Below are positions 1 through 64,000 of a stretch of 64,000 nt of DNA, one piece after another (within the stretch, counting starts at the first letter, position 1; each line of letters starts with the position of its first letter). This DNA comes from Arabidopsis thaliana (taxonomy: Eukaryota > Streptophyta > Magnoliopsida > Brassicales > Brassicaceae): positions 15,981,971 through 16,045,970 of the forward strand of contig NC_003070.9 of assembly GCF_000001735.4 (NCBI RefSeq), given 5' to 3'. Both the position numbers and the translations under genes were made by a program. Below the pieces are notes generated by a model. The model saw only the letters and a list, made by a program, of their open reading frames with translations, did not search any database and was not told the DNA's origin.

Positions 1-26
1 CATGCAAAATATAAAGTTCACTCTAC

Positions 27-963
27 CATTCATCATTTCTTGTTCATGGATGACCTCTTGCTCCCATACTTTCCAGCCACGAATCTATGTTTACGAAAAA
101 ACGAATTAGTTCAATTAAAATCATCATCAACACATATATACAATGTGAAAAATTTCTACCAATATACCTTGGCTCTTCCAAGCATCATGGTTATAGCACT
201 ATATATAACATGGAACACGGCCAAGAAGAATATGAATATATGCACTTGATGTAATGCGTTTAATGATATAAGTGCGACATAATCCTGAAACGATAACAAA
301 ATAATAAGTTAATAAAACTACTTAAAACTTTTATGCTGAAACAGTAGTTAATATTACTTTCTTGCAATTTACTGGAGGAGCGTCGGCCAAAGAACGACGT
401 TGAACAGAGTAGAGAATACGCATTGCATGGTCTGTTTTCTTGAGCTTTTTACGATCATCTTCACTAGGTCCATCATATGGACCACAAAAAGACATTGCAT
501 GGCCGTATCTTGATGGAACACATATGCTCGCAATGTAGTTTTGGCCAAATGTTAGAAGCAGGGAAATAAATCCCAAAACCATAAGCTCTACAATATGTAA
601 CATAATTTTGAGTTAAATATATATATATAGGAACCAAAACTTTTCATGAAAATAATAGGGATACGATCCATCAGTTACATCCCTAACCATACGCTAACCA
701 CACGAAAAATTCCATCTTCACTACATAAAAGAAAAGATAGCACTCCAACCAGAAGACCAAAATAGATTGAAGACGAAGACGGTCAAAGAAAATAACAGAT
801 TGATTTATTCTGTTAGCGTGTGAGGCTTATCTATTACGGAAATCAACGTGTTTTTCACTTTTTTGATTACTTTGTTAAACTCATATATTGGTTGTGTGGT
901 TTGTAGAGCTTCAATCTGTGTGCTCACTGATATATTTGTATTATCGTCTTTAAATTAATAAAG

Positions 964-1009
<46 letters not shown>

Positions 1010-1358
1010 CGAAAACAATTGTTCCTTGATTTCAAGAAACCAAAAAAAATAATTTCTATATTGTTACCATTTTTAATCTTCTCAAGAGCTTCAAACAAAG
1101 CTTTCTTCTTCTTTCGTTCGAAAACCTACAAGCATGGAATTAAGTGTAACCAAAAAAGTAGCAAATGCAAAGCATATATACATCCATAAGGTATAATGGT
1201 GTTCTCTATCAAATCACCTCGCCGACTTTGTGAATGATGAGTTCCAAAATAATGGAGATCAAGATGATAACACCACAAACTGTAGAAACGGCCCAAGTCG
1301 GGGTCTGGTCTAGCTGTCTTGGACCTTCGCCACCTCCTCCACCACCACCTCCAGCCAT
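27..1358 (-). CDS. MLO: MLO-like seven-transmembrane protein, exons 1-5 (3' part beyond window)
   Basis: Five exons read without a break on the minus strand: 1358-1218, 1125-1068, 587-358, 284-168 and 84-27, all with GT-AG borders and compatible phases. Exon 1 gives a Gly-rich N-terminus (M-A-G-G...), then [16 protein letters not shown] and a first membrane segment. Exon 2 is the basic cytosolic linker ([11 protein letters not shown]). Exon 3 gives [16 protein letters not shown] (membrane segment 2) and the Cys-containing extracellular loop. Exon 4 gives [15 protein letters not shown] (segment 3). Exon 5 begins the cytosolic loop ([10 protein letters not shown]). MLO proteins are plasma-membrane proteins with a C-terminal calmodulin-binding site; some act as Ca2+ channels and in mildew susceptibility. 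The Gly-rich start and the loop Cys pattern fit the AtMLO5/AtMLO9 pollen subgroup. No stop or frameshift is visible in about 200 codons, so the gene may be functional. The calmodulin site lies off the left edge. Confidence 0.93.
967..1006. repeat. (AT)n microsatellite in MLO intron 2
   Basis: About 20 uninterrupted AT dinucleotides lie inside the intron between MLO exons 2 and 3. A second shorter AT run is near 2,203-2,228. Confidence 0.95.
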
Positions 1359-2035
1359 TACTTAAAACCGTGATGATTATCTTTTTATTTTTATTTTTTA
1401 GTATGTGTTTGGTATCAGAATTTCAATTTCAAAAGAGAAGAGACAATAAAAATGAAGTCAAAGAGATAGAGAGAATGAAAAGGAAAGGGATGATGTTGCC
1501 ATTGACGAGCATGCGAAAATAGTAGATAAGAGTGTAGACAAATCCGGTGAGTTATTTTTTAAAAAATATTAATTTTGTTTTTTTTATCAATTTATTGTCT
1601 TCCCTATTTTACAGGTTTCCACATTATTTAAGTGGGAATGTATGGAGAAGAACGAGTACGGAATAATTGGTGGAGGAAATTTAGAAGAAAAAAAATGAGA
1701 GAATTAAAGAGACGTCGTTAGCAAACTACAATAGACATCATTAAGCAATTGGATTCTAGATATATAGTATTCGTTAGAATAATTAATAAATTAAACTAGC
1801 ATGCAAAATTAAAAAGCATGTGCAATTAAAATGCTAGTAAGAAGAAAATAAACTGGACAAATCGTCTTTATGTACTACAAAGAATTGTTCCATTTCTTAC
1901 TGCATAAAATGTAGAAAATAGTGGGAAAAGTGATACCATCGCCTAATTTATACTATTTTAATAGGATATAAGTAAAAAAATCTGTATCATATTACAGAAG
2001 ACTCGCATCATATTAAAGAGAGACAATTTTTAGAG
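1359..2035. other. 5' flank of the MLO gene, no feature recognised
   Basis: AT-rich DNA upstream of the MLO start codon. It should hold the promoter, but I cannot point to a convincing TATA box or any coding frame. The short frame at 1319-1522 on the plus strand is antisense to MLO exon 1 and looks spurious. Confidence 0.4.
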
Positions 2036-2885
2036 CTAGGCCCGAACAAAATATTCATTAGATCCGTTTCGACTCAGTTTTTTATTTGATTTGATTCAAA
2101 AATCCGAATATCCGTAAGATTTTCAAGCAAATCAAATAGGAAAATATAATATTCGTAAAAATCGATGCAAATAACAAATATTATCCGCTTTGATTCGTAT
2201 TTTATATATATATATATATATATATATTAGAATATATAATTATGTATATATATAAATATCATAATATAGTTTGTATATTTATATATTTTTGGGTTTATAT
2301 TTGTAACTTCAGTATTTTTCTTCTTTGGAAATCTTGTGTTTTTATGTTAAGATGTAAGTTTGATCATTTTTCTTTCATGTTAGTGGTATCTTAAACTATC
2401 AGGTTTTAGGTCATCTCCAACAACAGTTTCTCAATGAGTAACTGAAGATTAAAAAAATAAAAAGTAATGAAAAAGGTGGAAAGAGAAAGAGATACGTTTC
2501 TCATATGAGAAACCCACTTTAATACTTGTGTCTTTATGATTGGTCAGATTTTTTTATTTATAATTTAAAATTTAAATAAATGATTTATTTATTATTAACT
2601 GATTAAAAAATATAATTGAGAGACTCACACCATCTTTTTGCGTTGGAGATGCCCTTAGTTTTTAGAATTAGTTTGATGGTATTTTCTTGATCAGTGATAT
2701 CAAAAATAGTTATGTTCTGTTTTTTGGAACTTATTTTGACATCATGTCAAACAATTTTTTTGAGAAAAATAATTAGATGTATCAAAGCGAATTTCCGCAA
2801 ATATCACAAAAAAATCTGGATATTCGAATTTTTGGATATTCGGAAATTTTTGGATCAAAATAATTTTTGCCTAACCCGCAAATTA
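2036..2885. other. AT-rich segment, possible old hAT-like element
   Basis: The outer parts carry loosely inverted sequence. ATCCGAATATCCG near 2,100 faces GGATATTCGG near 2,835, and taggcccgaac at the left faces cctaacccgc at the right. This resembles old plant hAT elements with CCGAA-rich subterminal repeats. The Harbinger-type MITE at 2,409 would be nested inside. The limits are weak and no coding frame is convincing. Confidence 0.3.
2409..2654. mobile_element. Tourist/Harbinger-type MITE, 246 bp
   Basis: The left end is GGTCATCTCCAAC and the inverted right end is GGGCATCTCCAAC, 12 of 13 matching. TTA lies directly outside both ends (2406-2408 and 2655-2657), the 3-bp target duplication of PIF/Harbinger elements. 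The inside is AT-rich and non-coding. Confidence 0.8.
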
Positions 2886-2907
2886 GCATATATTTGTTAG
2901 TTTTTTT

Positions 2908-3431
2908 TAGACATGACCAAAATTAAACCGTAACCGTATTTCGGGCCGTAACCGGACTATTTTCAAACTGTAACCGTATAAAACGGTTAATAACCGTAAG
3001 TGTTGACAATAAAAATGGAATAGTTACAGTTAAAAAAAATATACTAACTATACCCGTCAATAAAACGTAACCATATCAAACTCGTAGTTAAAAGTACGGT
3101 GAACCGTACGATTAACTACATAGATAACAACATAGTTAAAACCGTAAAAATACAATTTTAAATATTTGTAATACAAAAATATATATCAAATGTTCAGGAA
3201 AAGAATTTCAAAAAAGTAAATAATATCGCATATAAAAATAATCTAAAACATACTTTTCATTTTTAAAAGCAATAAAAAAGTCGAATAACCATAAACATAT
3301 TTAACCGTAATCATTGTAACTGTAACCGTATTCAACCGTAATTGTATCTAAATATAACCATCTTAACCGTATATATAATGGTTAAGGTTACGATTAAAGA
3401 AACTTTATAACCGTAACAATGGTCATGCCTA
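2908..3431. mobile_element. hAT-type MITE rich in ACCGT motifs, 524 bp
   Basis: The ends are TAGACATGACCA and inverted TAGGCATGACCA. The flanks GTTTTTTT (2900-2907) and GTTTTCTT (3432-3439) match at 7 of 8 positions, fitting the 8-bp duplication of hAT elements. The interior holds many AACCGTAA-like motifs in both orientations, as expected of subterminal transposase-binding repeats. There is no coding capacity. Confidence 0.75.
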
Positions 3432-4945
3432 GTTTTCTTATTTAATTGGGTTGTCGAGTTGTAGCCCCACACAATTTCCTTTTTCTTGCCTCAACCCCAT
3501 CAATGTTGATACTTTATTTGTAACCTTGTAAGTTGTTAAACCCCTAAAATTTGAATTTCGAGTTATAAGAGCAACTCCAATGGTTTAGAACCAATTGGTT
3601 TTTAATTTTGAATCTTAGCCTTATTTTAAATTAAAATATTGCTTTTACTAAGTTAAGAAAAGTTAACAAAAACTTAACTAATTTCTACTCCAATGGTTAA
3701 GAGCTATTGGTTTCTTAAGAAACAAAAATTTAAATTATTCCAAAACAATGTCTTATAATACACGCAACTACACAAGATGTTTATAATACAATTCAAATCA
3801 CCGAGGACTTCCAACTAGGCAACTACACAAGATGCTTGTTGACACTATCACAAATCCCTGCAAAATGATGTAAAGACATTACAAAGAGATTGGGGGACTT
3901 CCAAATATATGATTGTGGTGAATATGAATTAACAAGGATCACAAAACAATAAAAACATACTTCAGTTTATGTTTATTGTACCTTGCAAAGAATACTGACT
4001 AGTTTCTGTTACTAAGGTCACCAAGGGAACAATAATGATATGACAATGATCAACAAGGAAATTGAAATTAGACTAACCCTGTAAGAAGAGCTGTAGTACT
4101 ATCAATCGCTAGAAGCATAACTTATAAACTTATAGGAGAAATACTTAAACAAAAAGGAAAATTCAAAGCTTGAATAAGTTAAAGAACGAAACTATTCACC
4201 TCCTTTTTCATTAACCAATAAAACATGTCATATCAAATTATATTTAAATTATATAATAAAGTAAAGCTATAATTACAAAACAGAAAAAAGGAAACAAAAG
4301 ATAAATTACATTAACATTAACGTAATTAACGTCGTTAATCTAAACTATTAATAATATTCACACTTACACTAACTTTGTCTTCTCCTCTTTTTTTTATTTT
4401 TTTTTTATTTTGTTTATAATTAAATTTAGCAATTGTTTTAAAAAATAAGAAGTTTAATAAAAGGAAACAAAATCTGACATCTTCTCTTTTTTTTTCTTTA
4501 TATAAATAAATATAGATTAGGGTTAGGTGCTATCTCTTTCTTTTAACTCAACTTATCTTTAGAAGTTCTTTTTAAAAGCACAACAATTTTTTTGAAGAAG
4601 GAACAATACTTTATTTTTAAATCATCAAATTCACATAAAGAATTTGGTTATAAATCATCAAATTCAGGTAAATCATCTTCGTTAAAGAAATATTTCTCAA
4701 GGCTGATTGTGAACTTATAAAGACAACTAATTATAATTGATATATGTGTGAGTTTTTATGTTAATTCATCTTTCTTTCTGTTATTGAACTTGTTGATTAG
4801 GAAACGTTAAGAACAGCCTTCAGATTTTGTGGTTGTTAAACAAAGACGAATTGACAACTTTACGCAAGGTAAAACACAAATATCAATTAACTAATATATA
4901 TATAATGACAATAATAATAATATTAGATAATTAATTGCAGTTGCA

Positions 4946-7900
4946 ATGGAGAGTAATCATATAAGTGAAGAGTTTTTAGTCGAGGAAAAAGATGACCCAA
5001 TAAGTGAAAACGAAGCTTCATACAATGAATTTGTAGAAGAAGATGAAATAGCTAACAACGAGGATGATGTTGTAACTGAAGAGGCTACTGCTTCAGAAGC
5101 AAATAATGATAATGAGAAGAAATATGAAATATATATTGGAATGGAGTTAATTAAGTTCATATGAAATTGCAGATATAACTTATAAAAAGTATGGAGGTAA
5201 TCATGGTTTCAATGTAAGAAAACAACGGAGGATGAAAAAAAAGAGAAGGTAGTAAGGCTTCTTTATGTTTGCTCAAAACAAGGATATTGGAAAGAACCTA
5301 AGGTCAAAAAATCATATTTACAGCTCATAACACTGAATTTTAAGCGTTTTAAGCCCTTATTTTTCATGCATTTAGCTTAGTTTCATGCATTTTTTCATGC
5401 ATTCATAGTCCATTTTTCTTCCTTTTCATGATTTGCATTGCATTGCATAGCATATTTGCATTTGGAGTATTTTTCAGGTAAAATAGGTAATTTTGAAATT
5501 GATTTGGACATTTCTATCACAAAGAGTGGACTTGCTCGAGTTCGTGCATCAAAGGAAAGACAAGGAACTATGCTCGGGGTACATGCTCGGTCGGACGTTG
5601 AGTGGAACACTTGGAAAAAGATTTGAAGCTCCCTGCTCGAGAGGAAGTCGAGTGCATGTCATTCGGGATTTCTACTCGTCCCAAAGTCGAGTGGTGCTGC
5701 GCCGCCTTAGCTATTTTGTCTTTTTCCCGATCATGGCTTCCTACGATTTCCTATTAATAAACCTCTTATGCTTTTACCCAAAAGATATTGTCTTTGTCCC
5801 CTGTATATTAGGGTTTTCTGAGTTTGTAATCCATTTTCCTGCTATTCTGTTGTGAATTTGAGTTTGATTTCTTCTATAAAGTGGTTCATCTTGCTTAGAT
5901 CTACATCCTACTTGCTTAGAATGATTTCTGGGTTTTGTCAGATTTCTATGTTTTGTATGATGATGTTCTTCATTGTTCTTGACTAGTGTTCTTCAGAGTT
6001 CTTAATGATGGGTTAAGTTTAGGTGGATTCCTCTGTTTCTTTAGCTAGCAAAGTGTTTATATGCATGATTCCCTTCTAAATTAGGATTTCTTAGTGCTAT
6101 TTCCTTTCTGATCAACTTGAGATTGATCTCAGACTTTCTCCACCCAAAATGTGTTTGATGAAATGTCTGAACCAACGAATTCCAGAGCTTTGTAGATTCT
6201 AGCCCAAGAAATTAGATGTTTAGACTGCTTATTGACTTAGCTATGCAATAGATTGTTGCTTAAGGTCTGCTTTGCTATGTTTCATCAATGAGAATTGAAA
6301 TTAGGAAGTGGTAAAGTTATGAGGATCATTGTCACGAGAGTGGATTGATCTTGTTTTGAATATATTGTCTAGGGATAGCTTGATTGAGTTTGTTAGCTAG
6401 CTAAATGGATTGAGGAGTCCTCTAGAACCAACTACCCCATTCTTAAGAGCATTGTTTTGTTTGATTGTTCAAACTTCGTGTTATTGTTTAAGCTGCTTGT
6501 TTTGTTTTGTTATTTTGCTCGACTTTCTTGCTCGACCAAAATTAGTATCTTGCTCGGCCGAGTGCTTTCCGTATTTCTTAGTTTCCTCTTTAGTTCACGC
6601 ATTTGATAGCTCCTGCTCTATAGTTTATTTCTACTAGTATAGTTTCATACCTGAATATGATTTGCATGTTAACATGCTGCTTAGGTTTAGTAGAAATACA
6701 CCAAACCTACTCACACTTGGCTTAACTTAGTATTTTCTGATTGCATCAAGATTGTTAACAATACACTCATTTGGATTGACACCTTAAATACTACAATGAT
6801 ATGATAGTGTTAGGGAATTGATCTTCGAGATTTACAAACCCGTAAAAATCCTACTATCAACAACCAATAACACGGTGTGGTTCTAATGCTCATATGACTT
6901 GCTACTTTCAGAAGACCAAAAAATATAAGGTTGTGTCATTCGAGCCGAACCATAACCATGATTTAGTGAGGACACCTATGAAGCATTTGTTGAAGGGAAA
7001 TCGAGAATTATCTATCTCTCCAAAACAACATGAAGATGATGCCGAGATGTCAGGGACTTCAGCAAAAGCAACCGTTGAAATGATGAGAATAGAAGTTGGG
7101 ATCCGAGTAAATCTGTTTTTTTTTTTAAGAAAGATTATCAAAATTAGATATACGGAAAGAGAATGGCAAAAATGGAAAAGAGAGATGTTGGAGCTGTTTT
7201 GGAATACTTTCAGAAAAAGAGGGTAATTCGTTTTTTTTATTCAATGCAACTTGATGAGGATGATATGATCACTAATATATTCTGGGTAGATTATCGGTCT
7301 ATAAGTGATTACAATCTTTTTGGAGATGTCATTTGCTTTGACACAACTTATAAGACCAATGAATATGATAGACCCTTTGCTCCATTTATCGGGGTCAATC
7401 ATCACATGCAAACAGTTGTGTTTGGTGCTGCTCTCTTATATGATGAAACCAGTGAGTCATATAAGTGGTTTTTCGAGACTATTCTTGGAGCAATTTCTAG
7501 AAAACAAACAAAAACAATTTTTACAGACCAATGTGCAGCAATGCCGAATACAATAGTAAATGTATTCCCTGATACAAAACATAGATTATGTGTTAGACAT
7601 ATTTAGCAAAATGATGCGAAGAAGTTGAGTCATGTACTTCGTGGAGCATAACAATTTGCCATGGATTTTGGTAAGTGTGTATATGATCATGAGGAAGAAG
7701 AAGACTTGTTATTGGCATGGAGTAATATGCTCCAGAAGCATAACTTGACAAATGATAAATGGTTGAAGAATTTGTTTGAACTGAGAGAAAAATGTGCAAT
7801 GGTATATGGACGTCATACTTTTACAGCAGATATGGTGAGCACACAACGTAGTAAAAGTATGAATAATATTTTGAAAAAAATACTTGAAGCATAGTTATAA

Positions 7901-8493
7901 CTTGTTGTGCTTCTCTGAACACTCCGAGAGAGTGTTGGAAGATCAACGATATAAGGAATTAGTTGGTGATTTCAATATGATGCATACCTCGCCGGTATTA
8001 TGTGCTACTGTAGAGATGTTGGAGATGTTGCAACATGCAGAGGAAGTGTATATACCCGAAATTTGTAGCTTGTTCCAGAAACAATACATAGTTATTGGTG
8101 ATTATGTTGCCAACAAGGTTAGTAAGTCTGAGATGGTATATAAATATAAAGTATCTTATCGTGGTGTATCACAGGAGCATTTGGTTAATTATGATGTTTC
8201 AAACAAGACGATATGTTGTTGTTGCATGAAGTTTAGTTTTGCTGCGATTTTATGTCGTCATGCATCGAAAGTGTTGGACAAGAAGAATGTTAGAAGAATC
8301 CCATCTACCTACATTCTAAATCGATGGAGTAAAGAGGCAAAAGCACAAAAAATATCTTCTTATCATTCAGAGTCACCTGATGAGACAGTCAAGCAATCGA
8401 TTGGAAATCAATATAGCCATATATGTCGTACTTTCCGTGAGACTACATATGTTGCTGATGATCATATAGAATTGACGTTGTGTGCAAAATGAA
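4946..8493 (+). pseudogene. FAR1-related MULE transposase, broken and interrupted by an LTR
   Basis: The start at 4,946 opens an acidic N-terminal region. The FAR1 zinc-binding domain runs through VCSKQGYWKEPKVKKSY, is cut at about 5,327, and resumes at 6,874 with RCGSNAHMTCYFQ, ending at FEPNHNHDLV. The MULE transposase core follows at about 7,230-7,606 (DVICFDTTYKTNEYDRPFAP holds the first catalytic Asp; IFTDQCAAM the second) and at 7,661-7,894 (TFTADMVSTQRSKSMN). The SWIM zinc finger (C...CRHASKVL) is at 8,210-8,280. Related protein continues to about 8,750 in other frames. Several stops and frameshifts make it non-functional. It is related to the element family that gave rise to the light-signalling factors FHY3 and FAR1. 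Confidence 0.88.
5334..6866. mobile_element. Solo LTR, Athila/Gypsy-like, inserted in the MULE transposase
   Basis: This 1,533-bp block starts TG, ends CA, and lies between two copies of ATAACAC (5327-5333 and 6867-6873). Removing it with one copy joins the FAR1 reading frame exactly (LIT then RCGSN). It contains repeated CTCGR/GTCGAGT-type motifs around 5,535-5,700 and 6,520-6,565 and has no internal retroviral domain, so it is most likely a solo LTR left by recombination. A 7-bp flank is longer than the usual 5-bp duplication, so part of the match may be chance. Confidence 0.65.
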
Positions 8494-9660
8494 GATGCCA
8501 TTATGTTGCTTAAAAAATTAGAGGGAAAAAGGAGCTTTTAAAATATAATGCATGGATGCTCCAAACTTGAGATGTTGAATTTGTGGAAGAAGAAAAAGAA
8601 GAAGAAGAAGAAAAAGACAAGGATGTTTCAAATGCACGTGGGGTAAAGAGAAAGCTCCTGTTGGACGACCAAAAGACAAAAAAATCGGATCCCATGGTCG
8701 TTTTATGAGTGTTCTTGAAATGAAAAAATCAGCGTACCTCAAAACAATCAAGTAATGCAACAACAAAGAAAAAGTTATTATTTCAGGTACTTGATATAAT
8801 ATATATCATATTAGTTTATGTCTAATTTTCATCAAAATGTGAGTTAATCTATTTATACTAACTCTTACTTGAAATTGCTAAATACTTCAGAACTCTACCC
8901 AATTATGAGTCGTAACCACCAACCCGACCTTACAAAATGGATCATTTTTTTCACAAGTGTTCTAGGTAAATACTTAATTTCTTACTATTTATATTTGAAT
9001 TATTTGTTATTATTTTAATAATTTAAAATCTTATATTTTGTAGGAATTTGACCAAAGTTATGGAGGTTCATTATAAAGTTTTGTTATATTGCTTCTTCTT
9101 TTTTGTTCTCCAAAATATTATATATGCTAGATTGAATTTTTTCTTCTCTTGTAGAATCACAAAATCACATTCGTATTTTTTTTTTTAATTTTCTTCTAGA
9201 TTAAACTTTTTTGCTCTTTTATATTATTTTCTCTCATATTTGTATTTGCAAAAATTCTGTCGCCATTATTAAACTTCTTGTTTTTAAAATAATTGCTAAA
9301 TTTAATTATAAACAAAATTAAAAAATAAAAAGAAGAGGAGAAGACGACGTTAATGTAAGTGTGAATAAAAATATTTTGTTTCCTTTTATATGTTTTGTAA
9401 TTATAGTTTTAATTTATTATGTAATTTAAGTATAATTTTATATGGCATGTTTTTATTAGTTAATGGAAAAGAGGTGAATAAATGGGTTCACCCCTCGGGG
9501 TGAACTCAAGTTTCGTTCATAAGTTAAATCGAATTCTTTCAGTTTAAAAATTGATTACCATGCTCAAGCATTACAAAGATAAAATAAATAAAAAAAATAA
9601 AAAGAAGACTTAATTATGACACATGAAACTAAAATGTTGTAACAGAGAGTGAATTAAAAC

Positions 9661-10567
9661 TATAAGTTTGACAACATCTCATTGATTAGCTTGTTCATGA
9701 GAGTCACTTCTATATCAGTAAGTGGCTATTTTTTGGCGAAGAGAGATTCTAACAATTTGGTCTTCGATAACCTTTCTTTCTTTTCAAAATCCTCCTTCTC
9801 TTGCTCTCGATCCTTCTGCCTTAGCTCCCAATCCTTCTGCTTTATCTCCCCAATAGACTGAATCTCCAACATTACATTCCCTTTGTCTTCCACAGTTGTT
9901 GTCTTACTCACAACCTTTTTTGCTTTCGCTTTTGAAGCTTTAACACCAATAGGACGAGAAATTTCTCTATCTGCTTCATGGGTTTGTGGCTGGGAGGTTA
10001 AAAGTTGTGTAGCCTTGTCACATTTTCTTCTTTTGGACATTACACTTTCTTTAGTAGAAAGAGCGGAGAGCCAATTCTGTTCAAAGCGAAGCACTGTCTA
10101 AGCATGCTCAAGGGTGAACTTACCATGTTCGCTGTTGTAGATTTCATGTGCACTTAACATCATTGTCATTCTGTCCACTAGATTTCTGTTTTGTTGCAGC
10201 TTCATAGCTCCGTACAAACTTGCCTACACCTTCATTTTAGTCCATCTCTGCTTTATGTGACTCATCTCTCTCTTATCCACACCATTGAGCTTTGGACTTG
10301 CTCCATCATAGGCAACAATATGTGATCAAAAGGAATAACCTTTTTGTTCATTGCCTTTTATCGCATCCTTACTTGTGTTGACTGACGAGCTCCAAGTCTT
10401 CACTACCGACCATTTCCTTCTCTCTCTTTTCACCTTAGGCGTGTGTTCAGCTTAGCTTGGAGGGTCAGTACATTGTGTATTAAAGACAGGAACATCTTCA
10501 TACAGATTGGTTTCCAGATTGTAAACCTCTTGTTGACTAGTTAAGAGGTTCATGAAGCCTGATCCAT
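9661..10567 (-). pseudogene. Harbinger ORF1 (Myb/SANT plus NAM-associated C-terminal domain), decayed
   Basis: Reading frames on the minus strand match the intact ORF1 at 58,381-59,334 domain by domain. There is a trihelix/Myb-like block around 10,440-10,150 (VKRERRKWSVVKTWSSS, KQRWTKMKV), then the NAM-associated C-terminal region at 10,094-9,661 (ARPIGVKA-type motif as SRPIGVKASKAKAK, LEIQSIGEIKQKD, LTDIEVTLMNKLINEML). Stops and frameshifts scatter the N-terminal half; the last 122 codons are still open from 10,094. In this superfamily ORF1 is the DNA-binding partner needed with the transposase for excision. Confidence 0.8.
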
Positions 10568-11800
10568 ATACTAGTTTGGTGTGTGTTGTGGGTGTGTTAA
10601 TGGTTTTTGGTTACGTGTTTAAATAACAAGAGGAAGAGTTTGTTTTTGGTGTGTGTTAATGATTTATGGTTAGGAGTTTTTCAAAATTAATGGTGTGTGT
10701 TTAAATGTGACATAACAAGCAACTAGCAAGTATCAACCACACACAATCAATGGTGCACTAAAGACTGATGTAGACAAAATAATCAAAGCCTAGTTTCTAT
10801 TTTAAAAATTAAGCAAACTATCCTATTTAAGCAATCACAACAGACAACAAGCATTCAATAAAATAAGTATATAGTCAGCTAATATAATTAAAGGACCTAA
10901 AAAATTTGAATTGTCGGAGACTTATAACATTTATCAATCAACCACATTCATCCTAATCGTTATTTCATATAAGTCACAAACAATGTAGATTAAAGGTCAT
11001 TAACTAGTAATCCAACAACCAATTCAAGAAACATGCAACTCTTAAGATAACAACCTGTTTTCAGACAGATGAGAGGTTCTAAGAGTATTCAAACCATGAT
11101 GCTTCTTAGATAGTTCCTCAACCTTCAAGGAAGAATGACAGAACCTCCCCATTTAATTAAACCCTTGAAAGACAAATGTAAGGGATCCAACATATAAGGT
11201 AAGAGCTTTCACATACCATCATAGTAAGAGGAAGCCTCAGCCAATCTACACTCATTGTCTCATTGTATTCAAAATAAAGATGGCAGTCCTCACCAAAGCT
11301 CCTAAAATCGAGAAACAAACAGACAAAGTATCAACCAAATTCTTATTATTGATACCCATAACCGATTAAAGTTTTGCAAAAGATCAGACCGAAAATAGAG
11401 AAATATATCTAATTCAAGCAATCATTTAACATCATATGAACCATAATATTTTTTATTGCTTATTACTCACATTTTCGAACCCTAATTTGGTTTGAAAAAG
11501 ACATGGTAACAACATAGAACACTAAGGGGGTGTTATTGGTTTGTGATTTATATGAATTTTTGCTACCATCAATTCCCAATTGTGAAAACCCCCAATTTTT
11601 TAAACATGCATAAACCCCCAATTTTTGAAACATGCATAAACCCTAATTTACGAGCTACAAGTGAAAACAGAGAGAAATCACATAGATTCATACCATTAAA
11701 CATGCAGATTATGATAACAGCAGCTCAAACAAGTAATTCCGACTTGCAATTTCTCTCAATTCGACAGATGAAATGTTAGAGAGATTTTGCCGGCAAAAAG

Positions 11801-11868
<68 letters not shown>

Positions 11869-12186
11869 ACATCACAATGGATAAGAACAAGAAACTCTAA
11901 CTAATTTTGATGGATTGACACTCGTCGGAGTATAGTCGTCTCCAACTTCTTGTTCTCGACATGGAGAGAGACAGAGAGAGACATCGAGAGAAAGAGAGAG
12001 ATGACACAAAAAAATAAACACGTTTTTTTTTCCCTCTTTTTATTCTGTTTGTCTACCCACTCAACACACACCACCTGTCCTCTTCTTAGTGTTAAGAAAA
12101 CATCTTAATTAAGATATATATCTTAGCTAAGATTTGTTATTTTTATTATATTTAATCATATATATGAACCAAAGTTGGGGTTGCTC
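10568..12186. other. Non-coding arm of the first Harbinger element
   Basis: AT-rich sequence between the decayed ORF1 and the right TIR. It contains a (GA)n run at 11,804-11,865 and no credible gene. Subterminal DNA near 12,115 (TAAGATATATATCTTAGCTAAG) is locally palindromic. Confidence 0.5.
11804..11865. repeat. (GA)n microsatellite
   Basis: About 31 uninterrupted GA dinucleotides, with shorter GAGAGA runs continuing near 11,960-12,000. Confidence 0.95.
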
Positions 12187-12565
12187 TAACCCTTTTTCAT
12201 TTAATGGCAAACAATTTTTTGTCTAATATTGTATTTAGCCGGATTAAAATCCTAAATTAACAATTAATCCGAGAAAACCAATTAGGATAGAATCATATCC
12301 AAATTTATATTAATCCCGATTATCAAACCTTCTCCTACATAATGAAGGTTTTAAAACTTAAATTACAATATTAAGGGTTTGATAAGTGAGAGCGTATGTA
12401 TTTTTTGTTGGGTTAAATATATATACAAAAACTTTAACAGGACTTGATGACCAATTGATCATATATTTGATAGTCATTTCTTCTATTTTTTCTTAATTCC
12501 TTTATGTTTTATATTGATCATTTAAAAAACATTCTAATATGGAATTTTGATATATGTACCTAGAT

Positions 12566-12725
12566 TAGGCATTTCTAGATATTTTAGTTTTCAGAACAAA
12601 ACGACTAATATTTAGACCCAAATTAGGCTTTTCAGCATATTTTAGTTTACAAAATGAACCGATCTGATATCCGAATCCAAATTAGGCTTTTCAGACACTT
12701 TTTTTTTCCAGAACGAATCGATCCT
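12566..12725. repeat. Short tandem degenerate repeat, about 3 x 60 bp
   Basis: Three imperfect copies of a unit containing AAATTAGGCTTTTCAG, then TTTTAGTTT or a similar run and AGAAC(A/G)AA. Immediately downstream is the Copia-type LTR. No coding potential. Confidence 0.5.
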
Positions 12726-12746
12726 ATAGAATTATCCAGAACCAAT

Positions 12747-13170
12747 TGATCATCATCTCAAAACTTTTGATATTCATTTCATTTCTCCCAATAATTATTT
12801 AATTTGTTTTTCCTATAATATTTACAGTTATTTAAATTAAATATAAACTCTATGATGTAAGGAGGATGACATAATTAACAAAAGTATATATATTTTTATT
12901 TTCATATATCGTAAGGATGATGACATAATTAACAAAAGTGTTTATATGACCATTTTGTGACATTCTACATTCTCCAAAATTCATACTTTAGCAGCAAAGC
13001 CGAAAGTGTTATGAATAATAGATATTATATGGATGCCCATTAAGAGCCCATTAGCATATTCTAAAAGTCTTTACATTACTTTGTTACCCTAATATGTATA
13101 TCCTATATATATCTTCTTCTTATTCATGAATAATACACAACAACAATTTATAAACCCTAGTTGTTTTACA
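12747..13170 (+). mobile_element. LTR of Copia-type element A
   Basis: This 424-bp block begins TGATCATCATCTC and ends TTTTACA. It is colinear with the LTR at 52,749-53,165. Directly after it comes ACACGTTACCAGCAC, the position of the primer-binding site. The element's gag continues at 23,661 after a large Mutator insertion. Confidence 0.7.
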
Positions 13171-13769
13171 ACACGTTACCAGCACTAAACCCTTGCCAAC
13201 TAAACTAACACAAAACTTTACCGTCGTATGTCTCCGATCTCATCATTTCTTTTTCTCTCCAACGTCGAGATAAGTTACCTCATATCTGTAAGCAGTCAGT
13301 TGATCATACTTTAATAGTCGTGTTTAAATATTGCATCAAAGACTTGTCTGGTTCATACTTTAGTATCGAGTATTTATTTAATCATATCGTTACATGAGAT
13401 CTGTTGAGTAACGCTTGAATATCATTATAATATATTGTTTCATTATTAAAAGTATCTAAGTTATGTTGGTCAATAAAGTCATGATGTAATACTTAATTCT
13501 CATAAGGAAACAATATTACTTTACATGTTTGATTCATATAATCTTATTATATTGTGGGATCATAGATCGAGTGATACACAAATGTTTAGCATATTGAAAC
13601 TGTTATTTAATTCATCACTTATGGCTTTATCACTTATAACTAGACGTTTGCAACATTGATTTTCTGTTATATACCCATACTTCAATATAGGTTATATGCA
13701 TAATTGATTAACTGAATTTTGCTCTGATTGACTCATAATTTAGGATTAATAACTTAAATGACTCTCATA
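13171..13769 (+). other. 5' internal leader of Copia-type element A
   Basis: Non-coding sequence between the LTR and the Mutator insertion. The first 50 bases match the equivalent leader of copy B (53,166-53,216). The rest is missing from copy B, which jumps straight to sequence found here only after 23,025. Confidence 0.55.
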
Positions 13770-15032
13770 ATTGATGGCTAACTAGAATGACTAACATTTT
13801 TAATGAAAAGACTTTTTAACCTTAATCAGTACTAAAACCATAATTTGATACTAAAAACCATATTTTGATTAAAAAAAGAAATAAAATGATTAATAAAAAG
13901 AAAGGAATAAATAAAACACATGTAAAAAACCCAAAGGAATAAAACTCAAATCGATTTGGGCTTTTCTCGATTCTCTCTTTTTCGCTTTTGCATGTCTCTT
14001 CTTCTTCTTTGATTTCAAATTGAAACCCTAGCAAATCTCCGGTGGTGGCTTCTCGATACGCCGACTTCTCTTCTCCGCTGGTGGCTTCTCGACTAGGCGA
14101 CTTCTCTCTCCAGTGGTCGCTGCTTGACTTGGCGACATCTCTTCTCCGGTGGTCGCTGCTTCTTCTCACACAAAACGGCGTGAGAACTCTTCTTTAGTTC
14201 AAGCTTTTGTAGCCGCCGTAGGTTCCGGCTACACAAACAGCAGTGAAGAGTCGCGGTGGCCCGGATTCACTTCTTCGGTGGTGTAGGTAAACTATTGACC
14301 CGCCGCCACCGCTTTTGAATAAGTCCCTTTTATGGACTGAATTTCGTTTGATTGTGATGGTGATTAATATTTTTTGTTGCAGATCTGCAAATTTGTTGCA
14401 GCATTAGGGTTGTGGGTTTTCTCCTTTCTTATTTTCACATAATCGTGTTCATCGTTCGTTTTCAACTTTCTGATTTACTCCTTATCAAAAGCAGCTTCTC
14501 TGACCACAACAACAGCAGAGGTATCGACTTCGGTGTAAGTAAACTTCAGAACCTGTCACCTTTGCATTTTTTTTTTTTCATTTTTCGATTGATTAATGTG
14601 ATATTTGATTCTCATAATGATAAATCCTTTTTGTTGCAGATCTTTAGCATTACTTCGGCGCTTAACAGTTGATAATTCCAATTCATAATTCTTTATAATC
14701 TAGTAAGGATTTTGGGCAATGTCATTAGAATCGTTTATTGAAAATAATTTTCTTGAGCAAGTAAAGCTTTTCAATTAGGATTTTCATAAAGAGAAATTGT
14801 TATTCTGGTAATTCAGATTATGGTGGCCAATTACGGCTGAATTTATTTTGGAAAAAATTCTCGCCTTTCTCTGAGTTTTGATATTGATTTTGTGTTGTGT
14901 TCTCACAGATTTAATCAATTTTCTGGATTATTCTGTGACAGATTTGTTATGATTTTAGTTTGCTAATCTCACAAGGCACCTAAGATCTTAAGTTATTTGC
15001 TTATGCAACCTCGCTTTTTTCTATGATTAGGA

Positions 15033-18000
15033 ATGACGTCTTCTAGTCATACCCGCAGTTATCCACTACGCTTGTATGAAGAAGGAAAATCATCGTTGCA
15101 AAAAAGGAGTATGGCCCACAGCTGCTATGTTTTTCAAATTAGGAAGATCCATGAAGGATTAGGTGCAGATGTGGGATGAGTTGAAGAAAACTGCACTTGG
15201 TCTTTTTATAAAGTTGACTGAAAGTGGATTTATATGGGCTGCACAGAAAGTTCATTTCTTCCTAACAAATCAGTTGCAAGTCGACAACATGAATGAGATG
15301 TGGTGTTTGATTGATCGCAGGCCAATAAGATTTTCGCTCTACGAATTAGAGAACATAACGGGCCTCAATTGCGATATGTTTGACGAGTCTGACACTCGTG
15401 AAATTGATTACAAAGAATTCTGGAATGAAATGGGTATCGCAACGTCTGTTGGTCCATTGTTTATAGAGCTGGAACGTGTAATAGAGATTAGCAAGACATG
15501 GAGTTTGGAGAAGAGGATGATGGTTGGTAGACTATGTTTACTATCTGTTGGAGTACATGGGATTCATCACGGTTCTAGAGTCCCGTTGTCGAGTTCTAAA
15601 AGAGTGCTTGATCATGTTGCTTTTGAGAAGTATCCTTGGGGTCGAGTGGCTTTTGACTCTCTATTAAGGTCTGTGAAGATTGTAAAGTATGACAGAGAAT
15701 CTTATGTGATTCACGGTTGTGTTCAGTCCTTGCTGGTTTGGATATATGAGAGTGTGCCTGGAATTGGAGAAGCTTGTGGGTTTAGAAAAACAACACTGAC
15801 GGGTGTTCCGCTATTTGATTGGAGATCTTCTAGAAAACGTTTCAACTTTACCGCTTTCATTGAAAAGGAGAAGGCTGCCCACGGACAGGTATGTTTTGGA
15901 GAAAACGTTTCAACTTTACTGCTTTCATTGAAAAGGAGAAGGCTGCCCACGGACAGGTATGTTTTGTTTTCTAGATCAAATCTGCTACTTGTCTTTAAAA
16001 AAAATCTGTGAGTAAACTTGCACAAACGTTTTAACTTAAACTTGTAATTATATGTATGTAGGTGCGTGTGAGGCATATGATCCCTGTATCTAAAGAAAAT
16101 ATGTACCCAAAATGGAGTGACTCAGCTGAGAATAAGGATATGGTGCTTGACAACTTGCTTAATGACATCATCCACAACCGTTTATAACCTCATGCGTGGA
16201 CACATGTGGCAGCACGACGTAAGAGGAAACAGAATTAGGGATCATCAAATGAGGATGGTGAGAGTAAAGTTATGGAGTCAAATCCTGCAGATGATGTTAT
16301 AGCAGAAGTATCTAATAAGAAGCAAAGAACAGAGAAAGCTCATATAAAAGTCCTGTTTTTACCATTTCCACATTTACCATATACATAGGTCTATATTTTG
16401 ACAGTGAATTAACTAACATTGTTATATGCTTCATTATAGGTCCATGAAGAGGAGAAGACAAACTTGTTGGATATTTGGAATATGTTGGAGAAAATGAATG
16501 TCACAATCAGTGACATGGACAAGAATGCGAGCAGAAGATTGGATGGGTTGGAGAAGAAAGTTGCTTGCTTAGAAGAGAGTGTAAGTAAGAAGTTTGAAGC
16601 TGTGGAGACTGATCTGAGAGTTCTTAAAGAGTCTCAGCCCCCTGTAGTATCCAATGAAGCTGCCACATCAAACAACAATGATGAATATGAGGCAAATAGT
16701 AACCAACCTGTAAGTAGATGTCAGTTTTTAATTTTACATGTTTTGCATTTTTGATTTGAATTCTGCCTTTATTAAACCGTATATGTACTGTGTTTTTTTC
16801 AGTCTTGGGTAGTAGAGGAGAAGCTAGGTTCTGTCGATGGGTTGCCTATTCAAAGAGTGGTTAAGAAGGCTGTTAATTCACTGAAGAAAAAGGAAGCTGC
16901 TACAAAGGTCCTTACTAAGAAGAAAGTTGCAAAATCTAATAAGAAGAAGACAATTGTCAATGTAGAGAAGGTAGAAAAACCAAAACCTGAAATGAAGAAG
17001 ACAATTGTTAAGGTAGAGAAGGTAGATAGTCCAAAACCTGAGGAGAAGAAGTCAGTTGCAGCTCCGACAACAAAGACATTTGATGATGATGTTATGGATG
17101 TCACTGACAAGGTTATTGCAGACAATCTGAAAATAGCTTCAAGTTCTGAAGAAATATTCTCCAATCCTCTAGATTGAATGGGTAATAAGGCAATGGCTGA
17201 TGCATTGAGAGCACTTCAAGAAGGACTAGAGAATCTAGACGGTGTTACTAGTAAGAGTTGATGAGTGCCACAGCTAGCGGGTTCTCAGAAATATCCGTAT
17301 GTAGGAAATTCAATAGTGAAGCGCATAATCTCGGATGAACCATCGTCTTCTTCGGTACCTGAACATCTTCAACCTGTTTCTGATGACCAATTTGATAGGC
17401 TGTAGGATTGGCTCAAACCAGATTTGTAAGTGTCTATTTTTCTTCACATAGAAATGTTTTGTGCTATCATTACTCATTCTTTTCTTTTCTGCAGTGAAAA
17501 AGAAGGCATGAACACCAGCAATTTTAATGCCCGATTCTACTGGCAGATAATGACTCCAAGAAGCGATTGGCCAAAAGAAAAATATTGATGGCTGAAAGAC
17601 TATGTAAGTATAGAAATATATTCTTAACAGTTTTTGCTTTCAATTGATTTAATCATGTACTGTTGGCTGGCTGAAAGTATATGTAACTATAATAATTGTT
17701 GTTTTGATTATAATGCAACACATGAGAGCTGCAATGTCATTGTTTCACCGAAGATTCAATCGTGATCCTTCAAAATATCCCAACCAGAGAATAGCTATTT
17801 TGGATCAAGATTTGATCTCCACAATGCTCAAAAGACTATAAACAGTTTCAACCGTATTATAGGTGCTTCAAATTGAGGGAGTATTATGAGGATCAAGTCA
17901 ATGGTACAGCTCAATGTGACGCAGCGACAAACAAGAAATGGTTTGTTGATGTGGATCACCTATATGCCTTCCTCTTTGTCAACGTGAATCATTGGGTCGC

Positions 18001-18407
18001 TCTAGATATTGACTTGACAAAAAAACGGATCAATATTTATGAAAGCATCCCGAGCTTGACTTCGGATACATAAATGGCGATACAGTGCATGTTTGTGATG
18101 ACAATGATTCCTGCTATGTTGAGTTCATTTGTTCCGTCAAAGCAACGTAGGAGGAGCTACTCAAAGTTGGAGTGGAAGAGGATTACAAAGGTCCCAGAGA
18201 ATCTTGATGTAGGTGGTTGTGCTATCTACTCAATAAAATACATCGAATGCTTGGCGCTTGGCAAGTCATTTGATGGCTTGTGTGATGAGAACATGCAGTC
18301 ACTACGGACTTGCTGTGGAGATGTTTGAGGAATTAGGCGAGAATGCTGGAACACTACACTCTGAGGTTCGTCGCAAGGCCTTCAAATTCCCTAGCCTAAT
18401 GGATGAG
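15033..18407 (+). pseudogene. DUF1985-Ulp1 (C48) protease-like TE gene, decayed
   Basis: Multi-exon remnant. The DUF1985 domain lies at 15,163-15,893 (MNEMWCLIDRRPIRFSLYEL, ENITGLNC, YPWGRVAFDSLL). A 16.06-16.2 kb exon follows, then a coiled-coil exon (16,441-16,709) and a Lys-rich exon (16,803-17,177) with two tandem KTIVxVEKVxxPKPE units. The Ulp1 cysteine-protease domain is at about 17,540-18,330: NHWVALDID supplies the catalytic His, and GGCAIYSIKYIEC supplies the Cys. Several frame breaks and stops (for example at 18,071) separate the parts. Ulp1/C48 enzymes cleave SUMO or related conjugates. Its role in plant MULEs is unknown. Confidence 0.85.
15833..15968 (+). repeat. 68-bp tandem duplication across an exon-intron border
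   Basis: The end of the DUF1985 exon with its donor (GGACAG then GTATGTTTTG) is present twice in direct tandem, 15,833-15,900 and 15,901-15,968, with one or two differences. This gives two competing splice donors. Confidence 0.85.
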
Positions 18408-18720
18408 TAGAAGCTTTGTTTCTGTTGTTTCTCAATCTATTAAGAACCATGTTTCTTCTTAGGATTTTTATTTTGTTATGTCTATGACTTTTAAGACCCA
18501 TGTTTTGTCTTAAACTTTGCAGTACATGTATCTAAACCCATTTCCCTTCTCGAGATTTTTTGGTTTATATAAGCATCTAACTACAAATCAGGTTTTAGTG
18601 ATGGAAATCAGTTTTTCAGACTTATAGTCATTTTCGTAACTCTAGTATCTGATTGAAAGATATTGTACAAGTTGTCATTGAAAGTGTTGGTATATAGGGA
18701 TATAAACTCGTTTTCCTTTT

Positions 18721-18880
18721 AATGTATTGTGCTCTTGTATTGTGGTCGTTGTAGTGTTGGTTTGCATTGCATATTTCTGAAACAAAGCAAAAGCAAAAAA
18801 AAATGTATTATGCTCTTGTATTGTGGTCGTTGTAATTTTTATTTTTTTTGCTTTGTTTCAGAAATATGCAATGCAAACAG
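18721..18880. repeat. Inverted repeat with about 36-bp arms between convergent TE genes
   Basis: The arm at 18,760-18,802 and the arm at 18,843-18,878 are reverse complements (perfect over about 30 bases; one arm has a 6-base insertion). A direct repeat containing CTCTTGTATTGTGGTCGTTG (about 18,721-18,753 and 18,802-18,834) precedes each arm. The structure lies between the 3' ends of the Ulp1 gene and the MURA gene. Confidence 0.8.
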
Positions 18881-18996
18881 CCACGAAGAAGGTGATAAGG
18901 ATTATTCTATTAGAACAGAATCATAGAAATGAAAAAACATCGTTGAGATTCAAATAACACAAACAACCAGAAAAGGAAAAAAAGTCATAAAAGACA

Positions 18997-21517
18997 TTAA
19001 GCCTTGCATGTCTTACGATTGTGTCCAATTTGCTTGCAATTGTCACAAGTGTGTTGTTTTCTAGCCTTCTTCTTCTCCATAGCAATCTCCAATGTAGACT
19101 TAATTCTCGATTTCTTTGGTCTACCTGGTTGTTGACGAGCTTCCGGTGGTAAACATATCTTCGACACGACATTTTCGGGAACAGTTATATCAAAGTTCCT
19201 GGGCATGATGGCATTAGCATAGGACTTGCATAAATAATTCTTCTGAAAGTAAGGATGACACAATGATATCCGAGAAAGTTTTCATTTTTCAGCAGCTGCA
19301 ATCGCGTGGGCACATGGGATCTTTTCTAGATCAAACCTGCGACACGAACATATCTTGTCTTTCAAATTAACAACATGCAGAGATGCTCCAAACATAACTT
19401 GTACTTGATTTGCATCTATGTCTTGCACAATTAGCAATTTGGCATACTCTACACGACTCTACAGAAAATACATTGTCATTAGTTAGCTATAATCACCAAT
19501 ATACGGATGTATATAAATTGTGTTTGTATTACAAATGAAACCTGCAAGATCTTCTCTACTCCACGAGGAAGATATGTAGACAAATTCAATGCATCATTCC
19601 TTCAGTTGTACAATAGGAAGGCTACTCGCGGGTGACATGACCTTATTCATTGAATCTGCAATGTTACTTGTAAGCAAGTTGTACCTATCACCAGGGAAAT
19701 GCAAACGAGTCCACAAACGTACATCAGCTCTTTGAAGCTAAGCATGAAGAGCAGGATTCAAACCTAAAATCTGATCAAATATCCTTTCAAAATTGACTAA
19801 TCTGTAAGCGTTTGCTGCCTTCTTTGCCAAACCAAATGCATCCCAACCTTTAAAGCAAACTAATATATTCTTGTGCAAGTGGTATGTACAGATTCCCGGC
19901 TAGACTTAGGATAAACTATCATTATTGCTTTTTTAATGGATTGGTGCTTGTCAGAAATAATGGCGAGACTATCATCATCTGGAATCACACTGCTGAGTTG
20001 TCTAAAAAACCATTCCCATGAGGCATCATTTTCAGTATCAACCACGGCAAAAGCAATCAGGTATATCTGAAAATTACCATCTTGAGTTGTTACTGTAAGA
20101 AGTGTCCCTAAGTATTATCCTTGTAAAAAAGTACCGTCAACAACCACCACTTTCCTCATGAAAGGGAATCCTAAAATACTTGCACCAAACGCAAGAAACA
20201 AGTACTTAAATCGCTGAGTTTCATCCACTTCAAGTCGCGTGAAGGTTTCAGGATTTTCCCTCCATAACATGTACAAGTATACCGGAAGTTGCTCGTAACC
20301 ACTTTCTAGTGTACCCCTAACCATTTCTCGGGCAGATCTTAGTGTCTGATAAGCCTTCGAGTAATCCATCTATCAAAATGTATTGACTTTAGTGATTAGT
20401 TGGTTGATAACAAGGTGTGATTAATAAACAAAGAAAGCCAAGAAATTGGAAATCGTACCTTGATTTGAAACCGTTTAGTCAATACTTTGGTAACATGCAT
20501 TGGGAGAACCTTAGGTCCAATTCCACCAACGTAATTCTTAGAGAGCAATCCAAGTATTTCGTGAGTAGCTTGTCGGGAACGTGATGAGCGTTTAGTAATA
20601 GAACATGTATGTTCCGAAACATACACTCTCACTTGAAACTTTGGATACTCGTCAACTAGTGTTGCTCGCACTCTCCACCAACATCCCTTAATCCAACACA
20701 TGACAAAATATAATTTAGGAGTCGATTTCGAAACATCAAAATCAAATTTCTGTAACACAGTAAGTATCTTCAAACGTGTCTCCAAGTGATCTTTCGTTTC
20801 AAAACATTGACCAACGGCCAATCCCAATGACGATAGTTCTAAGGTCGCGTATGTAGCATCTCCTTTATCTTCTTCTATGTATACGCTTAAACTCCTCTTC
20901 CTGCTTGGTACTTTAGTTTTATCTTCTTCTTCTGGTGGAATCCCATAGAGGCTAAAGTTCTCATCATCAAAATCTGTTCCGTCGGAATCATCACAGTAAT
21001 CAAATCTACTCTCGTCATCTTCACTATCTTCAACTACTTCAGATTTTTGTCCTTCAACAACGTTTTTAGTGAGGGTGTATACGTCAACGTTTTCAATGTT
21101 TTCTTCGACAATACCGTATACATCAACAGCTTTTGTCTTCGGCAAATCGCTGATATCTAAACCATCAATGATTTCCTCTTTTGATTCATCTAGATCTTTC
21201 TCTTTTAATTCAACACAAAGTCGAACAGTAGCATTCTTCGTTTGCCCCAAATAAGACTGAAACTGTCTATTATTACCAATGATTACAGGTGGAGTATCTG
21301 CTGGTAATTGCTTTGATTTCGAGATCTTGTAACTCAAACTAACTTCAAATACACTTTTCTTGACATTGTAATCCTCATACACCATTTGGATGAAATCATC
21401 ATAACTGGTTTGACTATTACCTTCAAGTACACGACAACCTTTTGTACTATCAACGACAAAAAGCTATCTCGTTTTCTCATAGACCCATTTACCACACATG
21501 AGAATTACTTGATCCAT
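18997..21517 (-). pseudogene. MURA (MuDR-type) transposase, decayed
   Basis: The start is at 21,517 (MDQVILMCGKWVYEKTR, then a stop). Next come a PB1-like N-terminal region, an acidic stretch, and the MuDR DNA-binding domain at about 20,850-20,460 (VGQCFETKDHLETRLKILTV, HTCSITKRSSRSRQATHEIL). The MULE catalytic core runs 20,369-19,860 (FLAFGASILGFPFMRKVVVV, DGTFLQG with the first Asp; IISDKHQSIKKAI with the second). A SWIM finger is near 19,330 (C-x-C...H) and a CCHC zinc knuckle ends the protein at 19,000-19,040 (CDNCKQIGHNRKTC). Stops and frameshifts break the gene at several points; the first 329 codons after 21,385 are open. Confidence 0.9.
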
Positions 21518-21754
21518 ACCAAAGAGGGAATCGAATTGATATCAAAGAAGAATAGAAACAAGTGAAGCAACTAAGATATCGAATAGGTAGAAAAATAATG
21601 GATTGTATTGAAAATAGATTTGGTAGGCGTTACATAAGAAGAAAAAGAAAACGACAATGGCAGTTTTTTTGCTTGAAAACCCTAGGAGGATATACTTTGA
21701 CTCATAATTGGATATTTAATGCATTAAATTCAAATATGGCAATATTTTGAAAAA

Positions 21755-22800
21755 ATCTGCCGGCTAATAAAAGTCTGTCGTAACGTTTAAAAAACAAAAA
21801 AAAATGAATCAAACCGGATTTAACATATAACAAAAAATTTTGAAATTTTAAAAACAAATATGTCAAAAAGATTCTGTTATTACTAAAAAGGTTATTCTAG
21901 TCATAAACAAATCGGCCAGAACATTGACATGAGTAAATCTGTTATGCTTTGACACTGAAAAAGAAAACTGTTATTACTAGGGGGGTTATTGAAGGTAGGA
22001 TTTTAATTGAATATGAAAGAATTTAGAATTCTATTTAAATCTAGTGTTATTCAATTGACTGGTTTTAGAATTCTATTAAATTCTACTGTTATTCAATTTG
22101 TTGATTTTAGAATTCTTTTAAATTCTACTGTTATTCAACATTAAAATTGTTTTATTAGCAATGTGATTTGATTAGAATTTAAAAGAAATCAAAGACAAAA
22201 ACATGAAGAAACAAATCCCAGCTATTATGGTGTGATTTGGATAGAATTTGTCAAATACATTAAAATCTTTTACTTTTCTATTCATTTTAATTCTTTTAAA
22301 TTCAATTATCTATTCATTTTAATTCTTTTAAAAAACAAATCTGTTATCACTACGTGACTGTCTAGTAATTTTATTTTTTAACAAAAAAATCTGTTGTAAA
22401 ACACCAGATTTGTTAACAAATTAATTAAATCTGTGATCACACAAAACAACTCTGTCATGACTATATAACATTTTTCCGGGTTAACAAATCTATTATAACA
22501 CAACAGATTTTTGGTTACAAATAGAAAATATGTTGCTACAATAAGGAAAAATTTGCGGTATGGAAAACAAATCAGTGACACATTTGGTTTCAACATTCTT
22601 AATTTTGAAATTTAAAAACAAATCGGTGGAGACTATATGAAACAAATCAGTCACGGTAAAAGAATATGAACAAAAAAATCTGGCGTAACATAACATAGTA
22701 AAGTTTGTGGTACAAAACAAGTCTATTGTAAAAAATCTGTGGTTGACCAAAAAATCTGTGATCTTAAACAAATCCGTCGCAACAAGAGCCACAGATTTAC
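21755..22800. repeat. Cluster of AAATCTGT-type subterminal repeats
   Basis: About 17 short motifs related to AACAAATCTGT (variants with TCCGT, TCGGT, TCAGT) occur in both orientations, most densely at 22,330-22,800, outside the 5' end of the MURA gene. Some are paired as small inverted repeats, for example AAATCTGT...CCAGATTT at 22,384-22,412. This is the expected position for transposase or accessory-protein binding sites. A separate AT-rich block with TAGAATTCT(A/T)TTAAATTCTA repeats lies at 21,985-22,330. Confidence 0.7.
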
Positions 22801-23010
22801 CAAAAATGACTATGGCATTTTCGTAAATAAATGTGGTTTTATTGCCATGCTGGAATTAAATAGTAATGACATTTCTGTAATATTGTTTTTCTACAAAGGA
22901 AAACAGGGATATTTTAGGTATAATTATTACTCATATAACTCATATTTTTAGCATTTATTTTTGGTCATTATGTATAAAATATGGTTCAATCTAGTAATTT
23001 TCCCATTGAT

Positions 23011-23660
23011 TAATATACTTTGTTAGTGATGGGACCTTATCACGTCCAAGTATCGTTCTAAAATTTATACTGCTTTATAATTGAGTTTGTTATATTCTCT
23101 GTTTTCAAAACATTAAATCCATACTTCGACAAACGTTTTAATAATTATTCAGTTTACTTTCTTTGATTTGGTATAGTCGTTGAATTATCGATTATAATTA
23201 TTTGGTTTAATTAGATTGGTTAGTATATTATTGCATATGGATTTAATATGACGAGATCGGTTAATTGTACTATTCGATTAGAGATAATATATTATTTTAT
23301 TGTTATATCTTCTATGCATCATCGTTTGATTATTGTCACACATCAGAACTACATATTTATTATTAGGATATTTCGTTGACTTAGTTCTTTGGTTTATGTT
23401 CCTCGTTTGAAAACTTGTGGCATAATTAATTAGATATCATTATTCTCGTTGTTTCTGGTTTGTTATGTTAATATATGATTCGTTGATTCATGCTTAGTAG
23501 TGAAATGTATGTTGCTGTTTTTATTTAATGCTTTGTAGCTAATCATATGTTGATGTTATTTTAATAACCGATTATTACTTTTGTTTAATCACATGTAGTA
23601 TATTGATTAATTTTTGAAAAATCATCGATTATTTAATCACACTTCTATATTTTCAGCAAA
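23011..23660 (+). other. Leader of Copia-type element A downstream of the Mutator insertion
   Basis: Non-coding, AT-rich, and colinear with 53,225-53,883 at high identity, so it belongs to the interrupted Copia-type element rather than to the Mutator element. Confidence 0.7.
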
Positions 23661-23897
23661 ATGTCAAATCTCACGAGAGTTACGTTTGAGGCCCTTGATA
23701 TTTCTGGGAAGAATTATTTATCTTGGGTATTGGATGTTGAGATGCACCTAATTTTTGAGGAACTTGGGGATACAATTATCGAAGGAATTGAAGCAAGCAG
23801 CCAAATCAAAGCAAAGGTTATGATTTACCTTTGCCATCAGCTTCATGAAGACATTAAGAATAAATACTTAACTTTACAAGTTTGTAAGCCCATTTAG
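23661..23897 (+). pseudogene. gag fragment (UBN2/DUF4219-like) of Copia-type element A
   Basis: About 70 codons from the initiator Met match the gag at 53,884 (LTRVTFEALDISGKNYLSWV, HLIFEELGDTIIEG). Homology ends near 23,877, where unrelated sequence leading into the next Mutator element begins. The zinc knuckle and everything after it are absent. Confidence 0.8.
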
Positions 23898-26800
23898 GGC
23901 ACTTTGGAGGGAGTAGGCACTTTTTTGGGGGTTTTCTACTGTTCGACAAAAATCAATACCATACTACCCCTGCTTACGTCAGCTGATGCGCTAACCATGG
24001 TTAACAAAGCTTTAATCACAGCCGTTCATTTGTTTTGGAGAGAGAATCAATCTGGCGGCTATTATTAAGAGTTAGAGACGAGTTGTTGTTCTGTGGATAG
24101 CGCCGACAATCTCGTTATTTTTTTGCTCCCCAGAAGGAAACATGAGCGAGGAGGTAAAATCTAAAAATGTATTGCGGTTATTAAATCTGATGATTGTTGT
24201 GAATTCGTGTTGATGGTTGTAAAATGTTATTGTATATAGGTTTTAATGGAGAGTTATTGTATGGTCATTTGCGGGGAATGGGAATGCTCGGATATTCAAG
24301 AATGGTGTTTTGAAATTAACAAAATTCTAATGTCTAGAATTGTTCCAATTACTGCAGGGATGAATCTTTCTGCTTTGGAAGATATTGTTTAGAAAGAATT
24401 CATGAATAAAGATTTGACATTAGGAACCCCAAGGTTTAGTTATTTACCGTTCTTTTCATGGATTACACGACGGGAAGAAGACACCTCCGATATTAATTAC
24501 TAGTGAAGTTGGTTTGAAGTTCTTCATTGAGATGTTTGGGAGGAACAAGGGTTTAAACTTGTTTGTTACTTTCAGCGGAATGATTGAAATAGGAAATCCT
24601 TGTTAGAAAATTGTTAGAGAAGAAGAAGTTGCTGGTTTATCTGTAATGAAGAGTAAGAAAAGAGCAATTTCCTCATCATGTGAAGGACTTGCAAGAAGTG
24701 ATGATGACTTTTGATGGGAAGCACCAACTGCTGGTTCCAAAGCCCCAAAGATTCCGACAACTCAGGATGATGACGCTGTTATAGCGAAAGTTGAAGTACA
24801 AATAGCCATGTATAACAGACGCGATGAACAATTACATAGCAGTGGCAGCGAGAGGAAAAGTAGAACTAGTGGAAGTAGTGATGAATATGAAGATTTATTT
24901 GGGGATAGTGAGGAAGTGGTCGAAGATGGAGAAAATGTAGATGAAGTTGCTCCGACAGGTTTTGATATCGAATTTTGGGGTCACTTTTTGGATGATGAGT
25001 TAGCTGGTTCTAATGCACCTGAGATCATGTGTAGTGTACGAGTGCCTAGAACTCAAGAAGATAAAGATTGCAATGATGGCAGAGGTAGTAGTACTGACTC
25101 CGAAACAAGATTGGTATTTACAAAGGAAGGGTATATGCAAGTAAACAAGATTGCCAAATAAGCTTAGCTATCCACGCTATAAAGGAGCAATTTTACTTTA
25201 AGCAGTCTCGTACCAAGCGACATTACTTTTTGATAACTTGTGCTGATGAAACTGTCAGTGGAGAATAATGTCCCATGAGATGAAGACGTGTGGTTACTAC
25301 TAGATAAGGAAGGGTGATTTAGAGCACACATGCAACATTGAAACAAGGAGACAGTACATGAAGATGGCGACTTCAAGAGTTATAGCATCAATCTATAAAG
25401 CCAAGTACAGTAAGTTCTCTGAAGGGACTGTACCTTTGGATATGCAACAAATGGTACATCGTATGGGACGTGTTGGAAAGCAAAAGAGAAGGCTGTGGAA
25501 AAGGTGTTTGGTACTGATGATGACTCATACAAGTCCCTTGCAGCGTATTTGTATGTTTTAAAAGTTTCAAATCCTAGTACACTTATAGATATCAAAACAG
25601 AGACTGAAGAAAATGGATTTCGCAGGTTCTTGTATATGTTTTTGGCATTTGGTGCATCTATTGATGGGTTTCGATATCTTCGTAGGGTTATTGTAGTTGA
25701 TGGTACGCATTTGACTGGTAAATATAAAGAAGTGTTATTGACAGCCAGTGGATAAGATGCCAACTTTCAGGTTTTCCCTCTTGCATTTGCTGTAGTCGAT
25801 AGTGAGAATGATGAATCTTGGACATGGTTCTTTCAGAAGCTTGAGCGTATTATTGCAGACAGCAAATCTCTGTCAATAATTTCTGACCGACACCCATCTA
25901 TCTACATAGCTAAGAAGAATGTTTTCCCTCTAGCTCACCATGGGGCGTGCATAGTACACCTAGCAAGGAATGTTAATGTTAAATTCCATAACAAGGGGCT
26001 TGCTAATCCGGTAAAGAACGCAGGCTATGCCTATACTGTTAAACAGTTCAATGATATTTATTCTCAGATAAGCATGAAGAACAGTGAGTGTGCTTCATAT
26101 CTTGAGAGGTTGAAAACAGGGCATTGGACAAGGGTCTATTTCCAAGGTGAACGATATAATCTAATGACAAGCAACATTTCAGAAACTCTGAACAGTGCAT
26201 TAAGGAAAGGTCGTGGATCCCCTATACTGGAATTGTTAAGGTTCATAAGGGCTATGTTAACAAGATGGTTTAGTTCAAGAAGAAAGAAGTCTATAGAGCA
26301 TACAGGTTTAGTAACTCCAGAAGTAGATAAAGTTTTGACGAAAAACCTTGCCAAAGTGAGAGGAAGCAAAATTGGAAAGGTTAGCACTTGGAGTTATAAA
26401 ATTGTTGGGATGTTCAATGGAAAGCATCAAGTATGTCTTGATCGTAGACAATGCACCTGCAAGGAGTACAATAAGTTAAAAATTCCATGTGGGCATGCTA
26501 TGTTGGCAGCTACAAGTGTTGGTCAGTCATATGGATCATTAATCGCAGATTTTTACAAGACAACAGCTTGGAGAGCAACTTACAAGGGTGTTATAAACTC
26601 TGAACTCAACTTGGAAGATGTTGACGTTCCAAATGAAATTGGAAGTCAAACTATCTTCCCACCAAGGACAAGAAGGCCGTTTGGGAGGCCAAAAATGCTA
26701 CGTATCAAATCCATTGGCGAATATCCGGTTCGTATTTGTAGGAGTCCCATTTTTTTTACTTAATCTTTATTCCGTATTTAATTTTTAATTTTATGTTGTT

Positions 26801-26900
26801 TAACAGAAATCAAAGAGTGTGAAGGTGAAAATTAACAGGTGTGGCAGATGCAAAAAGACTGGACACAACAGGACAAGCTGTACTAATCCAATCTGAAGAT
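23877..26900 (+). mobile_element. Third Mutator-like element (MURA type); limits uncertain
   Basis: The left limit is set where Copia gag homology stops (about 23,877). The right limit is only the end of the transposase; no matching inverted repeat or target duplication was found. The 5' part (23,880-24,140) is non-coding and probably holds the promoter. Confidence 0.55.
24142..26896 (+). pseudogene. MURA transposase of the third Mutator-like element
   Basis: Exon 1 (24,142-24,153) and the start of exon 2 (24,240, VLMESYCMVICGEWE) give the PB1-like N-terminus. An acidic region lies near 24,808-25,161. The MuDR DNA-binding domain spans 25,160-25,500 (HTCNIETRRQYMKMATSRV). The catalytic core is at 25,495-26,070 (RRVIVVDGTHLTGKYKEVLL, SIISDRHPSI), with homologous sequence continuing to 26,400. 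The SWIM finger is at 26,440-26,510 (CTCKEYNKLKIPCGHAMLAA). A last exon at 26,807-26,896 encodes the CCHC knuckle CGRCKKTGHNRTSC and the stop. At least four stops and several frameshifts occur in the first half, while the last main exon (26,074-26,763) is open. Confidence 0.9.
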
Positions 26901-27350
26901 GTTTTGAAATCCGATATATTGATAGAACGATGACCATTTTATTCTTGTTTTTGTGTTTGGAAATGGTTATTTTTGGATAAAATATGTTGTATTCTACTTT
27001 CTAATTTTAATTTCGACTTATTACATATAAATCTAGCAAGGTAATATATTAGCAAATTACAGATAATGATGAAAAACATGGACAGGTACAGGTGGATAAG
27101 ATATAAATAAGGTGGGACTGAATTGTTATCCGTTAATAATGAAAGAAAATAGGAAATATTAAACATTAAATAAGGAAGTTACTAATTATTGGACAATAAA
27201 AAGTTTCATTGACTTAATTAAGTAAACCGTTGAAAAAAATCAAACTAGGGGAATAGAAGTTATCAATAATTGAAGGAAAACGTCGATTTGGTGAAAAGGT
27301 TTTTCAATGAGTATTTAAAGGGAAACATCCCCTCTTATAAAACTTAACTC
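26901..27350. other. AT-rich interval, nothing recognised
   Basis: No reading frame or repeat structure that I can name. It may include the unresolved right end of the third Mutator-like element. Confidence 0.4.
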
Positions 27351-27918
27351 CTTTCGATTATATACTCGAAGACTCGGCCCCAACTAATATCTTGGTTGGT
27401 AAGTAATTTAATCATGGTAATTGTTTAGTAATTTAGGAAACGCAAACATATTATAGAAACCAAACTATATTTACTTATAAATTAATTGATTTTAATTGTG
27501 CAGATATACTTGGGGCGATTGTAGATGTTGGCAGTTTGAGGAATGATTCTGGCAACGTTGAAGACGTTAATGGTTACACACTTCGGTTCAAGATCATGGA
27601 TCGCTAGTAAGTAAAATAACTTTATATTGTTTATATAAAATTGTCTGCATAAATTTGTATACAAGATTGTGATCATACTTATTGCAACAGCAAAGAGGTA
27701 TTGTTGTGTGAAGCTCTTGGGCAGACAGCTATTGACTTTGAAAAAAACTTTCGATTGTATGGAAAGACAAATAGGATTGTTGCACTAGGGTGGTGGAAGG
27801 TTTTGAAGTCAAATGGGTGGCCAAATGGAGCGAGATTGTGAGCCATGGATCCATATCAAAAGTGTTTCCTAATCTAGAGATTCCTGAAGTTGAAGAAATT
27901 AAAATGGTTATAGATTGA
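27351..27918 (+). pseudogene. OB-fold (RPA1/DUF223-like) gene remnant, 3' exons
   Basis: A fragment of an exon ends at the donor after TNILV (about 27,402). Exon 27,504-27,604 gives DILGAIVDVGSLRND and LRFKIMDR. The next exon, 27,692-27,918, gives KEVLLCEALGQTAIDFEK and VALGWWKVLK, then, after a one-base frameshift, EVEEIKMVID and a stop. The exon borders and sequence match the minus-strand gene at 41,260-42,305, showing common origin. This family resembles the plant replication protein A large-subunit OB domains often found near transposons; single-strand DNA binding is presumed. The N-terminal exons are missing here. Confidence 0.75.
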
Positions 27919-28257
27919 TGGTTTATTCATGAAATTATATTCTTTTTTTTTGTAATAATTTCTGATTTAATGTTTAGCATGAAATATTTATATTAATATT
28001 TGGTTTAAATAAAAATTTCTTTATTCAAAATATTTTTTAATTTTATTTTTTTACTGTTTAGATTGTCAATTCGTTATATCAATCTACTTACATGATATTA
28101 ATTTCGTTATATATAATTTCATGAAATTATTAGTTATAAAATAAACTGTCCATCACAACACATCCACAATTTATCAGAAATTTCTATTTAAAATTTAAAA
28201 TCATAAAGTACATATACATAGACCCCTAATCGAAAAACGTTTATACAGTTGAATTTA

Positions 28258-29535
28258 GGAATCAGTCATCAAAATCTTAAGTTATTAAACAAACTATCCA
28301 TAACAACATATCCACATAGAGTTACATAATTTATCCCTATAATTTAATGGTGTTCGTAAATAGTAAAGGCTATCTAGTCAAATCAAATTAAACATATACG
28401 TAAACCTAGACTCTAAGCCATATACCTTAATGACTATACATTAAACCCTAAACCCTAAACCTTAAACCCTAAACACTCAACTCCTAACACTTAACCCTAA
28501 ACACTATAACCTAAACCCCAAACTCTATACACCATTCCCTAAACCCTAAACCTAAATGCATAACCCAAATAACTATAACATCACACTAAACATATTCCTA
28601 ACTCTAGCCTCTCGTGCAAATACCATAAACTGTATACCCTAAAGACTATACAATTAACCCTAAACACTAAATCTTAAACCTTAAACACTATACACTAAAC
28701 CCTAAATCCCAATCCTAAACCATATTCTTAATATGATGTTACATAGTTGTGAATGACATATTTTAATTAAATTCGTTATATCAAAAACAATTTAATGAAT
28801 CAGTCATCAAAATCTTAAGCTATTAAACACATTATCCATAACTACATATCCACAGAGAGTTACATAATTTATCCCTATAATTCAATGGTGTTCGTAAATA
28901 GTAAAGGCTATATAGTCAAATCAAAATAAACATATACCTAAACCTAGACTCTAATCCATCTACCTTAATAAATATTCAATAAACCCTAAACCCAAAACAT
29001 TAAACCCTAAACACTCAACTCTTAACACTTAACCCTAAACACTATAACCTAAACCCCAAACTCTATACACTATACCCTAAATCCTAAACCTAAATGCATA
29101 ACCTAAATAACTATAACATTACACTAAACATATTCCTAACCCTAGCCTCTAATGCAAATACCATAAACAGTATACACTAAACCCTAAACACTAAACCTTA
29201 AACCCAAAACATTTAACCCCAAACTCTATACACTACACCCTAAACCCTAATCCTAAATGCATAACCCAAATAACTATAACATTACACTTAACCCTAAACC
29301 TTAACATCTAAACCCTAAAAAAAAGTTGCTAAACATTAAACACTAACACTAATATTTAAACACTAAACACCAAACCCTAAACACCAATCCCTAAACATTA
29401 AACACTAACACTAATATTTAAACACTAAACACCAAACCCTAAACACCAATCCCTAAACATTAAACCCTAAACCCTAAACCCTATAACCAAAAATATAATT
29501 CCTAAATAAACTTTCCCTAAACCCTAAACCCTAAA
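28258..29535. repeat. Degenerate telomere-like (AAACCCT) array with internal 540-bp duplication
   Basis: There are dozens of AAACCCT-like units mixed with variants such as AAACACT, ATAACC and AAACCTTAAACC. A non-telomeric block (ATCAGTCATCAAAATCTTAAG onward) starts at 28,258 and again at 28,797, each followed by a telomere-like run, so the array has a higher-order unit of about 540 bp. A smaller duplication (TAAACACTAACACTAAT...) is at 29,330-29,450. Confidence 0.85.
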
Positions 29536-30080
29536 AAATAAATAAACTAACAATACTTACCACTAAACCAATTAATCATTATTAAATATAAACATTATCA
29601 CCTATCGTTAGTATTATGGTATCCATCATAACAAAGCCATGTGGTTAGAGAAACCAAAAATAATTCCCTTATATATTAGGGCATATATTGTTCAACTATA
29701 CATATCAACGTGGTCATATACTTAGGCGGAAATTTTCCCCAAAAAAAAATAAAATAAATTATAAATAAGTAAAGGTGCGACTAGGTGTCATATGCTCCAA
29801 AACCTTAAGGATCTATACTATGGTTCCTAAAATAGTTTGTGAGAAAGGTCTGCATGCATTGCCCTGTTCCAAGCAATAATCTCAATCGATTTATCCGTAG
29901 TAGGAGACAACAAACTTCTGGACAGATGGCCGAACTAACTTGTAGTCAATAGCTGGAATCAATCGTTGGGTTACAAAAAAGGTAAGAGCTGATGCTGTCT
30001 TTATAAAAGAGTAAAACGTACGTTTATAAATATTTTAAAATCTGTTTTTATACATGTAGGGGCCGTCAACAAACTTCCAC
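29536..30080. other. Upstream region of F-box-like fragment 1
   Basis: AT-rich with no gene. A GGCGGAAATTTTCCCC stretch at 29,724-29,739 resembles the promoter motif seen upstream of the other family members but does not fully match the E2F consensus. Confidence 0.35.
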
Positions 30081-30612
30081 ATGCCTGCAGGCATTCTTGC
30101 AAAAATTGTTAGCTATATAGCTGAAGGTGGGATTGGTAAGTTAAAGAATTGGATTTTATCCGGGAGGGAGGAAATGGTAGAAGTATTTTCACCAGACTGC
30201 CTGAAATCGGTAAGGTTGGACAAAACTAGAGATTTTGTATATTGGTCCAGCCTTGATAGTGTTTACAATATATATTTTTTTGGAAATGTGTAAAGGCAAA
30301 AAATCCTTATGCCTTGTATGTTCGAAGCCTAGTTTCGGCTTTCCTATTTCTTGACATAGAAGAGGCAATTGAGCTCGCCGCATATGCTAAAGAAGTCTAC
30401 CCACTGGCGTAATTATTATACATTATGTTGAAGAGTTTAGCTGGAAATGAGGACCACGAAGTTTACTCGAATTTTAAAAAGAGATACAATTACTAAGAAG
30501 CAGAGGGATTTTGTGAAACGTTGAAGTTCCACATAAAAACGTTGCCTCCAAATCGGTTTGGAACGTATAGTGAGACGTGGTGTTTCACCGACAACCCAAT
30601 GTGTTGGGAATC
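30081..30612 (+). pseudogene. F-box-like (At2g35280-type) gene copy 1, cut by a Gypsy insertion
   Basis: The start MPAGILAKIVSYIAEGGIGK aligns with copies 2 and 3 (LMEIIVSKVxEDGVDALKN). Later, in shifted frames, come ALYVRSLV-like, EAIELAAYAKEVYPL and FKKRYNY, then ETLKFHIKTLPPNRFGTYSE up to the LTR at 30,613. Several frameshifts and stops are present. This is the F-box plus helical-repeat arrangement of Brassicaceae At2g35280-like proteins, presumed SCF ligase adaptors. The C-terminus is lost at the retrotransposon junction. Confidence 0.7.
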
Positions 30613-31660
30613 TGAAACAACCCGACCCATTTTTTTTTTAAAAAAATATAATGAAATATTCCCATAAATATCTAATTAAACCGCAAGTCAAAAATACTAT
30701 TTTATGAATAAATAAATAATTCGTCCAACAAAACCAAGAATAACTAACAATCCTAACCGGGTTCCAATAACCAAAAACACCAAAAATAAAACAAACGAGT
30801 TCCTAGATCATCCTCTCTTCCTTGCCATGATTCCACGATCACACTTTATCTTTACCTGCATCAACAACACAATGAGATGCGTAAGTATTATCATAAATAC
30901 TTAGTGAGGCGATCCTCCCATCTACGAGCTATACACACAAGCAAATAAAAAGGTATAATCACGAATACAATACAAACAAACCAGTCATTGAACAATTCAC
31001 CCAAAACACATCCACCACACCTACATATCATCACACAAAACAAATCACACAACCCAATCGCTCAGATAAGCTCATGGTCACGCACTCACCTTAACAAATT
31101 GATTCTAATAGCAATTAAACCCAGGAGAGTCTCTCCTTGCGTCTGAAACAATCCAGAAACGTCCTACAACAAGTTCACAACCAAAAGCAACCTTGAAGCA
31201 AACTGGACAGGAAAAACCAGAAACAAGCAGTCTCAAAGACGAAACCCTAAAATACAAACAGACGAGACCACGATCTCAGTTTCAATCTCCGCTGGTCCTA
31301 ATTCGCGTCTGAGAAAACGTGTCTCACGAAACTGCAAATAACTCAACCAATTTTAATCCAAATCCAATTCTGTAAACTGAAGAATAACGATAAAGGACTT
31401 GGGAATAACTCTACCAAATTTCGTTACCTTTTACCACGATTTGATATGACGAAACTGATTTCTCCCAAACCCTAACGATTCTGCTCCTTCTCCTTTTCTC
31501 TCTTTTTCTCCTTTATAAAACGAAAAGTGGCTAACCAAAGCCCTAATTTCGAGTTTCCTTCTTTTATAGGCATACTCTAGGGTTTCCAATTAACCCAACC
31601 AATTAAACCGGATGATTTAAAAACAAACCCTAACCGATTTTCCGGTTCACGGGCGTTACA
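30613..31660 (-). repeat. Left (3') LTR of the Gypsy element, 1,048 bp
   Basis: Bounded by TGAAACAACCCGACC and GGGCGTTACA as read on the plus strand. The host sequence just outside is GGGAATC. The equivalent outer flank on the other side is deleted, so no target duplication can be checked. Confidence 0.9.
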
Positions 31661-31672
31661 ATTCTCCCCCAC
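31661..31672 (-). other. Polypurine tract
   Basis: On the minus strand TGGGGGAGAAT directly precedes the LTR start TGTAACGCCC, the expected plus-strand primer position. Confidence 0.85.
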
Positions 31673-32568
31673 TAACATAGATTCGTCCTCGAATCTAGCT
31701 TCACCCTTCCACTCCGAGGAACTCCGTGCAACCATCACTACAGTCCGCACTCCCTCCAACCAGACCCCCTCTAGGTCTCTCTATCCAGTCGATATACTCA
31801 CGATTTACTAGTCATTGTTGCTCACAACTCACTCTCCACTCTCGGACCGCAATCTTCGAGCATAAACCGTCACTCTCAGGCCTCGGCCTACGGTATCTCG
31901 GGTATCACACATATTATCTTCCCCACTCAAAGTCAAACCCTGAGTTGTGTTGGCTCACTCTCAGCCACAAAGTCATCGAGTTACGACACTTGGAGAAAAT
32001 AATACCACAAAACTCGCTCTCGGGTCGTCACCCTAAAGCGTGCTCTCGGATCGTCACCCGAAGCCACCGTACCCCTCGTACTCTAAAGACACCATGTCCC
32101 TCGAGTTACCGGTACCTCAGGAGCATACCCCGCTCCTCACGAGTCGTTGGGACCCTCATGTCCCTCGAGCAACAATACTAAACGCTTCCGAGCATATCTC
32201 CAGACTCTCTCATGGATTCGCGTAAGACACCTCTATGCCTCACCATCCATCATATCCCCTCGAAAACATCCTTATGACCAACTCCCGGCCATCTCGTAAA
32301 CACACCTTTCTCTTAGGTTGTTTACTCAAACTTTCCGAAAATAGACAAGTCCTTTCTAGGAAACTTTCCATTTTTGGAAACCGCACAACACAATCTTAAA
32401 TAAGACAACTCAAGTCAAATCCAAGAAAAAATACTCATCTTATTAATCATCAACTGTCATGATCGTTACAACTCCAAACGAAAATACAAATGAAAGAGAA
32501 ATAAGAACAACAACTCAAAAGCTCAAAAACTCAACAACACTGAAACTGGAAACCAAGGAAAGGCAAAC

Positions 32569-35424
32569 TCATGCAGCAACCTGCTTCTCGAACCACTTCT
32601 TGAACCTTGCCTTCATCCTCGCCTCTGGCTCCCAAGTCTCCTCTGTCACACCATCGCAGTCCCACAGGACTTTGATCAAAGGAATCTTCTTCCGCCGAAG
32701 TTCCTTGATCCTCCTCTCGAGAACCCTCACTGGTCTCGCCTCCAAAGTCATGTTGGGCTGAAGATCCTCTGGAATCTTAGCCAACACCTCATCATCCTTG
32801 TGAAGACACTTCCTCAGCATCGACACATGAAAGACCTTGTGAAACGCACGCATAACATCAGGCAACTCTAACCTGTATGCCACTGGTCCCACCCTCTCAA
32901 CAATCCTGAACGGACCCATGTACCTCGGACTCAACTTAGTCTCTGAGATAGACCTGTTCGGACCTCGCAACATGGCCATCTTAAGATACACTCTGTCCCC
33001 AACCTCAAACTCAAGCTCTCTCCTCCTCTTGTCAGCATAACTCCGCTGTCGATCCTGAGCTTCCTTCATGTTCAGCTTAAGAACCCGGATCCTCTCTATG
33101 GTCTCCTGAACATAATCTGCACCATATATGCTCCTCTCCCCCACTTGGGTCCAGCATAACGGTGTCCTGCATGGCCTCCCGTACAACGCCTCAAAAGGAG
33201 CCATCCCAATACTCGCCTGATAGCTATTGTTATAAGCAAACTCTACAAGACTCAAGTGATCCGCCCAATGACCTCCCCAATCCTAGACACACATCCGCAA
33301 CATATCCTCAAGCGTCTGAATAGTCCTCTCAGATTGCCCATCTCTCTGTGGATGATAAGCCGTGCTCATCTGCACCTTAGTACCCATCTCTGCCTGAAAG
33401 GCTCTCCAAAATCCAGAAGTAAACTTGGAATCCCTGTCTGACACAATACTCACAGGTACTCCATGCAACTTCACGATCTCGTTCACATATTTCTTAGCCA
33501 ACACCGCCGCTCCATCGGTTTTTCTGATGGCCAGAAAATGTGCTGACTTAGTCAAACGGTCCACGATCACCCAAATAGCATCTTTGGTTCGCGACACAAG
33601 CAACCCAACCACAAAATCCATCGTGATAAAATCCCACTTCCACTCAGGAATGGGTAAACTCTGCAACATGCCACCTGGCACCTGATGCTCAGCCTTAACT
33701 AACTGGCAAACATTGCAGTCTGCAACCCAATTAGCTACATCCCTCTTCATCCCTACCCACTGATAGTACCGCTTGAGGTCTCGGTACATCTTAGTCGCTC
33801 CTGGATGAATGGAAAACATGCTCGCATGAGCCTCACTCAAGATCTCCCGTCGCAACTCCTCATCCTTAGGCACACAAACTCGCTCATGCACAAGGATAGT
33901 CCCATTAGCTGCAAACTGATACTCAGAGCCCTCTACCTTAGAAGCCGCAATCAACCCCTCATCCTTCTCCTGAGCCAACCGAACTCTAGTCAGAAGATCT
34001 GCTCGATCCACGAGTTCCAATCCCAATGGCTCTCGTGCCACAGCACACAACCGCAAAGCACCAATCTCACTCACCAAGGCCTCAACACTCTGCCCTGGAG
34101 CCGCGCCCACGCGCTTACGGCTCAACGCGTCTGCAACCACATTAGCCTTACCAGGATGGTAAGCTATCTCCAGATCATAATCAGCCACCAGCTCCATCCA
34201 TCGCCTCTGCCTCAGGTTCAGCTCTGGCTGAGTGAAGATATACTTCAAACTCTTATGATCCGTGAACACCTGCACTTTCCCACCATAAAGATAAGACCTC
34301 CAAATCTTCAAGGCAAAGATTACTGCAGCCATCTCCAAATCGTGAGTAGGATAGTTGCCCTCATGCTTCCTCAACTGTCGTGATGCATAAGCAATAACCT
34401 TCCCACGCTGCATTAAAACACAACCCAAACCAACTCTCGAGGCATCAGTATACACCATGTAAGGCTGTCCATGCTCTGGCAATGCTAACACTGGTGTACT
34501 CGTCAACATCTCCTTCAGGCTCACGAAACCCTCCTTGCACTCCGGTGACCACACAAAAGGAACATCCTTCCCTGTCAGCTTAGTCATCGACTGTGCCATA
34601 CTCGCAAACCCCTTGACGAACCTCCTGTAATACCCTGCCAACCCAAGAAAACTCCTGATCTCAGTGGCATTCGTCGGTCTAGGCCAATCTCTGATAGCCT
34701 CAATCTTCTCTGAATCCACTGAAACTCCCTCTGCAGAAACAATGTGACCCAGAAAACCCATTTCTCTCTGCCAGAAACTGCACTTACTCAACTTAGCGAA
34801 CAACTTCTACTCCCGCAGCTTCTCCATCACTCTCCTCAGATGTACCTCATGCTCCTCAGGACTCTTAGAATACACCAGAATGTCATCAATAAAGATGATC
34901 ACAAACTCATCCAAAAACTCCTGGAACACGCTGTTCATCAACCTCATGAACACTGCAGGTGCATTAGTCAACCCGAAAGGCATCACCACGAACTTAAAAT
35001 GTCCATATCTCGTCCTGAAAGCAGTCTTGCGAACATCTGCCTCCGCTATCGGGATCTGGTGATAACCCGACGTCAAATCGATTTTGGAGAAACAAGTAGC
35101 ACCCCTCAACTGATCCAACAACTCATCGATCCTTGGCAAAGGGTACTTGTTCTTCACAGTGACCTGGTTCAACCCTCGGTAGTCAATACATAAGCGGAAA
35201 CTCCTGTCCTTCTTCTTCACAAATAACACCGGCGCTCCCCAAGGTGAAGTACTAGGACGAATGAATCCCTTACCCAATAAATCCTCTAGCTGCTTCTTTA
35301 GCTCTGCCATCTCTGCTGGAGCCATCCTGTAGGGTGCCTTAGACAACGCCGCTGTCCCTGGTTCCAACTCAATCATGAAAGGATCAGACCGTGATGGTGG
35401 TAATCCCTGCAACGATTGAAACAC
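32569..35424 (-). pseudogene. Gypsy pol: RT, RNase H, integrase, chromodomain
   Basis: A single reading frame is interrupted only by stops at 34,807-34,809 and 33,283-33,285. Reverse transcriptase occupies the first 200 codons ([31 protein letters not shown] with the FIDD active site). RNase H follows ([29 protein letters not shown]). Integrase has its HHCC zinc region (H...H...CNVCQLVK) and the catalytic core ([24 protein letters not shown]). The C-terminal KLSPRYMGPF and PVAYRLELP motifs and a chromodomain-like end (VLWDCDGVTEETWEPE) place it in the Tekay/Del lineage, whose chromodomain directs insertion to heterochromatin. The two stops make this copy defective. Confidence 0.93.
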
Positions 35425-35984
35425 ATCCTCGAACTCCTGAACAACCCGAATGCCTCGCAGCCCTTCTCGATCATTTTCTCTGCCTGCACTGCTGAGATGA
35501 CGAGACTCCCTGAGATACGTCTCACTCCCTGATAAACCAACCTTCCCTCTGGCCGCTCAAAAGAAACTCTCCCACGGTGGCAGTCAAGATGTACTCTGTA
35601 ATGATCCAACCAATCCATTCCCAGAATAACATCATACAACTCTACAGGGCTGATAATCAAATCTGCTGGCATTGACTCCCTTGCAATCTGAATATCTACA
35701 CCCTTCGCTCTCTCCAGAACCGCTAGAAACTGCCCTCCAGCAACCTTGACGTGGAGATGTCCCCTCTCCCTGCAGTGGTAGCACTCCCTCGTCTCAGCTC
35801 GCTGCGTGCAACCCGCCACCTTGTGGTCAAGGCTCCCACAAGAAAAACATCCTGCACGACCACCCTGGCCAGCTCTGGAAGGATGATCCCACTTCCTCTT
35901 CTGCCCCTGCGCAGGCTTGCTGCCCTTGCTAGGTGCCACCTGCTGCTGAGTCTTCTTCGGTTGTACCGCTGGACTCACTCCCAC
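35373..35984 (-). pseudogene. Gypsy zinc knuckle and aspartic protease region
   Basis: The gag-derived CCHC knuckle (CFSCGSLDHKVAGC) is followed by a second truncated knuckle (CYHCRERGHL) and then protease-linked sequence (LIISPVELYDVILGMDWLDH). It is in a different frame from both the upstream gag and the downstream pol, so frameshifts lie near 36,005 and 35,450. The usual D-T/S-G protease motif is not visible, suggesting a deletion between the knuckle and the protease. Confidence 0.85.
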
Positions 35985-36007
35985 CTCCTGCCTCTGAAGG
36001 TCCTCCT

Positions 36008-36901
36008 CTACCTCCTGTCTCCACCAGTGCCGCCTTCGTGGCGTACCCTCAAATCCGGTCGAAGTCCCCTCAAGAACCTCCTCATCTGGGCCTGGTCATC
36101 CTCCATGCCCCGACCCGCATACACCAAGAGTCGGTTAAACTCCCGGTCATACTCCCGAACCGACCGCTCACCCTGTGTCAGCTCAAGAAAACGCGCCTCC
36201 ATACGGTCGAGCGCCTCCGGCAGAAAGTACTTGGCATTAAACTCAGCCACGAAATCTGCCCAAGACATATCCGCCTGCCTCCTCCTGGCAGTCACACTCC
36301 GCCACCACAAATGTGCATCCCCCTCTAGAAAATGCACTGCTAGATCTACCCGATACTCCGCCGAGCATCTGCTCGAACCGAAGTTCCGCTCAACCCGCGA
36401 CCTCCAACTGTCGGCCTCCTCAGGACTAGTACCACCAGAAAAATAACCGGTGCCAATCCTCTGCAACTGCTCCATCATCCTCAAATAAGATGGAACCTCC
36501 TCAGCAACCACAGCCCGCTGCTGCACCTCCGCCACTCGTGGCGCAACTGGAGCCTCCACTGGTACCACACCTGGTAACCGCTCCAACAACTGCCTCAACA
36601 GGCCCGCCAAACCAACCTCTGGAATCTGGGCTCCTCCGGCTGCAGCACCCATCAATCCTGGGCCCTCAGCACCAACGGCATACACACCGGTACCGACACT
36701 AGCTCCACCAGCCCCCACTCCGGCTGCACCAGCTATATCGGCACCAAGACCGTTTCTAACCCCGGGCTCCACAAACTCAGGCTGCGAACCCACACTCTGC
36801 TCAACTGTGGCACTGTGGCCATCACTCTCGCCGGTACCCTCGAGGACTCGTCCCCTACCGCGACCACGACCACGACCACGAACTCTAGCTCCTCTAACCA
36901 T
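36008..36901 (-). pseudogene. Gypsy gag (capsid) region
   Basis: The start at 36,901 opens an Arg-Gly-rich N-terminus, then a Gly/Ala-rich linker. The conserved retrotransposon gag domain follows at about residues 150-290 (YFSGGTSPEEADSWRSRVER, LEGDAHLWWRSVTAR, FNAKYFLPEALDRMEARFLE). The frame is open to about 36,010, where it leaves the zinc-knuckle frame. Confidence 0.9.
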
Positions 36902-37137
36902 CTGCGCTACTCAAGAACAAATGGCTAAGAAACTAAAACAAACGAATATATTACAAACAACTTACCGTGGAATCTCATTTAAGGCTCGGAGAAGATGATG
37001 CTAGGACTCCAACAACACACAATTGACTAAACACTCCATAATCAATCCTCAATATGCTAACACCCTATCTCATCCCACATCAATCAACAGGAAAATAATT
37101 CATCAATTAATTTTTCTACACATCCTAGAACCGTAAT

Positions 37138-37150
37138 CGCTCTGATACCA
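37138..37150 (-). other. tRNA-Met primer-binding site
   Basis: Minus-strand TGGTATCAGAGCG lies three bases inside the right LTR, matching the usual initiator-tRNA primer site of plant retrotransposons. Confidence 0.92.
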
Positions 37151-37153
37151 AAT

Positions 37154-37723
37154 TGAAACAACCCGACCTATTTTTTTTTTTTTTAAAAATATAATTAAAT
37201 ATTCCCATAAATATCTAATTAAACCGCAAGTCAAAAATACTATTTTATGAATAAATAAATAATTCGTCCAACAAAACCAAGAATAACTAACAATCCTAAC
37301 CGGGTTCCAATAACCAAAAACACCAAAAATAAAATAAACGAGTTCCTAGATCATCCTCTCTTCCTTGCCATGATTCCACGATCACACTTTATCGTTACCT
37401 GCATCAACAACACAATGAGATGCGTAAGTATTATCATAAATACTTAGTCAGGCGATCCTCCCATCTACGAGCTATACACACAAGCAAATAAAAAGGTATA
37501 ATCACGAATACAATACAAACAAACCAGTCATTGAACAATTCACCCAAAACACATCCACCACACCTATATATCATCACACAAAACAAATCACACAACCCAA
37601 TCGCTCAGATAAGCTCATGGTCACGCACTCACCTTAACAAATTGATTCTAATAGCAATTAAACCCAGGAGAGTCTCTCCTTGCGTCTGAAACAGTCCAGA
37701 AACTACCTACAGCAAGTCCACAA
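37154..37723 (-). repeat. Right (5') LTR of the Gypsy element, truncated
   Basis: Only the inner 570 of 1,048 bp is present; sequence corresponding to 31,175-31,660 of the left LTR is missing. The break joins directly to a block duplicated at 38,252, so the deletion also removed the rest of F-box-like copy 1. Confidence 0.88.
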
Positions 37724-37841
37724 CAATAATCCATTGGTTTATACAAATAGTGTAAATATATATATATATATATATATATTTGTAATAAGAAAAGAAGCTA
37801 TTTGACCATTGTTTCCTGTCTACGTTTGAGAGGGAAATTTG

Positions 37842-37849
37842 CCGCCAAA
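37842..37849 (-). promoter_or_regulatory. E2F-like site, duplicated block copy 1
   Basis: Minus-strand TTTGGCGG fits the E2F consensus WTTSSCSS. It lies inside a conserved GAGAGGGAAATTTGCCGCC context found upstream of several members of this gene family. Confidence 0.4.
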
Positions 37850-38356
37850 ACAATAGATCCTCAAGTGGTTGGAATACTGAAAAAATATACATCCTCGTTT
37901 AGCCTATTATGTATCTATGTTCATATGAAAGTATTTTAAGGTTCTCACGCAGTCTGAATATTGGCAACATATACCAAGGTTATGAAAAGTGAAGGTAACA
38001 TCATTGTCTTATCTCATTAATAAAGTTGAATTAAAAAGAAATAATAAAGAATTTATAATCTTTTACAAATCGACACTGACATATCCATGTTTCTATAAAC
38101 ATCTAATAATTAAATAAAGTGCCAATGATACACTAGGGTCTGGTATATGAATAGTTCCCATTGTCACGTGGATAGTACTTATCTTTTTTTTGTTTAAACC
38201 CATATATATCTATCACACTTATCCATGGCAATGATACATTATAACACAACTAATAATCCATTGGTTTTAAAATTGTGTAGAAATATTTTTATTTTTTGTA
38301 ATAAAAAAGAAGCTATTTGACCATCGTTTACTGTCTACGTTTGAGAGGGAAATTTG

Positions 38357-38364
38357 CCGCGAAA
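38357..38364 (-). promoter_or_regulatory. E2F-like site, duplicated block copy 2
   Basis: Minus-strand TTTCGCGG differs from copy 1 by one base yet still fits WTTSSCSS. It is about 410 bp upstream of the first ATG of F-box-like copy 2. Confidence 0.4.
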
Positions 38365-38769
38365 ACAATAGATCATCAAGTGGTGGGAAAACTGAAAAAA
38401 CATACATCCACGTTTAGCCTAATATGTAGCAACGTTCATATGGAAGTATTTTAAGGTTCTGACGCAGTCTGGATATTGGCAACATATACCAAGGTTATAA
38501 AAAGTGAAGGTAATATCATTGTCTTATCTCATTAATAAAGTTGAATTAAAAAGAAATAATAAAGAATTTATAATATTTTACAAATCCACACTGACATATC
38601 CATTTTTCTAAAATGTATATAATTAAAAAAAATATAAACCTAAGCGGAAAATTTGCCATCTATCCGAAATTAGGTTAAAAATAGGATATTGGTTTAATGA
38701 ATAAACACTAAATATCTCTTATATAAACCGTAACATAAAATTAGATTAAACCTGCAAATTTATCTTTTA

Positions 38770-39408
38770 ATGGGAGACTCACAAGAGAGCATAACAATGT
38801 GTGGTGTTGAAGAAAGTTGTAGAGAAAGCAAGGGTTCAAATGTTGTTATGGAGGTATTTTAAACCGTTTATATGAATCTAGTCATCTCTTTGATTTTTTA
38901 ACTATGAACTTACTTTTAATTTTGAAGGTGATTTCAATGTCAGAATTTCACATTCCTCATCCGTTGATGGAGATCATCGTTAGCAAGGTTGGAGAAGATG
39001 GTGTTGATGCGTTGAAGAACTTCTTGCTGGCTGGTAGAGAGGGGAGATATGCAGTTCTTTTAAGAAAACATTATCTTCCGTTCGAATGGACAAAAACCAT
39101 CATTTCATGTGGTGGTCCATGTCTCATTCAAAATACTACACTTTCTTCAAGAAGTGTCTTGAAGCGAATAATCCTTATGCAAAGTTTGTAGAGTAAAGGG
39201 CTGACTTATGAATCGACCATAGGGTACTTTCAAATGAGATGCCGTTGGAAGGTGTGCAATGGTAAACGCAATGGTGGTTTGCTCGACTTGAATGAAATGA
39301 AAGTGTGCGTGGTGCAGCCACCTTATCAGCTGGACAGAGGTGGGTAGGCCAAGGTGCTGTAGATGTAAGAAGGTTGGGCACAAGTTGAGCACTTGTACCG
39401 AGTAAGGG
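38770..39408 (+). pseudogene. F-box-like/zinc-knuckle gene copy 2, decayed
   Basis: A possible first exon (MGDSQESITMCGVEESCRES, donor near 38,851) is followed by exon 2 from about 38,929. VISMSEFHIPHPLMEIIVSK and DGVDALKNFLLAGREG read in frame; then frameshifts and stops break MWWSMSHSKYY, CLEANNPYAKFVE and GYFQMRCRWKV. It ends with the knuckle CCRCKKVGHKLSTC near 39,355-39,400. It is about 70-80 percent like copy 3 by eye. The first exon suggests the true N-terminus of this family, less clear at copy 3. Confidence 0.78.
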
Positions 39409-41250
39409 TTTGAGGATGAAATTAGAATGTTGGGGAATTGTTCTTGAATGTTGTTTTTGGGTAATTGTTCTTGAAAGTTTATTTTGGATTGCTTCTAATG
39501 TAAGTCGGGTGAGAACTTTAAGCTTCTTTGATGGTATCTTATTCTCATTTAGGTATCAGTTTGCTATCTTGTTTATGTTATTAACTTTTGGAATCCATGG
39601 GAGTTTATCCATATGACATTGGATTTGTAATGCACCATTTATAAATATTTTTAGAATTATGTTAAGAAATTTGGCTAAAAAATTTGTTGAACGTTTGAAA
39701 TTAGCATATTACCCTAAATTAAAGGTTTAACAGTATGGTAATTAGCTACCAGGTTTGAACCAATTTGATTCCCTTAGGGAATTAGCTAAAAGGTTTGAAC
39801 CGATCAGATGTTCTTTAAATATTTATTTGATTAGATGTTCTTCAAATATTAATTTGACTAAATTGGATATGTGTATGTGGATAACGATAATTACAGTCAA
39901 GTAATAATATGTTAAGAAACAATAAATATTAATTTAAACCAAAATATGTATATGTAGATACGTCTGTTTGGATACGTCTATTTGTATACGTCTTTAGCTA
40001 AAAGGTTTGAACCGATTAAATTACCTTAGGTAATTTTGAAAAGGTTTGGACCGATTAAATGTTCTTTAAATATTTATTTGACTAAATTGAATACGTCTAT
40101 TTGTATAACGATAATTATAGGCAAGTAATAAAATGTTAAGAAACAATAAATAAAAATTTAAAACTAAATATGTATATGTGGATACGTCTATGAGGATACG
40201 TCAATTTGGATATAGATAATAAACTAAATTTGTATATGTGGATACGTCAATTAGTATTAGTCCACGAACTTTTTAGATTTCTAAATATTTTCGATATCAC
40301 CACAATGCATAATATACAATATAAATCAGAATTTATAAATCATATAGAAAGAATATGCGATAAGGATATTCAAACCACCGCCTGACCACATGGAGTTAAA
40401 CCGAATTGTTGGAATTTTTTTTAAAAAAACGTCATGATGAATTTTGTAGGAAAAGTTAATTAGATCTATATATAGGACCTTCATAGCCTATAGCGTTAGG
40501 GGCGTGTGTAAGTTGTTATTGAGAATCGTTCCATGCAGCCGCTTACACCACCTAATGACATATCAATCAATCAACTGTTTAAACGGCTATTTAATTTATT
40601 TCCCACAAAACACATTAACCAATGTAAGCTCAATTATTATTTGACATATGCTGTTAAACCTTTACAATAAAAATTCGAAAAGTTGTACTTTTATTCCAAT
40701 AAATATCAATTTTAAACAGATGATATAGGTATCCATGTGGTTGTGATTATGTAATTATATTGCATAATAGTCTTATAAACTTAGGTAAACTTACTTAAAT
40801 TAGAGTAGTGCTGAGTTTTAGGAGGATAATTAGTTCGTACAACAAAGGACATTACAACAAAAAACATTACAATAGGCGACCACCTGCATATTATGTGAAA
40901 CAATATAGAAAAGTCATTAATAAGAGTTCATATAACCTAGAATGATACCATTATAGAAACACCTAGAACTAGAAACAGGACCTTCCAATTCGCAGTTATC
41001 TAGAAAATCAATTTTCCACAATAAGTCTTGACACCCATGATTTCATTAAAATTTTCACTATAATTTTTTCCCTATCTTCAAGCAAACTTCTATTTGTGAC
41101 CTAATAGAAGAGACATCTCGCAAGCTCAGCAACTCAACACATAAATATAGCATTCCGGATTCAAATTTACCCTTAAACTCATGTTTAAAGCTTGCAATAA
41201 TCAAAACACAATTATCTAACTTAAATTCTTGGCAGCATTGCATGACATCA
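39409..41250. other. Intergenic DNA with local short repeats
   Basis: No gene seen. From 39,700 to 40,290 the phrases AAAGGTTTGAACCGA, ATTTGACTAAATTG and GGATACGTCTATTTG recur several times, suggesting decayed tandem duplication. The rest is AT-rich with no recognised structure. Confidence 0.5.
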
Positions 41251-41259
41251 TTACATATA

Positions 41260-42305
41260 CTAATTAGTTATTATCATATGTGAACGATACGTGTAAATGA
41301 CATCATTAGTTAAATTCTTGGCAGCATCGCATGACATCATTACCATTTTGATTTCTTCAACTTCTTCAAACGATGGTTCCAGGTAAACAGATGAAACTGC
41401 ACCATAACTCACGATTTTAACCTTCTTTTTGCGCACACCAACCAGTTCAGGCTCCCTAACCACCCTCCATCGAGCAAGCGACACAACAATTTTTGGATGA
41501 CCATAGCGCCGGTAACAGGTATCAAATTCCAATGCCTTTCTCCCAGTGGCCTCACAGTCTAGAACCTCTTTGCTGCAGTAGGAAAACATCTAACAATTTG
41601 AAACACACAAAATTATAATATTTTTGGGAATTTAAGCCGGAAAACTTACTATCTGTCCATTAATTTAAAAGGAATGATCATCCCCTCTACGCCATCGTCG
41701 GGATCACCAGAATGAGACAGAATTTCAACTTCAACAACAGCACCGACGAGATCTGTACTTTCAGTGTAAGTTTAGATCAAACCCTACCCTCAAAAATGTT
41801 GTTAATAAGAATCAATTGATAAGTTAATAAACATAGACTTACCGACCAGTTAGTCGGTATCGAAAGTCCCCTCCAATATGTTGTCGAAGGAAGTGAAATT
41901 GTTGAACTGGATAGCGGTGTTCGGATCTACGGATGTTACAACCGTCTCGTCCATCAAGTAAATCCCATATTCAGCCGTCGTAGTCTTGACTTGATCAGAA
42001 TTAGGTATAACCTTGAAGTTGGTTAACACGATCCATTTATTTTCAGAGATCTTGTCGAAGTAGAAGGCAGAAAAGCGTCGGTGGATTGTAACCTCCATCC
42101 TCATCCCCTATTCAGAAACTGAAAAATTGTTAAAATCAGGAACATGCAAAAAAAAAAAAAAATATTACGGTTTATTTGCTATGATAACTCTTAGTTCGAA
42201 TGAATCGCCCCTTTGGAATATTTTGTACTTTTTCAAGACAAGGACTCGTACAGTCCAGCCGGTGATTAGAGGGGAGAGCTCGTTGAGAAGATGGTAGTTG
42301 AACAT
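41260..42305 (-). pseudogene. OB-fold (RPA1/DUF223-like) gene, nearly complete
   Basis: Four exons. Exon 1 is 42,305-42,169 (MFNYHLLNELSPLITGWTVR, VLVLKKYKIFQRGD). Exon 2 is about 42,108-41,850 (MRMEVTIHRRFSAFYFDKIS, WIVLTNFKVIP). Exon 3 is about 41,761-41,652 (DLVGAVVEVEILSHSG, MIIPFKLMDR). Exon 4 is about 41,577-41,260 (KEVLDCEATGRKALEF, IVVSLARWRVV). The first two exons form one OB fold and the last two a second, as in plant RPA-large-subunit-like DUF223 proteins. An in-frame TAA near the end of exon 2 and a phase mismatch between exons 1 and 2 suggest early decay, unless splicing differs. It is divergent from F-box-like copy 3, with two E2F-like sites between them. Confidence 0.72.
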
Positions 42306-42694
42306 TTTTTTTCTTTCGTTTTAGTGATTTTATGGTCAACTAATGGATTAAGCAACTTCCTTAAATAACATCTCACATAACCAATAACTCAATCGTTTAG
42401 AATACCGACTGGTTAGTAATAACTATACGAATTAACCGGATATCGTTTAGGTATCATTACATTATGGACTCAAAAATTATTTTTAAAACGTGTATCCATA
42501 GTAACAAATCCACAAAATAAAGTTATCGCCATGCATTACATAACTATATAGGTGAATCCATCAGATGTTAAACGTCTGAAGATCCAGGTGGATAACAACA
42601 AATTTAGTTAGCATGTTTAGTATTTTCGAATATTAAATCTAAATATTTGAACTGGGAAGATGGGGAGCTCCCATTCGTAAGCGAGGGAAAATTA

Positions 42695-42702
42695 CCGCCA
42701 AA
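42695..42702 (-). promoter_or_regulatory. E2F-like site in the OB-fold/F-box divergent promoter (1)
   Basis: Minus-strand TTTGGCGG within GAGGGAAAATTACCGCC fits WTTSSCSS. The surrounding 60 bp (GGAAGATGGGGA ... CCGCCAAAACACA) is repeated at 42,918-42,972. Confidence 0.45.
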
Positions 42703-42958
42703 ACACATTCAAAAATCATCTTGCTTTACCTTGGATGAATACGTATCTATACTTGTATCCATGGTAACAAATCCACATTCAAGATATAATGACCAACAAT
42801 ATTTCTCAATTTTTGAGGATCCATGACATGACAAACAATACTATATACCACATGAATTACAACAAATGTCTAGAAATGATTAAAATAGTAAAATGATACA
42901 TCGAAAACATTTGAACCAGGAAGATGGGGAAATCTAATTCGGATGAGAGGGAAAATTG

Positions 42959-42966
42959 CCGCCAAA
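42959..42966 (-). promoter_or_regulatory. E2F-like site in the OB-fold/F-box divergent promoter (2)
   Basis: Second copy of the motif in GAGGGAAAATTGCCGCC. It lies about 360 bp upstream of the F-box-like copy 3 coding start and 650 bp upstream of the OB-fold gene start. Confidence 0.45.
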
Positions 42967-43324
42967 ACACAACAAATATCAACTTTTTTTTTGGGAAACA
43001 AATATCCACGCAGATTGTAATTCTTTTTTTATTACTACACTGATTAAAAAAATTAAATATATTTTATACAAAACAATCAAAACCAATGACAGACTTGCAA
43101 AAATTATACATAGACCAAACCGGTTCTATACCACCCATCGATGTCTAAGTTATTGGTATAATAAGGTCTATAAATAGAAAAAAACCTTTAAAAATTCTTA
43201 TAAAAAGATGAATCGTTTAATTGAAGATAAGGTGGGCGATTTACGGTAAAGCAAGGTTTATGATAATATTAACTTATACAATGATTGAGAGTAATTTTCT
43301 TTATTTAATATGTAGCAGATTCCA

Positions 43325-43792
43325 ATGATGGATATACACATTCCTCAGCTGTTGATGGAGATCATCGTTAGTAAAGTTGCTGAAGATGGTGTTGATGCTT
43401 TAAAGAACTGGTTGCTAGCTGGAAGAGAGGGAAAAGATGCTGTTATGTCGACGAAAACCGTACCCTCTGTTCGCATTGACATGGATAATCATTTTATGTG
43501 GTGGTCAATGCCTCATTCTAAATACTACAATTTCTTCCAAAAGTGTCTTGCCGCAAATAATCCATATGCAAAGTTTGTTGAGAAGAACAAAGGACTGACA
43601 TATGAGTCAACAACCGGGTACTATCAGATGAGATGCCGATGGAATGTTACTCACGACAAACCCGTGTTCATTGACATGAATATTGAGAAAAGGTGCATTA
43701 TGCATCCTCCTTTCCAGCCAGGAAGAATGGTGAGGCGTACGTGCCCTAGGTGCAAGAAAGTTGGGCACATGTGCAAAAGGTGTCTCGCTTAA
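43325..43792 (+). CDS. F-box-like domain fused to a CCHC zinc knuckle (copy 3, intact ORF)
   Basis: An open frame of 155 codons. Residues 3-35 are F-box-like (IHIPQLLMEIIVSKVAEDGV, LKNWLLAGREG). Residues 55-85 continue the At2g35280-like helix (FMWWSMPHSKYYNFFQKCLA, ANNPYAKFVE). Instead of the helical repeats usual in that family, the protein then changes and ends with a knuckle, CPRCKKVGHMCKRC (Cx2Cx4Hx4C), of the kind found at MULE transposase C-termini. An acceptor (GTAGCAG) stands just before the frame, and a short upstream exon may start near 43,208. An F-box would recruit substrates to an SCF ubiquitin ligase and the knuckle would bind nucleic acid; both roles are inferred. It is the only unbroken copy of three here. 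Confidence 0.7.
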   Translation: MMDIHIPQLLMEIIVSKVAEDGVDALKNWLLAGREGKDAVMSTKTVPSVRIDMDNHFMWWSMPHSKYYNFFQKCLAANNPYAKFVEKNKGLTYESTTGYYQMRCRWNVTHDKPVFIDMNIEKRCIMHPPFQPGRMVRRTCPRCKKVGHMCKRCLA

Positions 43793-44086
43793 GGTGGACC
43801 TCATGAATAGGAAGATCTAAGAGTTTGTGTTTTTGTTGGTTAATAACATCTAAGGATTTTTTGTTTTTGTTATATTATAATAAGTTTTACGGGAATGTAA
43901 ACCAATAAAGATTGTGATCGTTAATTTACAATGACATCTAAGGTCCAATTTTTATTTAGTCATATGTTTTCATTTTCGTTATTGGAAATTGTTTCGTTTC
44001 TTATCCATGTAAGAAAATATATAAACTCCAAATCCATGGAGTTATTCATTAGAATGGCAATTTTGTATCCTTTGATATAATGAAAA
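43793..44086. other. 3' flank of F-box-like copy 3
   Basis: AT-rich DNA, presumably the 3' untranslated region and terminator; no further feature seen. Confidence 0.4.
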
Positions 44087-44914
44087 TTGTTTAGTTTGTT
44101 ATCCATATAAATTTATAATTAAATGAGGAAAAAACATAATAGTGGATATGTCTAGAAAGTAGCATCGGAAGGACAGACGTGTTGACGATGGGTCCCTTGA
44201 TGTGTAGCTTCACAAATAATATCCAACAGATAAATCAATGTAAAGGGTGTCAGTAGAAAGTGAAAACCTGACGTATTAGATCTAAAAAGAACGAATAGAT
44301 TATGATATCTACTGCAAAAAGGGCTAAGGTTATAGTGTTTAGGGTTATAGTGTTTAGGGTTAAGAGATTCCCTAATTTCCCTCATTCGGAATCCATGGAA
44401 AACTATCCACATTATTAAATCAGCATTAATAAAACATTTTGTTCAACATGATATATTTGATATAAATTTCAGGTGTCCATGAATACATATCGACTTGAAC
44501 TTTGTTTAGTTTAGTTTGTTATCCATATAAATCTATAATTGAATGAGGAAAAAACATAATAGTGGATATGTCTAGAAACTAGCATCAGAAGGACAGGCGT
44601 GTTGACGATGGGTCCCTTGATGTGTAGCTTCACAAATAATATCCAACAGATAAATCAATGTAAAGGGTGTTAGTAGAAAGTGAAAACCTAACGTATTAGG
44701 TCTAAAAAGAACGAATAGATTATGATATCTACTGCAAAAAGGGCTAAGGTTATAGTGTTTAGGGTTATAGTGATTAGGGTTAAGAAATTCCCTAATTTCC
44801 CTCATTCGGAAAACTATCCACATTATTAAATCAGCATTAATAAAATATTTTGTTCAGCATGATATATTTGATATAAATTTCAGGTGTCCATGAATACATA
44901 TCCACTTGAACCTT
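44087..44914 (+). repeat. Tandem duplication, 2 x about 415 bp, with telomere-like motifs
   Basis: Copies at 44,087-44,503 and 44,507-44,914 are more than 95 percent alike; copy 2 lacks about 12 bases at the ATCCATGGA segment. Each contains a tandem pair of GTTATAGTGTTTAGG-type units, the reverse complement of the variants in the array at 28-29.5 kb. Antisense frames of 83-86 codons in both copies are by-products of the repeat. Confidence 0.9.
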
Positions 44915-45036
44915 TAATAACACTCAATAAAATTAGTTGTACTAATTCTGAGCAATTGAAAATTCAGTACAACTTATAAATCAAAACGTATGTAGATAAT
45001 AGAATCGAAATGTTTAAGCAATGATGGATAGCCGAA

Positions 45037-45560
45037 TTAGACCTTGATAAATATACTAACAGAAATTACAATAATTTCGGAAATAAAATGATTAAAAAAC
45101 ATAAAATAAAATAAAATAAAAAGCAAAAATAAAACGAGAATATTTTTCATAGATCTAAGCTGCGATCTCAGGTCTTCAATGTCTTCCCGAAGATCGGAAT
45201 TTAGATCCCGCGACTCCTGTGACAACGAGGTAATCACGGAATCACAAAAATTTAGCCCTTTCTGCAATTTTAGTGTAGAACCCTCGATGTTATCCACTAT
45301 TTCTTTCAACTCACGGATCTCCTCAACGATACATGTATCTGTCCATTTGAACAAATGGTTACGATTTTCCTGTATTATCGATAGTTATTTCGGATAGCAA
45401 GTAGTATAAATTATCAGATAATTAGTAGATTTACTTACGGAAGATCCCAGTGGACATGCATAAAACAAACGACCTGGGTTCCTTGGAGTAGCTGATGTTT
45501 TCATCACTACTTCCTCGCCACAAGGGCAGAAAATTGGGATACCTCCAAGTCGATCTATCA
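45037..45560 (-). CDS. GRF-type zinc-finger protein with coiled coil and C-terminal membrane segment
   Basis: Exon 1 (about 45,560-45,439) gives GIPIFCPCGEEVVMKTSATP, RNPGRLFYACP, the complete zf-GRF pattern (C, C, GRxFYxC). Exon 2 (45,369-45,037) gives NHLFKWTDTCIVEEIRELKE, a long heptad-like helix, then a hydrophobic segment (ILVLFLLFILFYFMFF) near the C-terminus. This is the usual plan of the many small plant GRF proteins. GRF domains bind single-stranded DNA or RNA; the role of the tail-anchored plant forms is unknown. Splice sites are good and there is no internal stop, but no in-frame ATG lies directly upstream of exon 1, so the start is lost or in another exon. Confidence 0.72.
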
Positions 45561-46200
45561 AGTTCTAGTTGTGTGGTGAAAGTTGTACGAGGAGACTAAG
45601 CTTGTTTCTATAGAAAACCCTAGAAATTTGGTATTTATGACCATTTGATAACTACGTCGTTCTGATAAAAGTGTAAATGATTAAATATTATATAAATTAA
45701 ATAAAAAGTATAATTATGGTTTCATTTATACAAATCCACTAGTGACAAATCCATGAATATTGCAGTAGTCCATGAATACAAATCCACATAAACATACATA
45801 ACACAAACCGTAGAAAATGATGTAGTGTTTTAATATAGAGAACAATTATCGAATACCTAAATAATTATTTTGATAGTATTTATGGTTGATTCGATTGGTA
45901 TGATGGAGACAAATACTTAGACGCAGAGTTTTAATATAGAGAATAATTACCGGATACTTAAATTCCGTTATTCAGAATCCATGGAAACCTATCCACTTGT
46001 GACAAATCCATTCATTAAAAGTAAAATTATGGACTAAAGTATACAAACCCACTAGTGACAAATCCATGAATATTGAAGTAGTCCAAGAATACAAATCAAC
46101 AAAATCATACATAATACAAACGGTAGAAAATGATGTTCTAACATTTTTTCGTTATTGATTAACAGCTTGACACAGAGCGAATTTCCAACAAACTGAAAAT
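45561..46200. other. Intergenic, with a short diverged duplication
   Basis: The block CACTAGTGACAAATCCATGA at about 45,740 recurs at about 46,050 with its neighbours, and AATATAGAGAA(C/T)AATTA(C/T)CG recurs at 45,833 and 45,933. No gene recognised. Confidence 0.5.
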
Positions 46201-46204
46201 TGAT

Positions 46205-46620
46205 CTAACACAAAACACGGATCTTAAACAAATAAGTGAGGACAAAGCACTCGGGGCAAACATCCAAACTCTCAAAATGTAGTAAATGACAATCTGGGAT
46301 AGAGTTTAAAATCCTGTACCCCTGGTATAATTGCTGTCCTGTTGGAGCCATGTCTTGTATCTGAGTCATGACCTGCTCGACGCAATTAACAGCTTCCTGA
46401 AAATTATTAAACATCTCCAAATACTTTTTTAGTATTATTCTACCATCCTCTGGATTACCGCAAAGAACATAAAAAAATACCAAAAGCAAAATAAGAATGT
46501 AAGTAATGTACTGCGGCTTGGCCAAGCATATTCAGAGCTTGAACAGAGGGGCCAACTAGAGCAGCTAGTCGTAAGCCTTCGATGTATTTGGCCGTGTTGT
46601 TGCCAGACTGTAAACACACC
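46205..46620 (-). pseudogene. C-terminal half of an At2g35280-type F-box protein
   Basis: Minus-strand frames give CLQSGNNTAKYIEGLRLAAL, VGPSVQALNMLGQAAVHYL and FAFGIF, then a frame change to EDGRIILKKYLEMFNNFQEA and QVMTQIQDMAPTG, and last CHLLHFESLDVCPECF. These are the TPR/Sel1-like helices and Cys-rich tail of the At2g35280 family. The fragment has no F-box. Its 5' end abuts the truncated Ulp1 domain on the same strand. Confidence 0.75.
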
Positions 46621-49600
46621 AATTTCCTAAGTTGATTGTCAGCCCGACCCAATGCTGGTTTTTCCAAATCATTGGCATCACGATGAGGTCAATTTCTTCA
46701 ACCAAACTGATGGAGAACCAGGAATGGTCCGCTTGAACTGGTTATTCCATTGGACGCGCAACTTATTTTTTGCAGATTGAAAGGAACGGTATTTTCCTTG
46801 TAGATAATTGCCCAACCAAGGTTTGATAATGACTGCGCGTTCTTTAGAGAGTGTCAATTTGTGCCATTCATTAAGGAAACTTCCTAGTACCTCCATGTGC
46901 TGCAAGTTGTTTAGCATGAATCATGTAAGTAGCATATTGATCCGCATGAACTAAAATGAGTTAATAGAAGTTTGTTTTACCATGGTATCAACCCAATTGG
47001 TCGGCTGTGCAAGCTGGAGCAAAAATCTGTGGGATATCACAATATCACCACGAGTGATGTGTTCCCTGAAATTATTAAGTAATTTTAGTTTTTCGATAAA
47101 GCATCAACAGATAGAGAAAAGTTAAAAGGGTAATCAAATTACTTATGAGGCTCCTTCTAAAGGGTGTCAATGAAATCTTTGAAATTTGTTTTGTCCAAAG
47201 TAGGAAACAAATCAATCTGATCCGTGGGGGGAGCATTTGGGTTTTTTTTTTGCAAAAACAAAACAAGTTGGGCTTCTTTTTAAGTGAAAGCGGTTGACAA
47301 CTGTTCCGTTGCAGGTGATGAATCACTGACTTCAACATAAGCTCCACTATTGGCGGGAACATCCTAAGATGTTATAAATGAAATTTAATATTTTGAGAAT
47401 GCCATAAATAAACCACCATTCCAAATGAGCAGCAGAAAATTCTACCTCTTCATCATCGTTTTCAATTTCATCATCTTCTTTATGATCATCGTCTTTTTGA
47501 TCATTTGGGTTTTTTTTGCAAAACAAAACAAGTTGGGCTTCTTTTTAAGTGAAAGCGGTTGACAACTGTTCCCTTGCAGGTGATGAATCACTGACTTCAA
47601 CATAAGCTCCACTATTGGCGGGAACATCCTAAGATGTTATAAATGAAATTTAATATTTTGAGAATGCCATAAATAAACCACCATTCCAAATGAGCAGCAG
47701 AAAATTCTACCTCTTCATCATCGTTTTCAATTTCATTATCTTCTTTATGATCATTGTCTTTTTGATCATCTTCTTTTTTATCATCCTACAAGGGAAAGAG
47801 GGTATAAAGTGAGTTATCCACGAAGTTAATTATATCCACAATTAAGAATCCATATAAAATACGTAGTCCACGTGGATAATGGATGATAATGTTACCTGTG
47901 GGTTGATGGGTGGTTCCCATTATATAAATTCAAGACTCTCTTTCCTGACCTCATCGGATGCAGCAACTGAAGAACTTATATTCTTGCACACTGTGTCAAG
48001 CAATGTGTCTACATTTTCAGCCAAGGACAAGTCTGAACTCTTAATCTCCTAGATAAGATAGAAGATGTATAACATTAGCATATGAGTAACATCCATTCTA
48101 AGAAACTCAAAGTAAAATGAAAACAGAAGGAGGTCGAAGAAAACCTCGGTAACATCATTAGGAGATGGTTTCGTTGCGGTATCGAAAACAGCAGGAGGTC
48201 GAGGAGAAGGCAGATGCTAAGGTAAAATGCAAATGTAGTTAGGTATATAATAGTTACATATTATGGACTTGAAACCGATATTGAAAAATTTACCTCGTCT
48301 CAAGATTTAGACTCAGTATCATAGATTGGTTGATCAGAGGGAGGGAGCTCGGTGCTATTAGCAGATATAAATTTGGGTAATATAACTGATGGAGTTTCAT
48401 CCTGAAAAGGCATATGCACATAATATATGACCAACATTATGTGGGGAACAAAATATGAAAGAACTTCATAACAATTACCAGATGCTTCTGTGGGGAACAA
48501 ACTGAATCCTTGCAGGTCTCCATGGATATCTTTTTCCATAACTGATCATCAACAATATTATCGGAATTTTCTGAGACTGTTTCGTCTCCAGCATGCATCG
48601 AAACATTGACCCCCCTTCCAATGACGTTAATGGTGGTGAAGGGGGAGTTATGATGTTTGTCGCCTCTACACCAGTGTTGACAGGAGATTGAGAGACTGTG
48701 CAGAGGTTTGTTTGGATGCGTACTTTCTTGAACGGATGATGAGTAGCCGGCCTGGACCTGTAAGATTGCAGGAGCCTGATCTTTTTCAGAAGATTTAGAT
48801 TCTCAGATCTTAACTTCTTAACACTCTCCGTAAATTCATGTCTTATAGAAGAAAACTGAGACTTCACCCACAATTTAATGTCTTCTCCTTCATTAGCCTT
48901 ATCTGTTGCTTCATCATCATTATCTTCTGCTTCATCATCATCAACCAATTCTAACTTACGCTTCCAGCCTCGCGTGGATGTACTAACTTTTGTTTTTGAT
49001 GGAGTTCTTTTAGAAGAAGAAGTTGGCGAAAGTTTCTTTTTCCTGATAACTATATATTTCTTGTGTTGTACTACAGGCTCCTTTTCATTGACATAAATGA
49101 GCGGTAGATCAGCATAACCACCAGGCCACTCCTTTTTGGTGAAATTATGGCATTTGCTTATCTGTTTAATCAAATAAAGAACCTTCTTGTCTCTCACTTC
49201 ATCATCCCACTCACCCCAACCATCCTCATTGGTGTTTACAGACAGCATAGGGATAACAGTCATCTGAAGAAACAAACTCAGAAAATTAGACCTACTAAAA
49301 ATGTCATGAAAGCACATGAAAGAAAAGGTACAACAACAATGATTACAATTACTTACATCAGGAACACGTTCAAGGAGATGAACATCGTTGATAGAAAGAT
49401 TGTTTTTCGGTATCCCAATTGAATGTCATTCCAAAAAGGTTCTCTCATCTGCAGAACCAGGAATTTGTCCAGTAGACCAGAAATGTTCCTATAAGCAAGA
49501 AGGTGCAGGGCTAAGGGAAAGCCATAAATAGCTATACTTTGCTGTTGCATCTGATTTGTGAATTGTTGGATGGGATCTTCTAGCTTGATTCCAAGACGAG

Positions 49601-50543
49601 ACCTCTATCTCTTAGAATCAGCCATTGAAGGTTTGTTTCTAACATGCCTCATGATCTGAATAGTCTTCAAAAAAGATTCTCTCCCCCATGGGAAAGCAAG
49701 GAATGAGTCAATGTCCTCTAACATCTTAACATACTTGAAAGTTGGACGATGAGTCTGGTTATTAGCAATAAGAACTCCATCAACAATCAAAAGCAGAGCC
49801 AGGGGGAGTTTTAAAGGGTTCTCAATCCCTTTTAAAGCTTGGAACTTAGAGGAAACATCAGCTAGTGTTGCATTCTTATCTTCCCCAATCAAAACATTCC
49901 AGTAATCATTCGTCCCATTCTCACGTCTAGGGAAGAAGTCAGGTTCATACTCCTCCGGAAATTCACCACACGGCAAACCAGTTACAGAACCAAACTCAAC
50001 TAAAGAGAATCTAAGAGGCTGTCCACCAAAAACAGTCCACATTTCGTATTTCTGCTTGGTAACTAACTGTCTACATAACAAAGCATGAACTAGTTTGCCG
50101 GAGATTGGACATTCGCTAACCCTTAAACTAAACAAAGACCCAAAACAAGAGTCTATGATGGTTTCCATCTCCTTGGAACCTTTCAAGACGTCACATATTA
50201 CAGTGAGAATGTCGGGTCTGGAGTAGATATTGAGACGAGCATCAGGGTAACGGTCAGTTGCGAAATGCCGTGGAGGGAGACGAGTGTCGAGGTCATTTGT
50301 ATCATCTTCAACTGCGCTTGAAATCAAAGGGATGATTTGTAAGAAAATTTTGGAACAACAATGGATTAAACGTTCAAATAACTGTAACTGGTAAAAGAAC
50401 AAAGAAAAACATAGTCGATTACCTGTCATTTTTTCTGAAAGAAGTGAAAAGTAATATCGAAGGATTTGAATGTCGGATTGCAAACTAGGAAATGAGTCTG
50501 ATTTACTGGGCGATGAATTAAGGATTGCTAACCGAGGAAACAA
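46621..50543 (-). pseudogene. DUF1985-Ulp1 TE gene, second copy, truncated in the protease domain
   Basis: DUF1985 is at about 50,310-49,605 (RLPPRHFATDRYPDARLN, FSLVEFGSVTGLPCGEFPEE, FLAFPWGRESFLKTI), then a nonsense codon and more domain to 49,353. The exon at 49,263-48,500 holds a WGEWDDEVRDKKVLYLIKQI segment, a basic linker and an acidic DDDEAEDNDDEA stretch with coiled coil. Ser/Pro-rich small exons follow. The C48 domain begins at 47,057 (GDIVISHRFLLQLAQPTNWV), continues with ERAVIIKPWLGNYLQGKYRS, and reaches IDLIVMPMIWKNQHWVGLTI, where the catalytic His is the last domain motif present. The Asp and Cys parts are replaced by F-box-like sequence at about 46,620. It is non-functional as a protease. 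Confidence 0.82.
47234..47768 (-). repeat. 267-bp tandem duplication including an exon of the DUF1985-Ulp1 gene
   Basis: Units at 47,234-47,501 and 47,502-47,768 both contain AAGCGGTTGACAACTGTT, the CATCATCGTTTTCAATTTCAT segment and GGGTTTTTTTTGCAAA. They differ at only a few positions. The duplicated exon encodes a short acidic linker upstream of the C48 domain. Confidence 0.85.
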
Positions 50544-50667
50544 AGGTTAATTTCAACAAAGACTGTTAAAATCATGAAGGATTCGCCGGAATAATTTCAC
50601 GCTTAGGTCAAAGAGATGAAGGTTTGGTCGGGTCGTTTTACTTCAGAAAGACTGTTAAAAATATTAT

Positions 50668-52080
50668 TTAATTCCTCAACCACATGAAATTAATTATGGT
50701 TAACCTATTTTGGTGGGGCTTATGGTAAAAAAACTTAAAAAAGTGCATACTCCCTTCCAAGTGCTCCTTTGCATAATTGAAACTCAAAAAAGTGTCCTTC
50801 TGCCTAATATCCCCTAATTTTTTAACCGTGATCACGACATCTTTTGCTTTAGCGTGTGCACCTTTCAATATGCCTGCAAGTGTATAATGAAACAAGAATT
50901 TGATATAGAATGTTCAGACCAACTAATAAAAAAATAGAATGTTCTGCATCAACCCAATAAAAAAAAAGAATGGAAGCCAAAAGACGACATGCTTACTGTT
51001 TGTGAATGGAGGAATGAAGAATGAAGATTGAAGGATCAACAAGCTCCTCATAGTTCGTGTTTTGCACAAGGTACAACATTTCACAGAGTTGCAAGTACAC
51101 GAAACCTAACTCGTAACTAGACATGAAACCAATACCAGCATTACTCGACTCTGTAGTAGACTTAAAAGATAATTAGGCTGTCAAATAGAGAGAATGGAAA
51201 TAAAAACAATTCATCTTACACACAAACTCGAAGGTAGCTTGAAAAATCAATAAGAAGAAGCAAAATTTTCATTTCCCTATGGGTAAAAAAAGTACATTGG
51301 TTAACATACAACGATATAACGCATCACTCGTAACATATACGAGGGAAAGAAATCTGTAAGTAGGATTACTAAGATTCTAACCTGCAAGTCAAGTAGAGAC
51401 AAGAAGACTGTACAAGTTCAGCTCTGCATCCTTTGGTGAAGTTTTGGTCCATTGCCGCCTTCAGAAACTAAGACGGTGTAAGAATCTTGACTGATTGATT
51501 AATACTGAGACGATATGTAAAAAAATTAAACATACTTCATAGAATACAACAGCCATATCAACCACATCATCTCTCTCATCACCAATTCTCAAGGAATCTT
51601 TCAAATTCCTTAACTCATCTATAGCTGCCAAAACAAAAGATGAGCCAAATGAACAAAAGGAATGATATTTGAAAAAAAAAAAGCAAAGTCATCTCTATAT
51701 ACATATTCTCCTTCTCCTATCACGTGAGTTTGAATGCCCACTCTGAACACTCGTCACTATGTTATCTGACGCTTGGCTCTACAGGCAAAAGAAATATTTT
51801 CAAAGGGCACGAAAAAAAGATATAGCATCATAGTGAAGAAACTCTCTGGAGTATACATACCTGTCAAGCGGCATTCTTAACGAAGGTAACATCATTAGAA
51901 AAATTAAAGTTTTCCAAAATCCTCCCACATAAATCACATGCCCTACAAGCTCATCATTCGTAAGTCGGAGCTGGTAGAATCATAACCGCAAGAGTTTAAA
52001 AATCTCGAAAACACTTACCAACCACCGTCGAAGGGGCAAATTCCGGGAACATTCTTCGCACAATGCTTACACCACACCAT
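50668..52080 (-). pseudogene. BRF1: BRF1-like (TFIIIB subunit) gene, N-terminal half, with introns
   Basis: The start is at 52,080. Exon 1 (52,080-52,019) gives MVWCKHCAKNVPGICPFDGG. Exon 2 (51,942-51,861) gives ACDLCGRILENFNFSNDVTF, VKNAA, completing the TFIIB-type zinc ribbon (two Cx2C pairs). Later exons give ASDNIVTSVQSGHSNSRDR (about 51,775-51,720), IDELRNLKDSLRIGDERDDV (about 51,630-51,540), DQNFTKGCRAELVQSSCLYL (about 51,480-51,385), LLIDFSSYLRVCV (about 51,275-51,225), YELGFVYLQLCEMLYLVQNT (about 51,120-51,005) and LKGAHAKAKDVV (about 50,860), covering the first cyclin fold. BRF1 recruits RNA polymerase III with TBP. An in-frame TGA at the exon 2 end and the abrupt loss after 50,800 mark a pseudogene. 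Kept introns mean it arose by DNA duplication or capture, not retroposition. Confidence 0.85.
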
Positions 52081-52378
52081 GGCCCTCCTCTAAAAACTAA
52101 AACTCAAAGACAGGGGCTTCAAGCGAAAATACATACAACGTCAGATATTTTTAAGCGATCTCACAAACCTACAATTGAACTTTCTTACCAGAAATTGAAC
52201 TTTTCTTACCAGAAATTGAATTCGCCGTCGCCTAGATTAGCTTGTCGTAAGTTTTTCCCCCGCACAATTAAAAAGCAAGAGAAGGAGAAATTTGAGAGTC
52301 ACAAACAAGTTGGCTCTAAAGTGGGAAGTCGACTTAACCCACTCCTTTTTTTATATACATAGTACTATTCAATACAAC

Positions 52379-52419
52379 AGCCCAACCCTTATTTGTTTTT
52401 ACGCCCATTAATCGGCCCA
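52379..52419. promoter_or_regulatory. Site II-like TGGGCY motifs upstream of the BRF1-like gene
   Basis: Two TGGGCY motifs read on the minus strand (complements of AGCCCA at 52,379-52,384 and GGCCCA at 52,414-52,419) lie about 300 bp upstream of the start codon. Site II elements are common in plant promoters of translation- and growth-related genes. This suggests the BRF1 duplicate came with its promoter. Confidence 0.35.
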
Positions 52420-52748
52420 TTAATAAATCGGATTTGGCAAATAAACCGAACTTAATGTACAAAACCGGAATCGAAGCAAAAAATATTGAACAGAATCAAA
52501 CCAAAAATTTGAAAATATCTAAATGGATACTACATTCTATAACCGAAAAAACTGAAGGTCAATCGGTGTCAAACTGAAATATTATCCAAAATATAATTAT
52601 ATTTTTAAAAAATTTAGTTATTGTAGACTAAATAATTAAAAATACTTGATAATAGATAAATAATAATAAATATTTGAAAATAACTGAAAATATCTTAAAA
52701 TATCCTAAACAAAAAACTCAAAGGAAAATAACCGAATATATACCAAAT

Positions 52749-53165
52749 TGATCATCATCTCAAAACTTTTGATGGTCATTTCATTTCTCCCAATAATTAT
52801 TTAATATGTTTTTTATAATATTTGCAATTATTTAAATTAAATAAAAACTCTGTGATATAAGGAGGATGACATAACTAACAAAAGTGTTCATATTTTTATT
52901 TTTATTTATCGTAAGGAAGATGACATAATTAATAAAAGTGTTTATATGACCGTTTTGTAATATTATACATTCTCCAAAATTCATACTTTAGCAACAAAGC
53001 CGAAAGTGTTATGAATAATAGATATTATATGGATGCCCATTTAGAGCCCATTAGCATATTCTAGAAGTCTTTAAATTACTTTGTTACCCTAATATGTATC
53101 TCCTATATATATCTTCTACTTACTTATGAATAATACACAACAACAATTTATAACCTAGTTTTACA
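52749..53165 (+). repeat. 5' LTR of Copia-type element B, 417 bp
   Basis: Begins TGATCATCATCTC, ends TTTTACA, and aligns over its full length with 12,747-13,170 with a few substitutions and small indels. Confidence 0.75.
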
Positions 53166-53883
53166 ACACGTTATCAGCACGAAGCCCTTGCCAAGCAAGC
53201 TAACATAAAATTTTGCCATCGTATGTTAGTGATGGGACCTTATCACATCCAAGTATCATTCTAAAATTTATACTGCTTTATAATTGAGTTTGTTATATTC
53301 TCTGTTTTGAAAACATTAAATCCATACTTCGACAAATGTTTTAATATTTATTCAGTTTACCTTCTTTGATTTGGTATAGTCGATTGAATTTTTATCATTG
53401 CTTTGAATTATCGATTATAGTTATTTGGTTTAATTAGATTGATTAGTATATTATTGCATATGGATTCAATATGACGAGATCGGTTGACTGCACTATTCGA
53501 TTAGAGATAATATATTATTTTATTGTTATCTCTTCTATGCATCACCGTTTGATTATCGTCACACATCAGAACTACATATTTATTATTAGGATATTTTGTT
53601 GACTTAGTTCTTTGGTTTATGTTCCCCGTTTAAAAACTTTTGGCAAAATTAATTAGATATCATTGTTCTCGTTGTTTCTGGTTTGTTATGTTAATATATG
53701 ATTCGCTAATTCATGCTTAGTTGTGAAATGTATGTTGCTGTTTTTATTTAATTCTTTGTAGCTAATCATATGTTGATGTTATTTTAAGTACCGATTATTA
53801 CTTTTGTTTAATCACATATAGTATATTGATTTATTTTTGCGAAATCATCGATTATTTAATCACACTTCTATATATTCAACAAA

Positions 53884-54902
53884 ATGCCAAATCTCACGAG
53901 AGTTGCGTTTGAGGCCCTTGATATTTCTGGGAAGAATTATTTATCTTGGGTATTGGATGTTGAGATGCACCTAATTTTTGAGGAACTTGGGGATACAATT
54001 ATCGAAGGAAGTGAAGCAAGCAGCCAAATCAAAGCAAAGGCTATGATTTTCCTTCGCCATTAGCTTCATGAAGACCTTAAGAATGAATACTTAACCGTGA
54101 AAGATCCTGAGATTCTTTGGAAAGATTTCAAGGACATGTTTGATCACCAAAAAACGGGGGTATTACCCAAAGCTCGTTTTGATTGGCTGCATTTGAGACT
54201 AGAGAACTTTAAGTTTGTAGCTGAATACAACTCAGCGATGTTTAAGATCACTTCTAAGCTGAAGTTGTATGGGGAAAAGGTCATTGATGCATAAATGTTC
54301 GGAAAGACAAACACCACCTTTCACGCGAATAATATTGTCTTACAAACACAATATCGTGAAAAATGATACAAGAAGTATTATGAGCTCATATCCTCCCTTC
54401 TTCTAGCGGAGAAGAATAATAAGTTGCTAATGCAGAACCATGTATCAAGTCAAACCGGTTCCACTCCATTCCTGGAAGGAAATGTGACATCCCACCATGA
54501 CAAAAAAAAGTTACCATAGTGGTTGTGGTCATGGACGTGGACGTGGACGTGGACGTGGAGATGGACATGGACATGGATATGTACGTGGCTTTGGTCGAGG
54601 TCGAGGTCGAAGTGTTTCTTTTAAGAACACAAATTCTCACCGAAAGTAGGAAAGGAAGGATGATAACAAACATGAAAAAACCCAATGGAAATGTGACCAA
54701 TGTATGTGACCGTTGTGGAGGAAATGGTCATTGGTTTCACACATGTCGTATACCAAAGTATCTTGTTGAGCTTTACAAACAATCATTGAAACAAGATGGA
54801 AAGAACACAGAGACAAATCTTGTGTACGAAAAAGGCGAAGATGATACCACTCATATGGAACTCGATGATTTTCTAACCCATGATGGAAACATTGATTCTT
54901 AG
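53884..54902 (+). pseudogene. gag (UBN2/DUF4219-like) with RG-rich repeat and zinc knuckle
   Basis: The start is MPNLTRVAFEALDISGKNY. The UBN2 domain continues to 54,294 (DPEILWKDFKDMFDHQKTGV, NFKFVAEYNSAMFKITSKL) with a stop near 54,061. A frame-shifted middle part holds a Gly-Arg/His-rich minisatellite near 54,520-54,615. The last part, 54,519-54,902, has the knuckle CDRCGGNGHWFHTC, then IPKYLVELYKQSLKQD and a stop after DDFLTHDGNIDS. The natural stop after a short acidic tail suggests this gag was not part of a long gag-pol frame. Confidence 0.8.
54520..54615 (+). repeat. Minisatellite of GGACGT/GGACAT and GGTCGA units
   Basis: About 9 six-base GGACGT/GGACAT-like units followed by GGTCGA units. 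In the gag frame they would code for Gly-Arg/His repeats. Neighbouring frames are also open, so several overlapping ORFs here are repeat artefacts. Confidence 0.85.
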
Positions 54903-55149
54903 ATTTTAATTATGTTTTTTAGCATTTACGTTATTTAATTTTTATTTTAATGTTGTTTTGGTTTTATGATTTTATTTATTTCCTTAAACATGGTCGAATT
55001 TTTAATTATTTTTGAGAAATTGCCTCAAATGGCATTAAATGATGTTTTTGGGACATAATGAGCATCTAAATATTTTTGTGACATATGTATAGCATTCTCA
55101 TTTATTTTCAATTTTTAAACAACGAATAATATAATTAAAAGAAAATAAA
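54903..55149. other. 3' flank of Copia-type element B
   Basis: AT-rich. I looked for a second LTR copy (TGATCATCATCTC...TTTTACA) and did not find one. Confidence 0.4.
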
Positions 55150-56190
55150 TTGAAAATAGATCTCCAGCTCACGCTTCCAACGCGATGACCATTGACGAGC
55201 CCGACGACCATCGACGAAGGCTTCGTGCTCGAGCTCGAGGACATTTCCGACAAAGCTTTGAGCTCCGATCTGCATTTCCGACGAGGCTTCATAGGTTTGA
55301 TCTTCAGTCAGTTATTAAATCGATATATTTCTCCAGAAATTTCCAATTTCTTCATCTTCTTCTTCACTAATTTTGTTGACGAAATTAGACGAGTACTGTT
55401 GCTTAATGGTGTTCTTCTTCACCGTTGTTGTTTACTGTTGTCTAATGGCGTTCAATTTTTGAATTGATTCGTGAATTTGTGATTTTAATTGATTTTGAAC
55501 ACCTATGACATATTTGCCTCTTTTGAATCGATATTGAACAGCTACTCTTGTTGTCTCATGAATATACCATCCACAAACATAAAAAAACTAGCCTAATCTC
55601 TAAAATAATTGTAATTCTTTCCAAGTATTTGAAAGTTTGATAAAGAGCCAACAAATCCTGTGGATTTTGGAGCAGAGACTTTGAGTTATGAGGATTATTA
55701 CGATGAAACAAGAGATAGATATGATAAAGCTTTTCTGATGATGATTACTTATCAGTGTGATGCTTTGGTTGACAAGTTTAATGTCACTCCTTTGATTATT
55801 GGTTTGGTTGGACCTATCTCTTTACGTTACATGGCTCTCTCTCTGGTGGTTATGACGATGATTGGGCTGATAAAGCCATTCGTGAATCCGAACTTCAATC
55901 TGAAGATGGTAGAAATCTTTTGACAATATTGTGTTGTTTGGTGTGATTCTATTTGTTACTAAGTTTCACTCTTTTTGGTGTCTTGCATTGCAGGTGAAGT
56001 AAAAGATACTAAGAGGCCTAAAACACACAAAGCTGAGCCGTGTAACTTAGATGGTAAAAGAGCAGTGACGATATGGTTTAGTATGCTTAAAATGACTATG
56101 CCTTTATCGAGTTCTTTGGTGATATCTTTCCTTGCTTGTCACCAAGCGGGAGCACCGGTTCCACCCACATATATTGTGAGATAGGCACAA
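55150..56190 (+). pseudogene. Unrecognised plant gene fragment, several exons
   Basis: A coding-like first exon lies near 55,180-55,290. A second at about 55,626-55,915 reads FDKEPTNPVDFGAETLSYED, YYDETRDRYDKAFLMMITYQ and, after a frame change, GSLSGGYDDDWADKAIRESE, LQSEDG before a donor. A third follows the acceptor TTGCATTGCAG at 55,993 and reads EVKDTKRPKTHKAEPCNLDG. Splice-like borders and acidic, low-repeat protein composition suggest a real host gene, but I do not recognise the family. Frame changes suggest it is broken. It lies just left of the Athila-like LTR. Confidence 0.5.
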
Positions 56191-56562
56191 GAAGTAAAGC
56201 TTCTATATTTGTCTTGTTTTCTCGATATTAGAGAGCGAATGGGAGAGTGATCAGCTGTGTGTCCGGTGAAAGCAATATACAGATATGATCCTTTCTAGTC
56301 ATGTGTTTTTCAGTTTTAACTCTCTTTCTATTTTCCTGTCTATGGTTTTTGTTTGTAGGTACTTCATCCATCAGTCGGAACTTCATCTATCTCTACTGTA
56401 CATGGAATAGAGCAGGTAAAAACACATTTGTATATGTTTTTAGGAGGGGAACATACATATTCAGGATGACCTTCCTAAACCAGAGGTAATTACTTCCATT
56501 CGACTTTTTTGCGGTTGTAAATGTCTGTTCATTTGTCTATCTATGTTTGTGTTTGTAGAAAC

Positions 56563-56927
56563 TGATATAACCCGATTTTCACCGATTTTATCTATGTTTT
56601 AGGTATACGATTTTGAGTCTTTATGTTATTTCTCGAGTCTTTTTAGTGTCTTTTCAGGTATTCTATGCAGTGGGACAATAATGGAGATAAGGAGACATTT
56701 TGGAGCAAAAGTTAAGGAAAAGAGCTAAGGACGATTTTGGTTCAGGAATCAGCGAGGAGTGTCGATCGACACACTCTTGGTGTCGATCGACACCAGTTTC
56801 GGCCCAGCAGAAGTCCATGACGCTTTCAAGTTTACAAAAGAGGAAATTTGCCCCAGAAGACTTTCCTATTTGCATTATTAGTCCCTGGACGTTTTTAGGG
56901 TTTTATATATATTGTTTTTAGACCTAA
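56563..56927 (+). mobile_element. Athila-like LTR, part left of the Harbinger insertion
   Basis: Starts TGATATAACCCGATTTTCACC and contains two TGTCGATCGACAC palindromic motifs at about 56,760-56,800, well known in Brassicaceae Athila-type LTRs. It runs to GACCTAA at 56,927, where the Harbinger TIR begins. The LTR resumes at 63,366. Confidence 0.7.
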
Positions 56928-57221
56928 GAGCAAGTCTAGTAAGGGTTTTTAGTAGATTTCTTAGATGGGTTTCTATGTTAAAATGGGCCCAGATGATAGA
57001 AAAACAGTTGAATCCATTTACGATCGTTCCTAAAATTGGGTTTTTCGCGACCCAATAGAAACTCATACGTGGCCTCATTTAATTGGATAAACTGATTGAC
57101 AAAACCAAAAAAAAAACCTACACGCTTATTTTTTTTTTCTTCTCTCTCTCTCTTCTTCTTCTTCGCCGACGACAGAGACACCAAAGACGATTGATTTCAA
57201 ATCGATTCTCTTCGTTCCGCC

Positions 57222-57803
57222 ATGGAATGCAGCATCAAGCTCGAGAAATCTCTTCGTTCTAAAAACCCAGGTCCTTCAAATACTTCGGCTTTTCAACTTC
57301 ATAGTTCCTAGAAATTTTTAAATTTCAGCTCCTCTTGTTTTTTCACATTAAGCAAACCTCTAAATTTTGCAGTTTTCTCTGATAGTCCGATACATGATTA
57401 AGTAGGTTGCTTTACTTTACTTTAGTTGGCGAATGTATGTTCTTGTTGTCTTCTCTGAGAGTATGAAAGTATAAAGTTTTGATTTTTGGGTGATGTTATT
57501 TCAGTTAAAGCCGTTGAAGCTATCTTAGAGACTAGTGATAAGCTTGAGCAGTGGAGCAAAGAACCAGAATCTGCTATTGATTACTGTTTACAATTTATTT
57601 GGTTCTTGGAATTGCTTACACGAGTGAAGAATCAGCAAGTTGGTTCTTGGAATTGCTTACACGAGTAAAGAATGTGTATGATAAGGGTGATAATGAGTCT
57701 AAAGCGTTGGCTTTGATTCTGTTTGGTTGTTGGAGAGATTTTGTTGGTGAATTTGCTCCTGTACGGTTAATTGGTTTTCAGCAGTACGGTTTCTCCTCAT
57801 GAT
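57222..57803 (+). pseudogene. Captured fragment 1: unidentified plant gene, 5' exons
   Basis: The sequence MECSIKLEKSLRSKNPG ends near 57,270 at a possible donor. A second exon from about 57,506 reads VKAVEAILETSDKLEQWSKE, PESAIDYCL, then, after a 41-bp tandem duplication, FLELLTRVKNVYDKGDNESK, ALALILFGCWRDFVGEFAPV. It looks like conserved helical protein, but I do not recognise the family. More gene-like sequence (GGFATKV, NPKAKVVVSLRSNA) is near 57,960-58,050. It lies between the left TIR and ORF1. Confidence 0.6.
57599..57680 (+). repeat. 41-bp tandem duplication in captured fragment 1
   Basis: TTGGTTCTTGGAATTGCTTA and the following CACGAGT(G/A)AAGAAT occur at 57,599 and 57,640. The duplication disrupts the captured reading frame. 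Confidence 0.85.
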
Positions 57804-58380
57804 CTGGAGGTAAGCATAGTTCATTTTAGGTTTTTGTTTGATGTTTTTGCTTCGGAGTTTCTGTTATGAAGGCTAAAAATTTGATACTTAATATATGTAG
57901 TGGTTGCAGCATAGATCGTTTTAGTAAAGTTTTGTTTCTATATTTTATCTGAGGTTATTTGGAGGATTTGCAACAAAGGTTGCTGCTTGTTGATTGGATA
58001 TAATCCAAAGGCAAAGGTGGTTGTTAGCTTGAGATCAAATGCAAGGTAATTTATCATTTTGTATTTATTTGCTGTGATCAATGCTTTGCTGTTATTTACT
58101 GTGATAAATGCTTCTTGGTTGATATAAAACTGTTGTTAGGTAAACGTCAATTGCTCTTGTAGGTAAACGTCAAATGCTAGTTCTTATAGCATTTAAAACT
58201 GTAAAACTGTGATGATTGCTTGGTAGGCTAATTTAAATCAATAGTATTTAGTGTGGCATTGATTGTGAGCTGTCTAACAAAGCCATAATTTGCCTTTAAA
58301 ACACAAAACCGTAACCTTTGATTTTTAAAACACAAAACCGTAACCTTTGATTTTTAAAACACAAAACCTGAAACAAAGAT

Positions 58381-59334
58381 ATGGATTCACCAAATCCATA
58401 TCATCATACTTCAAGCTTTATAAACCTTTTGAACAGTCAAGATGACAGTCACATTCTCCCACCAAATCCATATGAATGCTTTGAACTTGGATCAGCAAAT
58501 GTCCCTGTGTATAGCACTGAGTGGTCTGATGATGATCCAAGTGAAGATGAACTACCAATTGCTGGGAAGAAAGGGAAAAAAGGGAAGAAAGCCAAGAAAC
58601 CAAGGAGGAATTGGTCATCAACTGAAGATGTTGTTCTCATAAGTGGGTGGCTGAACACTTCCAAGGATCCGGTGGTGGGCAATGAGCAAAAGGGGGCAGC
58701 TTTCTGGGAACGTATAGCAGTCTACTACAACTCAAGTCCCAAGCTCAAAGGTGTGGAAAAGAGAGGCCACATATGCTGTAAACAAAGGTGGTCAAAAGTG
58801 AATGACGCTGTGAACAAGTTTGTAGGGAGCTACTTGGCTGCTAGCAAACAACAAACAAGTGGTCAAAATGATGATGATGTGGTGTCTTTGGCACATCAGA
58901 TCTTCTCAAAAGATTATGGCTGCAAGTTTACTTGTGAGCATGCTTGGAGGGAGCGTAGATATGATCAAAAGTGGATTGCTCAGTCTACTCATGGGAAAGC
59001 AAAGAGAAGAAAATGTGAAGCTGACTCTGAACCTGTTGGCGTTGAAGACAAGGAAGCTCGTCCCATTGGTGTTAAGGCGGCAAAAGCCGCAGCCAAAGCC
59101 AAAGGCAAAGCCAAGCTAAGTCCGGTAGAAGGTGAAGAAACCAATGCTTTGAAGGAGATACAAAGTATATGGGAGATAAAAGAGAAGGATCACGCTGCCA
59201 AAGAGAAGCTAATCATTATTAAAGACAAGAAAAATAGGACTAAGTTCTTTGAGCGTCTGTTAGGGAAAACAGAACCTCTATCTGACATAGAGATTGAACT
59301 TAAGAACAAGTTAATCAATGAGTTGTTGGCTTGA
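58381..59334 (+). CDS. Harbinger ORF1: Myb/SANT trihelix plus NAM-associated C-terminal domain (intact)
   Basis: A complete 317-codon frame with no break. Residues 1-75 are a low-complexity, acidic and Lys-rich N-terminus. Residues 77-160 form the trihelix/Myb-like DNA-binding domain (RRNWSSTEDVVLISGWLN, FWERIAVYYNSSP, CCKQRWSKVNDAVNKFVGSY). Residues 190-317 are the NAM-associated region (ARPIGVKAAKAAAKAK, LKEIQSIWEIKEKDHAAKEK, LSDIEIELKNKLINELLA). Such proteins are often labelled glutathione S-transferase T3-like in plant annotations, but they are the accessory DNA-binding protein of PIF/Harbinger elements, needed in the nucleus with the transposase. It is the best preserved TE gene in the window. 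Confidence 0.93.
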   Translation: MDSPNPYHHTSSFINLLNSQDDSHILPPNPYECFELGSANVPVYSTEWSDDDPSEDELPIAGKKGKKGKKAKKPRRNWSSTEDVVLISGWLNTSKDPVVGNEQKGAAFWERIAVYYNSSPKLKGVEKRGHICCKQRWSKVNDAVNKFVGSYLAASKQQTSGQNDDDVVSLAHQIFSKDYGCKFTCEHAWRERRYDQKWIAQSTHGKAKRRKCEADSEPVGVEDKEARPIGVKAAKAAAKAKGKAKLSPVEGEETNALKEIQSIWEIKEKDHAAKEKLIIIKDKKNRTKFFERLLGKTEPLSDIEIELKNKLINELLA

Positions 59335-59892
59335 GTTTCAGTTGTAGGTTTAGTGTCTGTTTCTAGATTATGGTTGTCTAAGTGTCTGTTTTAACTCTGT
59401 TTTTATGTTAGTGTCTGTTTTAAGTGTGTTTTAATGTTTATGTCTGTTTTAGTCTATGTTTTATGTTTAAGTGTATGACTTTGGCACTTTCTGTTTCAGT
59501 TTATGAGTTTGAGTTATGTTGTTTCTGTTTCACTTTCAGTTTCAGTTTCACTTTCAGTTTCAGTTTCAGGAAATGGATTCTCTTGTGTTGTTGTTGTTTT
59601 TACGCAGGAGTGACAAACACTTGGTCTTTACTCTTCTTCTTCATTTTGGTTTTTTACTGATGCAAAACATGTGAGAAAGAAGAAAATGAATCTCGATGCA
59701 ATACAGAAGCAGAAACTGATGCTTCTTCCTCAGACACATCTTGAGGTTAACTTGTTGAAATAAAATCAAAAGGGAATTAGCTCTTTGCAACAGTGTAAGG
59801 TTTTCTTGGACTCCTATGTTTCTCTTTAGAGAGAGAGAACTTTTTGTATTCTTTTGGTTTGCTCAATTATATTACATGTGAATTTGTCATAG
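59335..59892. other. Spacer after ORF1
   Basis: A T-rich 3' region with repeated GTGTCTGTTTTA and TTTCAGTTTCACTTTCAG units (59,345-59,570). A short unassigned coding-like piece follows near 59,685-59,750 (NLDAIQKQKLMLLPQTHLE); it may be another captured scrap. Confidence 0.4.
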
Positions 59893-59982
59893 GACGAGTC
59901 TGCATTAGTATGGTACTCTGGCAAAGAAGAGAAGCAGATTAAGCTGAGTCAAGTCCTGAGAATTGTTCCTGGACAACGCACG
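59893..59982 (+). pseudogene. Captured fragment 2: exon of a PH-RCC1-FYVE (PRAF) gene
   Basis: A single 90-bp exon with acceptor (CATAG) and donor (GTGAGT) reads DESALVWYSGKEEKQIKLSQ, VLRIVPGQRT. This is the second half of the PH domain of plant RCC1-repeat/FYVE proteins of the PRAF family, phosphoinositide-binding regulators. The exon is open throughout. The flanking exons of the parent gene are not present. Confidence 0.82.
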
Positions 59983-60251
59983 GTGAGTTTCTCTCTGCAA
60001 TATTCATGTATGCTCATAAACAAGTACAGTTCCTTAGTTATAAGTTAGTGTTTGAAATATGTTTCTATACCATTTCAAGTTTTCAACTAAGCAACTTTCA
60101 TACTAATATATTGCATATTTTCGTGCCTCTGTAGTATTAATATAGCGTGGGACTAAATCTATTGAAAATAGTGGATTGGTTGAAAGAATGAGTTCTTCCA
60201 CTTTGTGCATCTTAAAGTGTTTTCTTATCACAAGATTTCTTTTTCATCCAG

Positions 60252-60839
60252 CGGAGAGAGTGGAGCAGGAAAGACTGAGACAACAAAGATAGCGATGCAA
60301 TACTTGGCTGCTCTTGGAGGTGGAAGTGGGATCGAGTATGAGATACTAAAGACTAATCCCATCTTGGAAGCATTTGGAAATGCAAAAACATTGAGAAACG
60401 ATAATTCTAGTCGTTTTGTAAGCGTCCAAACTCCTTGTTTACTCTTATTTCTTTTACTCTGTGTCTTTAAAACTTCTGGGTCTTTATTTATCTCTTAATC
60501 TTTCTCTGATGTTAAATTTGACAGGGTAAGTTGATAGAAATTCATTTTAGTGAAACAGGGAAGATTTCGGGTGCTCAAATTCAAACATGTAAGCATAAAC
60601 CTTAGTGCTGCTTCACACATTTTTTTCAATTTTCCTTTACAAAATCTAACAGCTTTTTTCTTGTTGTCTTATATTTTGCAGTTTTACTAGAAAAGGTAAA
60701 TTCCTCAATATTTTTGCTGCTTCAGTTTCTTTCATGTTGAAAAACGATTCTTAATATTGACATCCTTTCATGTTCTGTTGTCACACTTTAATAGTCAAGA
60801 GTGGTTCAATGTACGGAAGGAGAAAGGTCATATCATATA
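60252..60839 (+). pseudogene. Captured fragment 3: four exons of a class VIII myosin motor
   Basis: Exons 60,252-60,417, 60,525-60,588, 60,682-60,695 and 60,795 to about 60,839 join in phase with GT-AG borders and no stop. They encode the P-loop [20 protein letters not shown], then [20 protein letters not shown], the switch I region [40 protein letters not shown] and EGERSYHI. This is the nucleotide-binding core of the plant myosin VIII (ATM1-like) head. The parent's actin-binding, IQ and coiled-coil parts are absent. Retained introns show capture at DNA level. Confidence 0.92.
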
Positions 60840-61213
60840 TTGTGCATGATAGTAAAGAAGATCAAGAAAGTGTATTTGCAATTTTTGCTGCAGTATATAG
60901 ACGCTCGTGAATAATGGAAAACCACTATTAAACCTGAGATCACTTCAGCAGGAATGTCCAACCCCTCATGCACGAAGAGTGTCTCCATTTGTAACAATAC
61001 TTGTGAGTAACACCACGTTTCATGTTTAAGCGTATGTAGGTAAGTATTGTTTCTAACCAGAAGTGAATAATATAGAAGGTCTTGGCAATCATCTGATTTA
61101 CGGCTTGGTTTTGATTGAAGCAATTTGGTTCAGATTGGTTTGCTTACCAAGATATATGAATGAATGACTTGTTTTAGCTATAAGCATCTTTAATACAGAA
61201 CTGTTGTATACGT

Positions 61214-61335
61214 GCTGGAGGACTGGGTTTGCTGCAATTCTGCAACCTGAATAGCTTCAGGACATTGTTCATACTGGGCTTCTCAATCTTCCTAGGCCTA
61301 TCAATTCCACAATATTTCAACGAGCACACAACCAT
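61214..61335 (+). pseudogene. Captured fragment 4: exon of a nucleobase-ascorbate transporter (NAT)
   Basis: The reading frame GGLGLLQFCNLNSFRTLFIL, GFSIFLGLSIPQYFNEHTT matches the highly conserved membrane segment and QYFNE motif of plant NAT/NCS2 purine-ascorbate permeases. It ends after about 40 codons and diverges. It lies between the myosin exons and the transposase, in the same orientation. Confidence 0.85.
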
Positions 61336-61784
61336 CAGCGAATGGGCTCTATGATTGCTCTGGTTCATAGCGTTGGAAAATTCTTCCTTCTTCACCAGTA
61401 CACTACACCACATAATAATATAAAAACAATGTTGTCTTCTTTCTTTTTTAGTCTCCAAGTGTTTGCCATTCTTTAGTGCCGACATCAAGTACTTTAGTTT
61501 GTCACCAAAGAATGTACTTTAGTTTTGTCACCACAAACTTGATTGTTCTTTTCATTTGAACCATTCATTATTGTACCATTTATTTGCACCATTCACTACT
61601 CTTTTATTTTGTATGAATGAATGTACACCGAATAAAAAGAATCCGAACACTACTCCTTTATTGTTCTATATATAATCTGAACACTACTTCAATATTTCTA
61701 TCAACTTTCTTTATCACAATAATAAACACTCTTTTCTATCAAATCATTTTTATCTCTTCTCTCTCTTTCTATAATTTTGCTAAA

Positions 61785-63071
61785 ATGGCAGGTTCTTCTT
61801 CAAACTATAATCTCGACGACATGTTCGATGATAAGTTTGATCAATGCTTTGATCAAGCATTAGAGAGTTATGGTAATCGCCAACGAGTCAAGCCAAGGAA
61901 GAAAAAACTTTATATCGAAAGAAATCGTGAAGAAGGTCACATCCAATTAGTGAACGACTATTTTACAGAGAATCCAACATATCCTCCCCATATATTCCGA
62001 CGCCGGTTTAGAATGAACAAATCGTTGTTCATGCGTATTGTTGAGAGATTCTCCAATGAAGTCCCATACTTTAAACAAAGAAGAGATGCCACCAGAAGAC
62101 TCGGTTTCTCGGCACTACAGAAGTCTACAGCAGCAATTCGTATGCTCGCATATGGTATTGCGGCTGATGCGGTTGATGAATACCTCTGAATTGGTGAAAG
62201 CACGTCGTTGTTATGTTTGGAACATTTTGCAGAAGAAATCATAAATCTGTTCGGGGATGAGTATCTAAGAAGACCCACACGAGATGATCTTATACGACTT
62301 CTCCATATTGGAGAGCAACGTGGATTTCCCGGGATGATAGGAAGCATCGACTGTATGCATTGGGAGTGGAAAAATTGTCCCACCGCTTGGAAAGGACAAT
62401 ATACACGTGGATCAGGAAAACCAACAATCGTTTTAGAGGCCGTTGCTTCACAAGATCTCTGAATATGGCACGCGTTTTTTGGACCTCCATGTACCTTAAA
62501 CGATATCAATGTTCTTGACCGCTCACCAGTTTTTGATGATATATTACAAGGTCGAGCTCCAAAAGTGAAATACGTAGTCAACGGGAAAGACTATAATTTG
62601 GCTTACTACCTCACAGATGGAATTTATCCTAAATAGGCTACATTTATCCAATCAATTTCAATTCTACAAGGTAATAAAGCTTCTTTATTTGCTACAACTC
62701 AAGAAGCTTGTCGTAAAGATGTTGAGCGTGCTTTCGGAGTTTTGCAAGCTCGGTTTGCCATTATCAAACATCCAGCTCTTTTTCATGATAAGGTGAAAAT
62801 TGGCAATATTATGCGAGCATGTATAATACTTCACAATATGATAGTAGAGGACAAACGAGATGGTTACACTCAGTTTGATGTATCTGAATTCGTACATCCA
62901 GAATCAGCTAGCTCTTCACAAGTGGATTTCACTTATGCTACAGTTATGCCTTCAAATCTCGGTAATATGATGGCCACTGGAGCTCGAGTTCGTGATCGGA
63001 TTAAACATGAAGAATTGAAAGCTGATTTAGTTGAACATGTATGGCAACATTATAACCAGAATCAATCTTAA
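61785..63071 (+). pseudogene. PIF/Harbinger transposase (DDE), one frame with three nonsense codons
   Basis: A single 428-codon frame runs from ATG at 61,785 to TAA at 63,071 with no frameshift. An N-terminal helix-turn-helix-like region (HIFRRRFRMNKSLFMRIVER, RDATRRLGFSALQKSTAAIR) precedes the DDE core: GMIGSIDCMHWEWKNCP (first Asp), FGPPCTLNDINVLDRSPVF (second Asp) and DVERAFGVLQARFAIIK (Glu). In-frame stops occur at 62,187 (TGA), 62,460 (TGA) and 62,635 (TAG). Each sits where a CGA or TGG codon is expected, so all three fit C-to-T or G-to-A transitions. It is defective but very recently so. Confidence 0.93.
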
Positions 63072-63365
63072 AATGTACTCGTTTTTTTTTCGCTTTTAAA
63101 TATGTTTTTTTGCTTCTTCTTTCTATATCATGTATGTTTAAAATTTTATAATTCTTAATAATAATCATATTTGCTCAAATGAAAATATTTAACAAATTTT
63201 CTTTTTTCAAAATTTTTTTGTTTTAGAAACCCACTTAAGAATTCCACCAATGGACCATAAAATTTCCAAAAACTCTTAAAAATTTCTAAACTACAAAACT
63301 ATCCAAATCTATTAATAAAAAATACATAGAAACTATACTTTAGAAACTAATCACTGGATTTGCTC

Positions 63366-64000
63366 TAAGTTTCTTTTATCATGTCTTTTATCAAGTTCTC
63401 TGCAAACCCTATTGTGAAAGACATAAGCTATTCATCTCCTGTTCTTGACAGATTCACTCCAGTTATTAATACAGTGAAGAGATCTTTTCTAACTCTTATC
63501 TCCTTTGCAGTGTTTATGCTTTCATACTCAATTATGTTGATTGTTTCATTCAATATATCTGAGTAATCTGCTTGTTAGGAATAAGGTTTCTCATTAGGGA
63601 TTCATATGGTTTAGTAGATTGCCCCCTTTGCTAGGTTATCTGTAGAATTCTTCATCTTTAATTATGCTTAATGCTAGATTTAGAGTAATTAACTAGATCT
63701 TGAATCCAGACAATAGATATGCCCGCCATAGGTATCTGTAGTTGGATCTATTATTTGATGAGTCTGGTTTATAGGTGTGTAATAAGAATTTGCCTATCTA
63801 CTAAGATGAACAATTGAACTCGTTAAAAATGCCTATTTAGGTTGATAGTTTCTCGGCTTCTCCGGTTATTATTAGCTATGGATATAGGGAGTTTCACGGC
63901 ACGCCCACCGGTTATTCCATAATTAGAGTTTTAGTTTAAGAATGGTTCGATAACAACCTAACTTTTATTAGATCTACTAACCAATAGTTTCCTGAGAATA
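63366..64000 (+). mobile_element. Athila-like LTR, continuation right of the Harbinger insertion
   Basis: Sequence resumes after the TAA duplication with the T-rich, low-coding character of the LTR and runs to the window end. Its middle (ATGCCCGCCATAGGTATCTG) and CACGGCACGCCCACCGG have no coding frame. The LTR end and any internal domain lie beyond the window. Confidence 0.55.

Follow-up and report, generated by a model that had tools for sequence, protein, structure and literature searches.

An Arabidopsis thaliana PIF/Harbinger element with cargo from six unlinked loci, and gene capture across its family

The window analyzed here, a stretch of 64,000 nucleotides of Arabidopsis thaliana DNA, contains at positions 56928–63365 a 6,438-bp element, hereafter W. 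Its features are as follows (window positions; C1 to C5 are chromosomes; TIR, terminal inverted repeat):

56925..56927, left target-site duplication, TAA
56928..57193, +, 5' terminal region, common to other copies; the TIR is the first 13 bp
57215..57604, +, Integrator subunit 7 (INTS7) gene, captured piece 1; donor on the C4 minus strand
57646..57906, +, INTS7 gene, captured piece 2, 94% identical
57912..58380, +, own leader ahead of ORF1, common to the sibling copy C5:13004466-13009800
58381..59334, +, ORF1, 317 aa, no interruption
59335..59644, +, own ORF1 3' flank
59645..59773, +, captured DNA lying within or adjoining a B3-domain gene (C2), 82–100% identity
59757..59793, +, PRAF leader piece, its start overlapping the B3 piece; donor C1:26222466-26222503
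59792..60098, +, PRAF exon with introns, 304/307 identical; donor C1:26222859-26223165
60096..60896, +, myosin motor exons with introns, flanked by PRAF pieces; donor C1:18651969-18652762 and 18653177-18653236
60897..60912, filler, 16 bp
60913..61027, +, last PRAF piece; donor C1:26223498-26223611
61030..61337, +, nucleobase (NAT) permease pieces, 48 bp in between not donor-derived; donor C5:20338383-20338118
61349..61457, +, piece of an unassigned chromosome 1 locus; donor C1:20993270-20993378
61454..61784, +, own leader ahead of the transposase
61785..63071, +, transposase gene (Plant_tran), in-frame stops at 62187, 62460 and 62634
63072..63365, +, 3' terminal region; the TIR is the last 13 bp
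63366..63368, right target-site duplication, TAA

The tips of W match at 11 of the 13 terminal bp, and similar tips were seen in other copies. W is inserted in a repeat; another copy of this repeat, about 12 kb away, is unfilled: it aligns with the joined flanks for 240 bp without a gap and carries a single TAA. The tips, the TAA on both sides and this empty site bear out the matched TIRs and TAA duplication proposed by the sequence-only reading. The possibility that the TIRs are chance and other copies absent fails, since the ends of W were found again elsewhere in the genome, flanked by 3-bp duplications. Among nine copies compared, six have identical TAA or TTA duplications (W, C5:13004466, C1:3262076, C5:9231429, C1:2029761, and C5:24301396). 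For C4:690519 (TTA) and C5:10755551 (TGA, not TWA), a duplication requires the assumption that one terminal base was altered, and C5:20966888 is without an intact one.

The transposase frame contains three inner stops yet no frameshift, so the earlier wording "near-intact" is fair. PF04827 (Plant_tran) matched two of its three open pieces (E = 1.4e-33 and 4.1e-31), the first piece being unmatched, and PF13359 (DDE_Tnp_4) reached E = 4e-4, under the curated cut-off. The second gene of PIF/Harbinger elements, ORF1, is Myb/SANT-like. In W, ORF1 occupies the position expected for this gene and is open for 317 aa (58381–59331), intact as claimed; a Pfam search gave no meaningful match to it and none above cut-off. 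It is recognizable but interrupted in two relatives. With its TIRs, 3-bp TWA duplication and PIF-type DDE transposase, W is supported as a PIF/Harbinger element whose cargo was taken up at the DNA level from loci that are unlinked.

The captured DNA amounts to 2,382 of the 6,438 bp and places host coding DNA between the TIRs. It derives from six unlinked loci on chromosomes 1, 2, 4, and 5, none adjacent: the Integrator subunit 7 gene, a B3 gene, a PRAF gene, a myosin, a nucleobase permease, and a chromosome 1 locus. Alignment of fragments to parents confirmed, at the DNA level and with introns included, the PRAF, class VIII myosin, and NAT permease parents already named, and showed the fourth, unnamed segment to be Integrator subunit 7 (donor C4:10858524-10859310; Pfam INTS7_N E = 7e-5 on the donor, under the curated cut-off). 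The B3-gene DNA (C2:10495977-10496296), the W cargo most diverged from its donor, and the C1:20993270-20993378 piece were two further sources missed earlier. The myosin cargo differs from C1:18651969-18653236 by 13 mismatches in 804 aligned bases, and the NAT permease cargo is 94% identical to C5:20338118-20338352.

Capture at the DNA level, as first proposed, holds. Spliced RNA as the source is ruled out because the cargo retains donor introns, and because copy C4:690519 has, as uninterrupted DNA, the approximately 200 bp of B3 sequence that W lacks. The genome-wide locations of the donors likewise rule out parents that lie side by side. A chimeric protein encoded by spliced PRAF and myosin exons was rejected: the join is out of frame, with a stop after eight codons.

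Capture is a habit of the family, which the sequence-only reading overlooked. The inner DNA of seven copies was searched against the genome, and each of the seven contains pieces from two or more unrelated loci (C5:10755551 and C5:9231429 were left out of this search, and C2:9716959 was also outside the sample). The cargo occupies two slots, before ORF1 and between ORF1 and the transposase, and differs among copies. Three copies contain A-B-A sandwiches: W (PRAF-myosin-PRAF), C4:690519, and C5:13004466. One B3-internal junction is common to W and C1:2029761, and another junction to C1:2029761 and C5:13004466. The suggested search for other copies thus recovered the same ends with target duplications, but not the same complete cargo: only single segments are common to several copies, and no second copy of W's whole cargo was found among the 13/13 candidates scored (counts are lower bounds), so that propagation of the whole cargo to other loci is rejected on this sample.

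W and its sibling C5:13004466 carry transposase sequence and fall outside the Pack-TYPE definition, which allows no transposase match. The other five searched copies would fit it, because they match the 3' part of W at the terminal region only and not at the transposase. The cargo lies in sense orientation for 8/9 donors with a readable gene direction (two-sided p = 0.039), support too weak for a strand bias; the antisense exception is a piece in C4:690519 from a donor that we take to be a kinase, from motifs in its translation. Similarly, another donor (L077) is presumably phosphatase-like, judging from translated motifs; it has no Pfam match.

Divergence from the donors suggests different capture ages within one element. 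The PRAF (9/458) and myosin (13/804) pieces are equally diverged (p = 0.66), whereas the INTS7, NAT, and C1:20.99 (C1:20993270-20993378) cargo is more diverged than both (58/965, 6.0%; p = 1e-7). At an assumed 7e-9 substitutions per site per year, these values correspond to approximately 1.3 and 4.5 My; since the rate is an assumption and constraint is ignored, only the order is used. In C4:690519, the inner piece of the sandwich appears younger (11/443 vs 24/407, p = 0.015). The element itself is a mosaic: W and its sibling differ by 2–3% in the genes and 3' end, by 5.7% in the leader, by 14.7% in the 5' end, and by 15% in the ORF1 3' flank.

Twenty-four junctions were scored, of which 15 were clean (at most 2 mismatches); the internal breaks of the INTS7 and NAT cargo and the element–INTS7 and B3–PRAF joins of W were outside this scoring. 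The clean junctions share 3.4 bp on average (range 0–6), compared with 0.81 bp in simulated joins, and 0/100,000 resampled means reached 3.4 bp. At least 3 bp are shared at 10/15 clean junctions, versus 7.7% under the null. The excess appears at the nine clean junctions between different donors or between donor and element (mean 3.0 bp, p = 7.5e-5), at the six within one donor (mean 4.0 bp, p = 4.5e-5), and at the four in W alone (mean 3.5 bp, p = 5e-4). The other nine, which contain filler or at least three mismatches, were dropped before the test; one of these, in addition, recurs as the identical junction in C1:2029761.

We consider it likely that W belongs to a PIF/Harbinger family, once autonomous, in which the inner DNA was repeatedly replaced during serial gap repair, with template switches guided by microhomology, a series of repair steps that we infer. 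A break in the element, by excision or otherwise, would be refilled by DNA synthesis from a homologous copy. That synthesis may lose its template and prime at an unlinked locus on a few bases of chance homology, copying tens to hundreds of bases before switching again, sometimes back, and at last rejoining the element. Because the TIRs survive, the altered element could still move and take the piece along. The unlinked donors, two slots, varied cargo, short shared joins, divergence layers, sandwiches, and lineage mosaic support this reading, and microhomology and gap filling are among the signs described for animal Pack-TIRs in the part of PMC8277862 consulted. Most simply, PRAF-myosin-PRAF would be a single such event; it could also be two, and in the C4:690519 sandwich the younger-looking inner piece counts against a single event. 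Also counting against the repair reading are the non-clean junctions, 9/24 overall and 4/8 in W (myosin–PRAF, PRAF–NAT, NAT–C1:20.99, and INTS7–element), and the older INTS7/NAT/C1:20.99 cargo, which is absent from the sibling although its divergence (58/965, 6.0%) exceeds that between W and sibling in non-coding DNA beside the transposase (19/620, 3.1%; p = 0.008). The latter requires either that DNA was exchanged with a third lineage or that the sibling lost this cargo. The within-donor junctions could instead be later deletions.

The closest competitor is replication fork stalling with template switching (FoSTeS-like) in a resident element, independent of excision and followed later by transposition, as proposed for multicopy animal Pack-TIRs in the same source (PMC8277862, in part). 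It would produce the same joins and patchwork; sandwiches and family mosaicism fit both readings, and no observation separates them. We regard it as unlikely. Appreciably less probable is aberrant excision, the mechanism by which a 2026 review, in the part consulted, explains A. thaliana Pack-CACTA (PMC13317346): complementary ends are lost from two insertions lying near each other, and the resulting hybrid encloses the intervening chromosomal DNA. For W, the six unlinked donors, the non-contiguous PRAF pieces that flank the myosin, and the presence of cargo in the slot between ORF1 and the transposase speak against it, as do the shared bases at joins, which by our reasoning it does not predict. 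Moreover, in DNA fetched around W's parent loci in one accession, neither the TIRs nor the ORFs of W were matched, and the cargo was not contiguous with neighboring insertions. Several divergence classes among the W pieces might suggest nested insertion, piece by piece as other mobile elements, or chimeric assembly. We give this hardly any credence: an unsystematic look at the alignments noticed no target duplications or foreign ends around the pieces, all seven searched copies show the same pattern, and junctions shared by separate copies (W with C1:2029761, and C1:2029761 with C5:13004466) disfavor misassembly.

For gap repair with template switching, a broader proposition seems to us evenly balanced: that in this family capture is a standing by-product of repairing transposase-bearing elements rather than an accident of dead non-autonomous copies, the two slots being replaceable cassettes refilled by serial microhomology-led switching and the stripped Pack copies the offspring of this process. 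If true, this gives one repair-based route to capture from unlinked genes. As to how TIR elements acquire fragments of such genes, the 2026 review allows, in the part consulted, for another yet undiscovered mechanism besides aberrant excision (PMC13317346). In the present case, the family is small, the plant genome is well mapped, and the junctions, which involve many donors, are preserved with their layers, sandwiches, and microhomology; repair mutants to test the cause exist in Arabidopsis.

Capture is indeed much less known for PIF/Harbinger, as initially stated, but a precedent exists. Grapevine Pifvine-3 elements, according to the passages compared (PMC2528002), combine ORF1 and transposase with unrelated host sequences, exons as well as introns, and some of these pieces occur in several copies; unlike in the Arabidopsis family, the cargo is described in a long 5' region, and those passages contain no junction analysis, age layers, or sandwiches. 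Rice and maize Pack-TYPE Harbinger-PIF elements share PIF TIRs, mostly TTA/TAA duplications, and captured coding DNA, but by definition lack a transposase, in contrast to W; the relevant sections of that scan class any element matching a transposase as autonomous, a blind spot for transposase-keeping elements, and report no new Pack superfamily in A. thaliana (PMC8903248). The Harbinger element Turmoil-1 of C. elegans, as described in part of PMC2572040, also holds pieces of two unrelated genes, but within long inverted repeats. Arabidopsis and rice Pack-MULEs and Pack-CACTAs are likewise TIR elements that shuttle gene fragments; they belong to other superfamilies, and aberrant excision is the mechanism proposed for Pack-CACTA (PMC7385966 and PMC13317346, in part). 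In the text consulted, the 2020 Arabidopsis review names Pack-like structures from MULE and CACTA (PMC7385966). That PIF elements bearing a transposase capture genes is already known from grapevine, as far as those passages go (PMC2528002); new are an Arabidopsis family of capturing PIF elements, where the published scan, in the sections consulted, reported none (PMC8903248), and a set of junctions in which capture from unlinked genes can be read.

The PIF/Harbinger element occupies positions 56928-63365 of the window (C1:15981971-16045970; C1 to C5 denote chromosome positions), flanked by TAA duplications, and its tips match at 11 of 13 positions. The repeat into which it was inserted is a high-copy one: of 277 candidate repeat places, 40 were scored, and every one of these, counting that of the window itself, extended to at most one base from the insertion point. 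The joined flanks aligned gap-free over 240 bp with the repeat copy C1:16050400, which has a single TAA; both the insertion and the duplication therefore have good support. The matched terminal inverted repeats and TAA duplication of the sequence-only reading were thus borne out, as were its intact ORF1 and near-intact transposase. ORF1, the non-transposase gene, is open through 317 codons and gave no meaningful match in a Pfam search. The transposase contains three in-frame stops and no frameshift; its PF04827 match falls in the second and third open pieces, the first being without a match. The closest family copy (the sibling, C5:13004466-13009800) carries the same two genes in identical order, both interrupted, and C5:10755551-10760145 is a more distant relative.

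Whole-genome DNA searches (119,662,809 bp, 7 contigs) and alignments traced the captured DNA, 2,382 of 6,438 bp, to six source loci:

Integrator subunit 7, C4; two pieces; donor Pfam match INTS7_N, E 7e-5, under the cut-off
DNA at a B3-domain gene, C2; in part upstream of the B3 frame
PRAF-type gene, C1; the donor's next long open frame has six RCC1 stretches
Myosin, C1; Myosin_head 83 bits in the element; PDB matches are myosin motors
Nucleobase permease (NAT), C5; Pfam scores below cut-off
C1 locus, C1:20993270-20993378 (C1:20.99)

The PRAF, myosin and permease pieces had been named correctly from sequence, and the fourth gene segment, then unnamed, corresponds to Integrator subunit 7. The myosin is presumably class VIII. 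The cargo retains introns; the template of copying was therefore DNA, as had been proposed. Between two permease pieces, 48 bp (window 61055-61102) have no match to the donor, and a 34-bp direct repeat (97%) at window 57599-57673 lies inside the Integrator-derived segment, at the point where that segment lacks a portion of its donor.

Many cargo segments adjoin via short shared bases. Among 24 scored junctions, the 15 clean ones shared a mean of 3.4 bp, compared with 0.81 in simulated donor-DNA joins, and none of 100,000 resampled means matched or exceeded this value. Nine clean junctions between different donors, or between donor and element, averaged 3.0 bp (p 7.5e-5). Filler or poor fit in 9 of the 24 joins (4 of the 8 scored in this element) counts against the template-switching explanation given below. 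Three copies, named here by start position, contain sandwiches, in which one donor is broken by another and then resumed:

This element, PRAF-myosin-PRAF
C4:690519, B3-kinase-B3, B3 gene pieces flanking a kinase piece
Sibling, C5:2135-C3:6458-C5:2135; on resuming, C5:2135 begins again at an earlier donor position, and similarity of the C3 piece is only 73-87%

In one sandwich the inner piece is seemingly younger than the pieces around it (p 0.015); this fits two separate events better than a single one and also counts against that explanation. In the present element, divergence from the parents is equal for PRAF (9/458) and myosin (13/804; p 0.66). Both are closer to their parents than are the Integrator, permease and C1:20.99 pieces (58/965; p 1e-7), and the B3 DNA is the most diverged (16/122).

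Nine family copies were compared, this element included. For six others, inner DNA without a counterpart here was searched against the genome; with this element, each of the seven contains segments that match two or more unrelated loci elsewhere, not all confirmed as genes. C1:3262076 matches C1:30049541-30050619, C3:7548598 and C5:6922332, and in C5:20966888 PRP31 sequence (33/794 bases differ from a donor with Nop and Prp31_C) adjoins a UPF0172 gene piece. This UPF0172 piece is common to C5:20966888 and the sibling, two cargo pieces are common to C1:2029761 and C5:24301396, and B3 DNA is common to this element, the sibling and C1:2029761. Such common cargo was probably inherited; copies therefore moved after capture. 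Cargo ran in the gene-sense direction for eight of nine donors with readable direction across the copies, a weak trend (p 0.039), and one kinase piece is antisense.

Differences from the sibling amount to 2-3% in the genes and 3' end, 5.7% in the leader, 14.7% at the 5' end and 15% in the ORF1 3' flank, and the 5' end is closer to C1:3262076 (6.8%, p 0.006). Judged from these sequences, the element is a mosaic of family lineages. Its older cargo (the 58/965 class) diverges more than the non-coding DNA beside the transposase does from the sibling (19/620; p 0.008), yet is missing from the sibling; this requires either that a third lineage took part in an exchange or that the cargo was lost, and is a further point against the explanation that follows.

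Serial gap repair with template switching probably accounts for the junctions, sandwiches, divergence layers and lineage mosaic together. The initiating lesion might be an excision gap or a stalled fork, the data fitting either, and a candidate enzyme is polymerase theta, whose role in repair of this kind, both in Arabidopsis and in animals, is indicated by titles and abstract openings in the literature.

Elsewhere in the window, the two strands of 28001-38000 differ strongly in composition: GC skew lies between -0.26 and -0.53 in all but one of the ten 1-kb steps, the exception being -0.03. G+C climbs to 0.57 at 36-37 kb, and a telomere-like TAAACCC array (28980-29483) adjoins. Two-copy tandem duplications lie at 44089-44911 (unit 420 bp, 94%) and 47234-47769 (unit 265 bp, 97%).

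Gene capture had been considered much less known for PIF/Harbinger elements, which is right, but precedents exist. Titles and abstract openings of open-licence literature on Harbinger gene capture contained no description of the present Arabidopsis family. As far as the accessible text of each source goes, the precedents comprise a nematode Harbinger with two genes (PMC2572040), Pack-PIF elements without transposase in rice and maize (PMC8903248), and grapevine PIF elements (PMC2528002). The rice and maize study also scanned A. thaliana, its accessible text reporting no new Pack superfamily there, and classed elements with any transposase match as autonomous. Capture by PIF/Harbinger elements is thus already known, and what is new is an Arabidopsis family in which the traces of the mechanism can be read unusually well. 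In the portion of the grapevine report available, the likeness to the present element is that host exons and introns are carried by elements that have ORF1 and transposase.
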